A DNA stretch of 47,613 nt from a virus. The stretch covers positions 1-47,613 of IMG/VR virus record IMGVR_UViG_3300010370_000060. One strand, 5' to 3'. Of this stretch, positions 1-47,613 are shown piece by piece; position 1 is the first letter of the stretch, and each line of letters opens with the position of its first letter. The translations under genes were made by a program, and so were the position numbers. A model generated the notes under the pieces. The model was not told where the DNA came from. It searched no databases and saw only the letters and a list, made by a program, of their open reading frames with translations.

Positions 1-58
1 ATGTACCAAATGATGCAACTGTTTTTCTTACTAATGAATGATAGAATGTTGAAAACAT
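1..58 (-). CDS. gp15: Proximal tail sheath stabilizer gp15, N-terminal fragment
   Basis: Partial gene that runs off the left edge. The minus strand starts with ATG at 58-56 and reads MFSTFYHSLVRKTVASFGT. This matches the usual start of T4-type gp15 (Met-Phe, an aromatic-rich first strand, then a short basic stretch and FGT). In the family, gp15 caps the tail and holds the contracted or extended sheath at the neck. The ATG shares one base with the TGA stop of gp14 (TGATG), so it is translationally coupled to it. Gene order 13-14-15 is the T4 order, which is the main support because only 19 residues are visible. Confidence 0.7.
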   Translation of the reverse strand, partial: MFSTFYHSLVRKTVASFGT

Positions 59-750
59 CAGTAATTACCTTGTGAGAATGGATCTTTTTCCGTAAAATCT
101 ATAATATTGTCTGCCTCTAATTGCAATTCATCATTATCATCTTCGGTCTTAATATCTTTAATATACTTACCATCCGGATCAGAATCTGTGCCAACAGTTG
201 CAACAATATCTTCTTCAATCTTATCAATTTCTGTGTGGCCGGTGTTAATTTCTTCCATAGAGTATTTAAACAGCTCACAATTAACCGAATATGTATATAG
301 TTTTCCTTGTTGGAAAAACACATTGTGTGAATCAACATATTTTATTTCAAACAATGCTTTTGACAATGGAAAATATATAAGATCACCTATCATAGGTGCA
401 GTCAATAATATAGGTCTATCTGTAAAAGCAGGCATTTTACTTGCTTCTTCTAAAAATCTTTTTTTAGATATTGTTAAAGTTACATTGTGTTGGACTTCCA
501 TTCCAAATTTAGATATAAGAAGCCCCTCTCCTTCGAATCCTGTAGCATTTTCTATAAATGCTTCAATTTTAAATGTATCTTTAAAATAACTTAGTTGATC
601 TTCTCCGAATATAACATCTTTATTTAAAAATCTTCTAGGTAAATAATAAACATCTAACCCATACATTTTTATAGATTCAATTGAAAGATCTTCAAGTAAA
701 TCTTGTGTTGGTTTATATGATAAATTATTTACAAATGGATTTGTTGTCAT
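58..750 (-). CDS. gp14: Neck protein gp14
   Basis: Protein of 230 aa resembling the T4-type neck protein gp14, which with gp13 forms the collar closing the filled head and joining it to the tail. The N-terminus (NPFVNN...QDLLEDLSIESIKMYGLDVYYLPR) is the recognisable family signature; the C-terminus is acidic (EEDIV..DSDPDG, then DDNDELQLEADN). Length is close to T4 gp14 (256 aa). It begins 3 nt after the gp13 stop and overlaps the gp15 start by one base, so the three are probably read from one late transcript. No strong Shine-Dalgarno is visible before the start, which suggests coupling to gp13. Confidence 0.87.
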   Translation of the reverse strand: MTTNPFVNNLSYKPTQDLLEDLSIESIKMYGLDVYYLPRRFLNKDVIFGEDQLSYFKDTFKIEAFIENATGFEGEGLLISKFGMEVQHNVTLTISKKRFLEEASKMPAFTDRPILLTAPMIGDLIYFPLSKALFEIKYVDSHNVFFQQGKLYTYSVNCELFKYSMEEINTGHTEIDKIEEDIVATVGTDSDPDGKYIKDIKTEDDNDELQLEADNIIDFTEKDPFSQGNY

Positions 751-753
751 TTA

Positions 754-1569
754 TTAGCCTACCATGAATCCGGGTGGGAGTTCGTATTTACTTTGTATCT
801 GTTCTTCTATTTGTTGCATCTCTTGTCTGGATTCTGTTAGAATAGTTGCAGCGTCAAACGTAACTCCTCCGGGTAAACTGACTCCCGAATATTTTGATAA
901 ATTCTGGCCCCATTGAAATTTAATTATTGCTGTGCAATATTTTTTAAGCAACCAATCATTAAAAATTTCAGTATATATGTTGGGATCTAATATTTTATAT
1001 GCTTCAAAAAGTAAATATGCACCAACATGTGTTTGCGTTTTCCAATCCATATTGATATAAATTCTATTTGTAACTCTGCTAAACTCTAAAGTTTTTTCTG
1101 GAGTTAACATATCTTGTAACATCTGCATATGTCTTCTGGTAATATCATACGATATAAGACTATCGCTGTAAGTATTTGTTCTTAACCCATACAAATCATT
1201 CAATGCAATTTGATATTTTGCATCGAACATTCCGGTTCCACCTAAAGTATCAAATAACTGAAATACCTTTACAACACTTACCACAGATCTACCTTCTGGA
1301 TCCAATGCAGGTGCTGCTTTTATACCTTTACTTGTATCTTCTAACACTTCATCTTTTAAATCAATGTATCTTCTGTCTATATCTGTTTGAGTAACCTGTC
1401 TTAACATGTAAACCCGTTCTACGCCGTCAAAGTGATATTCCGAAAAATATTGTAAAGCATCATCTAGACGATCCTCTATCTGGGCATCGTCTACGTTTAT
1501 TTGAATAACGGGATATCCTAACCGTCTTAGACAGTATTCTTTTAATTCTTGTCTTGAATTTGGCCTCAT
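754..1569 (-). CDS. gp13: Neck protein gp13
   Basis: Protein of 271 aa matching T4-type gp13, the partner of gp14 in the head-neck connector. The diagnostic part is the first 60 residues: RQELKEYCLRRLGYPVIQIN followed by an acidic helix (DAQIEDRLDDALQYFSEYHFDG). The start is well defined by AAGGAGA at 1575-1581, five bases upstream of the ATG. That ribosome site lies in the 3' arm of a 13-bp hairpin whose loop holds a late promoter, so translation should depend on which promoter made the mRNA (see the hairpin entry). It is followed by gp14 after 3 nt. Confidence 0.88.
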   Translation of the reverse strand: MRPNSRQELKEYCLRRLGYPVIQINVDDAQIEDRLDDALQYFSEYHFDGVERVYMLRQVTQTDIDRRYIDLKDEVLEDTSKGIKAAPALDPEGRSVVSVVKVFQLFDTLGGTGMFDAKYQIALNDLYGLRTNTYSDSLISYDITRRHMQMLQDMLTPEKTLEFSRVTNRIYINMDWKTQTHVGAYLLFEAYKILDPNIYTEIFNDWLLKKYCTAIIKFQWGQNLSKYSGVSLPGGVTFDAATILTESRQEMQQIEEQIQSKYELPPGFMVG

Positions 1570-1573
1570 TTAG

Positions 1574-1609
1574 ATCTCCTTATATAATAATATTTATATA
1601 TAAGGAGAT
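1574..1609 (-). promoter_or_regulatory. Ribosome-site-sequestering hairpin in the gene 13 leader
   Basis: A perfect 13-bp inverted repeat: bases 1574-1586 and 1597-1609 are exact reverse complements separated by a 10-nt loop. On the minus-strand RNA the 3' arm contains the gp13 Shine-Dalgarno (1575-1581). A transcript coming from upstream would fold the site away. A transcript started at the late promoter inside the structure lacks the 5' arm and leaves it open. The geometry is that of T4 gene e and similar late genes. No U-tract follows, so it does not look like a terminator. Confidence 0.75.
1591..1598 (-). promoter_or_regulatory. T4-type late promoter (TATAAATA) for 13-14-15
   Basis: Exact TATAAATA on the minus strand, in the intergenic gap between the 116-aa gene and gp13. 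With T4 spacing (start six bases past the box) transcription begins near 1585, inside the 3' arm of the hairpin and upstream of the Shine-Dalgarno. The 8-mer alone is expected by chance in DNA this AT-rich; position and the embedded hairpin make the case. Confidence 0.7.
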
Positions 1610-1615
1610 TTAAAA

Positions 1616-1966
1616 TTATTCAGAAAATAGATAAGCAATCTTACCTAAATCATTTACTGATAATTTTAGATCGTTGCCAAGTGTTTCGGTCGGAACTGGG
1701 TTCCAATCTACTTCAATTTCCTCATTTAAAAGAACAGAAAATTCATTTAAAAATTCTTGCTTCTTTTCTTCTGTCACAGTATTTTGTTCATTATTTGAAT
1801 ACTTTTTAACCAACTTTACCCTCTGTTCCTCTATATTTTTTAACTCAGTATTAAGATTATTTACAAGTTTCATAACTTTATATGAAACATTGATTGGCAA
1901 CTCTAAATCTAATAACTTTGTTAAAACTGGAACAGAAACATAAACATCACTTAATTTTACCTTCAT
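1616..1966 (-). CDS. Conserved hypothetical, DUF1617-like small protein
   Basis: Protein of 116 aa with no assigned function. It reads as a helical, charged protein: KLSDVYVSVPVLTKLLDLELPI near the start, then a long helix (LVNNLNTELKNIEEQRVKLVKKY) and an acidic end. The pattern of short helix, 'L-P-I' turn and long amphipathic helix resembles small phage proteins of the DUF1617 type as I remember them; this is a loose resemblance. A clear Shine-Dalgarno (TGGAG) lies about 8 bases upstream of the start. It sits 14 nt after the long fibre gene and before the neck genes, where T4 has wac, but shows no fibritin features. Confidence 0.6.
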   Translation of the reverse strand: MKVKLSDVYVSVPVLTKLLDLELPINVSYKVMKLVNNLNTELKNIEEQRVKLVKKYSNNEQNTVTEEKKQEFLNEFSVLLNEEIEVDWNPVPTETLGNDLKLSVNDLGKIAYLFSE

Positions 1967-1980
1967 TTTTTAAATCTCCA

Positions 1981-4900
1981 TTAATTTATTATTGTCATCA
2001 CAACATCAAATTCATAATTTAATACCAATCCACCTATGGTAGTATTTAGTGCCAAAGTTGTTGCTCCTTTGGTAAAATATAAAGATTTTATATTAGCATC
2101 GGTTGTTGCTAATTCTGATAATCTTTCATTTGAAATTAAAGTTCTGTAACTTAATGCTAAAGTATCTGTGTTAAATACCTTTGTTGTAAACATTCTTTTA
2201 ATATTTGGATTATTTTTGTCTGTTATTAATATATCATATATAACTGCTTTAGCGTCTGCAGGAATTCCGTCAATATATGCAGTGCCATAACTCATTATGG
2301 TTTTGTTGAGTTTCTTTATTCTTACACTATTGTTACCACCAGAGAATGCATTTGCTGCATAAATGCTCAATTGACCATCTATGTTTATATTTTTTGCAGT
2401 ATTACTTATATAATAAACGCTATCAACATCAACATTAGCACGTAAGTATATTGTCCCGGTTGATGCTGATCCATTATACTTAGAACCGAGAACCAGATCG
2501 TTTGCGCTGGTTGTGCTTGTGTACATTAGCACTTCGTCTACTATCTTTTCTATAGTTAGATCCTTAGTATTTGTTGCTGCAAAAGAGAAATTTAATCTTT
2601 CATTTGCTGCTACATGAATATTTGCTGTTGTTGAAGAATATAATGTATTCTCTGTTGCACCAGCATTTGTTAAATTAAAGGTGCCTGTGCCAGATTTTAG
2701 GGTCATGGCATTTGCTGCACTAGAACTTATCAGTCCACCATTAATTTGAACATACCCTGCCCCATACGGGCTTAATATTAAATCACAACTTGTAGTTGCA
2801 CCTGAAATTTTATTAACACTTAATGTTGGACTTGTTGTATTATTAAGATTAACATAAAAATCACCAGTTGAAGAAGAATTAGTAAATGTTATTAATTCTT
2901 TATTATTTTGAACAAATGATTTATTATTAATATTTAAATTACCACCAAGATCGGGTGTTAAGTCTTCGGACAAATTGCTCAATACATCAAACGCACTTAT
3001 TTTTACTGTGCTAGAATCCTCTTTAGTGATTATTATATTATACCCGGCAGCGATAGTAAATGAAGAATTGTTTGCTGTTGTTTCGATATAATCATCAGCA
3101 AATCCTGTATAATCATTAGATATATTAACTTTGCTATAAGATTTGATGCCGATCAAATCTTTAAAATAATTCATATCTATGCCGCTTAAATAATTATTTC
3201 CAGATTTTCTTCCAAGAATTTGATTTTCTGTCAGATACACATTTGTTGGAATATAATTTCCATTTGTGTCTAAATCTGTACCAGCACATTTTACAGTGGA
3301 TGCTGGCATGGGTTCCATTTCAAATATTGCTTTATATGTTTTTGTTAAATTATTATAATTATAAGATATGTTTATATTTTTGTATTGTCTTGATGAAGCG
3401 GATGCAGGTTTTAGATCGATATTGCCTGCGAGTGTTTCATAATTTTGTGTTGTGCTTTCTAAAATTAATGCGGCAGCTGCTCTGGCAACCGAATCATCTG
3501 CTGTTTGTATAGTTTTAATACCATATGCTGCTGGAGCGGAGGACGAAATTGTAATTTCACCCGCAGCAGTATTGTTTATTGTAATGTAACTTCCTTCTTT
3601 GATTATAACATTTCCTGATCGTTCATCTGGATTTACTGTTACACTTGAACCATTTATTTTTTGAATTGTGATTGAATCAAAGAAGTAATCTTCTAGAAGA
3701 GTATTTAAATCTGTTTGAGTTAGTGCTGCTATTTCATTATTAGATAATCTACCTAAAACCGAATTAGCGGGTAAAACTAAATCAACATTTCCTTCATCTG
3801 TAGTATTTTTGCCAACTTTTACGCTATTAGCAGGCATCAATTCTAAATGTGTATTTGTTATTGAGGCATCTTTAACAGACAATAATAAATCAAAATTACT
3901 ATCAGTTGAACCGACTTCTGCTTTAATTGTATTTGTGTCTGGAATTTCGATAACAGCACCAGTATCCCCTGCATTAAATGTTCCATGTGATGTTAATATG
4001 CTGTTAAAACCAGAACCTAAACTTGCAAAGTATGATGTACTATCTGCCGATATAACCACCACTGATGAGCCATCTGTATTTTCTGATGCCGTTAATGTTA
4101 TACCTGATCCAGATTGTAGTGTTAAAATATCTGTTTGAGAAGCAGCAGCCAAGGTTGTTGTTGTTGCTCCATTTATAACATCAACAATACTATATGCATT
4201 TTGATTTTCTTCAAGATAGCCTGTAGGCGAAGATCCTATTAATTTGCGTAAATCTGATCTATTTAATGCAGTTACAGAACTCTTATCGCCATTGGTGTCT
4301 ACGATTCTACCAACAACAAATCCTGCTATAGCTCCAGGAACGCCTCCGCCATTTGGTTCTTCGCCGTATGATAATTCATATACACTAGTTACGCTGTTTT
4401 GCACATAAAAACTACCATCAGTGCTTAAATAATAATTTGGAAAATTATTTAGAGAAACATTTATTGGTGTTCCAGCATCATCAGAGGCTTTAATCGAAAA
4501 TGCACCCATATTAGCCAATTCTGTGTTTCCAACACTGCCTGCGGCAGGAACAGAGACGCCAGTTGCAGTTATAGTAATTCCGTTGTAGGCGTGGTTCGTT
4601 AGTGTTATACCGGTTCCAGCAATTAATTCTAATGTGTCATTTGAAACAGAAGAAGTCAGAGTAAATTGAACATCGTCTGAAGAATCGGCAACAACGTCTA
4701 TTATACCAAATCCAGCGGGTGCTTCAATTTCAACTTCGGTATCAGTATGTGTTTTTGCTACTTGTATTTGGATACCATTTAAGCCAGTAAACTGTATATT
4801 GTCTGCAGTCGAAATTGCTGCAATACTATTAACTGTGGCATATGTGTTTTGTGTTCCAGCACCACCAGATGCATAAATTTCTATTTCATTATTGCTGTTT

Positions 4901-6384
4901 GTTCTTATACCTATTCCAGTTCCACCCTTAAAATTTAAAGTATCATTTACTATTGTTGGGCTAAGTGTGGATGCATCATCTACAATATAGATGTCTTTGA
5001 ATGTTGGTAGTTGTCCGTTTCCTTGTGTTAGCAGAATTCCAGATTTAGTTCCTGTTGCAATTAATACGGGTTTTGCTATTCCACTTGGCTTGGTAGTTGT
5101 AACACCGCCTGCTGTTTCTGAAAGATAATATGTCTCACCGAAAGTTAAAGATAAGTCTATGCTTGCGGTTGCATTAAATTGTCCAGATAAAACAACATAA
5201 TATTTTCCATTATAAATTCTTTCAACTATACCAATAAAATTGCTATTTTCTTCTGTGGTTGCATCTGCACGAGTTATTCTAACAGAATCTGTATCTGTAG
5301 TAAATCTTACCACATCTCCTTCTAAAACGGTTCCGCTTATTTCTGTGGCAACATATCTATTTAACCATCTATAATCTAATATACCACTTGTATTGGCTAT
5401 TGGAATTACATAATTTGTAAACGTGGAGGTTGGCTCGGTTTTAAATTGTGATGATCCTGTTATGTTTGCAATATAAATTTTATCATTTACATATAATAAT
5501 CCACCACCACCCTCACCAGATGATAATTTTGATAAGCGTATAACATCTTGGTTTTCTCCATTACTGCTGTCATCTTTGAATGACATTTGTAATATGTCTT
5601 GTGTTGGGTCGGTGGTTATTTCCCAATATTGATCATCTGTTATAGAACCTTTTTGTATTTTTAGAGAAACAAATGTTTGCTCATCAACCAATCCAAAGGT
5701 AAATGTTGCTTCAGTAGATGTTTCAGTACTATCTGAAACGTTTACAAATTTAGATCCGGTTGTAAAGCCTAAATCTGCAGTTGAGAGCCATGCATTTTTT
5801 GCACCATTATATTCAAATTTTGCTATTTGTTCTTTAGTTGCAACTTTTAATCCAGAAACAACTTGGTTTTTTGGTAAAAATTCACCATTAGTGTCTAAAC
5901 TGTAATTTAATGTTATATAAGAATTTTCAACTAATATATTTTGTGAATTTAAGAATAAACTATCAGTTTCAAAGGATACATATGAATCAGAAGAATCGTT
6001 TGAAAAAATATGATTTCCATTTATGTTTAATGGTAAAATATTACTTGCTTTTACTTTTCTTAGTTCATTATTATTATTTGTATTATCGTCACCATTAACA
6101 TCTATCAACAAATAATCGTTGTTATTTACAACAGTGTCCTCTGGGAGAGAAAATATATCTATTCCGACTGTTTTATCTGAATAAAATGTTAATCCGGAAT
6201 TTGTTTTTAAATTTATTGAAAAGGTTGTTTCGCCATTCGTTCCAGCATCAATTTTAATTCCATTACCCTCTATGGCAGAATGTATAGTTATACTATTGTA
6301 CCCACTAATCAATTCATTAGTGGCTACAAACCATGTTGAGAACGTATCTGTTAAATTTAATGCTGTTATTTCTTCTATGGCCAT
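1981..6384 (-). CDS. Long tail fibre / adhesin-like structural protein
   Basis: Protein of 1467 aa, rich in Ser, Thr, Asn and Gly, with short beta-strand modules of the form GxGIxIxxxxxxxIxI. Examples are GTGIGIRTNSNNEIEIYASG, GTGITLTNHAYNGITITATG, GSGITLTASENTDGSSVVVI and GSYITINNTAAGEITISS. Such repeats are usual in trimeric phage fibres. The last ~100 residues (IDGIPADAKAVIYDILITD onward) look like a globular tip. Position between the baseplate genes and the neck genes matches the T4 interval holding 12 and wac, so a short fibre, whisker or host-binding fibre is possible; sequence alone cannot say which. It is coupled to the upstream small gene by a TAATG overlap. Confidence 0.75.
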   Translation of the reverse strand: MAIEEITALNLTDTFSTWFVATNELISGYNSITIHSAIEGNGIKIDAGTNGETTFSINLKTNSGLTFYSDKTVGIDIFSLPEDTVVNNNDYLLIDVNGDDNTNNNNELRKVKASNILPLNINGNHIFSNDSSDSYVSFETDSLFLNSQNILVENSYITLNYSLDTNGEFLPKNQVVSGLKVATKEQIAKFEYNGAKNAWLSTADLGFTTGSKFVNVSDSTETSTEATFTFGLVDEQTFVSLKIQKGSITDDQYWEITTDPTQDILQMSFKDDSSNGENQDVIRLSKLSSGEGGGGLLYVNDKIYIANITGSSQFKTEPTSTFTNYVIPIANTSGILDYRWLNRYVATEISGTVLEGDVVRFTTDTDSVRITRADATTEENSNFIGIVERIYNGKYYVVLSGQFNATASIDLSLTFGETYYLSETAGGVTTTKPSGIAKPVLIATGTKSGILLTQGNGQLPTFKDIYIVDDASTLSPTIVNDTLNFKGGTGIGIRTNSNNEIEIYASGGAGTQNTYATVNSIAAISTADNIQFTGLNGIQIQVAKTHTDTEVEIEAPAGFGIIDVVADSSDDVQFTLTSSVSNDTLELIAGTGITLTNHAYNGITITATGVSVPAAGSVGNTELANMGAFSIKASDDAGTPINVSLNNFPNYYLSTDGSFYVQNSVTSVYELSYGEEPNGGGVPGAIAGFVVGRIVDTNGDKSSVTALNRSDLRKLIGSSPTGYLEENQNAYSIVDVINGATTTTLAAASQTDILTLQSGSGITLTASENTDGSSVVVISADSTSYFASLGSGFNSILTSHGTFNAGDTGAVIEIPDTNTIKAEVGSTDSNFDLLLSVKDASITNTHLELMPANSVKVGKNTTDEGNVDLVLPANSVLGRLSNNEIAALTQTDLNTLLEDYFFDSITIQKINGSSVTVNPDERSGNVIIKEGSYITINNTAAGEITISSSAPAAYGIKTIQTADDSVARAAAALILESTTQNYETLAGNIDLKPASASSRQYKNINISYNYNNLTKTYKAIFEMEPMPASTVKCAGTDLDTNGNYIPTNVYLTENQILGRKSGNNYLSGIDMNYFKDLIGIKSYSKVNISNDYTGFADDYIETTANNSSFTIAAGYNIIITKEDSSTVKISAFDVLSNLSEDLTPDLGGNLNINNKSFVQNNKELITFTNSSSTGDFYVNLNNTTSPTLSVNKISGATTSCDLILSPYGAGYVQINGGLISSSAANAMTLKSGTGTFNLTNAGATENTLYSSTTANIHVAANERLNFSFAATNTKDLTIEKIVDEVLMYTSTTSANDLVLGSKYNGSASTGTIYLRANVDVDSVYYISNTAKNINIDGQLSIYAANAFSGGNNSVRIKKLNKTIMSYGTAYIDGIPADAKAVIYDILITDKNNPNIKRMFTTKVFNTDTLALSYRTLISNERLSELATTDANIKSLYFTKGATTLALNTTIGGLVLNYEFDVVMTIIN

Positions 6385-6605
6385 TAGTTATTCTTTTCTT
6401 TAATTATTTTTTCTAATAATTGTTTTAGATCATTTATATTGTTATCAATATTTTCTATTTTTTTTTCTATTTGTATGTATTTATTAGATAAATTTTTAAT
6501 ATTTTCTAAAGTTGATTTTTTTTCACTGTTAAAATTTAAAATTGCTTTAGAATGTGGATCTTTTTTAAAAAAAGGATGGTCTTTTATTGGTATGAAGTCG
6601 CTCAT
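6384..6605 (-). CDS. Small coiled-coil virion-associated protein
   Basis: Protein of 73 aa. The N-terminus (MSDFIPIKDHPFFKKDPHSKAILN) matches a small protein family widespread in T4-like phages that begins with a 'F-V/I-P/K-V/I' strand and an 'AI(I/L)N(T/F)N' turn. From residue ~30 it is a heptad-patterned coiled coil (IENIDNNINDLKQLLEKIIKEK). The start overlaps the stop of the 1956-aa gene by 4 nt (ATGA), and its own stop shares a base with the fibre start. The tight coupling on both sides suggests a structural or assembly role with one neighbour. No enzymatic motif is present. Confidence 0.7.
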   Translation of the reverse strand: MSDFIPIKDHPFFKKDPHSKAILNFNSEKKSTLENIKNLSNKYIQIEKKIENIDNNINDLKQLLEKIIKEKNN

Positions 6606-9600
6606 TGTATTGCGATTCCTCTCATGTCTTTGACTTTAGGTACATTGCATGAATTATTAGAAAATAGGCATATCTTAATACTAAATTTATCAAATGCATC
6701 AATGTCTTCTGGGAACGTATATTCAATTTCTCTATAATCTTGATCATCTAGTGACACAAAATCATTTCCGCTTCTAGTCAGTTGGACATATGGTTGATTT
6801 TCAAATTGTCCTGATGATGATGCACCTTGTGTTTTAACAAAAACGGCAAGATCTGTTCCTTGTGGTTTGTATACTGTTAAAAGAACTTTAATGTTTGATG
6901 CATCAAATCCTGGAGCCAATGTTATTTTTCTTGTCATATAACGCATTGTTGCAGGATTCTTTCCTTCTGCTGTTGATTGTTTTATCGCAGCAAATGGTTT
7001 TGTTTCATTTTCTATTATAGTAGCAGACGCTCTTCCATCTGCACCTATTTCAGAAACGTCTATCATATTACGAATAAATAGAACTCCAGATTTTTCTAAA
7101 TCAAATATTGGAGAAATATGTGGATTCGTTAGAGTTGTATTAACTACAACTTTAAATTGTTGTTGTGGTGAGGCTCTTCTAATAGCACCTGCATTACCTA
7201 AAACAATATCTGTGTTCAAAGGAACATTTGTAGTATCTATATTTGTAGATCCTTCATAGTAATCAACTGAATAATTTACTCTACAATTAGGATAATCGAC
7301 TGCTTTAAGTGCCAAATTATATGTATTAAATGTTAATAAATCACCATCACCATTTTCAAACGTATTATTAAAATCTGCTGCAATGCTGGCATCTGCTGCT
7401 AAAGTAAAGGTCTTAGATGCGGGGTTTGTTGGTGATGCAGTTGAATCAAATATTAATTTATTCATCTTAAACATCAGATCAGTTGTACCGTCTGGTTCCC
7501 AAGTAGAAGCATTTGCGGATCTAAAGAAAACTCCTAAATATGGGTTCTCTAGAACTCTTAAGTTTTCGTCTCTAACATCTCTATCTCCTAGTTTTGCAGC
7601 ATATAATGCATATTCTCTGCTTGTAGAACGAACAACAAAAGAGTGTTCGCCAGGAGACAGATATACTGGAGCATCAAATGTAAATTTAGTAAATTTGTTG
7701 GAATCATTTATATCGGGTAAAGCATCAGCGTCATTTAATGCTTTTACATTTGCTGCATTTACTACAGCAACTCCATTTGGATAAATTCTATTAATATCTG
7801 GATAGCCGTTTACTGTCGGTCTGAGTTCAACTTTGACAGGAATAACTGGATCTTTAGTGCTAAAACACAAATCTAAAGATTCAACATAAACCCCATCTGG
7901 ATATAATTCTTCATTTACAAAGAATGTTTGTGCCAGAGGGTCAAAACTGTATAAGAATTGTAATTCTCTAGATCTTACAGTTCTTTCTTGTAATGTTTGA
8001 GTATTATTAAATCTAAAATCTCTTACAGTTGTTGATGTTGTTTCTTTTGTGACACTTAAACCACTAGCAGCAAATGCGGCAGTGGCATACATTGTGGTAT
8101 TTATATCTGTTTTATCGTTTACTTGATTATCTGTAATTACAAATAATTTTTCTCCTGTTCTAAATTTATTAGAGGGTAAATCAAATAATATTTCTATGTT
8201 TCCATTTTTGTCTGTTTTAGGGAAATTTCCCACAAAATTTACATAAGTGCCGTTTCTATTAAATCTACAATATTCTTTAATATCAATATTATCAAAGAAA
8301 ATATAAACTCTAGTGTTTGGTCTTAACTGTGTAGCCGATATTTTTATTGTCTGGGGTCTCATGAAATGAACGAGAGACACATCGGTTACTCTTTCACCCA
8401 AACTTACATTACGCTCTGAAGATGTTAATTGTCCTTGTGTTCTTGTTCTTTCTTGTTCTCTAGTTACATCCCAAACTTGAAACATACTTCTTCCTTGGGA
8501 TACGCGACCCGGAGTAGTTCTTGTTGTATCTGTTGTTTGCCAATCTGAAAAGAAAGTACCGAATGGAGCAATATTATTATTAAATAGTGCTTGATTAATA
8601 TTATCTATTGCCTCATTCAATCCACCAGTTAGATCAATTTTAACCTCTGGCTTTACCGTAGTGTCCACCCAATCATCAGAAGAAGGTTTCAATATGACCT
8701 CTCCATCGTATTGGAAACTATCTAGTGCTGTAATTAATACGGTTTGTGTGGCTAAAGGTTGTGTAATAAATGTTTCTATACTTTCTGGTTGTAGTATGTA
8801 AAGACCTGTGCCTTGTATTGCCCCAGAAAATGCAGATTTTATAATTGCAGAATTTTGTTCAACGAAATTATTTGTTGAACCGGGATCAGGAACTAAAGAC
8901 AATCTTGTTGTTTTAAATGGGTGTCTTAGGTAGCCTTCTCGTGGATTTACACATGCATTATATTGTACACTATAAACATCACCAACTGCATGGCTAACGA
9001 AGGAATCAACAACAACTCCATTTTTTTCTCTTGTAAATCCGTTTGCATCTTTAACAACAAGATCAGTTGCCTCTTTTTCTAATAAAGAAAGTACAGTATA
9101 ATATTCTATTTCTGATATTCTCTTATCGAGTTTACCGATATCACGCATGGTGTATCGTCTATTTTCTATTTTTCTAAATGTAATGTCTTTAACATTTAAT
9201 GTGTATTCGGGAACTTGAACTGTATACAATAACATTCCTAATTTGTTATTAGTTGCGGGTTCTACTGCCTCTATGGAAGATACTCCCTTATCTAGGGTAA
9301 ATGTTCCTGATTTATCAAGATATAATTTATCTACTCTATTTAAATAATGTTCATTTTTAATAACAAATCTTGAATTGGGTATAGAAGTAAATACTATATC
9401 ATAATATGCCGTGTTATCATAAGGATTTTCGTTATTACTTATGGGAGCTGTCAATGTTTCAACTGGCCTAAAATCTATTATAGAGCTTTTATGGAATATT
9501 TTTCCAGTCTTTGATGGAAAATAACCAATATCATCTAAAGGCATTAACACGCCGGTTCCATATGTGTAGGATTCTCTTACAACCGGACCGCTGCCACTGT

Positions 9601-12472
9601 GTTCAAAGTAATTATAGGATATACTTAAGTCGAACGGGGTAGTTTTTGCTACAGTTTCATCTAGTCCAATTGCAGAGAAGAATTCTGTTCTCTTTTCTTT
9701 ATTTAATAATAATTTACCAAACCCATATATCTCATCAGTTTCTCCAGAAGTGAATAAGAAATATTGTGTAACATCTGTTGCTCCATATGCAACAGAAACC
9801 AGTTCTTGAACATCTGATTTTGTCAAATATAGATAAAATTCATCAACTGTTACTTGTTGATTGTTTACTGTAATATATTCTTGCCACTTGAGGGCTCTTG
9901 TTTCGGTGTTAGATTCATAATTTTTAGTTCTTGTTATAGCAGCAATATTTATTTCAAATTCACCTGTAAATATAAAATTTTTATTCTCAGGATCTAAATC
10001 TGCAGGTGCTGTTAAATCTAACGCTTTGGTTTCGATGTCCTGAACAATAATACTTGAGTCTGAAGTTTTTACTATATTATTTGAACTGTTTTGATAGATT
10101 AGATACCCAGAAGTTAGTGTGCCATTTGGAATTTTTGTGGTGTCTATTGTTATTGTGCCAACACTAAAAGTTCCACTTAAAGTTTTTGTAACCTTTATAT
10201 TTTGTAAATTATTTCCATTCGCATCTCTTACCTTTTCAAAATATTTTGCATTTTGTAATGGATATATTAATCCGGTTTCTGATCTATCGTTTAAGTGAAT
10301 TGATGCATAAGGTTCTACTGTGTCAACTTCAACTGCAGTTCTTAAACTATATTGTATTCCGGATCTTATAACAGATACTATAGTATCTGCGTTCTTTAAA
10401 ACAACGTCTGTAGTTTTTCTTTCAATTATTAATTCTGTGACAAATATAGGATTACCATCACCATCAACCTGTCCAGAGTCAATATCTGTAAGAGCAACTA
10501 TCTTAGCATTTGAAGTTGTCGATCCGCCCAAAATTAAAGCATCATTATCTCTTAATTCGTCAGTAGTTGTTTTTAGTGTTACTTTGCAATATTTAACGGA
10601 AACTGGATCTACTTCAAATATGACTGCCCCCTCTAAAGATAATTGATCCATGAATGTTAGAACGTCATCTAGAGTATAATCGCCAATAGATTTTATATTT
10701 GCAACCGATAATCCATATGTTCCGGCATTAGAATAAACAGTTCCTCCTGCGGGTATAGTTAAAGCGTTTATACTTAAAGAACCTATTTCTGCATTGGTTG
10801 GGGCAATTCTTGCTCCAACTGAATATGTTTCATTTCCTTTTGTTTCTAAAATTTGACTAAATTCTGTTTTATTGTTTACTATTTGATCGGTGTTAAATGT
10901 TCCACTCTTAGATTGAATAAATGTTTTATCTAAATTATATAACCAATCTTGTGTATCAACAAAGGGTATGGTTTCTGGAACTATTTTTTGTGAGCCGGGA
11001 GTGAATGTAAATTGTTTACTTTCATCATCCATTCTAACTACTAATTTTGGTGGATTAATAAAACTTTGAGTTCCGGTTTTTGGTGTTATCCATTTAATAA
11101 CTTTACCACTGATATATTCATTTTCATTAATATATTGTCTTACTGTTGAACCAATTTCATAATTTTGTTCTTTTATCCATCCATCTTGTGTATCAATTCT
11201 TTGTACTATGTTTTCACCAACAGTCATATCACCTTTATATGCTTCTGATATGTTAACAAAAAATCCACTTTTCTTGCTAAAATCTGAGGCATTTAGATCG
11301 TATGCGTTTCCTCCGAGACCTAGAGATGAAAGATTTCCTGTAGAATCTAATTGATATATTGGGCCATTTTCTTTCTTAAATATACCACTAAGACATTGTA
11401 CGAATAAAGATCTAGTTCCTGCCGCCCAACCTAACACATTTGCTTCAGTTCGAACCAGATATTCTTGGCCTTCTCTGATCACACTGCTTGTATTATCATA
11501 TTGAATTACTTTATATGCTGGTTGGCCTGGGAATGTGGGATTATATGTAAAGGCATTTGTTTCGGAAAAAGTTACTTCTTGTAAAATATTATTGTCTACA
11601 AGAGTTTCTACTCTATCTACCCTATAACGAGCACAAGGAACGTCTTGTATTTCTTCAATATAGAAAAGATTTAAAACATAATCCAATCCACCAATAGTTG
11701 TAATTGCATCTTCTGATAAAAGTTGATTCATCTCAACTATCAACGTTATACTATTTGTGCCCAAAATTACTGATAATATTTTACCATATGTTTGAATTGG
11801 TATCTGTCTAATATCGAACCCGTTTGATTCATTTTGATTGGAATATCTTGTTCCACCTTGGCTAACTCCACCATTTCTAATTCTTACAGTATTTCCTACA
11901 ATTGGTGTTCCATAATCAAAATAATGTTTTTCTGGATATTGTTTTCCGGTATCACATGCTAATTGTGTTGTTCCGCGATTATAATGTTCACATTCATCTG
12001 TGCTAAAATATGCAGTTATTTTTTGAACAGAAGTTAAAAATCTAACATTTTTAATACTTGATCCATAAGAGAATACGTTTTGAGAACCATTCGCAATTTC
12101 AGCACCATTAAGTCCTCTACCGTTATTAAATATTGGACCATTTTTAGCTTCAAAGGTTCCACTTGTTGTTTTAATGAATAATGTTTGAGTAAAATCTGAT
12201 AAAGTGGCTCTAACTAATTCACCGGTTGCACATATTTTTCCAGTATAGTCTGCTTGCTTTACTAAAGATGGACTTGTGTTGCTCAAATACGATGTAGAGA
12301 ACGTGTTGGTTTTTGAAGGATCGTATGCAGTTTTAACATCCGTGTAAAAAGGTTGACTTACAACTGCCTTAATAACATTCGTGACAGTTTGAGATAATCT
12401 TCTGAATTCATATTCGATACCATCATCAACAGGAGAGCCGATTGTTTTAGTTAATTCAGTAAAATTTGCCAT
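6602..12472 (-). CDS. Giant virion structural protein, DUF4815-type C-terminal region
   Basis: Protein of 1956 aa, the largest gene here. The part from about residue 1370 on (VHFMRPQTIKISATQLRPNT, LQFLYSFDPLAQTFFV, YLSPGEHSFVVRSTSREYAL) has the wording of DUF4815-type baseplate-periphery proteins of cyanophages and relatives. The N-terminal part contains a recurring SGTF/SGIF motif at residues 104, 362, 523, 766 and again near 1060, usually followed by a 'GPIF/GPIY'-like or charged turn, suggesting repeated beta domains. It likely links the wedge to the fibres. The start has a good Shine-Dalgarno (AAAGGATC), and a late promoter box lies 54 nt upstream. No homology to T4 gp10 can be claimed by eye. 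Confidence 0.78.
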   Translation of the reverse strand: MANFTELTKTIGSPVDDGIEYEFRRLSQTVTNVIKAVVSQPFYTDVKTAYDPSKTNTFSTSYLSNTSPSLVKQADYTGKICATGELVRATLSDFTQTLFIKTTSGTFEAKNGPIFNNGRGLNGAEIANGSQNVFSYGSSIKNVRFLTSVQKITAYFSTDECEHYNRGTTQLACDTGKQYPEKHYFDYGTPIVGNTVRIRNGGVSQGGTRYSNQNESNGFDIRQIPIQTYGKILSVILGTNSITLIVEMNQLLSEDAITTIGGLDYVLNLFYIEEIQDVPCARYRVDRVETLVDNNILQEVTFSETNAFTYNPTFPGQPAYKVIQYDNTSSVIREGQEYLVRTEANVLGWAAGTRSLFVQCLSGIFKKENGPIYQLDSTGNLSSLGLGGNAYDLNASDFSKKSGFFVNISEAYKGDMTVGENIVQRIDTQDGWIKEQNYEIGSTVRQYINENEYISGKVIKWITPKTGTQSFINPPKLVVRMDDESKQFTFTPGSQKIVPETIPFVDTQDWLYNLDKTFIQSKSGTFNTDQIVNNKTEFSQILETKGNETYSVGARIAPTNAEIGSLSINALTIPAGGTVYSNAGTYGLSVANIKSIGDYTLDDVLTFMDQLSLEGAVIFEVDPVSVKYCKVTLKTTTDELRDNDALILGGSTTSNAKIVALTDIDSGQVDGDGNPIFVTELIIERKTTDVVLKNADTIVSVIRSGIQYSLRTAVEVDTVEPYASIHLNDRSETGLIYPLQNAKYFEKVRDANGNNLQNIKVTKTLSGTFSVGTITIDTTKIPNGTLTSGYLIYQNSSNNIVKTSDSSIIVQDIETKALDLTAPADLDPENKNFIFTGEFEINIAAITRTKNYESNTETRALKWQEYITVNNQQVTVDEFYLYLTKSDVQELVSVAYGATDVTQYFLFTSGETDEIYGFGKLLLNKEKRTEFFSAIGLDETVAKTTPFDLSISYNYFEHSGSGPVVRESYTYGTGVLMPLDDIGYFPSKTGKIFHKSSIIDFRPVETLTAPISNNENPYDNTAYYDIVFTSIPNSRFVIKNEHYLNRVDKLYLDKSGTFTLDKGVSSIEAVEPATNNKLGMLLYTVQVPEYTLNVKDITFRKIENRRYTMRDIGKLDKRISEIEYYTVLSLLEKEATDLVVKDANGFTREKNGVVVDSFVSHAVGDVYSVQYNACVNPREGYLRHPFKTTRLSLVPDPGSTNNFVEQNSAIIKSAFSGAIQGTGLYILQPESIETFITQPLATQTVLITALDSFQYDGEVILKPSSDDWVDTTVKPEVKIDLTGGLNEAIDNINQALFNNNIAPFGTFFSDWQTTDTTRTTPGRVSQGRSMFQVWDVTREQERTRTQGQLTSSERNVSLGERVTDVSLVHFMRPQTIKISATQLRPNTRVYIFFDNIDIKEYCRFNRNGTYVNFVGNFPKTDKNGNIEILFDLPSNKFRTGEKLFVITDNQVNDKTDINTTMYATAAFAASGLSVTKETTSTTVRDFRFNNTQTLQERTVRSRELQFLYSFDPLAQTFFVNEELYPDGVYVESLDLCFSTKDPVIPVKVELRPTVNGYPDINRIYPNGVAVVNAANVKALNDADALPDINDSNKFTKFTFDAPVYLSPGEHSFVVRSTSREYALYAAKLGDRDVRDENLRVLENPYLGVFFRSANASTWEPDGTTDLMFKMNKLIFDSTASPTNPASKTFTLAADASIAADFNNTFENGDGDLLTFNTYNLALKAVDYPNCRVNYSVDYYEGSTNIDTTNVPLNTDIVLGNAGAIRRASPQQQFKVVVNTTLTNPHISPIFDLEKSGVLFIRNMIDVSEIGADGRASATIIENETKPFAAIKQSTAEGKNPATMRYMTRKITLAPGFDASNIKVLLTVYKPQGTDLAVFVKTQGASSSGQFENQPYVQLTRSGNDFVSLDDQDYREIEYTFPEDIDAFDKFSIKICLFSNNSCNVPKVKDMRGIAIQ

Positions 12473-12484
12473 ACTGATCCTTTA

Positions 12485-14539
12485 TTATGAGATTGTTCCT
12501 GATACGAATGCTATATGTTCTTTATTATTTATATTAATATATGGTGTTTGTGTATTAACCATAGTTCCGTCTTTAAATGGTGCCCAATGTGTTAATTGGC
12601 CTTGTGCAAAGGAGCTTTCGGGTGTTCCTCTAAATTCTATTTCCACCACATTTCCGTGAACCTTTATTTTTTCCTCAAATATATCTTCTGCTATAAGAGT
12701 GTTGTTTAATGTTGAATCGACAACAGGTTTCATATAAATTAAATTATTAATTTGTGAATTAATAACAGATGAATTTAAAAATGTATCTCTGGCTTTATCG
12801 CACGTTACATTTTGTGGTATAAGGTTCTCGTAAGAAAATCCTTCAATGTACGCTTTACCTGGATTTACTTTTATGACAAATTTAGATTCATCACCCGGTT
12901 CTGTTGTGTTTGATGGTGGGTAAATACCTATATCGTCTAATATAAATTGAACTGAGGCATCTAGTGTTACTGTTTGGCTAAATGTACCAGTATCTACAGT
13001 TTTTACAGAAAATTCTTTACCAGAACTAAAAGAACTAAATGATAACCCGTTTAATGATCTTATGTACACTTTGCCACCTAAACGATCTATTCTCTCTATA
13101 ATACCAATAGGTTCACTTTGTATTTCTGTGCCATATTTATAATTTCCTGCTGGTTTTGTTTGTGTTGGAAATAATAAAATAGGTGTGGATGCAGTAGACC
13201 CGCTAAATCGAATAGATACGTCGTTTGCTCCTATTGTTTTTTGTACTATTAAATCTCCAACTTCAATTTGAGGAGCAATTGAAGCTGAACTAAAAATATA
13301 TAAATCTTTTCTTAAATGTTCTTTAAAATCAATTAAAAATGGAAGAACCGTATAAGAACCGGATTCTTCATATGTTCTCTGGGCAAATAATTTTAATATT
13401 TCACTATAATCTGCTCCACCTTTGATAAAATCTGGTGCACCCTTACTCACGCGTGCAACTTCAACAAAAGATTCTGCATTATAATTTTCTAATACGTCTA
13501 TATCAAAATCTTTATTTGTTAACGTAAAATCTATTTTTAATCTATCTGCACCTGGGGCCTTTTCGTTATAAGATCCTATTGCATTATCAACAAGAGTTAT
13601 ATCTTCTCTAAAATCTACAATTTTTGTTGTTATATCAAATCCTATTTTCTTTGATGGATATGAAAATAATTTTCTGCCAACATATTCTTCTTTACCTGTT
13701 ATTGGCGTTTTTAAGCCATTATTCATTGTGCTCTCTATTTCAAGTAGAGCATTTGAACTTGTGCTTATTTTATACAATACAGTCGTCGATTCTTCAGTAT
13801 TTACAAATCGACCAAATTTATAAAATATACCAGGAGAAACTGATGCAACCATTACAGTATTCATATTGTCCAGTAACAATTCACTTGCTTGTGTAACAGA
13901 TGGTTCTATTTCAAAATTTATTGGATTTTGATTTGAATTGTCTTTAACTTCTAACGCATCAACTGATGTTGAATTCCAGTTAGAATTAGTTATTTCAATT
14001 AATTTTATATCAGTTAGTTGTTTTAATTTATTGAGATTGCCCTTTATAAATTTAAATACAATAATTAAATTGTCAGAAACGGTTTCAGGTAAAACGTCTA
14101 TAATTTTAACCTGAAAATCAACATCGTCTTCAATATTTACTATACCAGAAGTTCCTGTTCTTTGTGTATATGAAGTGCTATTATAAGTAAATGATGTTGG
14201 CGCAAATTGTTTATTTTTAAAATAATTTTCACAAACAGTTTTATCCGTAAAATCTGAATTTATAACAGTATTCGTTGCATCTTTAATTGAATTATTTTTT
14301 ATTCTAATATAAAAATAATTTGTTAATGTGACCTTTGCACCAAAGACTTGAGATCCATCTTTAAAAATATGATCTGATATTTTAGATATTTGATTTTGTA
14401 GTATCGACTGAAGTTGTGTTAATTCTCTTGCCTGAACTGCTACTCCCGGTTTAAAAAGAATTTGTAAAAAATTCTTTGTATCGTCAAAATCATCAAAGTA
14501 TGGTGAGTTTTTTAATTCGTCTTGGTGTTTAAATGCCAT
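12485..14539 (-). CDS. Baseplate-associated structural protein (DUF4815-like N-terminal type)
   Basis: Protein of 684 aa. The N-terminus (YFDDFDDTKNFLQILFKPGV followed by AVQARELTQLQSILQNQI) is a common signature of structural proteins in marine T4-like phages: an F-x-P-G-x-x-VQARELT segment and then a helix, as in DUF4815 proteins. The rest is beta-rich with no enzyme motif. The 1956-aa neighbour carries the other half of what is one protein in some phages (from memory), so the two may work as a pair joining the wedge and fibres. It lies between gp8 and the 1956-aa gene with gaps of about 12 nt on both sides. Confidence 0.75.
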   Translation of the reverse strand: MAFKHQDELKNSPYFDDFDDTKNFLQILFKPGVAVQARELTQLQSILQNQISKISDHIFKDGSQVFGAKVTLTNYFYIRIKNNSIKDATNTVINSDFTDKTVCENYFKNKQFAPTSFTYNSTSYTQRTGTSGIVNIEDDVDFQVKIIDVLPETVSDNLIIVFKFIKGNLNKLKQLTDIKLIEITNSNWNSTSVDALEVKDNSNQNPINFEIEPSVTQASELLLDNMNTVMVASVSPGIFYKFGRFVNTEESTTVLYKISTSSNALLEIESTMNNGLKTPITGKEEYVGRKLFSYPSKKIGFDITTKIVDFREDITLVDNAIGSYNEKAPGADRLKIDFTLTNKDFDIDVLENYNAESFVEVARVSKGAPDFIKGGADYSEILKLFAQRTYEESGSYTVLPFLIDFKEHLRKDLYIFSSASIAPQIEVGDLIVQKTIGANDVSIRFSGSTASTPILLFPTQTKPAGNYKYGTEIQSEPIGIIERIDRLGGKVYIRSLNGLSFSSFSSGKEFSVKTVDTGTFSQTVTLDASVQFILDDIGIYPPSNTTEPGDESKFVIKVNPGKAYIEGFSYENLIPQNVTCDKARDTFLNSSVINSQINNLIYMKPVVDSTLNNTLIAEDIFEEKIKVHGNVVEIEFRGTPESSFAQGQLTHWAPFKDGTMVNTQTPYININNKEHIAFVSGTIS
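12526..12533 (-). promoter_or_regulatory. Candidate late promoter for the 1956-aa gene
   Basis: Exact TATAAATA on the minus strand within the last codons of the 684-aa gene, with predicted start near 12520, about 48 nt upstream of the next ATG. Sensible placement, but the box overlaps coding sequence and could be chance. Confidence 0.45.
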
Positions 14540-14552
14540 ATTGTTTTGCTCT

Positions 14553-16352
14553 TTAGATTGTTATAAAGAATTTTATAGTAGTTGAGCCGTCTGTTGTTAA
14601 CTGTTTTGGTGTAAAATTTTGTATATGCAACACTCGACCTCTCAAAGATAACATATTTTTACTAGTTATAGCATATGTATTTATTAGAGTATCTTGTGTT
14701 GTTCCTGTAGTTGGGTTATATTTTTTTAAATTATTTACTGTAGTTGATGATGAAAATGTTCCATAGAGTGTTTGAACCGCTATTTTTGGTAAATTGTGTG
14801 TTGTAGCAGAGGTTTTATCGAACGAAATGCTCAACACTCTGCCATAGGCTAATAGTTCACTACTGGAATTTATTTGTGCTACATAATCATTTATTGTAAA
14901 TTCTGTTATTCCGTTTAAACCATTAGTATTAGTTATGTCTTCAACATCATAAAATGGTTCAGGGGAAGTTGGTGAGGATCCTTTATATAGAGTTAAAATG
15001 TCATAATTTCTTAAATTTTCTGTATCATTAATTATAAAATCATTATCAGAAGTTCCAACATATTCTTCTCTTTTAATTAAACCGTATTGCCTAAAATTGT
15101 TACTATCGTAACCCAACATTGACACAGTTGGCCCATCTGCCGTATATGTATAAGATGGTGTGCTTAATATTCCATTCAGACTGTCGAGTTTATTGTAAGT
15201 ATCCGATGATGTTGGATTAAATTTTTTATATATTATGATGTTATTACATTTTAAATCGTGTAGTGGGGACAATCCAACTCCACCTGTGGGCGAAATTCTT
15301 GGAGCCAATTCATAATTTCCTATAACTTCTGCAGTGATATCGGAACAACCTGAACCATATTGAAAAATATTAATTTTTGTAATTTTTCTAGTAGTTGTGT
15401 CTAAAGATGGATATGCTATTAAATTTGAACAGTTTCCGCTTATTGTTATTTTAGGAACTATTTTATATATTTGATTGTTGTATGCATTATCTTTAGATAT
15501 TTGTTCACACACTCTACAAATTATTACATTTGATGATATTGATAGACTATCTATCGTATGAACATTCAATACAATTTTTGTTGTTGCATCTAAAATCATT
15601 AATGAATATGTTCTGTTGTCATAAAATCCAGAAGTTCTATTTATGGTTGTGTCTAATGAATTTAAAGTTAAAACTAAATTTTCTTCAGTATCAGAATCTA
15701 TTATAGTATAAGAAGCGTTTTCATTTAAATTAACCGCATATGGAAAGGCTTCTCCAAATTTAGTTATATCTATTCCTTCTATGCTACCAAATGATACATT
15801 TGTTGTTAAATAGTTATCTCCTGAGTCCTTAAATGGAATTAAACTATCCGTTTTTACTTTAGTATAAAGATCAGTAGAGATACCACTTCGTAATGTATTA
15901 TAAACAAATTTCCATATATAACCATCGTTTGTTACTATTAAATTATTATTTGTTGGTGCAGTGGTTGGTGGACTGTATTGGCTTACTGCACCCGAATTAT
16001 TGCTAATACAAATATATACATTACAAGCAAGACCGGAGGATGGCTCAACTGTAACATAATAATTTTTATTTAGTAAATTTTCTGTTGCAGAAAATTCATC
16101 ATAAACAACTCCAGAAGTCCATGTGTTTTTTCTAATAGCATAATAAACGTCATCTGCTTTTAGTTGTATGGCAGAAAACATGTCTCTTAATGCATTATTA
16201 TCTTCTTCAAAGGTGTCAACAATTGTATCAGGAGAATCCACATTTCCCCAAACGTCTGTTTTACCCAAAAATAAATAATGTTTTCCATTAATTAAGTCAT
16301 TATAAACTGTTTTTACTATATCTGTTTTAAAAGAATCTTTATAGAATGGCAT
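14553..16352 (-). CDS. gp8: Baseplate wedge protein gp8
   Basis: Protein of 599 aa resembling T4 gp8, a wedge component that bridges gp7, gp10 and gp6. Matching segments run in the same order as in T4 gp8: HYLFLGKTDVWG (T4 has a similar 'F-x-x-GRSEPW'), RDMFSAIQLKADDVYYAIRK (T4 'LPSMLDAVIPRRDW'), NVYICISNNSGA (T4 'VYRCLDV') with a PPTT turn, and DGYIWKFVYN (T4 'DGYVWEYLFE'). It is longer than T4 gp8 (334 aa), as in many marine T4-like phages, by an extended beta-rich C-terminal half. It follows the 1084-aa wedge gene by 5 nt. Confidence 0.78.
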   Translation of the reverse strand: MPFYKDSFKTDIVKTVYNDLINGKHYLFLGKTDVWGNVDSPDTIVDTFEEDNNALRDMFSAIQLKADDVYYAIRKNTWTSGVVYDEFSATENLLNKNYYVTVEPSSGLACNVYICISNNSGAVSQYSPPTTAPTNNNLIVTNDGYIWKFVYNTLRSGISTDLYTKVKTDSLIPFKDSGDNYLTTNVSFGSIEGIDITKFGEAFPYAVNLNENASYTIIDSDTEENLVLTLNSLDTTINRTSGFYDNRTYSLMILDATTKIVLNVHTIDSLSISSNVIICRVCEQISKDNAYNNQIYKIVPKITISGNCSNLIAYPSLDTTTRKITKINIFQYGSGCSDITAEVIGNYELAPRISPTGGVGLSPLHDLKCNNIIIYKKFNPTSSDTYNKLDSLNGILSTPSYTYTADGPTVSMLGYDSNNFRQYGLIKREEYVGTSDNDFIINDTENLRNYDILTLYKGSSPTSPEPFYDVEDITNTNGLNGITEFTINDYVAQINSSSELLAYGRVLSISFDKTSATTHNLPKIAVQTLYGTFSSSTTVNNLKKYNPTTGTTQDTLINTYAITSKNMLSLRGRVLHIQNFTPKQLTTDGSTTIKFFITI

Positions 16353-16357
16353 TTTAA

Positions 16358-19300
16358 TTATCCTGTATTATCATTAACCGGTATATTAGTTATATCACTT
16401 ATAGTAAATTCTAAAAATGTTTTAAGTTGATCATCTGTATTAACATTTTCTTGAACAACCTGATTCCAGTGTTTTCCAACAACCCAGAATTTTCCAGAAT
16501 CTTCTAGTTTGGCTACTGGTAAAAACACATTAGCGTCAGTATTTATAACAACTAAATTGCTTTCTATTTCCGTTTTTGTCCCAGATAATGCAACTTCGGC
16601 AATCACATCTGCTTCATTTGTTTCCATGATATGAATAATTGTTAAATCATAAATGCTAGTCGGTTTTGTAACACCATTTGGTCCCCACCTATATCCATTA
16701 TCATAGGGCGAAATATAATCTATTATTGGGTTTGCTGCTTCATCATACCCAGTAATAATTGGAACTTCATATAAATCTATTTTTGTACTTACGACATATG
16801 GAACATAATTTCCAATTACAGCAGAGAGTTGTTTTGTTTCTTCTAATTGTTCTATAGTTGTTGTGATTTGTAGATCTAAATTGGTTTTACCTTCAAATGA
16901 ACCAAACACTTTAAATCCGGCAGGGTGAACAATTTTCTTGACTATAGGCAAATGTTCATTTGAATTAATGTCTGATAAAATGTCATATGAAAAATCTTGG
17001 TAATAATTACTATCTTGAATAACTTTATTGCTAGAAACAAAACTTGTCTCAGTTAAATTTTCATCTGTAGAGGAAGAAGTGTAATTTAAAAGTTTTTCAA
17101 ATATTTTTTTGGCTATTGTGTTGTATCCTATTGGAACAAAGTGTGATCCATTATCTTTATAATATTGAGAGTATTCTGTTTTATTAATAATTTCTGGTAT
17201 GTCTATTATTGTAACATCCGGTTCATCTATTTCTTTAAGTGTATCCCTATATTCTTCTAAATTTAAATCAGTGCTTGGTTCATGTGAACACATAATTGCA
17301 AAACATAAATTATTTTTATCATAACCAATTTTTGCCCAAACATTTTTTATTTTTTGTATTATTTTTAATACTTGTTGTTTATATTGTTTTGGATTATTAT
17401 CTGGATACGCGGAGGGATTGTTTCTCCAAGCATTTGCGTCATTTAACCCACCCTGTAGCCAAAAACAAATTCTACCAGATCCGCCAGCTTGTTTTTGTCT
17501 TTCAACATGTTCTTGTATTATCAGTGCCCATGTTTCATGTGGTGTATTTATAATATCATAACCAATTTGAATCATGGTTCCGCCGGGATAATACTCGACA
17601 TTTGAAACAGAAACACCTTGTATAGGAGAATAGATGCTTTGTAAAGCAGCCGAAAAGTTCTTACGCATTCTTGAATTATAAGTACTTCCTTGTAAAGGGG
17701 TTCCGTTGCTGTCACTGCCATATACGAAATTTCCAGTAAAATAATACGCATCAACACCATCACGAGACGCTGGTGGATAACCTCCAACATAATGATTTGT
17801 ATTATTTGTTATTTCAAATTCATGTGGTATCCAATAATCATTATATATTGGTATACTTTGTGGGGGTGGCGCAGGATCGCCACTAAATTGTCTACTAGAA
17901 CTAAATAAACTTTTTACTTGCCCACCATCTAACCGATTACTACCCGCACTATTTTTACCATTTAAATTTAATTTAAAATCTGGGATGATATCAGTATTTG
18001 TTGCATTAAATTTACCACCTATTATTCTATATCTTAAAACTTTTTCTAATAATAGAGGGCAATTTCTTGGTTCGGGTACTACATAACCTATATTATATAA
18101 ACTGCCTCCAACATCAAAATTGGGAATACTTCTAAGAGAGAGTCCAAAATTAAAACCATTCATTTCTTTATCACACCAAAGATAATCTAAAGAATATGTG
18201 TTTGGTTTTAACCCTTTACTATAACCAATATAAGTATCAGTTGTTTGTGGATCAAACGTACCAATACCATTAGGAATCGTTACACCAACTCCAGTTGAAA
18301 AATGTTTTGTTAACTCTGATCTACCATACAAAGAACCAGGTAAAACTTTATTATCACTATTATAATATGCTTGATTATATTGATCAAAATGTAAGTACAC
18401 AAAACACTTATAACCGCCAGGAACTAATCCACCTGTTTGGTATGTACCAAATATTGGAGTTCCATACATTTTTATTCCGTTTTCAATCATACCAGACATC
18501 AATCCACCATTCCAACCATATACACCATGACCAGTATTACTATCACCCGCCAATAAAACATCTATATTATCTTTACCAGATCTACTATCTCTTAACCATT
18601 CAGAGAGGCGAGTAGAGCCATATACTCCAGTTGCAGCATCAGAGTAAATTACATTTAATATTAAAATTTCTTCTGCACCGTCTATTATAGTTTTAACTTT
18701 AGTTTGTTTAGTTGAATCAAAAGAACCAGATAATTCTTTAAGAACTATTTCGCCATAATAGTTACCCTGAAATAGTGTTTTTGTTATATCTGAAACTCTA
18801 GCGGACACCGTATATTCTGAATCGCTATTTTCTTGATATATGATACCATTTTTTATTGCATCTATATCGGTTGATTCTTGCAAATAACAATTTAAAATAT
18901 TTTTTCTAGAATAAACATTTGAAGATGGTTTAAATATATCCGTTTTAGGATAGTATATATCTATTTCTTTATCATATAAAATTCTAAATAAGAATCTTAT
19001 AGAATTTTCCGTACCCTTTGAGTCATAAAATTCTTTTATATTTTTAACTACATTTCTTGAGTTTATAGGATTACCTGTTTCACGATCAATTGTTAACTCT
19101 ACGTTAAAATCTTTCATTACCTCTTGTTTTATTTTATCTAAAACAAAATCAGGTATATCGTCTATATTTCTATAATTTTCTAAATTATATATTACTTTAT
19201 TGGGGTCATTTGATTTTTCTAAAAATTCATAATAAGCACTAATAAAATCAACAAATTTGGGATAATCGGTTCTAATATATTCGGGTAATTGATATTGGAT

Positions 19301-19612
19301 TAAATCATATACCGTGGTATCTTTTGTTATATTCTCTGTTATACAATTAAATAAAACTTGTATTTCTGTATCTACTATTTTTTTACCGTTTTTATTTACA
19401 CAATATGCTGTTATAAAATTAGTACCATTAATTGGTGTTATATTAAAAATAGATTTTGTAAGATTTTCTGTTTTTACAATCTCATCGTTTAATAAAAAAA
19501 CAACTGATTTAAAATTGACATCTAAATCAGTTACTACATATGATAACTGTAAAGTTTTACCGTAATTTATTTCATTTATATTTGGTGTAAGTATTTGTAT
19601 TACATTATTCAT
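16358..19612 (-). CDS. Baseplate wedge protein with inserted SGNH/GDSL hydrolase-like domain
   Basis: Protein of 1084 aa with three parts. Residues ~1-320 are a baseplate protein type common in marine T4-like phages (LIQYQLPEYIRTDYPKFVDF, an NIDD turn, FYDSKGTENSIRFLFRILY). Residues ~325-850 read as an SGNH hydrolase: block I GDSNTG (Ser358), block III QGGLNDA (Asn724), block V DNGSHFVPIGY (His824 with Asp820 or Asn821). Residues ~860-1084 return to the baseplate type (VIQDSNYYQDFSYDILSD, KKIVHPAGFKVFG). So an esterase-like domain appears inserted into a wedge subunit, possibly T4 gp7-like by position. It overlaps the gp6 stop by 4 nt. Catalysis is inferred from motifs only. Confidence 0.8.
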   Translation of the reverse strand: MNNVIQILTPNINEINYGKTLQLSYVVTDLDVNFKSVVFLLNDEIVKTENLTKSIFNITPINGTNFITAYCVNKNGKKIVDTEIQVLFNCITENITKDTTVYDLIQYQLPEYIRTDYPKFVDFISAYYEFLEKSNDPNKVIYNLENYRNIDDIPDFVLDKIKQEVMKDFNVELTIDRETGNPINSRNVVKNIKEFYDSKGTENSIRFLFRILYDKEIDIYYPKTDIFKPSSNVYSRKNILNCYLQESTDIDAIKNGIIYQENSDSEYTVSARVSDITKTLFQGNYYGEIVLKELSGSFDSTKQTKVKTIIDGAEEILILNVIYSDAATGVYGSTRLSEWLRDSRSGKDNIDVLLAGDSNTGHGVYGWNGGLMSGMIENGIKMYGTPIFGTYQTGGLVPGGYKCFVYLHFDQYNQAYYNSDNKVLPGSLYGRSELTKHFSTGVGVTIPNGIGTFDPQTTDTYIGYSKGLKPNTYSLDYLWCDKEMNGFNFGLSLRSIPNFDVGGSLYNIGYVVPEPRNCPLLLEKVLRYRIIGGKFNATNTDIIPDFKLNLNGKNSAGSNRLDGGQVKSLFSSSRQFSGDPAPPPQSIPIYNDYWIPHEFEITNNTNHYVGGYPPASRDGVDAYYFTGNFVYGSDSNGTPLQGSTYNSRMRKNFSAALQSIYSPIQGVSVSNVEYYPGGTMIQIGYDIINTPHETWALIIQEHVERQKQAGGSGRICFWLQGGLNDANAWRNNPSAYPDNNPKQYKQQVLKIIQKIKNVWAKIGYDKNNLCFAIMCSHEPSTDLNLEEYRDTLKEIDEPDVTIIDIPEIINKTEYSQYYKDNGSHFVPIGYNTIAKKIFEKLLNYTSSSTDENLTETSFVSSNKVIQDSNYYQDFSYDILSDINSNEHLPIVKKIVHPAGFKVFGSFEGKTNLDLQITTTIEQLEETKQLSAVIGNYVPYVVSTKIDLYEVPIITGYDEAANPIIDYISPYDNGYRWGPNGVTKPTSIYDLTIIHIMETNEADVIAEVALSGTKTEIESNLVVINTDANVFLPVAKLEDSGKFWVVGKHWNQVVQENVNTDDQLKTFLEFTISDITNIPVNDNTG

Positions 19613-21438
19613 GTTCTTCCTCTATATGGAAGAGGTTCAATTCTTATTGCTATAGATTTGCCATCTAGATTATCTAGTGCAAGCAAATTATTTTTATCTG
19701 CATATATATCTTTCTCTTTTGGTGCTGCATATATGCTCATTGGATTAGAGTCAATTAGTTTTATTGGTTGAAATGCGGTCAAGTATACTATACCTTTAAC
19801 ATAATCTATAGTTCCAATTTTTTTTAGTACTACCTTTTCATCTGATTCATTATTGTATACTATATTTACATTTCCAGCCGAATCGTCTTCCAGAATGCAT
19901 ATCCTGCTTTTTGTGTAAGTTGGGTCATAATAATAAAATGAGGTGCTGTTAATTACTGGAGTTGTGCAATTTTCATTATAATTAAAGGAATTTCTAAAAT
20001 TTATTTCATAATTTAAAGATTGAGTTGAATCGGGTATGAATCGTTTTTCCATTCTAGTGACGATATTTATTGAGTATATTGATTCGTCTAATGAATCAAT
20101 TTGATTTATTAATTCGTTAGTGAAAAAATCTCCATCAAAAATTTCTATATTGTTTTTAATATAGATTAAAATTTGTTTGTTTATTTTATTTAATAAATTT
20201 GTTGCAGATATTTTTAATTTTACTGGATCTGTTTTAATCAAAACGTCTAATAAAATATAGATAACCTCTGGGTCAATAACAACTGGCTCTATTCCGACTA
20301 TATTTTTTCCTTGTTTTAGGGAATTAGATATACTGAGTTTTTCTTCATTTGTCAGAGTTGTTCCATTTTGTGGTTTTACTGAGAGAAATACTTTTCCGTA
20401 TTGAGGTGGGTCATTGTCCTCTCCGCCCCAACAAGAAATTGATTTTATATTTGGAAAATCTTTAAGTACTATATTTTTGTAATCATCTAATGTGACTGCT
20501 CGTTCTTGTGCGGTAAATGATTTTGGTGCTTTTAATTTTATTGATTCTTTTGTTTCTTTGGAATCCCCCCCAGTCGCGGGCACTAAAACATCTACGGTAT
20601 AATTTAAAGAGGGAACTGTAAATGTATTTTGGTTATCATTATCTCCTATACCGTTTGCAGATGCACCATTTGTGACTAAAAATTTAACTGTAATTTGATT
20701 GCTATCTTTTAACTTTTTACCTATGACATTATCACCAAAATACAAACAATATTGGCCATATGGCGTCTCTTCTATAAAATATACATTAGAAGTTCCAGTT
20801 ATTTTTGTTATTTCTTTACCTTCGGACCACACGTCAGTTGCACCATCAGAGTCTGTTTGAGATTCTTGAACATTCACTTCAATTGTACTTAGATCTATAT
20901 TATCAAAGGGTAATATGTATTTTCTGTAAGGCATACCCTCATCATGAATAAATGTTAAAGTTTTAATTTTTCCTTCTTTTATTTCAATTGCACCTGTTTC
21001 TAATGTTGCTATTGTTCCATTAGAATTAAATGTTTCAGGTTTTAAATAATAATCATGTAATGTTACAAACTCAAAAACTTCACTTTCATGTGCAGCTCTA
21101 AAGACGGTGTGTTTTGGTATTAGTGTTGATGTTGGTGTTGTAGTAGTAATTACATTTATTTTACAAATTGAAGCTTTAGCAGATCCTGGCGTATAACCCA
21201 ACATTTTGGCCAAAGAAACTATGGATGATCTTTTAGTTGCTGTGTCTAAAAACATTTCATTAAAAGTCATATTGTTATAAAACATCTGATAATAAGTATT
21301 ATATGCTAAAACGTCTAACAAAATATTTAAACCAGATCCTTCAAAATTATAGCCAGTAAATCTATCTTGAGATTTAAAAAATGCTAATAAATTTTGTTTT
21401 ATAGAATTAAAATCTATTTTTTGAATATTTTTACTCAT
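19609..21438 (-). CDS. gp6: Baseplate wedge protein gp6
   Basis: Protein of 609 aa matching T4-type gp6, which forms the continuous inner ring of the baseplate and belongs to the gpJ-like baseplate family. The N-terminal block is diagnostic: FFKSQDRFTGYNFEGSGLNI followed by LLDVLAYNTYY and an 'ATKRSSIVSLAKMLGYTPGSAKAS' helix. Mid-protein segments (TAQERAVTLDDYKNIVLKDFP; CWGGEDNDPPQYGKVFLSVKP) are the standard gpJ-like signature. Length is near T4 gp6 (660 aa). It overlaps gp25 upstream and the SGNH-bearing wedge gene downstream by 4 nt each. Confidence 0.92.
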   Translation of the reverse strand: MSKNIQKIDFNSIKQNLLAFFKSQDRFTGYNFEGSGLNILLDVLAYNTYYQMFYNNMTFNEMFLDTATKRSSIVSLAKMLGYTPGSAKASICKINVITTTTPTSTLIPKHTVFRAAHESEVFEFVTLHDYYLKPETFNSNGTIATLETGAIEIKEGKIKTLTFIHDEGMPYRKYILPFDNIDLSTIEVNVQESQTDSDGATDVWSEGKEITKITGTSNVYFIEETPYGQYCLYFGDNVIGKKLKDSNQITVKFLVTNGASANGIGDNDNQNTFTVPSLNYTVDVLVPATGGDSKETKESIKLKAPKSFTAQERAVTLDDYKNIVLKDFPNIKSISCWGGEDNDPPQYGKVFLSVKPQNGTTLTNEEKLSISNSLKQGKNIVGIEPVVIDPEVIYILLDVLIKTDPVKLKISATNLLNKINKQILIYIKNNIEIFDGDFFTNELINQIDSLDESIYSINIVTRMEKRFIPDSTQSLNYEINFRNSFNYNENCTTPVINSTSFYYYDPTYTKSRICILEDDSAGNVNIVYNNESDEKVVLKKIGTIDYVKGIVYLTAFQPIKLIDSNPMSIYAAPKEKDIYADKNNLLALDNLDGKSIAIRIEPLPYRGRT

Positions 21439-21824
21439 CTGGTTCTTTCTACTATGAGATCTAATGTTTGTATTATCTTATTATCATTTTTTATAGTATA
21501 ATCTAAAGAAATAGTTAAAGAGTTTTTAGTTTCCTCATAGATAATTTCAATATTATTTATTTGGATTCTTGGCTCTTGTTCTTCTATAAGATTTGAAATT
21601 TGTTGTTTTAATTCATCTTGATAGATTATATTAAAATTTAAAAATAAATATTCTCTTAAGTTGATATCTAATCTTGTATTAAATGGTCTTTCTAATACAG
21701 AAGTTAATAGCAAATTTTTTAAACTTTGTTTTATAGCACTATCTCCAGTTTTTATGGAAACGTCTCCGGTTATGGGGTGAGCAGTAAAATTTAAATCTAT
21801 GTCTGTTATTTTTAGGTTTGACAT
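21435..21824 (-). CDS. gp25: Baseplate wedge protein gp25
   Basis: Protein of 129 aa, of the gp25/GPW family found in all contractile injection systems, where it clamps the gp6 dimer and starts sheath assembly. The key segment is GDVSIKTGDSAIKQSLKNLL followed by LTSVLERPFNTRLDINLREYLF, which contains the family's conserved 'E-R-P-F/W' core. Length equals the family norm (T4 gp25 is 132 aa). It overlaps the 211-aa gene by 13 nt upstream and gp6 by 4 nt downstream. Confidence 0.93.
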   Translation of the reverse strand: MSNLKITDIDLNFTAHPITGDVSIKTGDSAIKQSLKNLLLTSVLERPFNTRLDINLREYLFLNFNIIYQDELKQQISNLIEEQEPRIQINNIEIIYEETKNSLTISLDYTIKNDNKIIQTLDLIVERTR

Positions 21825-22447
21825 TGTTTCTTATTTATCAATAATGTGTTTATCATTCTAGAATAATATCTAATTAATTCTTTTAATTTATTTTTATCTG
21901 TATTTTCTACACCAGTGTAATCACACCACTCTGCAAGTATGTAACCCATTTTAAATCCTTTTTCACACTCAAAAGGTAAAATTGAAAAAGACACTGCTCC
22001 TCTAGATTCGAGATAACCTTTAAAATAAGAGTCTTTTAAATCAATGGTGTAATATATTTCTGCATCATTTTTCTCTAGCAGTTTAATTTTATCTACGTAT
22101 CTGGTTATAAGTTGTCCTTGTGGGCTATCCATAGAAGAAACAACCCCAAGTTCACACGATTCATGTGTAGTTGTAAATTTTAATATAGATGTTCCATCAA
22201 AAAAATGGCCACCGTTGTGGAATTTTATTATACCAGTTCTGCAACATTGTAATTTAAGCCTTAATTCTGTTAACAGTTCATCTATTTGGCTATGTATTCT
22301 TATAAAATTAGTTTCTATTTGTGGGGTTTGGAGTTCTCTAAATTTTGCTATTATTTTTTTAAAATTTGCTAAAAATACAATTACTCCACCTATCAAAAAA
22401 GAAAAAACATATGTTCCTATAGTGAAATAATTGTCAAAATGTGGCAT
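21812..22447 (-). CDS. Membrane-anchored protein with GAF-like cytosolic domain
   Basis: Protein of 211 aa with one N-terminal membrane helix (about residues 9-29, TIGTYVFSFLIGGVIVFLA), a linker helix (FIRIHSQIDELLTELRLKL), and a compact domain with FHNGGHFFDGTSILKFTTTH, LGVVSS and GYILAEW. This order of strands suggests a GAF-like sensor fold and recurs in hypothetical proteins of marine phages as I recall; the fold call is tentative. It is not a known baseplate part, yet it is read with gp25 and gp6 from a late promoter 30 nt upstream. Roles in inner-membrane signalling, lysis timing or superinfection exclusion are possible. The Shine-Dalgarno AGGAG is clear. Confidence 0.65.
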   Translation of the reverse strand: MPHFDNYFTIGTYVFSFLIGGVIVFLANFKKIIAKFRELQTPQIETNFIRIHSQIDELLTELRLKLQCCRTGIIKFHNGGHFFDGTSILKFTTTHESCELGVVSSMDSPQGQLITRYVDKIKLLEKNDAEIYYTIDLKDSYFKGYLESRGAVSFSILPFECEKGFKMGYILAEWCDYTGVENTDKNKLKELIRYYSRMINTLLINKKQCQT

Positions 22448-22476
22448 CTCTAACTCCTAAATTGTGATTATAATAA

Positions 22477-22484
22477 TATTTATA
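22477..22484 (-). promoter_or_regulatory. T4-type late promoter for the 211-aa gene, 25 and 6
   Basis: Exact TATAAATA on the minus strand in the 41-bp gap between the spike gene and the 211-aa gene. The predicted start near 22471 gives a 24-nt leader containing TTAGGAG. No 5' hairpin of the gene 13 kind is seen here. Confidence 0.65.
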
Positions 22485-22488
22485 AAAA

Positions 22489-24315
22489 TTAATTATCTCT
22501 TTTCCTAGATTGTGTCTTTTTCCAAGAACTTGCCACATAAAGCGGATAGCCGCTTCTATTTTTTATTCCTATTTTGTTTCTACTAAACATTGCATCATTT
22601 TGAATAAATTTTTTATTTTTTATAGAAGAATCCAAATCAGAAGAAAAAACTTCATCTAAATCTATAATCAGATTGGGAGTACAATCCCTCGGTTCACTGT
22701 ATTCTAGTGCTAAAATGTCCGGTCTTATTAAGGCTAAAGATTTGTTTTTGCTTTGTAATACATCTGGGCAAAGATTATCGTCTGGTCTTCTTAAACGAGC
22801 AGTTTTTCTTTCCCACATGTGAGTATAAAAATGTCCAACCCCACCTATAGTTAAAAGATAGTCTGAATTTGTAAAAATATGTGATATTTTTGACTGCGTG
22901 GTTAATGTATTCATAATTTCTAAATTATGATTTCCCATAACGTGAACATTATAATTATCCCCAACAGTCAATAAACAGTTTCCATATAATTGTTCTTTTT
23001 TCATAGAACCAAGTAATTCGTATAGGTAGCAACTAATATGAATCTCTCCCGACACATTACTTAATTTTAAAGAATCATATTTACCATTTATAATGGTTTC
23101 TCTGCTTTCACCTATTTCCCTTAATTCACTTTTACCCACAACAGTATGCATATTGCCAGTAACTTCTAAATTATAATCTCCATTAACAAAATGATTATAG
23201 TTGCCTTTGTTTTGTCTAATATTCATGTCACCATTTTCTAGGTGCATATTAACATCACCATCTTCTAATGTCACATTTACGTTTCCTCCTTTAACATATA
23301 AATTAACATTAGAGTTTCCTCCAACATAAACATCAAAATTTACAGATTTTTCTGGTGTATTTTTAATTTTATCTTTATTTACAATAACTCTTAATGCTTT
23401 ATCTATAGTGACATCTGTGTAACCGTCAACGTGCAAATGTGCATCTCTAAATACCGAGAACCATAAATCCCTAGTTACAACAGTACTCATAGATCCTGCA
23501 GGTAAAAATTCTATATTTGTGCCTGTTCTATGAATTACATGTATTCTCTCTCCTCCTGGAGTGTTATCCATTTCTGCAACATGTCCGGATTCTGTTTGTA
23601 GAACAGAATTAAAAGGAAAAATGGATCTATCCGGCATTCCTTCTACACAAGATTTTCTTTTTTCTACTGGTTGGCCATTTGATTTTCCTAATTGTGGATC
23701 TGGTGCTGATATTGAGGATCCTCCTCGACCACCTCCCCCAGCACCACCGCCACCACCGCCACCACTTCCTCCGCCTCCCCCAGCACCACCACCGCCACCA
23801 CTTCCTCCTCCACCACCTGCCCCTCCGCCCACTCCAGTGCCAGTTTGGCCTCCAGCGGGAACATCACCCACAGCAACATCATTTATAATACTACCAATTA
23901 ACTCTGGATTATTTACAACATCAATATCAACAAATTCATTTAAAAGATTTTCTACCGGTATAATTGTATCTTTTTTATTGTTTTCTAAATTTTGTGTTTT
24001 GGAACCTACAGCGGGAATAGTTAATTGTGCTTCTTGCTGTTCAACTTTTCTATTCAAAAATATATTTTTTGGTTGCTGTGTAATATCTACAGGTGTAGTT
24101 TCTGTTGGAGTTGGTAAAATGGGCGACCGACTCTTTAGCTGTGTTTCTATTTGTATCTGTTCTGGATTTAAAGGTATGGTATTAGGATCACAAACACCAC
24201 CTTCAAATTTTTTAGGAACCTTTGGTTGTGGATTTCCACCACCATCTGTTTGTCTTGGTGGTGTATTTGTTATTGGTGGTATTTTATTTTGACCGTTATT
24301 TTGTGATTCTGCCAT
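22489..24315 (-). CDS. Central spike / needle protein (gp5 C-terminal-like beta-helix)
   Basis: Protein of 608 aa. Residues 1-160 are polar and proline-rich; residues 162-199 are a nearly pure Gly/Ser/Ala linker; residues ~226-275 (SIFPFNSVLQTESGHVAEMD, TPGGERIHVIHRTGT) are typical of gp5-type spike proteins of cyanophages. Residues ~326-400 carry short repeats (YVGGNSNVNLYVKGGNVNVT, LEDGDVNMHLENGDMNI) like the triple-stranded beta-helix of T4 gp5C and VgrG. No lysozyme domain is seen. It directly follows the OB-fold gene, so the two together equal T4 gp5 without lysozyme. The leader has only a weak Shine-Dalgarno (AAGATA). Confidence 0.75.
   Translation of the reverse strand: MAESQNNGQNKIPPITNTPPRQTDGGGNPQPKVPKKFEGGVCDPNTIPLNPEQIQIETQLKSRSPILPTPTETTPVDITQQPKNIFLNRKVEQQEAQLTIPAVGSKTQNLENNKKDTIIPVENLLNEFVDIDVVNNPELIGSIINDVAVGDVPAGGQTGTGVGGGAGGGGGSGGGGGAGGGGGSGGGGGGGAGGGGRGGSSISAPDPQLGKSNGQPVEKRKSCVEGMPDRSIFPFNSVLQTESGHVAEMDNTPGGERIHVIHRTGTNIEFLPAGSMSTVVTRDLWFSVFRDAHLHVDGYTDVTIDKALRVIVNKDKIKNTPEKSVNFDVYVGGNSNVNLYVKGGNVNVTLEDGDVNMHLENGDMNIRQNKGNYNHFVNGDYNLEVTGNMHTVVGKSELREIGESRETIINGKYDSLKLSNVSGEIHISCYLYELLGSMKKEQLYGNCLLTVGDNYNVHVMGNHNLEIMNTLTTQSKISHIFTNSDYLLTIGGVGHFYTHMWERKTARLRRPDDNLCPDVLQSKNKSLALIRPDILALEYSEPRDCTPNLIIDLDEVFSSDLDSSIKNKKFIQNDAMFSRNKIGIKNRSGYPLYVASSWKKTQSRKRDN
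23719..23832 (-). repeat. Polyglycine linker (GGN repeats) in the spike gene
   Basis: About 38 codons of GGN/GCN/AGN encode almost only Gly with a few Ser, Ala and one Arg (residues 162-199). The stretch is a local GC island in AT-rich DNA. It is low-complexity and likely prone to length change. It reads as a long proline-rich frame on the other strand, which is an artefact. Confidence 0.9.
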
Positions 24316-24321
24316 AATATT

Positions 24322-25185
24322 TTATATCTTTACTCTATTTTTCTTGTTATAAATTATGTTTCCACCATCATCTAATGCTTGTGGAGATTCGCTGTAAGGT
24401 TTCCATTCGATAGACAGAGAAGTTTTAGCAGTAGAATCTATTGGATTAGGAACTACACTTATTTTTGATTCATTTGTAATACCACATTTAAAAGTGTCTT
24501 GCACCATATCCATGTGGATAAATCCATTATCAATTAATCCATCGGGTCTTCTTAATTTCTTATAATTATATATTGTTTTTTTTAACCCTTCTTCATCATT
24601 AATTGCAACAGCACTAACATCGGTTTTTTCCTTAAATTGATCTAAAGGATTTTTCTTTTGGTATTCGTCTTCTAGTTGAACGCCGTGATCATTTCCTTCA
24701 ACTTTTTTACCATCTGGAAATTTTAAAGTTTTTACAGTTTTAGGATATAATTTTAATTCCTCTTCTGTTCTTTGATCCTTAAAACCATCACCTGCATTAG
24801 TTTGTATAACTTTTCCAAAATTAGGATTATCATTTTGTTTTACATCTGAGCCTATATCTTGTGGTTTTAGATCCTCTACTATTCCGTGCCAAGTACCTAA
24901 AATAACAGGAAGTTGACATAAATGACCATCTCTAAAAAAACCAAAAACATATGCACCATCTACTATTCCAGTTGGAGACATGCCAATACCAGATACAGAT
25001 GCACTTGTTACTGGCATTATAATTTGTGCCCAAGGTAATTCCTCTCGTTTTATATCGTTTGTGTAAGCACTATGTGCATTTAATATTCTTACACGAACTC
25101 TTCCTAATTGAAGGTCAAAATCTCTTCTGTCTTCTATTACACCAAAAAACCAATAAAATTCTCCCATCGTAGATCTTTCACCCAT
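24322..25185 (-). CDS. gp5: Baseplate hub OB-fold protein (gp5 N-terminal-like)
   Basis: Protein of 287 aa. Residues ~8-110 match the T4 gp5 OB-fold domain almost segment by segment: FYWFFGVIEDRRD, LGRVRVRILNAHS, ELPWAQIIMPVTSASVSGIG, SPTGIVDGAYVFGFF, VILGTWHGI. In the hub this domain sits on the gp27 ring and carries the spike. After the domain T4 has lysozyme; here the sequence continues as a polar region (residues ~115-230) with no lysozyme catalytic E-D-T pattern, and ends near 287. The beta-helix spike is in the next gene. It shares one base with the hub gene upstream (TAATG). Confidence 0.87.
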   Translation of the reverse strand: MGERSTMGEFYWFFGVIEDRRDFDLQLGRVRVRILNAHSAYTNDIKREELPWAQIIMPVTSASVSGIGMSPTGIVDGAYVFGFFRDGHLCQLPVILGTWHGIVEDLKPQDIGSDVKQNDNPNFGKVIQTNAGDGFKDQRTEEELKLYPKTVKTLKFPDGKKVEGNDHGVQLEDEYQKKNPLDQFKEKTDVSAVAINDEEGLKKTIYNYKKLRRPDGLIDNGFIHMDMVQDTFKCGITNESKISVVPNPIDSTAKTSLSIEWKPYSESPQALDDGGNIIYNKKNRVKI

Positions 25186-26489
25186 TACTCTTCTCCTATA
25201 GAATCTTTAGTGCCTTTTATTGTAGTTTTATATTCTGCTATTACTGTATTAAGGTTATATGATAATGTATGTTTTACTTCTGTTGCTAAAAATTTTCCAT
25301 TGTGTAATATGTCTTTTTCTGGCTTATCATTTGAAAGTTGTTGTTGTATTGGTCTACCAAAATAAAACACATCTCCGGCTGATATATTTTCAGAGGTTCC
25401 GGGTATACTAAAAACCAGATTTAACTGATTTAATTGTTGTATAAGAGATATTCTTTTTAATAACCAATCATCTGGGCCACCAACTTTGTCCTGAGATTCT
25501 GGTGGGTCTTCACATAACATTGTGAATCTACCTTTTTGGGTATATCTTGTTAGAAACGAATTTTGTAATAATTCTGAAAAATTTTGACACTTGTTGGGAT
25601 CTATTATTGGATTCGTTGTTAGGTGTGTTTGTTTAGAAAATTCATTTTTTAATGAATATGTTGTTTCAACGTATCTTTTTAAAGTCATGTCAAAAGTTAA
25701 TACTGAACTAGTATACATTCCTTTTTTAGCATTTTCTATTGGTGACTGTCTAGAAATATCATAACTTAAAACATTATTTTTTAATTTTTTTAGAGGCAAC
25801 TTAAATGGCATTTCTACAGTGAATCCATTAGATGAATTTGTGCCCACTGTTGGTTTTTTTTCTAACAAAGAACCAACAGATCTAAAGTGAAAAGAATCTA
25901 TTTTTTGATAAAATAAATAATTTACATCGTTTTTATTTCTATCCGGTCTGCAAATTGTTGCAAATTTATTTATGAGTTCTAATGGGCTTTTATAATTGTA
26001 ATTACCAATCATTTCATCGCTAGATGCCTCAATATCATCTATCGTTATCTGTAAATCTGTGGCCAATTTTTTAACATTATCAGTAATTTTTCCGGAATAG
26101 TGTCTAGATACATCCAATGTCATATTTTTAAAAAAATGACGTGGAGCTAAATGAATTACTATTGTTTGTCCTGTTTGATTTGTATCTGCGTTTTCGGTTT
26201 GTGTTTTGTAAACCATTAAATTTATATTAATAGTTTTTTCAGAACTACCATCTATTCTTTTTCCAGCAAATGAAAAAAAAATTTCATCCAAAGCAGTTTT
26301 TAGCCCACGTTGTATCAATCTGGTTTCGGGGGTATCAAGTATTGAAAGAGTTGCTGTTAAAAAATTAGAAAATATACTTTCATATACTTCTATTTTTTTT
26401 ACAACAGAGGTTATGTCTAAAGTTTTACCTTCTGCAGTTTTAAGTATAACTGGACTAATTGATGCAGGATTTAAATATGTATTAGACAT
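25185..26489 (-). CDS. gp27: Baseplate hub protein gp27-like
   Basis: Protein of 434 aa, placed as the T4 gp27-type hub ring, the adaptor between the spike OB-fold and the tube. Supporting features are the N-terminal tube-like half (ITSVVKKIEVYESIFSNFLT followed by ATLSILDT), a middle region with FHFRSVGSLL (T4-type hubs have a similar F-x-F-x-S segment), and the end DVFYFGRP...HNGKFLATEVKHTLS, a pattern shared by gp27/gpD-type hubs ('GD-x-x-F ... SGKY-L-ITxV-x-H'). It lies directly upstream of the gp5-like gene, as expected for binding partners, and overlaps gp53 by 8 nt. Confidence 0.82.
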   Translation of the reverse strand: MSNTYLNPASISPVILKTAEGKTLDITSVVKKIEVYESIFSNFLTATLSILDTPETRLIQRGLKTALDEIFFSFAGKRIDGSSEKTININLMVYKTQTENADTNQTGQTIVIHLAPRHFFKNMTLDVSRHYSGKITDNVKKLATDLQITIDDIEASSDEMIGNYNYKSPLELINKFATICRPDRNKNDVNYLFYQKIDSFHFRSVGSLLEKKPTVGTNSSNGFTVEMPFKLPLKKLKNNVLSYDISRQSPIENAKKGMYTSSVLTFDMTLKRYVETTYSLKNEFSKQTHLTTNPIIDPNKCQNFSELLQNSFLTRYTQKGRFTMLCEDPPESQDKVGGPDDWLLKRISLIQQLNQLNLVFSIPGTSENISAGDVFYFGRPIQQQLSNDKPEKDILHNGKFLATEVKHTLSYNLNTVIAEYKTTIKGTKDSIGEE

Positions 26490-27231
26490 TCTCTATATCT
26501 TTTCTTTTTTCTACTTCTTTTAAAATATTATTTATTTGATTTATCAAAACTATAATATAGTCTGGTTTTAATATTATTATATCTCGTTTATCGTTATTAA
26601 TTTTTTCTTCATGCTCTGCATTTGTTACAACATAGGTTGATATTGATCCGTCTATGTAACCGGTTAGATAATTTCTAGCATTCAATGTTTCATTATTTTG
26701 CTCAAAATGATGTAGTGCATCTTTAGCCTCATAAACAATTTTATCAATACTGATTTGTTTTATAGTTGCTCCATCTTCATCTAAAAGACTAACAATATCT
26801 GTTGTAGATAAACTAGTTGGTAATTTTGATGTTAAATTTATCTTATTAAGTGTTCTATCATAATCATTAACATTATATGTTTTTAACCCATATTTTATTT
26901 TTTTAACATCAGAAAAAGAAAAATCTATAGAACTTTCTGATAAAAATATAACAGAGTAATTATATTTTTGTACTAAATAATCATTAAATTTACTACTGTT
27001 CAAAGGCCAATCTAATTCTTTATTATATTTTTGTCCTATTAATAATATAATCCAAGAATATAAACTGTTATCATATCGATTTAATGCTAAAGACTCCGCA
27101 GTATCTTCATCTTTTATATAATAGTTTTCTATAAATTGTTGGTCTGTAAAAACATTTATCGCATCATATCTCAGTAATATGTTAGATAACTCTTTTACGT
27201 CATAGGATATTGTTGGGTGGTTTTCAAACAT
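26482..27231 (-). CDS. gp53: Baseplate wedge protein gp53
   Basis: Protein of 249 aa resembling T4 gp53, which joins gp6 and gp25 to the hub and contains a LysM-like region in T4. The N-terminal block is the usual recognisable part: tyrosine-rich start, DEDTAESLALNRYDNSLYSW, then IILLIGQKYNKELDWPLNSSKF. The 'W-x-I-L-L ... DWPL' pattern is seen in gp53 across marine T4-like phages. The C-terminal third is variable and ends in a helix. It shares one base with the gp48-like 3' part upstream. Confidence 0.83.
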   Translation of the reverse strand: MFENHPTISYDVKELSNILLRYDAINVFTDQQFIENYYIKDEDTAESLALNRYDNSLYSWIILLIGQKYNKELDWPLNSSKFNDYLVQKYNYSVIFLSESSIDFSFSDVKKIKYGLKTYNVNDYDRTLNKINLTSKLPTSLSTTDIVSLLDEDGATIKQISIDKIVYEAKDALHHFEQNNETLNARNYLTGYIDGSISTYVVTNAEHEEKINNDKRDIIILKPDYIIVLINQINNILKEVEKRKDIENV

Positions 27232-27587
27232 TATGATAATCCCCCTGTTGACGAACCACTATCCTCAGAACGACCATATAATTGATACATTTGATTGGCT
27301 GATAGGAGTCTTGTTTCTTGTAAAGAAACGGTTAAAGTTGTAGTAATCGGTTCTCCATCTCTATGGACATATAGACCACCTTGTGTATCATATGAAACTT
27401 GTACTGACGTTATGGCACTAGGTTGTGTTCTTATAAAAGTTTTACCACCAGTTGAAGTGCTTCTGCCTGCAACTTCAACCATACACAATTTAGGATATTT
27501 AAATAAAGGACCATTCAACGATGGATACGAAAGTTGTCTTAGATCTGAGATTAAACGCCATATATTCGCCGCTTCTTCATATGACAC
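27231..27587 (-). CDS. gp48: gp48-like tail tube cap, C-terminal part (downstream of a frameshift)
   Basis: Frame of 118 aa that continues the gp48-like protein begun upstream. It would start at GTG 27587-27585, but no Shine-Dalgarno precedes this codon. Its first residues (SYEEAANIWRLISDLRQLSYP) are the mid-region of a tube-fold protein, not an N-terminus: in T4-type gp48/gp54/gp19 proteins the 'EAxxIxxII' helix follows directly on 'LRxFxFxF-x-xxP', which here ends the other frame. FKYPKLCMVEV, SVQVSYDTQGG and TLTVSLQETRLL are the usual following strands. Production needs a +1 or -2 frameshift, or the assembled sequence lacks two bases. Confidence 0.7.
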   Translation of the reverse strand: MSYEEAANIWRLISDLRQLSYPSLNGPLFKYPKLCMVEVAGRSTSTGGKTFIRTQPSAITSVQVSYDTQGGLYVHRDGEPITTTLTVSLQETRLLSANQMYQLYGRSEDSGSSTGGLS

Positions 27588-27600
27588 TGGACATAGACCA
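27577..27600 (-). other. gp48: Frameshift junction in the gp48-like gene
   Basis: On the minus strand the first frame reads Trp-Ser-Met-Ser-Ser-Val-Ile-stop (codons TGG TCT ATG TCC AGT GTC ATA TGA). Skipping the A after TCC gives Met-Ser-Val-Ser-Tyr-Glu-Glu; re-reading two bases (TCC then CCA) gives Met-Ser-Pro-Val-Ser-Tyr-Glu-Glu, which fits the Pro usual at this place in tube-fold proteins. This may be a loss of two C from a CCCC run, a sequencing error, or programmed +1/-2 shifting. Confidence 0.7.
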
Positions 27601-28026
27601 AGTAAATTGAAACTGTCTCAGGGCTGGAGATTTATATGTTAATTGTGTATATGGGTTCGTTGCCCTACCATTTATTGCTTGTGCAATATCAACAAACCCA
27701 CCAGCCCCAACTGATCTAGCAGCACCTAGTGCTGCTGCCTGAGCAACATCTTGGGCTGTAACTGCTCTTCCTGGTCCTGCAGAACCAAACATTTGTCGTA
27801 ATCCTTGTCCGATTGCACCCATTTCTAATGGTGCCCAATCGTGTTCGTGTATATCATTTGCCCCTTTTGGTACAGGTAATCCATATACAGTTTTGCTACC
27901 TTTTGCTAACACAGCATCTTGATAATCGGCTTCGTATATTTTTAATAAACTATATGAATTTGGAAATGCTTGTGCTGAAGCAGAGCCCACATTTATGCTA
28001 ATATTTCTTACTGTTGGGGGTGGCAT
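27577..28026 (-). CDS. gp48: gp48-like tail tube cap, N-terminal part
   Basis: Frame of 149 aa starting at ATG 28026 after a good Shine-Dalgarno (TAGGAGA). It resembles the tail-tube-fold caps of T4-like baseplates (gp48/gp54), which start tube polymerisation on the hub. The last third (NPYTQLTYKSPALRQFQFTW) is the tube-fold signature ('NP-x-x-E-x-x-Y/F-K-x-x-x-L-R-x-F-x-F'). It runs into TGA just after, while the remaining half of the domain continues in another frame (27231-27587). Residues ~65-110 are Ala/Gly-rich helix. gp48 rather than gp54 is chosen because it adjoins gp53; the two are hard to separate by eye. Confidence 0.72.
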   Translation of the reverse strand: MPPPTVRNISINVGSASAQAFPNSYSLLKIYEADYQDAVLAKGSKTVYGLPVPKGANDIHEHDWAPLEMGAIGQGLRQMFGSAGPGRAVTAQDVAQAAALGAARSVGAGGFVDIAQAINGRATNPYTQLTYKSPALRQFQFTWSMSSVI

Positions 28027-28035
28027 TATTTCTCC

Positions 28036-28043
28036 TATAAATA
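28036..28043 (+). promoter_or_regulatory. gp4: T4-type late promoter for gp4 and the plus-strand cluster
   Basis: Exact TATAAATA in the 22-bp gap between the divergent 48 and 4 genes. With standard T4 late spacing the first transcribed base is about 28049, the A of the gp4 ATG, so the mRNA would have no leader. No Shine-Dalgarno is present before gp4. Confidence 0.65.
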
Positions 28044-28048
28044 TTTTT

Positions 28049-28477
28049 ATGCCATATAAAGGTAAATACAGACCAATAAATCCTCAAAAATATATAGGTA
28101 ATTCTTCTGGTATTATTTATAGATCTTTGTGGGAAAGAAAATTTATGGTATTTTGTGATACAAATCCAAACATTTTAAAGTGGTCATCAGAAGAAATAGC
28201 AATACCATATTATTTTACAATAGACAAAAAAGTACATAAATACTATGTGGATTTTGTAATTCAAACCAAAGATAAACATGGAATCATAAAAACATATTTA
28301 ATAGAAATAAAGCCAGCAAAACAAACTCAAAAACCACAAAAAAGAAAAAATACTAGAAAATACATCAAAGAAATGATGGAATGGGAAAAAAATAACTGTA
28401 AGTGGGAAGCGGCAAAAAATTATGCAAAAGAAAAACAATGGGAGTTTAAAATATTAACCGAAAATGAACTTTTTTAA
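28049..28477 (+). CDS. gp4: Head completion nuclease gp4
   Basis: Protein of 142 aa matching T4 gp4, the head completion protein that finishes filled heads before tail joining. The start at 28049 was chosen because MPYKGKYRPINPQKYIGN lines up with the family N-terminus (T4 'MGYRGKYIPKNPKKYKGN'); the longer frame from 27995 would run into the gp48 gene and through the promoter. Conserved blocks are IIYRSLWERKFM and WSSEEIAIPY. YYVDF with LIEIKPAK supplies a PD-(D/E)XK-like Asp and E-x-K, in line with a TnsA-like nuclease fold. It overlaps the next gene by 14 nt. Confidence 0.9.
   Translation: MPYKGKYRPINPQKYIGNSSGIIYRSLWERKFMVFCDTNPNILKWSSEEIAIPYYFTIDKKVHKYYVDFVIQTKDKHGIIKTYLIEIKPAKQTQKPQKRKNTRKYIKEMMEWEKNNCKWEAAKNYAKEKQWEFKILTENELF
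28114..28121 (-). promoter_or_regulatory. Candidate late promoter for the 48-53-27-5 unit, inside gp4
   Basis: Exact TATAAATA on the minus strand within the gp4 coding region, predicted start near 28108, giving an ~80-nt leader to the gp48 ATG. It is the only exact box close upstream of this divergent unit. Codon constraint makes chance a fair alternative. Confidence 0.45.
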
Positions 28478-28985
28478 CCCAAAAACAGTACTAAATAAGA
28501 TAGAAAGTTATAAAAATTTTAAAAAAAATTTTCCAGGAACAGTTTTATCATTTGTACACAAACCCCAAACAAAATTCTTCTATGATTCTATACCAGTAGT
28601 GCTGGGGGTTAGGCTTATTGGTAGAAAAATGTTTGCAGTTAATTTGAGATTGGTTCCTCCGAGGGAAAGAGTAAGATTGTTGAATATGATGTATGATCTT
28701 AAATATGAAAATGAACCAAGAGTTGTAATAAATAAATTATTAAGAAGCAAATATTCAAAAATTATGGCAGCAACTCTTGAAGTATATGATATAAAAAATA
28801 TTAAAAGCAAAATTAAAGTTTTAAATGATGGTGATTGGGCAACATTTGCATTAAACGAATATAATTCTTTTAAAAATGTTCCTAAAAATAGAATATATAA
28901 AATAGTAAAACAAAGAATAATAAACATAAAAATGCCAGTTAAGTACATAGTTCAAGTTATAAAAAACAATTTAAAAAGAAAATAA
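28464..28985 (+). CDS. Conserved hypothetical protein of T4-like phages
   Basis: Protein of 173 aa, basic (many Lys and Arg), with no membrane segment. The recognisable block is VVLGVRLIGRKMFAVNLRLV followed by PPRERVRLLNMMYDL. A similar 'F-x-x-N-x-H-Y-L-P-P-x-x-R-x-x-L' pattern occurs in uncharacterised proteins of other T4-like and marine myophages (from memory). The segment SKIMAATLEVYDIKNIKSKI and the following LNDGDWATFALNEY also look family-like. It is coupled to gp4 by overlap and followed directly by the gp54-like gene, so a role in tail or head completion is likely, but no function can be assigned. Confidence 0.65.
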   Translation: MNFFNPKTVLNKIESYKNFKKNFPGTVLSFVHKPQTKFFYDSIPVVLGVRLIGRKMFAVNLRLVPPRERVRLLNMMYDLKYENEPRVVINKLLRSKYSKIMAATLEVYDIKNIKSKIKVLNDGDWATFALNEYNSFKNVPKNRIYKIVKQRIINIKMPVKYIVQVIKNNLKRK

Positions 28986-29669
28986 ATGGGCTTATTTGAT
29001 CCAAAACCACCATTTCCCCCCGACGTTCTTCCTGATCCGTTTCAAGGAGTAAAAGAAAAAATTTCTCCTAAAGGTTTATGGAGCGAATTTAAAGCAGAAA
29101 AGATTTCTGAAACTCAAGCACAAACTTATTTATCAAAAAACCCACTCAATATAAGAAATACAATATCACAAGATGTTTTTTCCCTCTTAAGAACAAATAG
29201 ATATAAAGTAGAATTATCATACAAAGGAAAAACAATAAATCATATTCTGTGTGAATCTGTAGAGTTTCCTGAGAGTGGTATAGCCACGACCGAATATCAA
29301 ATAGGAAACAGACCAATATTTCTGATACCGTATACAAGAAATTACGGTTCTAATACAATAAATATAACATTTAGAGAAAACTACACTAATAACTCTAAGC
29401 CAGAAGTGTTAAGTTTTTTAGAAAATTGGGCAAACGATATAGTAACTAAAGACATTGCAACAGGAAGCTATGATGTTAATTATTATGATAGAATTTTGGG
29501 GAATATGAAAATAACCGCAATGGATTTAAATTATAATCCAATAATTAATATGGAAATATATAACATATATCCGACTCTTTTTAGACCGTCAACTTTAGAA
29601 TACGGCGATATGAATAATTATATAAAGATAAATACTACATTCGCCTTTGAAGAATTTGAATTAAAATAA
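28986..29669 (+). CDS. gp54: Baseplate tail tube initiator, gp54-like
   Basis: Protein of 227 aa with a tail-tube fold. The first ~30 residues are proline-rich (FDPKPPFPPDVLPDP), then NRYKVELSYKGK, HILCESVEFPESGIAT and TEYQIGNRPIFLIPYTRNYG, followed by TINITFREN, LSFLENWAND, and GNMKITAMDLNYNP with an NIYPTLF strand. These strands, in this order, are shared by gp19/gp54-type proteins. gp54 rather than gp19 is inferred from its hub-gene surroundings; T4 gp54 is longer (320 aa). It starts at the codon right after the 173-aa stop. Either of gp48/gp54 could be swapped with the minus-strand gene. Confidence 0.72.
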   Translation: MGLFDPKPPFPPDVLPDPFQGVKEKISPKGLWSEFKAEKISETQAQTYLSKNPLNIRNTISQDVFSLLRTNRYKVELSYKGKTINHILCESVEFPESGIATTEYQIGNRPIFLIPYTRNYGSNTINITFRENYTNNSKPEVLSFLENWANDIVTKDIATGSYDVNYYDRILGNMKITAMDLNYNPIINMEIYNIYPTLFRPSTLEYGDMNNYIKINTTFAFEEFELK

Positions 29670-29684
29670 TAAGGAGACTACATA

Positions 29685-30389
29685 ATGCCTTTGCCAAAAA
29701 TGAGCGTGCCCACATATGAACTGAATTTAATATCTAATAACAAAAATATAGAATATAGACCGTTTTTAGTAAAAGAAGAAAAATTACTTCTCATGGCCTT
29801 AGAAACTAAAGACAAAAAAGAAATAATCAAAGGCGTATATTCCGTTCTACAAAACTGCATAATAAACGAAGATGTCAATATTGAAGAATTACCTTCGTTT
29901 GATGTAGAATATTTATTTTTAAAAATTAGAGAAAAATCTTTAGGCGAAAAAATAGAAGTAGTTGTTCGTTGTCCTGATACTAAAAAAACATTTCCGGTTG
30001 ATGTAAATTTATTAGACGTTAAAGTTGAAAAACCAAAAGATTTATCAAACAAAATAGAAATTACAAATAAAATGGGTATAATATTAAAATACCCATCATT
30101 TAAAACAATACAAGAATCATACGATAAAAACAATTCAGATAAAATTTTTGATATTCTTTTAGAATGTATAGATAAGATTTACGATGAAAATACAAGTTAT
30201 ACATGTAAAGAATATTCTAAAAAAGAATTACAAGAATTTGTAGAGTCTTTACCGCAAAATATTTTTATAAAACTAGCACAATTTTTTGAAAATTTTCCAC
30301 AATTAGTATACGAAAATAATGTAACTTCTCCATTTACAGGTAATCCTGTGAAAGTGAGGTTAGATAGTTTCATAGATTTTTTCGATTGA
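29685..30389 (+). CDS. gp26: Baseplate hub subunit / tail assembly chaperone gp26
   Basis: Protein of 234 aa of the T4 baseplate gp26-type family (Pfam T4_baseplate). The signature is near the start: YRPFLVKEEKLLLMALETKD, followed by VDVEYLFLKIREKSLGEKIE-like strands (here SFDVEYLFLKIREKSLGEKI). The C-terminus is VRLDSFIDFFD. The start has a clear AAGGAGA. The last codons form T TTT TTC (30377-30383), a textbook -1 slippery heptamer, two codons before the TGA, and the next frame continues in -1. This makes gp26 the likely G-like partner of a G/GT style chaperone pair ahead of the tape measure gene. Confidence 0.83.
   Translation: MPLPKMSVPTYELNLISNNKNIEYRPFLVKEEKLLLMALETKDKKEIIKGVYSVLQNCIINEDVNIEELPSFDVEYLFLKIREKSLGEKIEVVVRCPDTKKTFPVDVNLLDVKVEKPKDLSNKIEITNKMGIILKYPSFKTIQESYDKNNSDKIFDILLECIDKIYDENTSYTCKEYSKKELQEFVESLPQNIFIKLAQFFENFPQLVYENNVTSPFTGNPVKVRLDSFIDFFD
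30377..30383 (+). promoter_or_regulatory. Candidate -1 ribosomal frameshift site T_TTT_TTC
   Basis: The heptamer lies in the gp26 frame as GAT TTT TTC GAT TGA. Slipping back one base re-pairs both Phe tRNAs and reads CGA TTG AGC TTC, entering the 61-codon frame. No strong downstream stem is visible; a weak GAGG lies about 18 nt upstream. Confidence 0.6.
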
Positions 30390-30571
30390 GCTTCGGGGGT
30401 GATACTTTAAAGTCTTATTATAATCTTAACTTTATATTAATGAAGGAACATAATTTTAGATTGAGTGAAATTGATAATATGATTCCTTGGGAAAAAAATG
30501 TATATAAGTTACTATTATTAAAGTATTTAAAGGAAAAAGAAGAAGCAAGAAAAAAGAAAAATAAGAAATGA
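30386..30571 (+). CDS. -1-frame extension of gp26 (hub assembly / chaperone partner, gp51-like)
   Basis: Frame of up to 61 codons. Its only upstream initiator is TTG overlapping the gp26 stop, with no Shine-Dalgarno; an internal ATG at 30441 also lacks one. The body SYYNLNFILMKEHNFRLSEI followed by DNMIPWEKNVYKLLLLKYL is a recognisable small protein found after gp26 in T4-like phages ('YSLSELENMIPWEREVY' pattern), sometimes listed as gp51. The conserved part begins upstream of the internal ATG, so expression as a gp26 fusion by -1 frameshift is the best reading. It overlaps the tape-measure gene by 4 nt (ATGA). Confidence 0.68.
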   Translation: MSFGGDTLKSYYNLNFILMKEHNFRLSEIDNMIPWEKNVYKLLLLKYLKEKEEARKKKNKK

Positions 30572-32358
30572 CTCCCAATTCACCCAAAACACAATATAAC
30601 TCCCCCTTTGCACAAAATGCAGCAGGAATGGGATTACCTGAATCTATAAGAGACGAAATAAAAGAACTTTTAGGTTTGAATAATCCTTTAGGTGGTTTAG
30701 AAAAATTTAGAGAAGAATTGTATGCGGTTGTACAATTACGAACCAGCAAAATACTAAAAGATGCTGAGAAGTTTTTCAGTGTTCTTTCACAGGGATCTGT
30801 TGCATCCGGTGTTAAATCTGTGGATCCTTCATCTGAAAATAAAGATAAAGATAATAAAGAAAAACAAACCACAGAAATATTAAAAAATGTTTCTAGTATA
30901 AAAGTTTCTATTGAAGGCGTAGACGAACAAAATAGAGATATAAAAAAGAATACAGAAGTAAGTGCATCTGTTGCTAATGTAAATGAAGAAAATGTAAGAG
31001 AACAAGAATCCAAAGACGACAGATTTCAAAATACTTTAATAGATTATTTGGATAAAATATTAAGACAACTAAAGAAAGCAACTTCTGCAGAGGATGGTGG
31101 ATTTTTAGGAAAACTCGGTTCAGCATTAGGAAGCAATGCCGGTCTTTTAGCCACAGGAGCAGGCGGTATCGCTGCAGGAATGGCCGCAAAAAGCAGAGCA
31201 GCAAAATTAGCAAAAATTAAAGCAGCAAGAGCAGCGAGAGGTAAGGGTGGAAAAGTGGCGGGTATTGCAAGAGCCATTAAAAATGCACCAGGAAAAGGTA
31301 AAACCAAATTATTGCTTGGTTTGTTGGCTGCTATGGGAATTTATACCGTTTTTAGTGGATCCGAAGAAGAAGACGTTGAAGAAACAGTACCAGTCGGTGA
31401 TGAAGAATTGCCGGAAGAAATTGGTGAAGTATATCCAACACAACCAAAAGAAGAATATGGTGTTGGTGATTTTGCTACAGATGCTGCACTCATGGGAGTT
31501 GTTTCTACTGGTTCTGCTGCAATAGATTACGCAAGAGGGGTTCCAGCAGCAACTGCAACTCAAGCAGCAACAACCACAACAACAGGAACTCAAGCAGTAA
31601 CTAAAGCAGTATCTTCTGCTGGAAAAGGTGCTGCGGCTGAAGGTGCCGCAAAAACAGGATCGCGCTTTTTGGGAAAAGCTGCGGGCCCTCTAACAGCATT
31701 AATAGAAGGTGGGTTAGCATATTTTGAATACCAAGCAGAAGAAGAACAATTAACACAAGATGTTCAGGCAGGCATTGTAACTGAAGCCGAAAAAGATGCA
31801 AGAGAAGACAGAATGATGGGAGAAAAAATAGGTCAGGCAGCGGGTGCTACAACGGGTGCTTTGGCTGGAATGGCTGCAGGGGCGGCTATAGGTAGCGTCG
31901 TTCCTGTAGCCGGAACAATCATAGGTGCTGCTGCTGGTGCAATTATTGGTGCAGGATTGGGTTGGTTGGGTGGATGGGCGGGTGGTGAACTTGGTGGACA
32001 GATTGCTGAAGCAGTTGATGACACAACACTAACACAAGAACAAATAGATGAAAGAAGAGCCAAATATCAAATTATTGATAGCAATGGCATAGTATTGACT
32101 AGCACTTCTGAAACAGAAGTAAATTTAGAAACTGAAGAAGCCCTAAGAACGTTGAATGATATTAAAGACCAATCAATAAGAGATTCAACGGAGAGTAACA
32201 CACAAACAACTATAAACAATAATGTTGTTTCTGGAAGTGGAAATACACAAAATAACACTGAAGTAAATAATCCAAATCATTCTGAAAACCCAGCAAACAG
32301 CGAAAGCGTTGTAGCAGAAACTGCCGCAGGCAACAATCAAGGAACCATGCCTTCATAA
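30568..32358 (+). CDS. Tape-measure-like tail hub protein (gp29 position)
   Basis: Protein of 596 aa, close to T4 gp29 (590 aa), the hub protein that sets tail length; the assignment rests on position after gp26 and its chaperone-like extension, size and composition. Residues ~1-170 are charged and helical; ~190-250 are Ala/Lys/Arg-rich; a hydrophobic helix (LLLGLLAAMGIYTVF) lies near residue 248. Residues ~424-475 are a long Gly/Ala zipper (ALAGMAAGAAIGSVVPVAGT, then IIGAAAGAIIGAGLGWLGG), like membrane-active segments of tape measure proteins. The C-terminus is Asn/Thr-rich. It ends at the convergent terminator with gp32. Confidence 0.65.
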   Translation: MTPNSPKTQYNSPFAQNAAGMGLPESIRDEIKELLGLNNPLGGLEKFREELYAVVQLRTSKILKDAEKFFSVLSQGSVASGVKSVDPSSENKDKDNKEKQTTEILKNVSSIKVSIEGVDEQNRDIKKNTEVSASVANVNEENVREQESKDDRFQNTLIDYLDKILRQLKKATSAEDGGFLGKLGSALGSNAGLLATGAGGIAAGMAAKSRAAKLAKIKAARAARGKGGKVAGIARAIKNAPGKGKTKLLLGLLAAMGIYTVFSGSEEEDVEETVPVGDEELPEEIGEVYPTQPKEEYGVGDFATDAALMGVVSTGSAAIDYARGVPAATATQAATTTTTGTQAVTKAVSSAGKGAAAEGAAKTGSRFLGKAAGPLTALIEGGLAYFEYQAEEEQLTQDVQAGIVTEAEKDAREDRMMGEKIGQAAGATTGALAGMAAGAAIGSVVPVAGTIIGAAAGAIIGAGLGWLGGWAGGELGGQIAEAVDDTTLTQEQIDERRAKYQIIDSNGIVLTSTSETEVNLETEEALRTLNDIKDQSIRDSTESNTQTTINNNVVSGSGNTQNNTEVNNPNHSENPANSESVVAETAAGNNQGTMPS

Positions 32359-32391
32359 AAAACCCCAAGATCTATTTCTAGAATCTTGGGG
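32357..32391 (-). terminator. Rho-independent terminator after gp32
   Basis: CCCCAAGA at 32363-32370 pairs with TCTTGGGG at 32384-32391, continued by TCTA/TAGA around a TTTC loop with one bulged A, 12 bp in all. On the minus strand it is followed by six T. On the plus strand no T-run follows, so it should act mainly on gp32 transcripts. Confidence 0.85.
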
Positions 32392-32416
32392 GCAATAAAC
32401 AAAAAGTTTGTTTTAA

Positions 32417-33322
32417 TTACTCTTCGTTGGCTAGACGCTCAAAATAAGATGCAGCATCTTCCTCTTCAGCATCATCCGAAGGGGCCTTCTTCTCTGCCAT
32501 CTTTGGTGGCTTAGAAGTCTTAAACTTAGGTGCTTCAAATTGACTTTCAACTTCATCCATATCTTCAGCAGTCTTTGCACTTGCAGTAGACTCCTTAAGA
32601 ACAGACTTCATCTTGGTAGAGAGTTCATCATAAGACTTAAACTCTGATGGTTGAATAAACTCTTGAAGTTTGTGCTGTTGCTTCCAGATACCCTCTAGTT
32701 TGGCATCATCGCCCCCCATGAGAGGAGCGGCATTGTCAAACTCGCTTTTATCGTAGTTTACATAACCTGCAACCTTACGAATCTTGAGTTTAAAATCTGC
32801 ACCCTTCCAGAAGTCAAAAACGTTTACTGCCTCATCGTCATCAAACTCTGGTTGCAGTTTCTCCATAATCTTATCAAAGATCTTCTTGCCATACTTAAAT
32901 AGGAAGACCTTACCCTCATTTTGAGGATTCTTTGGATCAGAAACAACTAGAACATTTGAGATGTAAGTGAGCTTACGCTTACGGGCACGAGCAACTTCCT
33001 TATCGTCGTCGCTACCACTGTTCCACAGTTCACTGTTTGCTTCACAAACAGGACACTTGCCTCCGATGGTAGTTGGGCAGTTCTCAATGAACCAGCCACC
33101 CTTGCCTTGGAAGCCGTGATTAAAAACACGAACCCAAGGTACATCCTCACCTTCAACAGGAGGAAGGAAACGAATTACGGCATAACCATTGCTTGCTGAG
33201 TCGAGTTCTGGCTTCCAGAATCGATCATCCTTATAACTCTCTGAGCCCTTAACTTGCTTCTCAAGGGCATCTTGAATCTTGCTAAAATCAGTAGACTTCT
33301 TCTTCATATCTTTGAATGACAT
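32417..33322 (-). CDS. gp32: Single-stranded DNA-binding protein gp32
   Basis: Protein of 301 aa, the replication, recombination and repair SSB of T4-like phages (T4 gp32 is 301 aa). Domains in order: a basic N-terminal cooperativity region (MSFKDMKKKSTDFSKIQDAL), an OB-fold core with a zinc site made of His69, Cys82, Cys90 and Cys93 (FNHG ... NCP ... KCPVC), and an acidic C-terminal tail (DDAEEEDAASYFERLANEE) that contacts other replication proteins. Codon choice differs from the neighbours, with many G/C-ending codons (AAG, CTC, TTC), as expected for high expression. It is flanked by its own sigma70-like promoter and a strong terminator. Shine-Dalgarno: AAGGAGA. Confidence 0.96.
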   Translation of the reverse strand: MSFKDMKKKSTDFSKIQDALEKQVKGSESYKDDRFWKPELDSASNGYAVIRFLPPVEGEDVPWVRVFNHGFQGKGGWFIENCPTTIGGKCPVCEANSELWNSGSDDDKEVARARKRKLTYISNVLVVSDPKNPQNEGKVFLFKYGKKIFDKIMEKLQPEFDDDEAVNVFDFWKGADFKLKIRKVAGYVNYDKSEFDNAAPLMGGDDAKLEGIWKQQHKLQEFIQPSEFKSYDELSTKMKSVLKESTASAKTAEDMDEVESQFEAPKFKTSKPPKMAEKKAPSDDAEEEDAASYFERLANEE

Positions 33323-33335
33323 TGTATTCTCCTTG

Positions 33336-33373
33336 TACGATATGTACGGTATGTGTGTAGTATACGATATGTA
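33336..33373 (-). repeat. Direct repeat pair in the gp32 promoter-leader
   Basis: The 11-mer TACGATATGTA occurs at 33336-33346 and 33363-33373, 27 bp apart. One copy overlaps the -10/-35 spacer, the other lies in the leader just upstream of the Shine-Dalgarno. It is a candidate operator, for a repressor on DNA or for gp32 on its own mRNA. Confidence 0.6.
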
Positions 33374-33386
33374 AAATTAGTGTCAA
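33359..33386 (-). promoter_or_regulatory. gp32: Sigma70-like promoter of gp32
   Basis: On the minus strand TTGACA (33381-33386), 16 bp, then TATACT (33359-33364). This near-consensus host-type promoter gives gp32 early expression independent of the late system. The -35 box lies just 3' of the gp33 stop. Confidence 0.8.
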
Positions 33387-33388
33387 GT

Positions 33389-33613
33389 TTAAAGTTTAAG
33401 TTTCTGTGATTTAGGTAACAAATTTAAATTTTCACCTTCTTCTTTTAATTGCTGTATTATGGGTTTAGATAAAAATTTTGCAATTAGTTCAGGTTCTATT
33501 GAATATTTTTCACATAAAAATAAGATAGCATCCATGTACGACATTTCTCTGGCTAATACTAAAGATTCTATTTCTTTTTGCACTTTTAAATTATCTTGTT
33601 CTGGTATAATCAT
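33389..33613 (-). CDS. gp33: Late transcription coactivator gp33
   Basis: Protein of 74 aa matching gp33 of marine T4-like phages, which bridges host RNA polymerase (beta flap) and the sliding clamp to activate late promoters. The pattern is the family's: IESLVLAREMSYMDAILFLC, then EKYSIEPELIAKFLSKPI and a basic LNLLPKSQKLKL end. T4 gp33 is longer (112 aa), while cyanophage versions are of this size. Presence of gp33 agrees with the TATAAATA boxes in the window. Shine-Dalgarno TAGGAGA; an AATAAATA late-like box lies 18-25 nt upstream. It is followed by the gp32 promoter. Confidence 0.85.
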   Translation of the reverse strand: MIIPEQDNLKVQKEIESLVLAREMSYMDAILFLCEKYSIEPELIAKFLSKPIIQQLKEEGENLNLLPKSQKLKL

Positions 33614-33630
33614 TATCTTCTCCTAGAGTT

Positions 33631-33638
33631 TATTTATT
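33631..33638 (-). promoter_or_regulatory. Possible late-like box (AATAAATA) before gp33
   Basis: One base from TATAAATA and within the relaxed NATAAATA seen in cyanophage late promoters. Predicted start near 33625, 12 nt upstream of the gp33 ATG. It overlaps the epimerase stop. Weak evidence. Confidence 0.35.
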
Positions 33639-34545
33639 ATTTTTTATACTCTTCATTTCGAAGATAATCTAAAAGATCTTTTTTTGGTTCCCAGCCTAAA
33701 AGTTTTTTTGCTTTTGTTATATCTGCGAGAGTATGTCTTGCTTCACCTTGTCTCGGTGCTATATGATTATACTCTCCGCCCATCTGTATTGCAAGTTCTA
33801 AAACTGAAAATGCTTTGTTTGTTCCTATGTTGATTATTTCCGCATTTAGGTTATCTTGTTTATTCATTGCTGCAATGTTTGCTTGAACTACATCAGAAAC
33901 GTGCACATAATCTCTAGTTTGAAGACCATCGCCAACAATGGTCATTGGATCTCCTAATTTTTTCTGCCTTGAAAAAACTCCAATTACTGGAGCATAAGAA
34001 CCACGAACAGGTTGTCTTGGCCCATATACATTAAAGTATCTAAAACAAACGCTATCAACATTATATGTTTCTGAATATAATTTAAATAATCCTTCAGAGA
34101 ATAATTTTGAATAAGAATACATGTTCAAACAATGTGGTGTTAATTTTTCTGTTTGAGGATATGTTTGATTTAAACCATATATTGCAGATGTGCTTGAAAA
34201 CATTATTCTTTTTACACCAAACATTCTACTTGCTTCTAAAATGTTTAATGTTCCCGTTGTGTTTACATTATATGCTTTTATTGGATCATTTATGCAATTT
34301 TGTATTCTGGCTTCTGCTGCCAAATGAAAAACATAATCTGGTTTATGTCTCTCAAAAATACCATTTATAATATGCTTATTTGTTATATCGTCTTTATAAT
34401 AAGTTGCTTTTTTATTATAATAAAATTCATCATGAGCATCAGATGATAGATTATCAATTACAACCACATTATGATTTAAAAGAATTAATTCGTCTACTAG
34501 ATTTGAACCAATAAATCCACAACCACCTGTTATAACAATTTTCAT
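33637..34545 (-). CDS. NAD-dependent nucleotide-sugar epimerase/dehydratase
   Basis: Protein of 302 aa from the start at 34545 (a longer frame begins at 34581, but the ATG at 34545 overlaps the previous stop as ATGA and opens with the fold's first strand). Extended short-chain dehydrogenase family: NAD-binding MKIVITGGCGFIGSN (GxxGxxG), VVIDNLSSD, then SSTSAIYG and the catalytic YSYSK motif, and RYFNVYGPRQPVRG typical of UDP-glucose 4-epimerase-like and related sugar-nucleotide enzymes. It acts on sugar nucleotides in the cytosol and probably supplies the glycan cluster upstream. Which sugar cannot be read from sequence. It is the last gene of the glycan operon. Confidence 0.9.
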   Translation of the reverse strand: MKIVITGGCGFIGSNLVDELILLNHNVVVIDNLSSDAHDEFYYNKKATYYKDDITNKHIINGIFERHKPDYVFHLAAEARIQNCINDPIKAYNVNTTGTLNILEASRMFGVKRIMFSSTSAIYGLNQTYPQTEKLTPHCLNMYSYSKLFSEGLFKLYSETYNVDSVCFRYFNVYGPRQPVRGSYAPVIGVFSRQKKLGDPMTIVGDGLQTRDYVHVSDVVQANIAAMNKQDNLNAEIINIGTNKAFSVLELAIQMGGEYNHIAPRQGEARHTLADITKAKKLLGWEPKKDLLDYLRNEEYKK

Positions 34546-35141
34546 TTTATGCCCTCTTTGATATAAAATGCATCTCCCCAAGTAAAATGATCACACATTT
34601 TTATTTCGGCTCTTGTAAATTTATATTTTTTTAAAAATAAATCTAGATCTTCTAATAAAACACAACCGTCATATAATTCTGTTTTATTAATTTCAGTATA
34701 AATATATTCTATATCAGATAAAGTATCATGTGACCCCTTTAATACCTCTAATTCATATCCCTGAACATCTATATTCATAAAATTACAATTTTTTATACAA
34801 AATGAATCTAGTTTTTTAATCATTACTTCATAATTATTATCAGAAAATGTAACATCAGGATGTTGCAATAAATGATCTTTGGGTTTCAAAAGTGATGAGG
34901 ATTGTTTATTGTTTGAAATAAACATATTTCCGTTTTCTTCTTTAGAACCAAGTGCAAAATTATATTTTTTAACAGAGCAATCTATTTTTTCAAAACAATC
35001 TTTTTGTGGCTCAAAAACGTGTATATTATTTGTGTATGTTTTGTATAATGTTATTTCTTCTCCAATGTGGCCCCCTACGTGTATAATACCATCTAAAATT
35101 ATATTATATTTTTTAATTAAATAATGTAAATCTATTAGCAT
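34542..35141 (-). CDS. FkbM-family methyltransferase
   Basis: Protein of 199 aa of the FkbM-type SAM-dependent O-methyltransferases, often found in surface glycan clusters. Motif I is IIHVGGHIGEEITLY (the SAM-binding Gly-rich loop), then HVFEPQKDCF (acidic residue after the second strand), ending with FMNIDVQGYELEVLKG, the FkbM signature 'x-K/NIDVEG-x-E-x-x-L-x-G'. Likely transfers a methyl group to a sugar hydroxyl. It sits 3 nt after the GT11-like gene and is coupled to the epimerase by ATGA. One of two FkbM-type genes in this cluster, with little similarity to the other. Confidence 0.87.
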   Translation of the reverse strand: MLIDLHYLIKKYNIILDGIIHVGGHIGEEITLYKTYTNNIHVFEPQKDCFEKIDCSVKKYNFALGSKEENGNMFISNNKQSSSLLKPKDHLLQHPDVTFSDNNYEVMIKKLDSFCIKNCNFMNIDVQGYELEVLKGSHDTLSDIEYIYTEINKTELYDGCVLLEDLDLFLKKYKFTRAEIKMCDHFTWGDAFYIKEGIK

Positions 35142-35144
35142 CTA

Positions 35145-35888
35145 TTATCCTTTAAATTCGTTCCAATTGTCTATATTAGTAAAAGCCGAAAACATTCCAA
35201 GATCCCAATTATTTATTCCATATATTTTTTTTTGTGTTTCATTTGTTATAAAATATATATTAGAATTGTTTGAAAATAATGCAGTAATAAAACTAAAAGA
35301 CCCCGCACTTAAAACTAAATTTTTACACTGTGAACCATATCTCACAGTATACTCTGCAGATTCATTTAAAATTTTTAAATTATATTCTTTTGACAATTTT
35401 ATTACAATTTCATCATCGACATTATCACTTGCTATTATTCCAGAATTAAATTTTATTTTTTCTATAGATTTTTTATAATACTCATATGGTAAAGAAAATT
35501 TATTTTTAATATCGCCCAATCTAACATGCACGAATAAATCATTTTTACATTCTAATGTTTTAGGAATTATATATTTTTTATAAGATTCTATTAAATTATT
35601 AATTTTAAATATTTCAGGAGACTGAAAAAAACCATTAATCAGATAAACTCCCTTACATAGTGTTTTTTGTTGTAAAAATGTCATGATATTATCATCATTC
35701 ACTGTATAAAATTGATCATATATTATATTACCAGAAAATTTATTAACTATAAAATGATCATTAAAATTATTATTCCATAAATTTTGATCAAAATATAAAT
35801 TATATTTTTCTGCAATATATTGTGCCATCAAATAAATCAATACATGATTCCCCAACCTCCCATCATATTGTATCCTGACACTACTCAT
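35145..35888 (-). CDS. GT11-like alpha-1,2-fucosyltransferase
   Basis: Protein of 247 aa with the layout of GT11 fucosyltransferases: N-terminal VRIQYDGRLGNHVLIYLMAQ (usual 'GGLGNQ-x-FQYA'), the sugar-nucleotide block FVHVRLGDI (His121, Arg123, Asp126), and a late LSAGSFSFITALF (usual 'SNSSFSWWAA'). These motifs suggest transfer of fucose or a similar deoxyhexose from its GDP donor. The GLG and NSS motifs are altered and the protein is shorter than typical (about 290 aa), so the exact donor is uncertain. It overlaps the methyltransferase-like gene by 4 nt. Confidence 0.72.
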   Translation of the reverse strand: MSSVRIQYDGRLGNHVLIYLMAQYIAEKYNLYFDQNLWNNNFNDHFIVNKFSGNIIYDQFYTVNDDNIMTFLQQKTLCKGVYLINGFFQSPEIFKINNLIESYKKYIIPKTLECKNDLFVHVRLGDIKNKFSLPYEYYKKSIEKIKFNSGIIASDNVDDEIVIKLSKEYNLKILNESAEYTVRYGSQCKNLVLSAGSFSFITALFSNNSNIYFITNETQKKIYGINNWDLGMFSAFTNIDNWNEFKG

Positions 35889-36634
35889 TTTAATTCAATA
35901 TAACACAACCAAGTATAGGATTTACATTCATCATAAAATATTTTATATTTTTCTTTTTCAAATTCATTTAACAATTCGGGTAACGTTTCATAATTTTCTT
36001 CCCATAAATCACCCCATCTTGTAAATTTTGATTTAAAAATTGGTGGAGCTTCTTCGTAAATATTTATTATATTATTTAATAAAATAAAATCATTTTTATT
36101 ATAATCAAACCATGTTTTTTTAGAATTAATATCTATAACATATTTTTTTTGTTGTAATATTTTTTTTATACTATAACAATCGCCTTGGTTATGTGGGTAA
36201 TTGTCCTCAAATATTATTTTTTTTAAATTATATTGTTTACAGTGAAGAAGTCTGGGTAATGCGTCTTGGTGATCATCAAAAAAAACCAATACATTATTTG
36301 ATGAATATTTAGACCAATTTATTTTTAAAAAATCTTCTGTTAAATATTCTGCAGTATTACTTACATATTGTCTGTTGTCCAATACAGGATCTATTGATAT
36401 TATTTTACTATTTGGGCATATTTTTTCAATAAACCAAGTTCCTAATCCCTTCCATATACCACTCTCAATAATTACTTCTGGATTTATTTTTTTTAAAACA
36501 TAATAAAAAGGAAAAAGGTGTGAGGAGTTCATACCGCCGCTGTTATTTTTTATTGGTCTTTTTTCATATAGTGATAAAAAATCATCAATATATTTTTTCA
36601 TATCATCTCTATCAAATAATAAATTATCAATCAT
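35885..36634 (-). CDS. SAM-dependent methyltransferase-like protein
   Basis: Protein of 249 aa with a class I methyltransferase core: EVIIESGIWKGLGTWFIEKI (motif I, E-x-G-x-x-x-G-x-x-T) followed by SKIISIDPVLDN (acidic end of strand 2), then NVLVFFDDHQD and KIIFEDNYPHNQGD. The 'DDHQD...EDNYP' segment resembles cephalosporin-hydroxylase-type and sugar O-methyltransferases of polysaccharide clusters. Substrate unknown. The N-terminal ~45 and C-terminal ~60 residues are not recognised. It is coupled by 4-nt overlaps to both neighbours, so it is almost certainly part of the glycan operon. Confidence 0.7.
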   Translation of the reverse strand: MIDNLLFDRDDMKKYIDDFLSLYEKRPIKNNSGGMNSSHLFPFYYVLKKINPEVIIESGIWKGLGTWFIEKICPNSKIISIDPVLDNRQYVSNTAEYLTEDFLKINWSKYSSNNVLVFFDDHQDALPRLLHCKQYNLKKIIFEDNYPHNQGDCYSIKKILQQKKYVIDINSKKTWFDYNKNDFILLNNIINIYEEAPPIFKSKFTRWGDLWEENYETLPELLNEFEKEKYKIFYDECKSYTWLCYIELK

Positions 36635-37929
36635 ATCTGAAATCCTTTTTTCTCTCCCTTTGAATACGGATAATTGTTTTTTGTAAAATAGTAATCTAAT
36701 GGAGATTTATAATTTAAATTTTTTAAATGTGAAGTTAAATTTAAAAATTCTTGAACTAATTTTTTATCAAGAAATGGATATCTGGTTTCTATACCAAATG
36801 AACCAGCAACACATTCTTCTTTGGATAAATATGATGATTGTGCCCCATAGTAAAAATTTCCATACGGAAATATGGATTGTAAATCCTTCGGAAAACTTTT
36901 AGGATTACTTGTGTTAAACCCATATGTTTGTATGTTTCCCATTATTTCATCACTACCTTGACCGGAAAATAATATTTTAATATTATATTTTATTTTCATT
37001 TCAGATAAAATATCATATAATGCAATTGCACCAACATCATCAAATCCATTATGTGTCACTATTGTTGGATTTGGGCCATAAAAAAATTTTTCAACACTAT
37101 TATTCATTTTTTCTTTTATGGAACTTATATCACTAACTGTTTGTTTTTTATATTTAATTATATTTTTATTACACAATAAACGCTGATTTAATATATTTTG
37201 ATTTTCTGCTCCAATTATAGTGTATGAAATGTAATCAAAATTTTGTTTATTCATTGAACAGCATATAGCACCACTATCATATCCAGAACTCATAGGAATT
37301 AGTGGTTTTAGATTAACATTAAATCTTTTTCTAACTGATTCATCAAAAGCACTACACCAATCATCAAAAGAATTTTTATATTGATTTAAATTAAAATTAT
37401 AATAATTATACTCAGTACTGATATTTGTGCTAATATCATATTCAATAAAGGTGTTGGTTGGTACTTTTGTAATAGTTGTAAAATTAAGTTTTTCTAAATT
37501 AGATTTATATGAAGACACCCCAAAATTATTATTTTCAAATGAAAAATAGCACGGCTTCGTACAGAAGCAATCCACACCAAAAATTATTTTGTTTTTATTA
37601 GAATCATATATGCAAAAAGCAAATTCACCATCGATATTTCTTAACCCATTAATATTATCTGAAATGTAAGCATCTAATATACATTCACCATCACTACTAT
37701 AATTTCCTAATTGTTTATAATTGTAAATTTCTCCATTAAATACCAGATAAATTCCATTTTTTGAAATAGGTTGTGTTGTAAATGATCCAGTTATTGATAA
37801 TAAATTATGAATAATATTTATTCCGTTTAATGAACAAGTTGAGGTATTATCTGGACCTCTTTTTTGTGAATAATAGTTAACAGTATTAATATCTATTATA
37901 TTTTTGTTTGTTACTATAAAACTACACAT
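36631..37929 (-). CDS. Asparagine-synthase-like glutamine amidotransferase
   Basis: Protein of 432 aa with the two AsnB domains. Glutaminase: Cys2 nucleophile (MCSF), RGPDNT (24-29), FNGEIYNY (64-71), SDGECI (79-84). Synthetase: PP-loop PMSSGYDSG (212-220; the usual SGGxDS with one Gly replaced by Ser), FSGQGSDE (321-328), GIETRYPFLD. It takes ammonia from glutamine and an acid activated with ATP. In O-antigen clusters, AsnB relatives turn uronic acids into amides, so sugar amidation is likelier here than asparagine supply. It is shorter than bacterial AsnB (~500-630 aa), ending soon after the synthetase core. Coupled to both neighbours. Confidence 0.88.
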   Translation of the reverse strand: MCSFIVTNKNIIDINTVNYYSQKRGPDNTSTCSLNGINIIHNLLSITGSFTTQPISKNGIYLVFNGEIYNYKQLGNYSSDGECILDAYISDNINGLRNIDGEFAFCIYDSNKNKIIFGVDCFCTKPCYFSFENNNFGVSSYKSNLEKLNFTTITKVPTNTFIEYDISTNISTEYNYYNFNLNQYKNSFDDWCSAFDESVRKRFNVNLKPLIPMSSGYDSGAICCSMNKQNFDYISYTIIGAENQNILNQRLLCNKNIIKYKKQTVSDISSIKEKMNNSVEKFFYGPNPTIVTHNGFDDVGAIALYDILSEMKIKYNIKILFSGQGSDEIMGNIQTYGFNTSNPKSFPKDLQSIFPYGNFYYGAQSSYLSKEECVAGSFGIETRYPFLDKKLVQEFLNLTSHLKNLNYKSPLDYYFTKNNYPYSKGEKKGFQI

Positions 37930-37930
37930 T

Positions 37931-38539
37931 TTATTTTATTATTAAATAATAATCCCTAGTATTTATTTTATTATAGACAGAATATTTATTTAAAAAATTA
38001 TTTAATATGTTTATTTCATTGTTACTATTATGAAATTCAACTAAAATTATTTTGGGATAAATTGAATTTTTAATCATATAATCTAAAATAGCATATTCGG
38101 AACCCTCAATATCCATTTTTAAAACATCTATTCTGTTATGATTTAATTCCTTCATGATTGTTTTTAAAGTTTTTACAGGTAACTCTATTGTATTTTCTGT
38201 TTTTTCAGCGGTTTCACTGTAACTGACATATTCTAATTTTGGTGGCAAATTAAAATATGAAATACCATCGAATGCACTAACACCGATTTCTCTAAAAATA
38301 AATTTATTAGGTAATTTTTGTTTTTTTATCCATTCGATGCATCTGGGAGTGGGGTCAAATGCATTTACTGTAACGCCACAATTATCAATCATTTCAATAT
38401 CAAATGATATATCAGTTCCAACACCAAAACTATAAACAATATCTGTTTGTTTTATAATACTCGGATCAATTGCCCAACCACCATAATTAGTTCCGTAATA
38501 TGTTAATTTAACATCATTTCCTGATATTTTTTTAATCAT
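37931..38539 (-). CDS. FkbM-family methyltransferase
   Basis: Protein of 202 aa, second FkbM-type enzyme of the cluster. The SAM site is IVYSFGVGTDISFDIEMI (Gly-rich motif I), with VNAFDPTPRC after it, and the signature LKMDIEGSEYAILDYMI matches FkbM 'KxDIEGxE-x-x-x-L'. KIILVEFHNS follows. Likely a sugar O-methyltransferase. It differs clearly from the 199-aa enzyme, so two distinct methylation steps are implied. It overlaps the exostosin-like gene by 4 nt and is followed after 1 nt by the AsnB-like gene. Confidence 0.85.
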   Translation of the reverse strand: MIKKISGNDVKLTYYGTNYGGWAIDPSIIKQTDIVYSFGVGTDISFDIEMIDNCGVTVNAFDPTPRCIEWIKKQKLPNKFIFREIGVSAFDGISYFNLPPKLEYVSYSETAEKTENTIELPVKTLKTIMKELNHNRIDVLKMDIEGSEYAILDYMIKNSIYPKIILVEFHNSNNEINILNNFLNKYSVYNKINTRDYYLIIK

Positions 38540-39342
38540 TTTGAATCCCCATCGAAATAATAATTGATTGATTTATATAAATTTTTATTAGAGTAATGTT
38601 CCCAATAAATGTCAATCATTTCTTTACGAAGTTTTTCATCGTATTTAGTTCTTAAATCCTCTAAAAATTTTTTAGATATTTGTTGAATATCACATCTTAT
38701 AACAAATTTTTCTAATTTATTTGGTATTTTTAAATTATTAAAAATAATTGGAAAACTTCCAGCCGATATACTTTCATATAAACGTAGAGATGATGGTCCT
38801 GTTCCCTGTGGGCAAAATGAAAAATAACTATTTTGTAAAAAATGTTTATATTTTTTATTTAAATTTTGTTTTTCTTCTTCGTTTTTATAAAAAAACCAAC
38901 CATTTGTATCAATTATAGGTAAAAAATTATTAAATTTAATCAATTGTTTTCTTATTTCATGTGTAGAAAAATCTCCCATAAAACTACAAAGATACTCATT
39001 ATTTTTATAATGTATTTTTGTATTGTATGATGGATTATAATGAGGAATACAAATATTACCATCATCAGATGTTGTGTGTGGAGTAAAAACATAATTATCA
39101 CCAAAATATAACCTATTTACACTTATATGTTGACAAACATATATTTTTTTAAAATTATATTTTGTATTAATGTCATTTATTATTTGTTGTGTTTTAATTA
39201 CACCTACAGTATTTAAACTATATGCAATGGGTATTGCTACATAATTTAATTTATGATTATTTTTAAAATAATCATATACACATCTTTCAGTTTTTATTGG
39301 ATCTTTTTCTTGATCGAATGTTATTGCATCAGATACTATCAT
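38536..39342 (-). CDS. Exostosin-like (GT47-type) glycosyltransferase
   Basis: Protein of 268 aa. The strongest feature is NSYFSFCPQGTGPSSLRLYE followed by SISAGSFPIIFNN, the nucleotide-sugar block of exostosin/GT47-type enzymes ('F-C-L-P-x-G-x-x-x-x-S-x-R-x-x-E-A-x-x-x-G-C-I-P-V-I'). CSFMGDFSTHEIRKQL upstream fits the 'F-x-G-x-x-x-x-x-x-R' strand of that family. Acts on activated sugars, donor unknown. It overlaps the next gene upstream by 14 nt and the FkbM gene by 4 nt. Confidence 0.78.
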   Translation of the reverse strand: MIVSDAITFDQEKDPIKTERCVYDYFKNNHKLNYVAIPIAYSLNTVGVIKTQQIINDINTKYNFKKIYVCQHISVNRLYFGDNYVFTPHTTSDDGNICIPHYNPSYNTKIHYKNNEYLCSFMGDFSTHEIRKQLIKFNNFLPIIDTNGWFFYKNEEEKQNLNKKYKHFLQNSYFSFCPQGTGPSSLRLYESISAGSFPIIFNNLKIPNKLEKFVIRCDIQQISKKFLEDLRTKYDEKLRKEMIDIYWEHYSNKNLYKSINYYFDGDSK

Positions 39343-39973
39343 TTAATTTTTCTTTTACTTTGTCTATTAATTTGCTTTTATTGTCAACACCCACTGTCCA
39401 ATTTGCATGCATCATCAGAATATTTTTATTTAAGTGTGGAATATCTATATTTGGATTCCAAACTTGTTGACCTATTATATGATGTATATTAAAATATTTT
39501 AAATCTAAAATTTTTGATTTTATATAATCATGTCTAAAATGGTTCATTGCGTGTTGATCATTTCCAAATTTACTCATATTATTAAGAACTGTCTCAAATA
39601 ATTTTTTAGTTTTTTCGTTTCCTCTACAGGCAAAAAATCCACACGATATTGTATTCCCACCATCGTCTATTCCTATCATATCACAATCTTCCATTTGATT
39701 CAGCAAATCATCTTTAAACTGTTTAAAAAAATAAACATCACAATCTGAATGGATAAAAACTTTATTCGGATTTTCTTCTATTCCTCTTAAAACATAAGAT
39801 ATTTTTTTGTGCATAGTTTGCATCCACCCAGATTCCATAAAATTGCCACTTGAACATTCTTGTGGAAATTTTTCAATAATAACTTCAAAATTATCATCTT
39901 TAGGAATTGATGATAAAAAATAATTATTTAATAATGAGATATGAGAATCTGTATAGAATGTATAAAGTTTCAT
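39329..39973 (-). CDS. Small DxD glycosyltransferase-like protein
   Basis: Protein of 214 aa of GT-A type layout. The metal/nucleotide motif is FIHSDCDVYFF (Asp77-x-Asp79), preceded by GWMQTMHKKISYVLRGIEEN and followed by MIGIDDGGNTISCGFFACRG, an acceptor-side strand and turn. KFGNDQHAMNHFR is like the 'DQ-x-x-L/M-N' motif of many GT-A enzymes. Its 'SGW ... K ... D-x-D' order resembles the three tandem proteins at 43621-45502, so it may be a distant paralogue. It has no membrane segment. Donor and acceptor unknown. Confidence 0.7.
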   Translation of the reverse strand: MKLYTFYTDSHISLLNNYFLSSIPKDDNFEVIIEKFPQECSSGNFMESGWMQTMHKKISYVLRGIEENPNKVFIHSDCDVYFFKQFKDDLLNQMEDCDMIGIDDGGNTISCGFFACRGNEKTKKLFETVLNNMSKFGNDQHAMNHFRHDYIKSKILDLKYFNIHHIIGQQVWNPNIDIPHLNKNILMMHANWTVGVDNKSKLIDKVKEKLNDSI

Positions 39974-40650
39974 ATATTTAATTCCTTTTTAATTTTTTCT
40001 ATAGTTGGATATAAATCATATCTTTGCCAATATTCCCATGCATTTGCATCCGATTCTGTTGATTTAGTAACCTCAAGATAATTTTCATCCATTTCTGATT
40101 TTTTAGCACCTGGGTGCATATGTTCAATTATAATATCTGGAGTATATACTAATCTATTCAACCCAGAACCTATACTCATCCAATAATTATCAGTCCACAT
40201 ATGATTAAATTTTGGATCGTACATATATCCTAAAATATCAATAATATTTGTTGTCATTAAACAAGAAGAGGCTAATTTATGTCCTTGGTGTAAATCGTTA
40301 CCATATACAACGGCAATACCATTCATATTGTTTACATATTCTAAAAATATTTTATCCCATTCTTTTGTTCGAAATAAATGATCATCTCCCATAAAAAGAA
40401 TACACGAATATTTATCTTTAATTTGTAAGTATGCTCTATTCATTGGGTCAACTATCCCCCTTCTTCCAACTGGAACCACTATTTTATTGGCATCTAGATC
40501 TAAATAAGTATTTGTATCATCATCATCTATTATAAAATATAAATCTGAATATTTAGAATTTGATGTTAATTCATATGACCCCTTTAACCTTATTGCATTT
40601 TGCAATCTGTGTTTTGTTGGACACATAACAGCAATTTTTTCAGGTTTCAT
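39970..40650 (-). CDS. GT2-like glycosyltransferase
   Basis: Protein of 226 aa with a GT2-like GT-A core: IAVMCPTKHRLQNAIRLKGS at the start ('P-T-x-x-R'), DLYFIIDDDDTNTYL, and the DxD-like LFMGDDHLFRTKEWD (Asp89-Asp90-His91). WTDNYWMSIGSGLNR and IIIEHMHPG follow, the last typical of the C-terminal base-His region. The usual GT2 enzyme is longer, so this is a minimal domain. It overlaps the neighbouring genes by 4 nt on each side. Confidence 0.72.
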   Translation of the reverse strand: MKPEKIAVMCPTKHRLQNAIRLKGSYELTSNSKYSDLYFIIDDDDTNTYLDLDANKIVVPVGRRGIVDPMNRAYLQIKDKYSCILFMGDDHLFRTKEWDKIFLEYVNNMNGIAVVYGNDLHQGHKLASSCLMTTNIIDILGYMYDPKFNHMWTDNYWMSIGSGLNRLVYTPDIIIEHMHPGAKKSEMDENYLEVTKSTESDANAWEYWQRYDLYPTIEKIKKELNI

Positions 40651-41345
40651 AGCAACTCCTTTACTAGATCATTATACATTTCTAATTTTTTACTTTCTTC
40701 ACAAGGGGGTCCTTGGGTTCTTCCGATATACATATCACCTTTTCTGGGGGTCGGCCAATCGTGTGTTTTGTCACCAAATGGATTATCGTTATCGTGTACT
40801 ACTCTATCGCCTTCAAATAAGGGATATATCATTTGTGAAAGATAGTTTTGATCTGTTGGTTGTCTTCCTTCAACTTCTAAGCATTTTTTAATAATAGAGT
40901 CGAGTTTGTTATTTTTTCTTAGACCCCACATACCACCCATTACTTTAGATCTGTGTCCGGGTTGAACTTCACGCATAAGGTGAATAGATTTGCCTGTTTC
41001 TATCCACTGATTTACTGCATCTCTTTCTCTTTCACATGGATAACTGTCGGTGTCTCTAAAAATAACAATATTTACTACTGGATCTTCATACGCTAAAAAT
41101 CTCCAAAACATCCTAGTTGAATGATTAGTTCTAAATCTATCCAAATTATTATTCGTCATATCTATGAGATTCACATTTGAATATGTTTTGAGTTTGTTTA
41201 ATACTGTTTGTGGAACTGTAGTATCATAATAAAATCTAGATTCCCAATCTGGGTATAAATCTTTACAAATGTCTGCGTTAATTATTGCATTAATAACGTA
41301 TCTCGGATCTCTACCATATAAAGAATAAGATATTACCTTTTTCAT
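40647..41345 (-). CDS. Glycosyltransferase-like protein with RDTDS motif
   Basis: Protein of 232 aa. KKVISYSLYGRDPRYVINAI at the start and IVIFRDTDSYPCERERDAVN (Asp98-x-Asp100) give the GT-A nucleotide-sugar motif; MGGMWGLRKNN and PTDQNYLSQMIYPLF follow, the last matching the 'D-Q-x-x-L' motif. Similar proteins in marine phages and bacterial polysaccharide loci are listed as hypothetical or glycosyltransferase. Donor unknown. Embedded in the operon with 4-nt overlaps. Confidence 0.7.
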   Translation of the reverse strand: MKKVISYSLYGRDPRYVINAIINADICKDLYPDWESRFYYDTTVPQTVLNKLKTYSNVNLIDMTNNNLDRFRTNHSTRMFWRFLAYEDPVVNIVIFRDTDSYPCERERDAVNQWIETGKSIHLMREVQPGHRSKVMGGMWGLRKNNKLDSIIKKCLEVEGRQPTDQNYLSQMIYPLFEGDRVVHDNDNPFGDKTHDWPTPRKGDMYIGRTQGPPCEESKKLEMYNDLVKELL

Positions 41346-42118
41346 ATATTTTCCTTTAATATTAAACTAACAAGTCTGTCTATTTTTTGTTTATGTTGTG
41401 AATATGGCCTAGCCACATGTGAATCTAAATAATACTCATTCAATATAGAATCTTCATTAAATTTATTCCACGAGGCTGTTCCTCTATCTAATCTTCTTGC
41501 ACAGAATCCTCCAGGTCTCGGTGGATTATATAAAATATTACTATCAACATTATTATGAAAATGTGTTATTTTTTTATTACAATACACTTCATCGGCAAAC
41601 CAATATTGTAATTCTAGCCCATGTGTGGGTCTGTGTGTATGTGCTTGGTGCCTCCATTCCGTTTGTTCCATAAACGATTCAAAAGTTTCAGGTAAATCTA
41701 AAACTTTTTTAAATGTTTTACCTTTAGCAACATTATAACAAATAGAATTTGAACCTATGACATGAGCATTTAAATTAATAAACTTATCATCAGATATATT
41801 GTAAATATTATCTATAAAATACTGTCTAGAAATAGGAAACATATCGATGTCTGATGTTGCCCATGTAGTATCTGGTTCCAAAGAAGGAAAAAATAATCTA
41901 GAACATTGTGCTTGTGTGTTTACTGGAATATCTTTTAATGGTTCTAGATATAAAACTGATCCATATTCCTCACTTACCTTTATATTTTTATCATCATGAA
42001 TTAAAATTAAAACAGGATGTATGTTAAATTTTTTTTTCCATATCTTAGAAACCAATGGCCAAAAATCCAAATAATATGGATTAGTAGTTGAACTTAAAAT
42101 AACTTTTTCTATTTTCAT
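41342..42118 (-). CDS. Glycosyltransferase-like protein with SDIDM motif
   Basis: Protein of 258 aa from the ATG at 42118; this start was chosen because it forms an ATGA overlap with the upstream stop, whereas the longer frame from 42160 lies in that gene. N-terminus MKIEKVILSSTTNPYYLDFW is a plausible first strand, WATSDIDMFPISRQYF carries Asp90-x-Asp92, and FADEVYCNKK fits the acceptor-side 'D-E/Q' position. ARRLDRGTASW toward the end is unassigned. A GT-A type transferase is likely; substrates are unknown. Confidence 0.65.
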   Translation of the reverse strand: MKIEKVILSSTTNPYYLDFWPLVSKIWKKKFNIHPVLILIHDDKNIKVSEEYGSVLYLEPLKDIPVNTQAQCSRLFFPSLEPDTTWATSDIDMFPISRQYFIDNIYNISDDKFINLNAHVIGSNSICYNVAKGKTFKKVLDLPETFESFMEQTEWRHQAHTHRPTHGLELQYWFADEVYCNKKITHFHNNVDSNILYNPPRPGGFCARRLDRGTASWNKFNEDSILNEYYLDSHVARPYSQHKQKIDRLVSLILKENI

Positions 42119-42801
42119 CGCACTTCCTGTATTGTGTGGTGTTCTTTTGGACCCTTCCAATATGGTCCAGGAACTGTTGGTGGATTATTTTGTGGTCTTG
42201 CCATATGGTTGTGCCAAGTTACTATAGATTTTGCTGGATTATAAACTCTATAACCCGCCTCAACAAAACATTGCATTATTCTACCATCGCATGCATAATA
42301 TCCTATTGGAAAAATTGCATTTTTAACTTTACATTCACCTTTCCAAATCCAAACATCATTACTTTCTGGTGCAGCTTTTCCTTGCATGTGGTGCCCTCTT
42401 GCAAGATAGGCCGTATCATTTGGTAAATACCATCTACTCAACCCGAGAGCTATATTATTTTTTAATTTTTTATCAATTTTTGATATGGTATCTGTAAAAA
42501 TAATATCAGCATTTGCTAATATGTTTATATCATTCTTATTTTTTGCTTCGGGTAAATCAAAAATCTGTTGATATGTTGTTCTATAAGGATCATATTTTGA
42601 CCTGTTATCAGGTGTATGATCTATTCTTCTTACCTTGGTGGTTTTGAATTCAATCCAGTTTGGAAAAATTGTTTGTTTTGGTGTTATTAAATACACATTA
42701 TCAAAATATTCTAATTTTTCGTTTATAAAAAGAGAGTCTTCATATTCTCTTTGACGACATGAATTATCAGATACAATATACTCAATGAATAAATTTTTCA
42801 T
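42115..42801 (-). CDS. Glycan-cluster protein, possible glycosyltransferase
   Basis: Protein of 228 aa. ILANADIIFTDTI (Asn97-Ala-Asp99) could be the sugar-nucleotide motif, with LSRWYLPNDTAYLARGHH and DVWIWKGE downstream ('D-x-W-x-W/F' is common at the acceptor side). The C-terminal CFVEAGYRVYNPAKSIVTWH resembles the closing strand and His of GT-A enzymes. The evidence is weaker than for its neighbours because no classical DxD is present. It overlaps the GT10-like gene by 20 nt and the next gene by 4 nt. Confidence 0.55.
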   Translation of the reverse strand: MKNLFIEYIVSDNSCRQREYEDSLFINEKLEYFDNVYLITPKQTIFPNWIEFKTTKVRRIDHTPDNRSKYDPYRTTYQQIFDLPEAKNKNDINILANADIIFTDTISKIDKKLKNNIALGLSRWYLPNDTAYLARGHHMQGKAAPESNDVWIWKGECKVKNAIFPIGYYACDGRIMQCFVEAGYRVYNPAKSIVTWHNHMARPQNNPPTVPGPYWKGPKEHHTIQEVR

Positions 42802-43624
42802 AAAAATAATCTTCCGCTATTGGCATTTGTTTAATTTTTTCTATATTATTTAATATAGATTGTTTTTTTGATTCGTACAATTCTTTTGTTAATGTTGTTA
42901 TTATATCATCTTTATATAGAATGATTCCATCTCTATCAAAATGCTCAAATACATCCGGATCGCCGTGGTATATTGGGATGACACCTTTGGCAAAACAATC
43001 TGTTATTTTTTCTGTAAAATAACCAGGATATGAATCATTCTCGAAAACAACTGAAAACATATACGGGTCTAGTGCTTCTTTTTTATCTCTATGTGCACCC
43101 GTTCCTTCACCAGGTCTAATGCTACCATGAGCACCACCATACAAATCTAATTTATTTTTTAAATTTAAAGCGACACTTAATCTATAGCGATGACCCTCTG
43201 AATAATCTTTCGGAGAGCATATCATTGACACTAATTTATTTTTTTCTGGTATTTTTACACCATCTCTAGCAAAACACCAAGGTAGATTGCTGCCAGAATA
43301 TGTCCATTTTATTCTATCATCTAATTTACACAATTCTTTTTCGCATGTAAACAAATATTTGTATTTTGATAATATTTCTTCTTTATTTGTAAAAAGTCTA
43401 TCCCTTACTTTTCTAGCATCACCTATAAACCTAGATTCACATATCCATGCATATTTTTTATTGTGATATGGTGTATTTAATCCTTGAAAGATACCACCAT
43501 CAATATACACTTGTATTTCTTGTCTTTCTCTTGTCCAGATAAAATTTTTAGGGGTTAATGTAGAACATGAAGAATGTTCTATTGTAAATGGACATCCTAT
43601 TCCTTGTATTTTTATTTTACTCAT
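42782..43624 (-). CDS. GT10-like alpha-1,3/4-fucosyltransferase
   Basis: Protein of 280 aa with the GT10 fucosyltransferase signature near its end: FSVVFENDSYPGYFTEKITD, followed by CFAKGVIPIYHGDPDVFEHF (family 'F-x-x-x-F-E-N-S-x-x-x-x-Y-x-T-E-K-x-x-x-A-x-x-x-x-x-x-P-V/I-Y-x-G'). The segment RYRLSVALNLKNKLDLYGGA fits the preceding 'R-x-x-x-x-x-L-x-x-x-x-x-x-D-x-Y-G' block. So fucose (or a similar sugar) from a GDP donor is the expected substrate. The N-terminal half is divergent. It overlaps the gene upstream by 4 nt and the one downstream by 20 nt. Confidence 0.83.
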   Translation of the reverse strand: MSKIKIQGIGCPFTIEHSSCSTLTPKNFIWTRERQEIQVYIDGGIFQGLNTPYHNKKYAWICESRFIGDARKVRDRLFTNKEEILSKYKYLFTCEKELCKLDDRIKWTYSGSNLPWCFARDGVKIPEKNKLVSMICSPKDYSEGHRYRLSVALNLKNKLDLYGGAHGSIRPGEGTGAHRDKKEALDPYMFSVVFENDSYPGYFTEKITDCFAKGVIPIYHGDPDVFEHFDRDGIILYKDDIITTLTKELYESKKQSILNNIEKIKQMPIAEDYFYEKFIH

Positions 43625-44226
43625 AAAGCAGGTCTTCCTCTATTTATTTGAGCCATTTTTCTGTGAACTTCTGCTTTACCCTTGGCATGTGAATTTTTAT
43701 TTATTATATAACGACCGTCGCAATAATCATTAAAATTATTTTCAATTATAAAAATTGATATTTGTGTATGTATTTTAGGAATCACTGCATGTTTTAGAGC
43801 ATCATGATCTAATTCAAAACCGTTTTGTTTTAATCCATTTTCACAAGCATCTATCCAAGAATCAATTATAAAATTAAATTTTTCACCATGCTTAAAATAC
43901 ACAGGAGATGCTTTTATTCCTTCTATGTTCCCTGTATGAGATGCAAACCCAATGTCGTGTGTTATGTTATCAAAAGCATTAAAAGATTCTCTCAATTCCG
44001 TATCACAATCCATCCATATCAGATCACATTTATGCTTCTCCATCATGTCTTTTATAAATTTAGGTTTTCTCAAACAATTTAACATGTAAGAACCTAGAGA
44101 TGGGAGTTCCACTATTTCGTGTGAAATATTTAAACGATTGCACGCAGCAATTAAATATTTTCCATGTTGGCTATAATAAGTTCCGCCATCCACATCCGAA
44201 TAAAAACTTATCAATTTTGGTTTCAT
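43621..44226 (-). CDS. Tandem GT-A-like paralogue 1
   Basis: Protein of 201 aa, the most diverged of three tandem relatives. Shared layout: N-terminal ISFYSD strand, ISHEIVELPSLGSYMLNC (G-S-x-x-x-N-C), a helix, and LIWMDCDTELRESF (Asp73-x-Asp75). The DxD and the aromatic before it fit a nucleotide-sugar-binding GT-A core. KHAVIPKIHTQISIFIIENNF follows. Function inferred only from layout and context. Confidence 0.65.
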   Translation of the reverse strand: MKPKLISFYSDVDGGTYYSQHGKYLIAACNRLNISHEIVELPSLGSYMLNCLRKPKFIKDMMEKHKCDLIWMDCDTELRESFNAFDNITHDIGFASHTGNIEGIKASPVYFKHGEKFNFIIDSWIDACENGLKQNGFELDHDALKHAVIPKIHTQISIFIIENNFNDYCDGRYIINKNSHAKGKAEVHRKMAQINRGRPAL

Positions 44227-44879
44227 TTTATCTGCTTTCTCATTTTTCTACTTGCTTGCATGTGTTCTATCACTACAGCTTCTTCTTTTTCGAACCAAGA
44301 GCAATCAAATACTTTACAATAACTCTGTGGAAAATTAAATGTCTTTAATCCCTGTTTATCGTATTTATCCCAAACTTTTTGTAGACTTTGTTGTTCCCAC
44401 ACAGTTGGATTCGCTTCACTCTCTTTCTTCCAATCATGTATCATTTCTATTGCAATTTTTGTATTATTAAAAAACATTGTTCCGCCAGCAAGTGCCTCAT
44501 TACCTCTATCTGGTCCCCAAGGACGTAGATGTTCATTTGAAGGCTTATTCCATACATTTGGAATCCAATAACAACCAAAATCATATGATTCTAATTGTTC
44601 AAATAATTTTGGTTCGGCTCTAAATCGTGCATCTGCATCAGTCCACACAACACCACATTTTAATTCATTTAAAGCAGTAAGAACAACTTCGGCTTTCATG
44701 GTACAATTTTTAACCCAAGATCCTTTATTTTCTTTTTCATATGATTTAAAAGGATATTGTTTGGTTTGATTGTCTCCTGGATATTTTAATTCTGGTTGCA
44801 AAAAATAATGGCAAGTTTTTCTCCACTCATCCACTTCATTTTTATATTCTGGTGTATAAAATGTTATAACTGCTATCAT
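44223..44879 (-). CDS. Tandem GT-A-like paralogue 2
   Basis: Protein of 218 aa with the same order of motifs: AVITFYTP strand, KGSWVKNCTMKAEVVL (G-S-W-x-x-N-C-x-x-K), and VVWTDADARFRAEPKLFEQL (Asp81-x-Asp83). FDFGCYWIPN-like turns follow (here YDFGCYWIPN), then GGTMFFNNTK and WEQQSLQKVW, the last matching the 'D/E-Q-x-x-L' acceptor motif. Overlaps its neighbours by 4 nt each. Confidence 0.7.
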   Translation of the reverse strand: MIAVITFYTPEYKNEVDEWRKTCHYFLQPELKYPGDNQTKQYPFKSYEKENKGSWVKNCTMKAEVVLTALNELKCGVVWTDADARFRAEPKLFEQLESYDFGCYWIPNVWNKPSNEHLRPWGPDRGNEALAGGTMFFNNTKIAIEMIHDWKKESEANPTVWEQQSLQKVWDKYDKQGLKTFNFPQSYCKVFDCSWFEKEEAVVIEHMQASRKMRKQIK

Positions 44880-45502
44880 TTTCTGTCAACCTTTTGCATA
44901 CTAGATGCTAAATCATGTAAAATTATTGCTTTATTCATTCCATGTAACTTATTTATCTGACAATATTCTCTGGGTAACCATTCAGTTGAGGGATTTATAT
45001 TACACCATGCTTGTTGTAAAGACCACTGATCCCACGATCTCTTCCATTCATTTTTTATTTTTAACCATTCATTACATAAGTTTATAATATTTGGACACTT
45101 ACGCAAAAAAAGTGTTCCGGAATTAAACCAAGCAGGGTTCATTCCTTGGGGCCAATTTTTAGGCAATTCTATTTCCTCTCTCCCTGCGGGTGCTCTTTTT
45201 CGTGGACCAGGTTCAGCACGAACTCCAAATTCTTTATCACAGACAAAAAACAAATACGGATGCTCCATTATTCGAGCATCCGCATCTATCCAAATTAAAC
45301 ATTCATCATTCTGTGCTAAATTTAATTGTTCTATTATATAATTTATTTTATAATTACAATTATCAACCCAAGATCCTAAATCATCTCTTCTTCTTATTTC
45401 GTAAGATAGTGAAAATCTTTCACAAGAATCTTTAAGCCTTTTGACTAATTCAGGATATACGCCTGTATTTGTGTAATATGAAATTATTTTAACTTTGTTC
45501 AT
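44876..45502 (-). CDS. Tandem GT-A-like paralogue 3
   Basis: Protein of 208 aa. KIISYYTNTG strand, LGSWVDNCNYKINYII (same G-S-W-x-x-N-C-x-x-K block), CLIWIDADARIMEHPYLF (Asp73-x-Asp75), then NSGTLFLRKC and WDQWSLQQAW. Closest to paralogue 2, consistent with local duplication. A transferase of sugar from a nucleotide donor is likely; donor unknown. Its first 14 nt overlap the exonuclease gene's end. Confidence 0.7.
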   Translation of the reverse strand: MNKVKIISYYTNTGVYPELVKRLKDSCERFSLSYEIRRRDDLGSWVDNCNYKINYIIEQLNLAQNDECLIWIDADARIMEHPYLFFVCDKEFGVRAEPGPRKRAPAGREEIELPKNWPQGMNPAWFNSGTLFLRKCPNIINLCNEWLKIKNEWKRSWDQWSLQQAWCNINPSTEWLPREYCQINKLHGMNKAIILHDLASSMQKVDRK

Positions 45503-46154
45503 TTAATTGTAAATTGTATTCTTTGATTATATTAAATAGAGGTTCTACGTAATTTTTAGGATCTTCTTCGTGACAATGAATTGTTCCGTCATCACAAGAC
45601 ATTAAAATTGCAATATTTTTAATAGATATACCTGTATGTTCTTTGAACATTATGGAATATGCTGTAGCTTGCATAAAATATTCTTGAATATCAGACTTGT
45701 ATTTTTCTCTAGAGCAGGTTTTAAAATCTATTACTGATAATTTTTTATTATATTCCGCTATACAGTCAACTCTACCTGCTAATTTTAGCAAATCTGAATA
45801 CATAGGAGATTCTAATAAATGAATATTATCTATGTTATCCAGCATTTTTTGAAAATTAACAAATAAATGATAATTTGCAAGATCGTCTTTTGTTGGTGCA
45901 CCCTGATTATTTAAATATTTTTCAATTACACTATGAAAACTATTTCCTCTTTTAGTGACTCTTTTTGCTTCTTGGGGATTATTCTTTCGCCATTCTGCAA
46001 AAAACTTTTTCTTTTTAAATCCAGTAACAGTTGTAACTGATGGATAAGATGTTGTATTGTTTATTTTGTAGTGTCGTTTACCGTCTAATTCAACAGCAAC
46101 AACATCTTCCGAAAGATTTAAACTTTCTATTTTTACATGATTAAAAATTTTCAA
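45489..46154 (-). CDS. PD-(D/E)XK exonuclease (MGME1/RecB-like)
   Basis: Protein of 221 aa common in marine T4-like phages. N-terminal half: KRHYKINNTTSYPSVTTVTG, then RGNSFHSVIEKYL, the helix with the His-Glu-like motif of RecB/MGME1 nucleases. Catalytic core: LAGRVDCIAEYNKKLSVIDF followed by KTCSREKYK (Asp in GRVD, then D-F-K). QEYFMQATAYSIMF matches the closing 'Y-x-x-Q-x-x-x-Y' (QxxxY) motif. It would degrade or trim DNA ends in recombination or host DNA breakdown. It has no visible link to glycan work and is embedded in that cluster. Shine-Dalgarno AAAGGA. Confidence 0.85.
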   Translation of the reverse strand: MKIFNHVKIESLNLSEDVVAVELDGKRHYKINNTTSYPSVTTVTGFKKKKFFAEWRKNNPQEAKRVTKRGNSFHSVIEKYLNNQGAPTKDDLANYHLFVNFQKMLDNIDNIHLLESPMYSDLLKLAGRVDCIAEYNKKLSVIDFKTCSREKYKSDIQEYFMQATAYSIMFKEHTGISIKNIAILMSCDDGTIHCHEEDPKNYVEPLFNIIKEYNLQLNEQS

Positions 46155-46164
46155 TTGTATTCCT

Positions 46165-46962
46165 TTAAAGTTTTTTAACTTTGCTTATCAGCTGCATGTA
46201 TTTAGACACCGAATCTTTATACTCTGCATTCTTTGTTTCAATTTTCTCTTCAATTATATTTTGTTTTTCTAGTTTTGTTTCTATTAATTTATTTACTAAT
46301 TTTTTTTTTAAATCTTCAACTATATTATCAGTTAATTTTGGAACAATATTGTCAAATATTTGACCACACTCCCAAGAATACCAATTGTAACCTTTTCTTT
46401 TGGCTATTGGATACCATTGTACCATAGCACCATGAACTTCATCTAATGTTCTTTTAAAATTATGTTTTTTCTTTATATCTGTTTGTGTTACTTGATAGCA
46501 ATATTTAGATTCCATACTATCGGCTGATAAATCATTACCAGCAAATATTATATTTTTAAATCCAACAGAATGTGCCCACTGAATACCAAAGGTGATTGAT
46601 TTGTGTGGCCCTCTTGCAAAAGATCTAGAAAAATCAAATAAATGTTGTTCGGCTTCAAATGTGCGATTATTTGTAAAACTTCTGTATGCATGAACATTTT
46701 TTCCAGGAAGGTGATTTGATGTTTTTCCTTCTTGAACAATTTTAATTATTTGTTCCGCAACGTAAACCTGTTTTCCTTCTTCACCATGCATTTCATTTAA
46801 ATAATCGGAATAAATCCATATATGTGGATTTGTTATTTTTCTAATAGTTGTGCTTATTGCTGCAACAGGAAATCCTAAACTAAAAACATCAACTTTGTTT
46901 AGGGATGGCCCAGAACACGCAAATACTATTGTTTCATAATTTTTTAAATCGTCAAATAACAT
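46165..46962 (-). CDS. DUF115/MAF-like Rossmann-type protein
   Basis: Protein of 265 aa. The N-terminus ETIVFACSGPSLNKVD is the 'GxGPSL' motif of DUF115/motility-accessory-factor and GT42-related proteins, used with nonulosonic acids (pseudaminic, legionaminic, sialic) or other sugars. FKNIIFAGNDLSADS and KSITFGIQWAHSVG fit the rest of such a fold. The C-terminal ~60 residues are a Lys/Glu coiled coil. Function as a transferase for the glycan cluster is an inference; such proteins are also found singly in marine phages. It begins 15 nt after the 167-aa gene stop. Confidence 0.62.
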   Translation of the reverse strand: MLFDDLKNYETIVFACSGPSLNKVDVFSLGFPVAAISTTIRKITNPHIWIYSDYLNEMHGEEGKQVYVAEQIIKIVQEGKTSNHLPGKNVHAYRSFTNNRTFEAEQHLFDFSRSFARGPHKSITFGIQWAHSVGFKNIIFAGNDLSADSMESKYCYQVTQTDIKKKHNFKRTLDEVHGAMVQWYPIAKRKGYNWYSWECGQIFDNIVPKLTDNIVEDLKKKLVNKLIETKLEKQNIIEEKIETKNAEYKDSVSKYMQLISKVKKL

Positions 46963-46977
46963 AATATATAAAATCTA

Positions 46978-47481
46978 TTAAGGTCTTCTAGCGAAATCTG
47001 CTTCTGCTTTCTTAATCAGCGTTGTTGCCTTTACTGCATTTCCGCCTGCCTTTTTAACTGCGTCACATCTAATATTAAAAAGTTCTTGTTGCCTGAGTGC
47101 AGCCTCTAATTGTTCTTGTGCATTATCTATACTAACAGCATTTCCTGTTCTGTTTGCTCTTACTAATGCGCTTCGTGCATTAGAAACATTTGTAGCAACC
47201 ACTCTACCGTCAATTTTACAATGTGTCAGCAAATCATTAAATCTATCTTCATCTGATAGTCTTTTTTCGGCACTTCGTTTACCTGCTCCAAAAGCACCTT
47301 CAATTGCACTAGTGTCAACCCCGATTTGAGCAGCTGCTCCTCTAGCAACAGTTCCAGCAAGAGAAAGAGCCCCCCTGCCTATACCCCTACCAACAGCAGC
47401 AGCTATAGATCCTATAGATTTTCCTGCTAATTCTCTAAATTCGTTTAATTGTTTTGAAATTTCGGTAAATGTTTTTGCCAT
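46978..47481 (-). CDS. Hypothetical Ala/Gly-rich protein, possibly virion-associated
   Basis: Protein of 167 aa, not recognised. The N-terminal third is a helix rich in Gly/Ala (GSIAAAVGRGIGRGALSLAG), perhaps membrane-interacting; the rest is helical with many Ala, Arg and Asn (SNARSALVRANRTGNAVSID). Composition differs from the sugar genes downstream and is nearer the tape-measure-like protein. A late promoter box about 32 nt upstream and a terminator behind it point to a separate late unit, in agreement with a structural or internal-head role, but no function is claimed. Confidence 0.6.
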   Translation of the reverse strand: MAKTFTEISKQLNEFRELAGKSIGSIAAAVGRGIGRGALSLAGTVARGAAAQIGVDTSAIEGAFGAGKRSAEKRLSDEDRFNDLLTHCKIDGRVVATNVSNARSALVRANRTGNAVSIDNAQEQLEAALRQQELFNIRCDAVKKAGGNAVKATTLIKKAEADFARRP

Positions 47482-47512
47482 ATAAAATAACCTTTATATA
47501 TACTCTTACCAT

Positions 47513-47520
47513 TATTTATA
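47513..47520 (-). promoter_or_regulatory. T4-type late promoter for the 167-aa gene
   Basis: Exact TATAAATA on the minus strand, predicted start near 47507, leader of ~26 nt to the ATG at 47481. It abuts the terminator hairpin at 47524-47553, a compact end-then-start arrangement. Confidence 0.6.
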
Positions 47521-47553
47521 AAAGCAGAGGAGGCTCTTTTGAACCCCCTCTGC
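47520..47553 (-). terminator. Terminator-like hairpin at the right edge
   Basis: Arms 47524-47533 and 47544-47553 (GCAGAGGAGG with CCCCCTCTGC, one A-C mismatch) form a GC-rich 10-bp stem followed on the minus strand by TTTT. It would end transcripts from the gene beyond the right edge. The T-run is short. Confidence 0.6.
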
Positions 47554-47583
47554 CCTATGAAGATCGAAAGGTAGCGAAGTTCC

Positions 47584-47613
47584 TTATAGCATGAATGGCG
47601 TAGTTCGCTTAAC
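47584..47613 (-). CDS. Possible C-terminal end of a gene entering from the right
   Basis: On the minus strand one frame from the edge reads VKRTTPFML then TAA at 47586-47584, followed 30 nt later by a terminator. A stop just before a strong terminator suggests a real gene end; GC content is higher than in nearby sugar genes. Nine residues are too few to identify it. Confidence 0.3.
   Translation of the reverse strand, partial: VKRTTPFML

Follow-up and report, generated by a model that had tools for sequence, protein, structure and literature searches.

Marine T4-like phages have long been known to carry large clusters of glycan genes, which may act on the host or on the virion. The locus analysed here poses the question for one long run of coupled genes: what would its enzymes make, and on which acceptor?

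Gene content and architecture of the locus

The window (the whole analysed stretch of 47,613 bases, from an IMG/VR viral record) has a T4-like gene order with gp13/gp14-like head-closure and adaptor genes, baseplate and tail genes, gp32 and gp33; the gp14/gp13-like and fibre-like genes lie at 58-12472. Its gp32 is 58% identical to that of S-PM2, and its gp6 shares 36% identity with those of Methylophilales phage Melnitz and pelagiphage Mosig. The locus is flanked by the late-transcription coactivator gp33 (33389-33613, PF16805 8.8e-20), followed by the ssDNA-binding protein gp32 (32417-33322), which has its own sigma70-like promoter at 33386-33359. Towards the other end lies a PD-(D/E)XK exonuclease (45489-46154, phrog_298 1.7e-61), a T4-like/cyanophage core gene with matches in 906 phage records. 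A search of the window for a tRNA or tmRNA as integration site found none, nor any trace of the tmRNA that Melnitz and Mosig have in the corresponding interval. Likewise, a PsbA-family gene, as a sign of a cyanophage host, was not found in 10 relative records, all fragments.

Positions 33637-46962 hold 18 consecutive ORFs, all on the minus strand, as are gp32 and gp33 on one side and the preceding gene and the probable operon head on the other. Overlaps of 4-20 nt, in most cases ATGA, link the majority of adjacent genes; the largest internal gap is 10 nt, and the gaps to gp33 and to the preceding gene are 23 and 15 nt. The 16 coupled genes of 33637-45502 are of glycan type or stand in glycan context, and 46165-46962 adds one more. 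This bears out the roughly 17 coupled glycan genes of the preliminary description, except that 45489-46154 within its span is the exonuclease and not a glycan gene. Two start sites had to be shifted, that of the epimerase from 34581 to 34548 and, by alignment, that of the putative glycosyltransferase (GT) GT_d from 42160 to 42118.

On the gp33 side the run ends in an NDP-sugar (GalE-type) epimerase (33637-34548, PF01370 1.6e-59), the nearest solved relative of which is the UDP-glucose 4-epimerase 4zrm. Beside it are FkbM methyltransferase 1 (34542-35141, PF05050 1.6e-17), a GT11-like protein (35145-35888, PF01531 2.2e-5) and a methyltransferase-like protein (35885-36634) recognised by a sequence motif, with no family match but with a counterpart, 46% identical, close to AsnB in contigs L095/L096. 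The short AsnB-type glutamine amidotransferase that follows (36631-37929, 432 residues; GATase_7 5e-14, Asn_synthase 4e-11) has the Cys2 nucleophile and an SGGxDS-type ATP motif, SSGYDSG. In an alignment with 11 homologues Cys2 is invariant and SSGYDSG is kept with small substitutions; about 60 viral relatives were found. Next come FkbM methyltransferase 2 (37931-38539; PF05050 2.1e-13, TIGR01444 1.5e-14), an exostosin/RXYLT1-like GT47 (38536-39342; PF24785 5e-10, PF03016 3e-9), the GT-A glycosyltransferase GTA_a (39329-39973, PF03407 8e-14) and GT_b (39970-40650), of a phage glycosyltransferase family (phrog_14945 1.4e-40).

GT_c (40647-41345) is a GT8-like GT-A glycosyltransferase according to its predicted structure (pLDDT 80.6), which aligned with glycogenin (Z 14.7, rmsd 3.4, 197 residues aligned) and with LgtC (Z 13.1). 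Its Foldseek matches include the PBCV-1 capsid glycosyltransferase 2p6w (E 1.9e-6). Capsid glycosylation in PBCV-1 resembles the present case in its virus-encoded small soluble GTs, but PBCV-1 is a eukaryotic virus and the match of GT_c to 2p6w is at the level of fold only and weaker than that to glycogenin. Further along lie GT_d (41342-42118, SDID motif, in 6 compared islands), the putative glycosyltransferase GT_e (42115-42801, no Pfam match, in 3 compared islands including the window) and a GT10 fucosyltransferase-like protein (42782-43624, PF00852 3e-9). For GT10, tblastn found 19 phage records, mostly cyanophages, and homologues also occur in sister islands; the empty result of a degenerate-pattern scan of viral contigs with this protein therefore reflects a limit of the scan. 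The last three of the 16 are GT_f (43621-44226), a paralogue-like small putative GT with an MDCD motif and no Pfam match that clusters with GT_g and GT_h; GT_g (44223-44879), a small GT-A glycosyltransferase with a TDAD motif (PF03407 4.7e-9), found in 32 viral contigs at 58-75% identity; and GT_h (44876-45502), a small putative GT-A protein with an IDAD motif (PF03407 3.5e-3, below cut-off), 47-55% identical across sampled islands. Beyond the exonuclease, 46165-46962 encodes an MptE-like/DUF115 protein, by its fold model a predicted Maf/CstII-fold glycosyltransferase.

Pfam and NCBIfam matches agree with the earlier assignment of the epimerase, both FkbM proteins, AsnB, GT10 and the exostosin-like protein. 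The GT11 assignment passes only just, at 24.3 against a cut-off of 23.9 bits. The methyltransferase-like protein and the many small GT-A proteins of the preliminary description are borne out in part: three island proteins match PF03407, one of them below cut-off, and GT_c has a GT-A fold, while the methyltransferase-like protein and five small putative GTs gave no Pfam match above cut-off. Several small GTs are assigned just by position, by DxD-type motifs or, in one case, by predicted fold. DxD motifs are kept in many of the island's GTs, and all frames are open and coupled.

By a simple Kyte-Doolittle hydropathy scan, no island protein of the window has a segment above 1.6, that is, no predicted membrane helix. 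No flippase, polymerase or lipid-carrier initiating transferase was recognised among the window's genes, in agreement with the earlier statement that flippase, polymerase and export genes are missing; none of these was seen either among the 25 commonest Pfam families listed for 66 representatives from relative islands, nor was any membrane-bound Gtr-like protein recognised there. A Wzx/Wzy O-antigen locus, by contrast, needs a flippase, a polymerase and an initiating transferase. The island also has only one NDP-sugar enzyme, and the 'full surface-glycan programme' proposed before is thus an overstatement.

A fixed site with conserved ends and an exchanged centre

Scans with gp32, the MptE-like protein and GT_g gathered about 30 related contigs of uncultured T4-like phages; all relatives that carry the island are metagenomic fragments, and their genes were called mechanically. 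Their genes follow one another as exonuclease, MptE-like, GT_h, frequently an SDR gene, GT_g, a variable centre, epimerase, gp33 and gp32. In 25 of the 26 loci that are not truncated the exonuclease lies directly upstream of the MptE-like gene, and in 28 of 29 GT_h comes next after the MptE-like gene; the window differs in having the exonuclease and MptE-like genes in swapped order. The end genes are kept across these contigs at 44-75% identity. In 16 compared islands, 225 proteins fell into 82 clusters, 44 of them singletons, counts that depend on the threshold used (28% identity over 60% of length). Only two clusters were nearly universal, the GT_h/GT_g family (15 of the 16 islands) and the epimerase (14 of 16). 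The variable genes encode FkbM and other methyltransferases, GT2, GT25, GT47, GT6, GT15 and GT11 families, Glf, DegT aminotransferases and a GNAT acetyltransferase. The same interval is free of glycan genes in contig L169, Melnitz, Mosig and P-SSM2. By gene order and content, these comparisons show the window's island to be one allele of a fixed-site island whose ends are kept and whose middle is exchanged. Consistent with exchange by recombination in a conserved end, the short contig L002 matches the window across most of gp32 at about 93-97% identity, which drops to chance level just upstream of the epimerase start.

Six of the window's genes (GT11-like, methyltransferase-like, AsnB, FkbM methyltransferase 2, exostosin-like and GT_b) are in no other compared island, and all six fall within 35145-40650, most of which has a GC content of 22-26%, with 24% for the AsnB block, against about 31% elsewhere. 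Homologues of GT_b, GTA_a, the exostosin-like protein, AsnB and FkbM methyltransferase 2 are grouped in the otherwise different contig L082, and in the isolated cyanophage S-SCSM1 AsnB sits between GTs and methyltransferases. Since the block recurs in part in this unrelated contig and in S-SCSM1, it looks like a recently acquired module that moves between phages. A search of bacterial O-antigen loci for this operon had been proposed in the preliminary description. AsnB relatives do occur in 33 bacterial genome contigs (Prochlorococcus, Roseibium, Desulfobacteraceae and others), but no other module gene stands beside AsnB in any of them, and only a distant epimerase is common there.

The contrast drawn earlier with the DNA-modifying transferases of T4 is sound in that the gene set far exceeds the needs of DNA glucosylation, but it overlooked published precedents: glycan clusters are already known in marine T4-like phages (PMC3037559, PMC7029224, PMC9602691). 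The large 'LPS' clusters of cyanophages P-SSM2, S-SSM7 and S-SM2 (PMC3037559), like the island, combine numerous GTs with NDP-sugar epimerases and methyltransferases inside a T4-like genome, and the run of GT and NDP-sugar genes in a structural and replication context that is typical of T4-like marine (Kyanoviridae-like) phages was found here as well. In P-SSM2, unlike here, the LPS clusters lie elsewhere in the genome and the exonuclease and gp33 are adjacent. Like the window, S-SCSM1 groups AsnB with GTs and methyltransferases in a single run, but it also has genes for GDP-sugar synthesis. The host-recognition islands of pelagimyophages, a related T4-like group, are likewise hypervariable and carry GTs (PMC7029224); they lie between VrlC and gp14 among tail-fibre genes (PMC7029224), whereas the present island, bounded by the exonuclease and gp33, contains no fibre genes and keeps its ends. 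Three features are new as far as the sequence collections and papers compared go: the constant site at exonuclease and gp33, a phage-specific base of MptE-like, GT_h and GT_g under exchanged centres, and a head that joins a terminator to a late-promoter-like sequence.

The probable operon head and the MptE-like protein

The probable head of the operon (47513-47560) is a strong intrinsic-terminator hairpin (dG -26.9) with, at its foot, TATAAATA (47513-47520), 39 nt before the first gene, which starts at 47481. We take TATAAATA to be a T4-type late-promoter core. Seven relatives (L193-L196, L198, L202 and L205) carry this composite upstream of the island, though their stem sequences differ, and in several others TATAAATA stands some 810-830 nt ahead of the exonuclease. 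Within the window, 6 genes have TATAAATA no more than 100 nt upstream, where 0.64 would be expected (Poisson P ~5e-5, an optimistic value because intergenic sequence is AT-rich); its total count over the whole window showed no enrichment. From these signals we infer that a late promoter, which the terminator shields from upstream transcription, drives the island. Late transcription itself requires gp33, whose gene closes the run, so there must be an earlier promoter as well.

The first gene (46978-47481) encodes a putative head protein, possibly a late virion or internal-head protein, with a capsid-targeting-like N-terminus (MAKTFTEISKQLNE); a family search with its product gave no significant match. 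Many of its positional counterparts just upstream of the exonuclease have N-termini of the MKTF...LDE type, reminiscent of the capsid-targeting peptides of T4.

The MptE-like protein was found in 29 viral contigs. Among 50,697 phage records nothing matched it, and GT_g gave one weak match only; a pattern scan of bacterial genomes for the MptE-like protein found none. Against PF01973 this protein scored 20.9 bits, short of the cut-off of 34.6, and sequence searches of the PDB with this protein and GT_g returned nothing useful, so that fold comparison alone was informative. The model (pLDDT 90.5, pTM 0.85) best matched Maf 5mu5 (Z 13.2, rmsd 3.9, 183 residues aligned), followed by an archaeal HPPK, a pterin kinase (Z 11.5), and CstII-type sialyltransferases (Z ~10). 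Judged by this model, the protein very probably belongs to the Maf/HPPK/CstII fold superfamily. The likeness to flagellin O-glycosylation by Maf or FlmG lies in a soluble O-glycosyltransferase and the shared fold of the Maf central domain; unlike Maf, the MptE-like protein accompanies no flagellin, has only about 14% identity and lacks the length to contain the remaining domains of Maf, which has 632 residues. That the fold class also holds CstII, a lipooligosaccharide sialyltransferase, and the archaeal pterin kinase speaks against a virion acceptor. A fold common to Maf and to non-Maf enzymes such as CstII and HPPK does not reveal the acceptor.

The acceptor of the glycan

The earlier suggestion that the genes may either rebuild a host glycan or decorate virions is supported as the possible range for a coupled multi-enzyme operon. 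Within this range we give about an even chance to a late-expressed, serotype-like glycan locus with a virion protein as the most likely acceptor, which we favour over host LPS, the acceptor being the weakest step of the proposal. Transcription would start at the late promoter behind the terminator and run through the putative head-protein gene into the island. Soluble enzymes would then assemble the glycan stepwise in the host cytosol, with the Maf/CstII-fold enzyme, GT_h and GT_g laying a conserved base, and the swapped GTs, FkbM methyltransferases and AsnB, which may amidate a sugar acid or similar, adding a variable tip. Placed on a virion protein, the glycan would give each phage its own sugar coat.

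Virion decoration is favoured by the combination of late transcription, soluble enzymes, missing lipid-carrier machinery and a Maf-like fold. The PBCV-1 capsid glycosyltransferase among the fold matches of GT_c, itself near GT8 enzymes, counts on the same side. There are also precedents for its elements: glycosylated mycobacteriophage capsids (cited in PMC11256854) and flagellin glycosylation in the cytoplasm by Maf and FlmG (PMC4065374, PMC7591256). The stricter proposal, a true virion 'serotype locus' in which a phage-specific Maf-like base trio bears a cassette-swapped tip, expressed late and from one site, is tentative and rather doubtful.

The strongest alternative, with somewhat less than an even chance, is that the island remodels host LPS/LOS or capsule and so blocks the adsorption of competing phages, the variable tips reflecting competition between phages. 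It gains from the CstII-type LOS sialyltransferases among the folds nearest to the MptE-like protein together with the published view of marine T4-like phages: host remodelling has been inferred for pelagimyophage and cyanophage clusters (PMC7029224, PMC9602691), and the pelagimyophage authors prefer O-chain modification (PMC7029224). The island families moreover include GT25 'LPS biosynthesis', Glf and DegT, and the AsnB relatives in bacterial genomes extend to Prochlorococcus. LPS-core glycosyltransferases are also soluble, so the absence of membrane helices is compatible with a lipid acceptor. However, with a late-promoter head the time for excluding competitors would be short, the islands showed no recognisable gene for a lipid-carrier enzyme, flippase, polymerase or Gtr-like membrane protein, and AsnB in bacterial loci comes without the rest of the module.

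The two remaining explanations are both unlikely. T4-like phages are known for DNA glucosylation, but that these GTs protect phage DNA against restriction, as the T4 alpha- and beta-glucosyltransferases do, is the least probable reading of all, given sixteen enzymes including FkbM, AsnB, GT10 and GT47, the wholesale exchange of GT sets and a search of 10 relative records, each a fragment, that found no PF00303 (thymidylate synthase/dCMP hydroxymethylase family). Hardly more probable is that the island is for the most part non-functional stuffer serving to fill the head, an idea once put forward for cyanophage LPS clusters (PMC3037559): the frames are open and coupled, AsnB catalytic residues and many DxD motifs are kept, and the end genes are conserved.

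With one site, constant ends, a variable centre and relatives without glycan genes at that place, the island family is a natural experiment. If a virion protein is the acceptor, surface glycans would diversify phages much as serotypes diversify bacteria, which would matter for adsorption, for grazing and for how phages compete in water.

Sequences upstream of the island exonuclease

Genes lying upstream of the exonuclease that flanks the glycan island share MKTF...LDE-type N-termini, after which their sequences are unrelated. Such a gene occurs in the window at 46978-47481, and others were found in related viral contigs (L177:6848, L185:6755, L193:2313, L194:2299, L195:7914, L196:8133 and L198:3540). 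These N-termini presumably resemble the capsid-targeting peptides of T4 internal head proteins. About 810-830 nt before the exonuclease, relatives carry TATAAATA followed by a conserved block (GTGGTTGGAGGGATTTGAATACCGGGGATCG...), at L164:1192 and L165:2021 and at the corresponding sites of L180, L182, L188, L189 and L204. This block is apparently non-coding, and comparison of its L165 copy with Rfam gave no convincing match. Arrays of up to 15 tRNAs precede the island in L177, L178, L180, L182, L185, L188, L195 and L196, accompanied in several of them by permuted tmRNA genes with tags such as ANELAMAA.

Island variants in other contigs

The L205 island is a minimal or diverged form, in which the exonuclease and MptE-like genes are present while GT_h, GT_g and the epimerase were not recognised. 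A module homologous to the window's glycan genes GT_b-GTA_a-exostosin-AsnB-FkbM is found downstream of a QueE-like gene in an otherwise different phage contig (L082/L171, IMGVR_UViG_3300020179_003101).

Possibly split genes in the window

The tail-tube-cap homologue (phrog_230, 27231-28026) is divided between two overlapping ORFs, and nothing in it aligns with the initial ~350 positions of the profile; it may be frameshifted or a short, divergent version. Within 6602-14539, two consecutive genes (12485-14539 and 6602-12472) both match phrog_358/DUF4815 and look as if a single long protein had been split.
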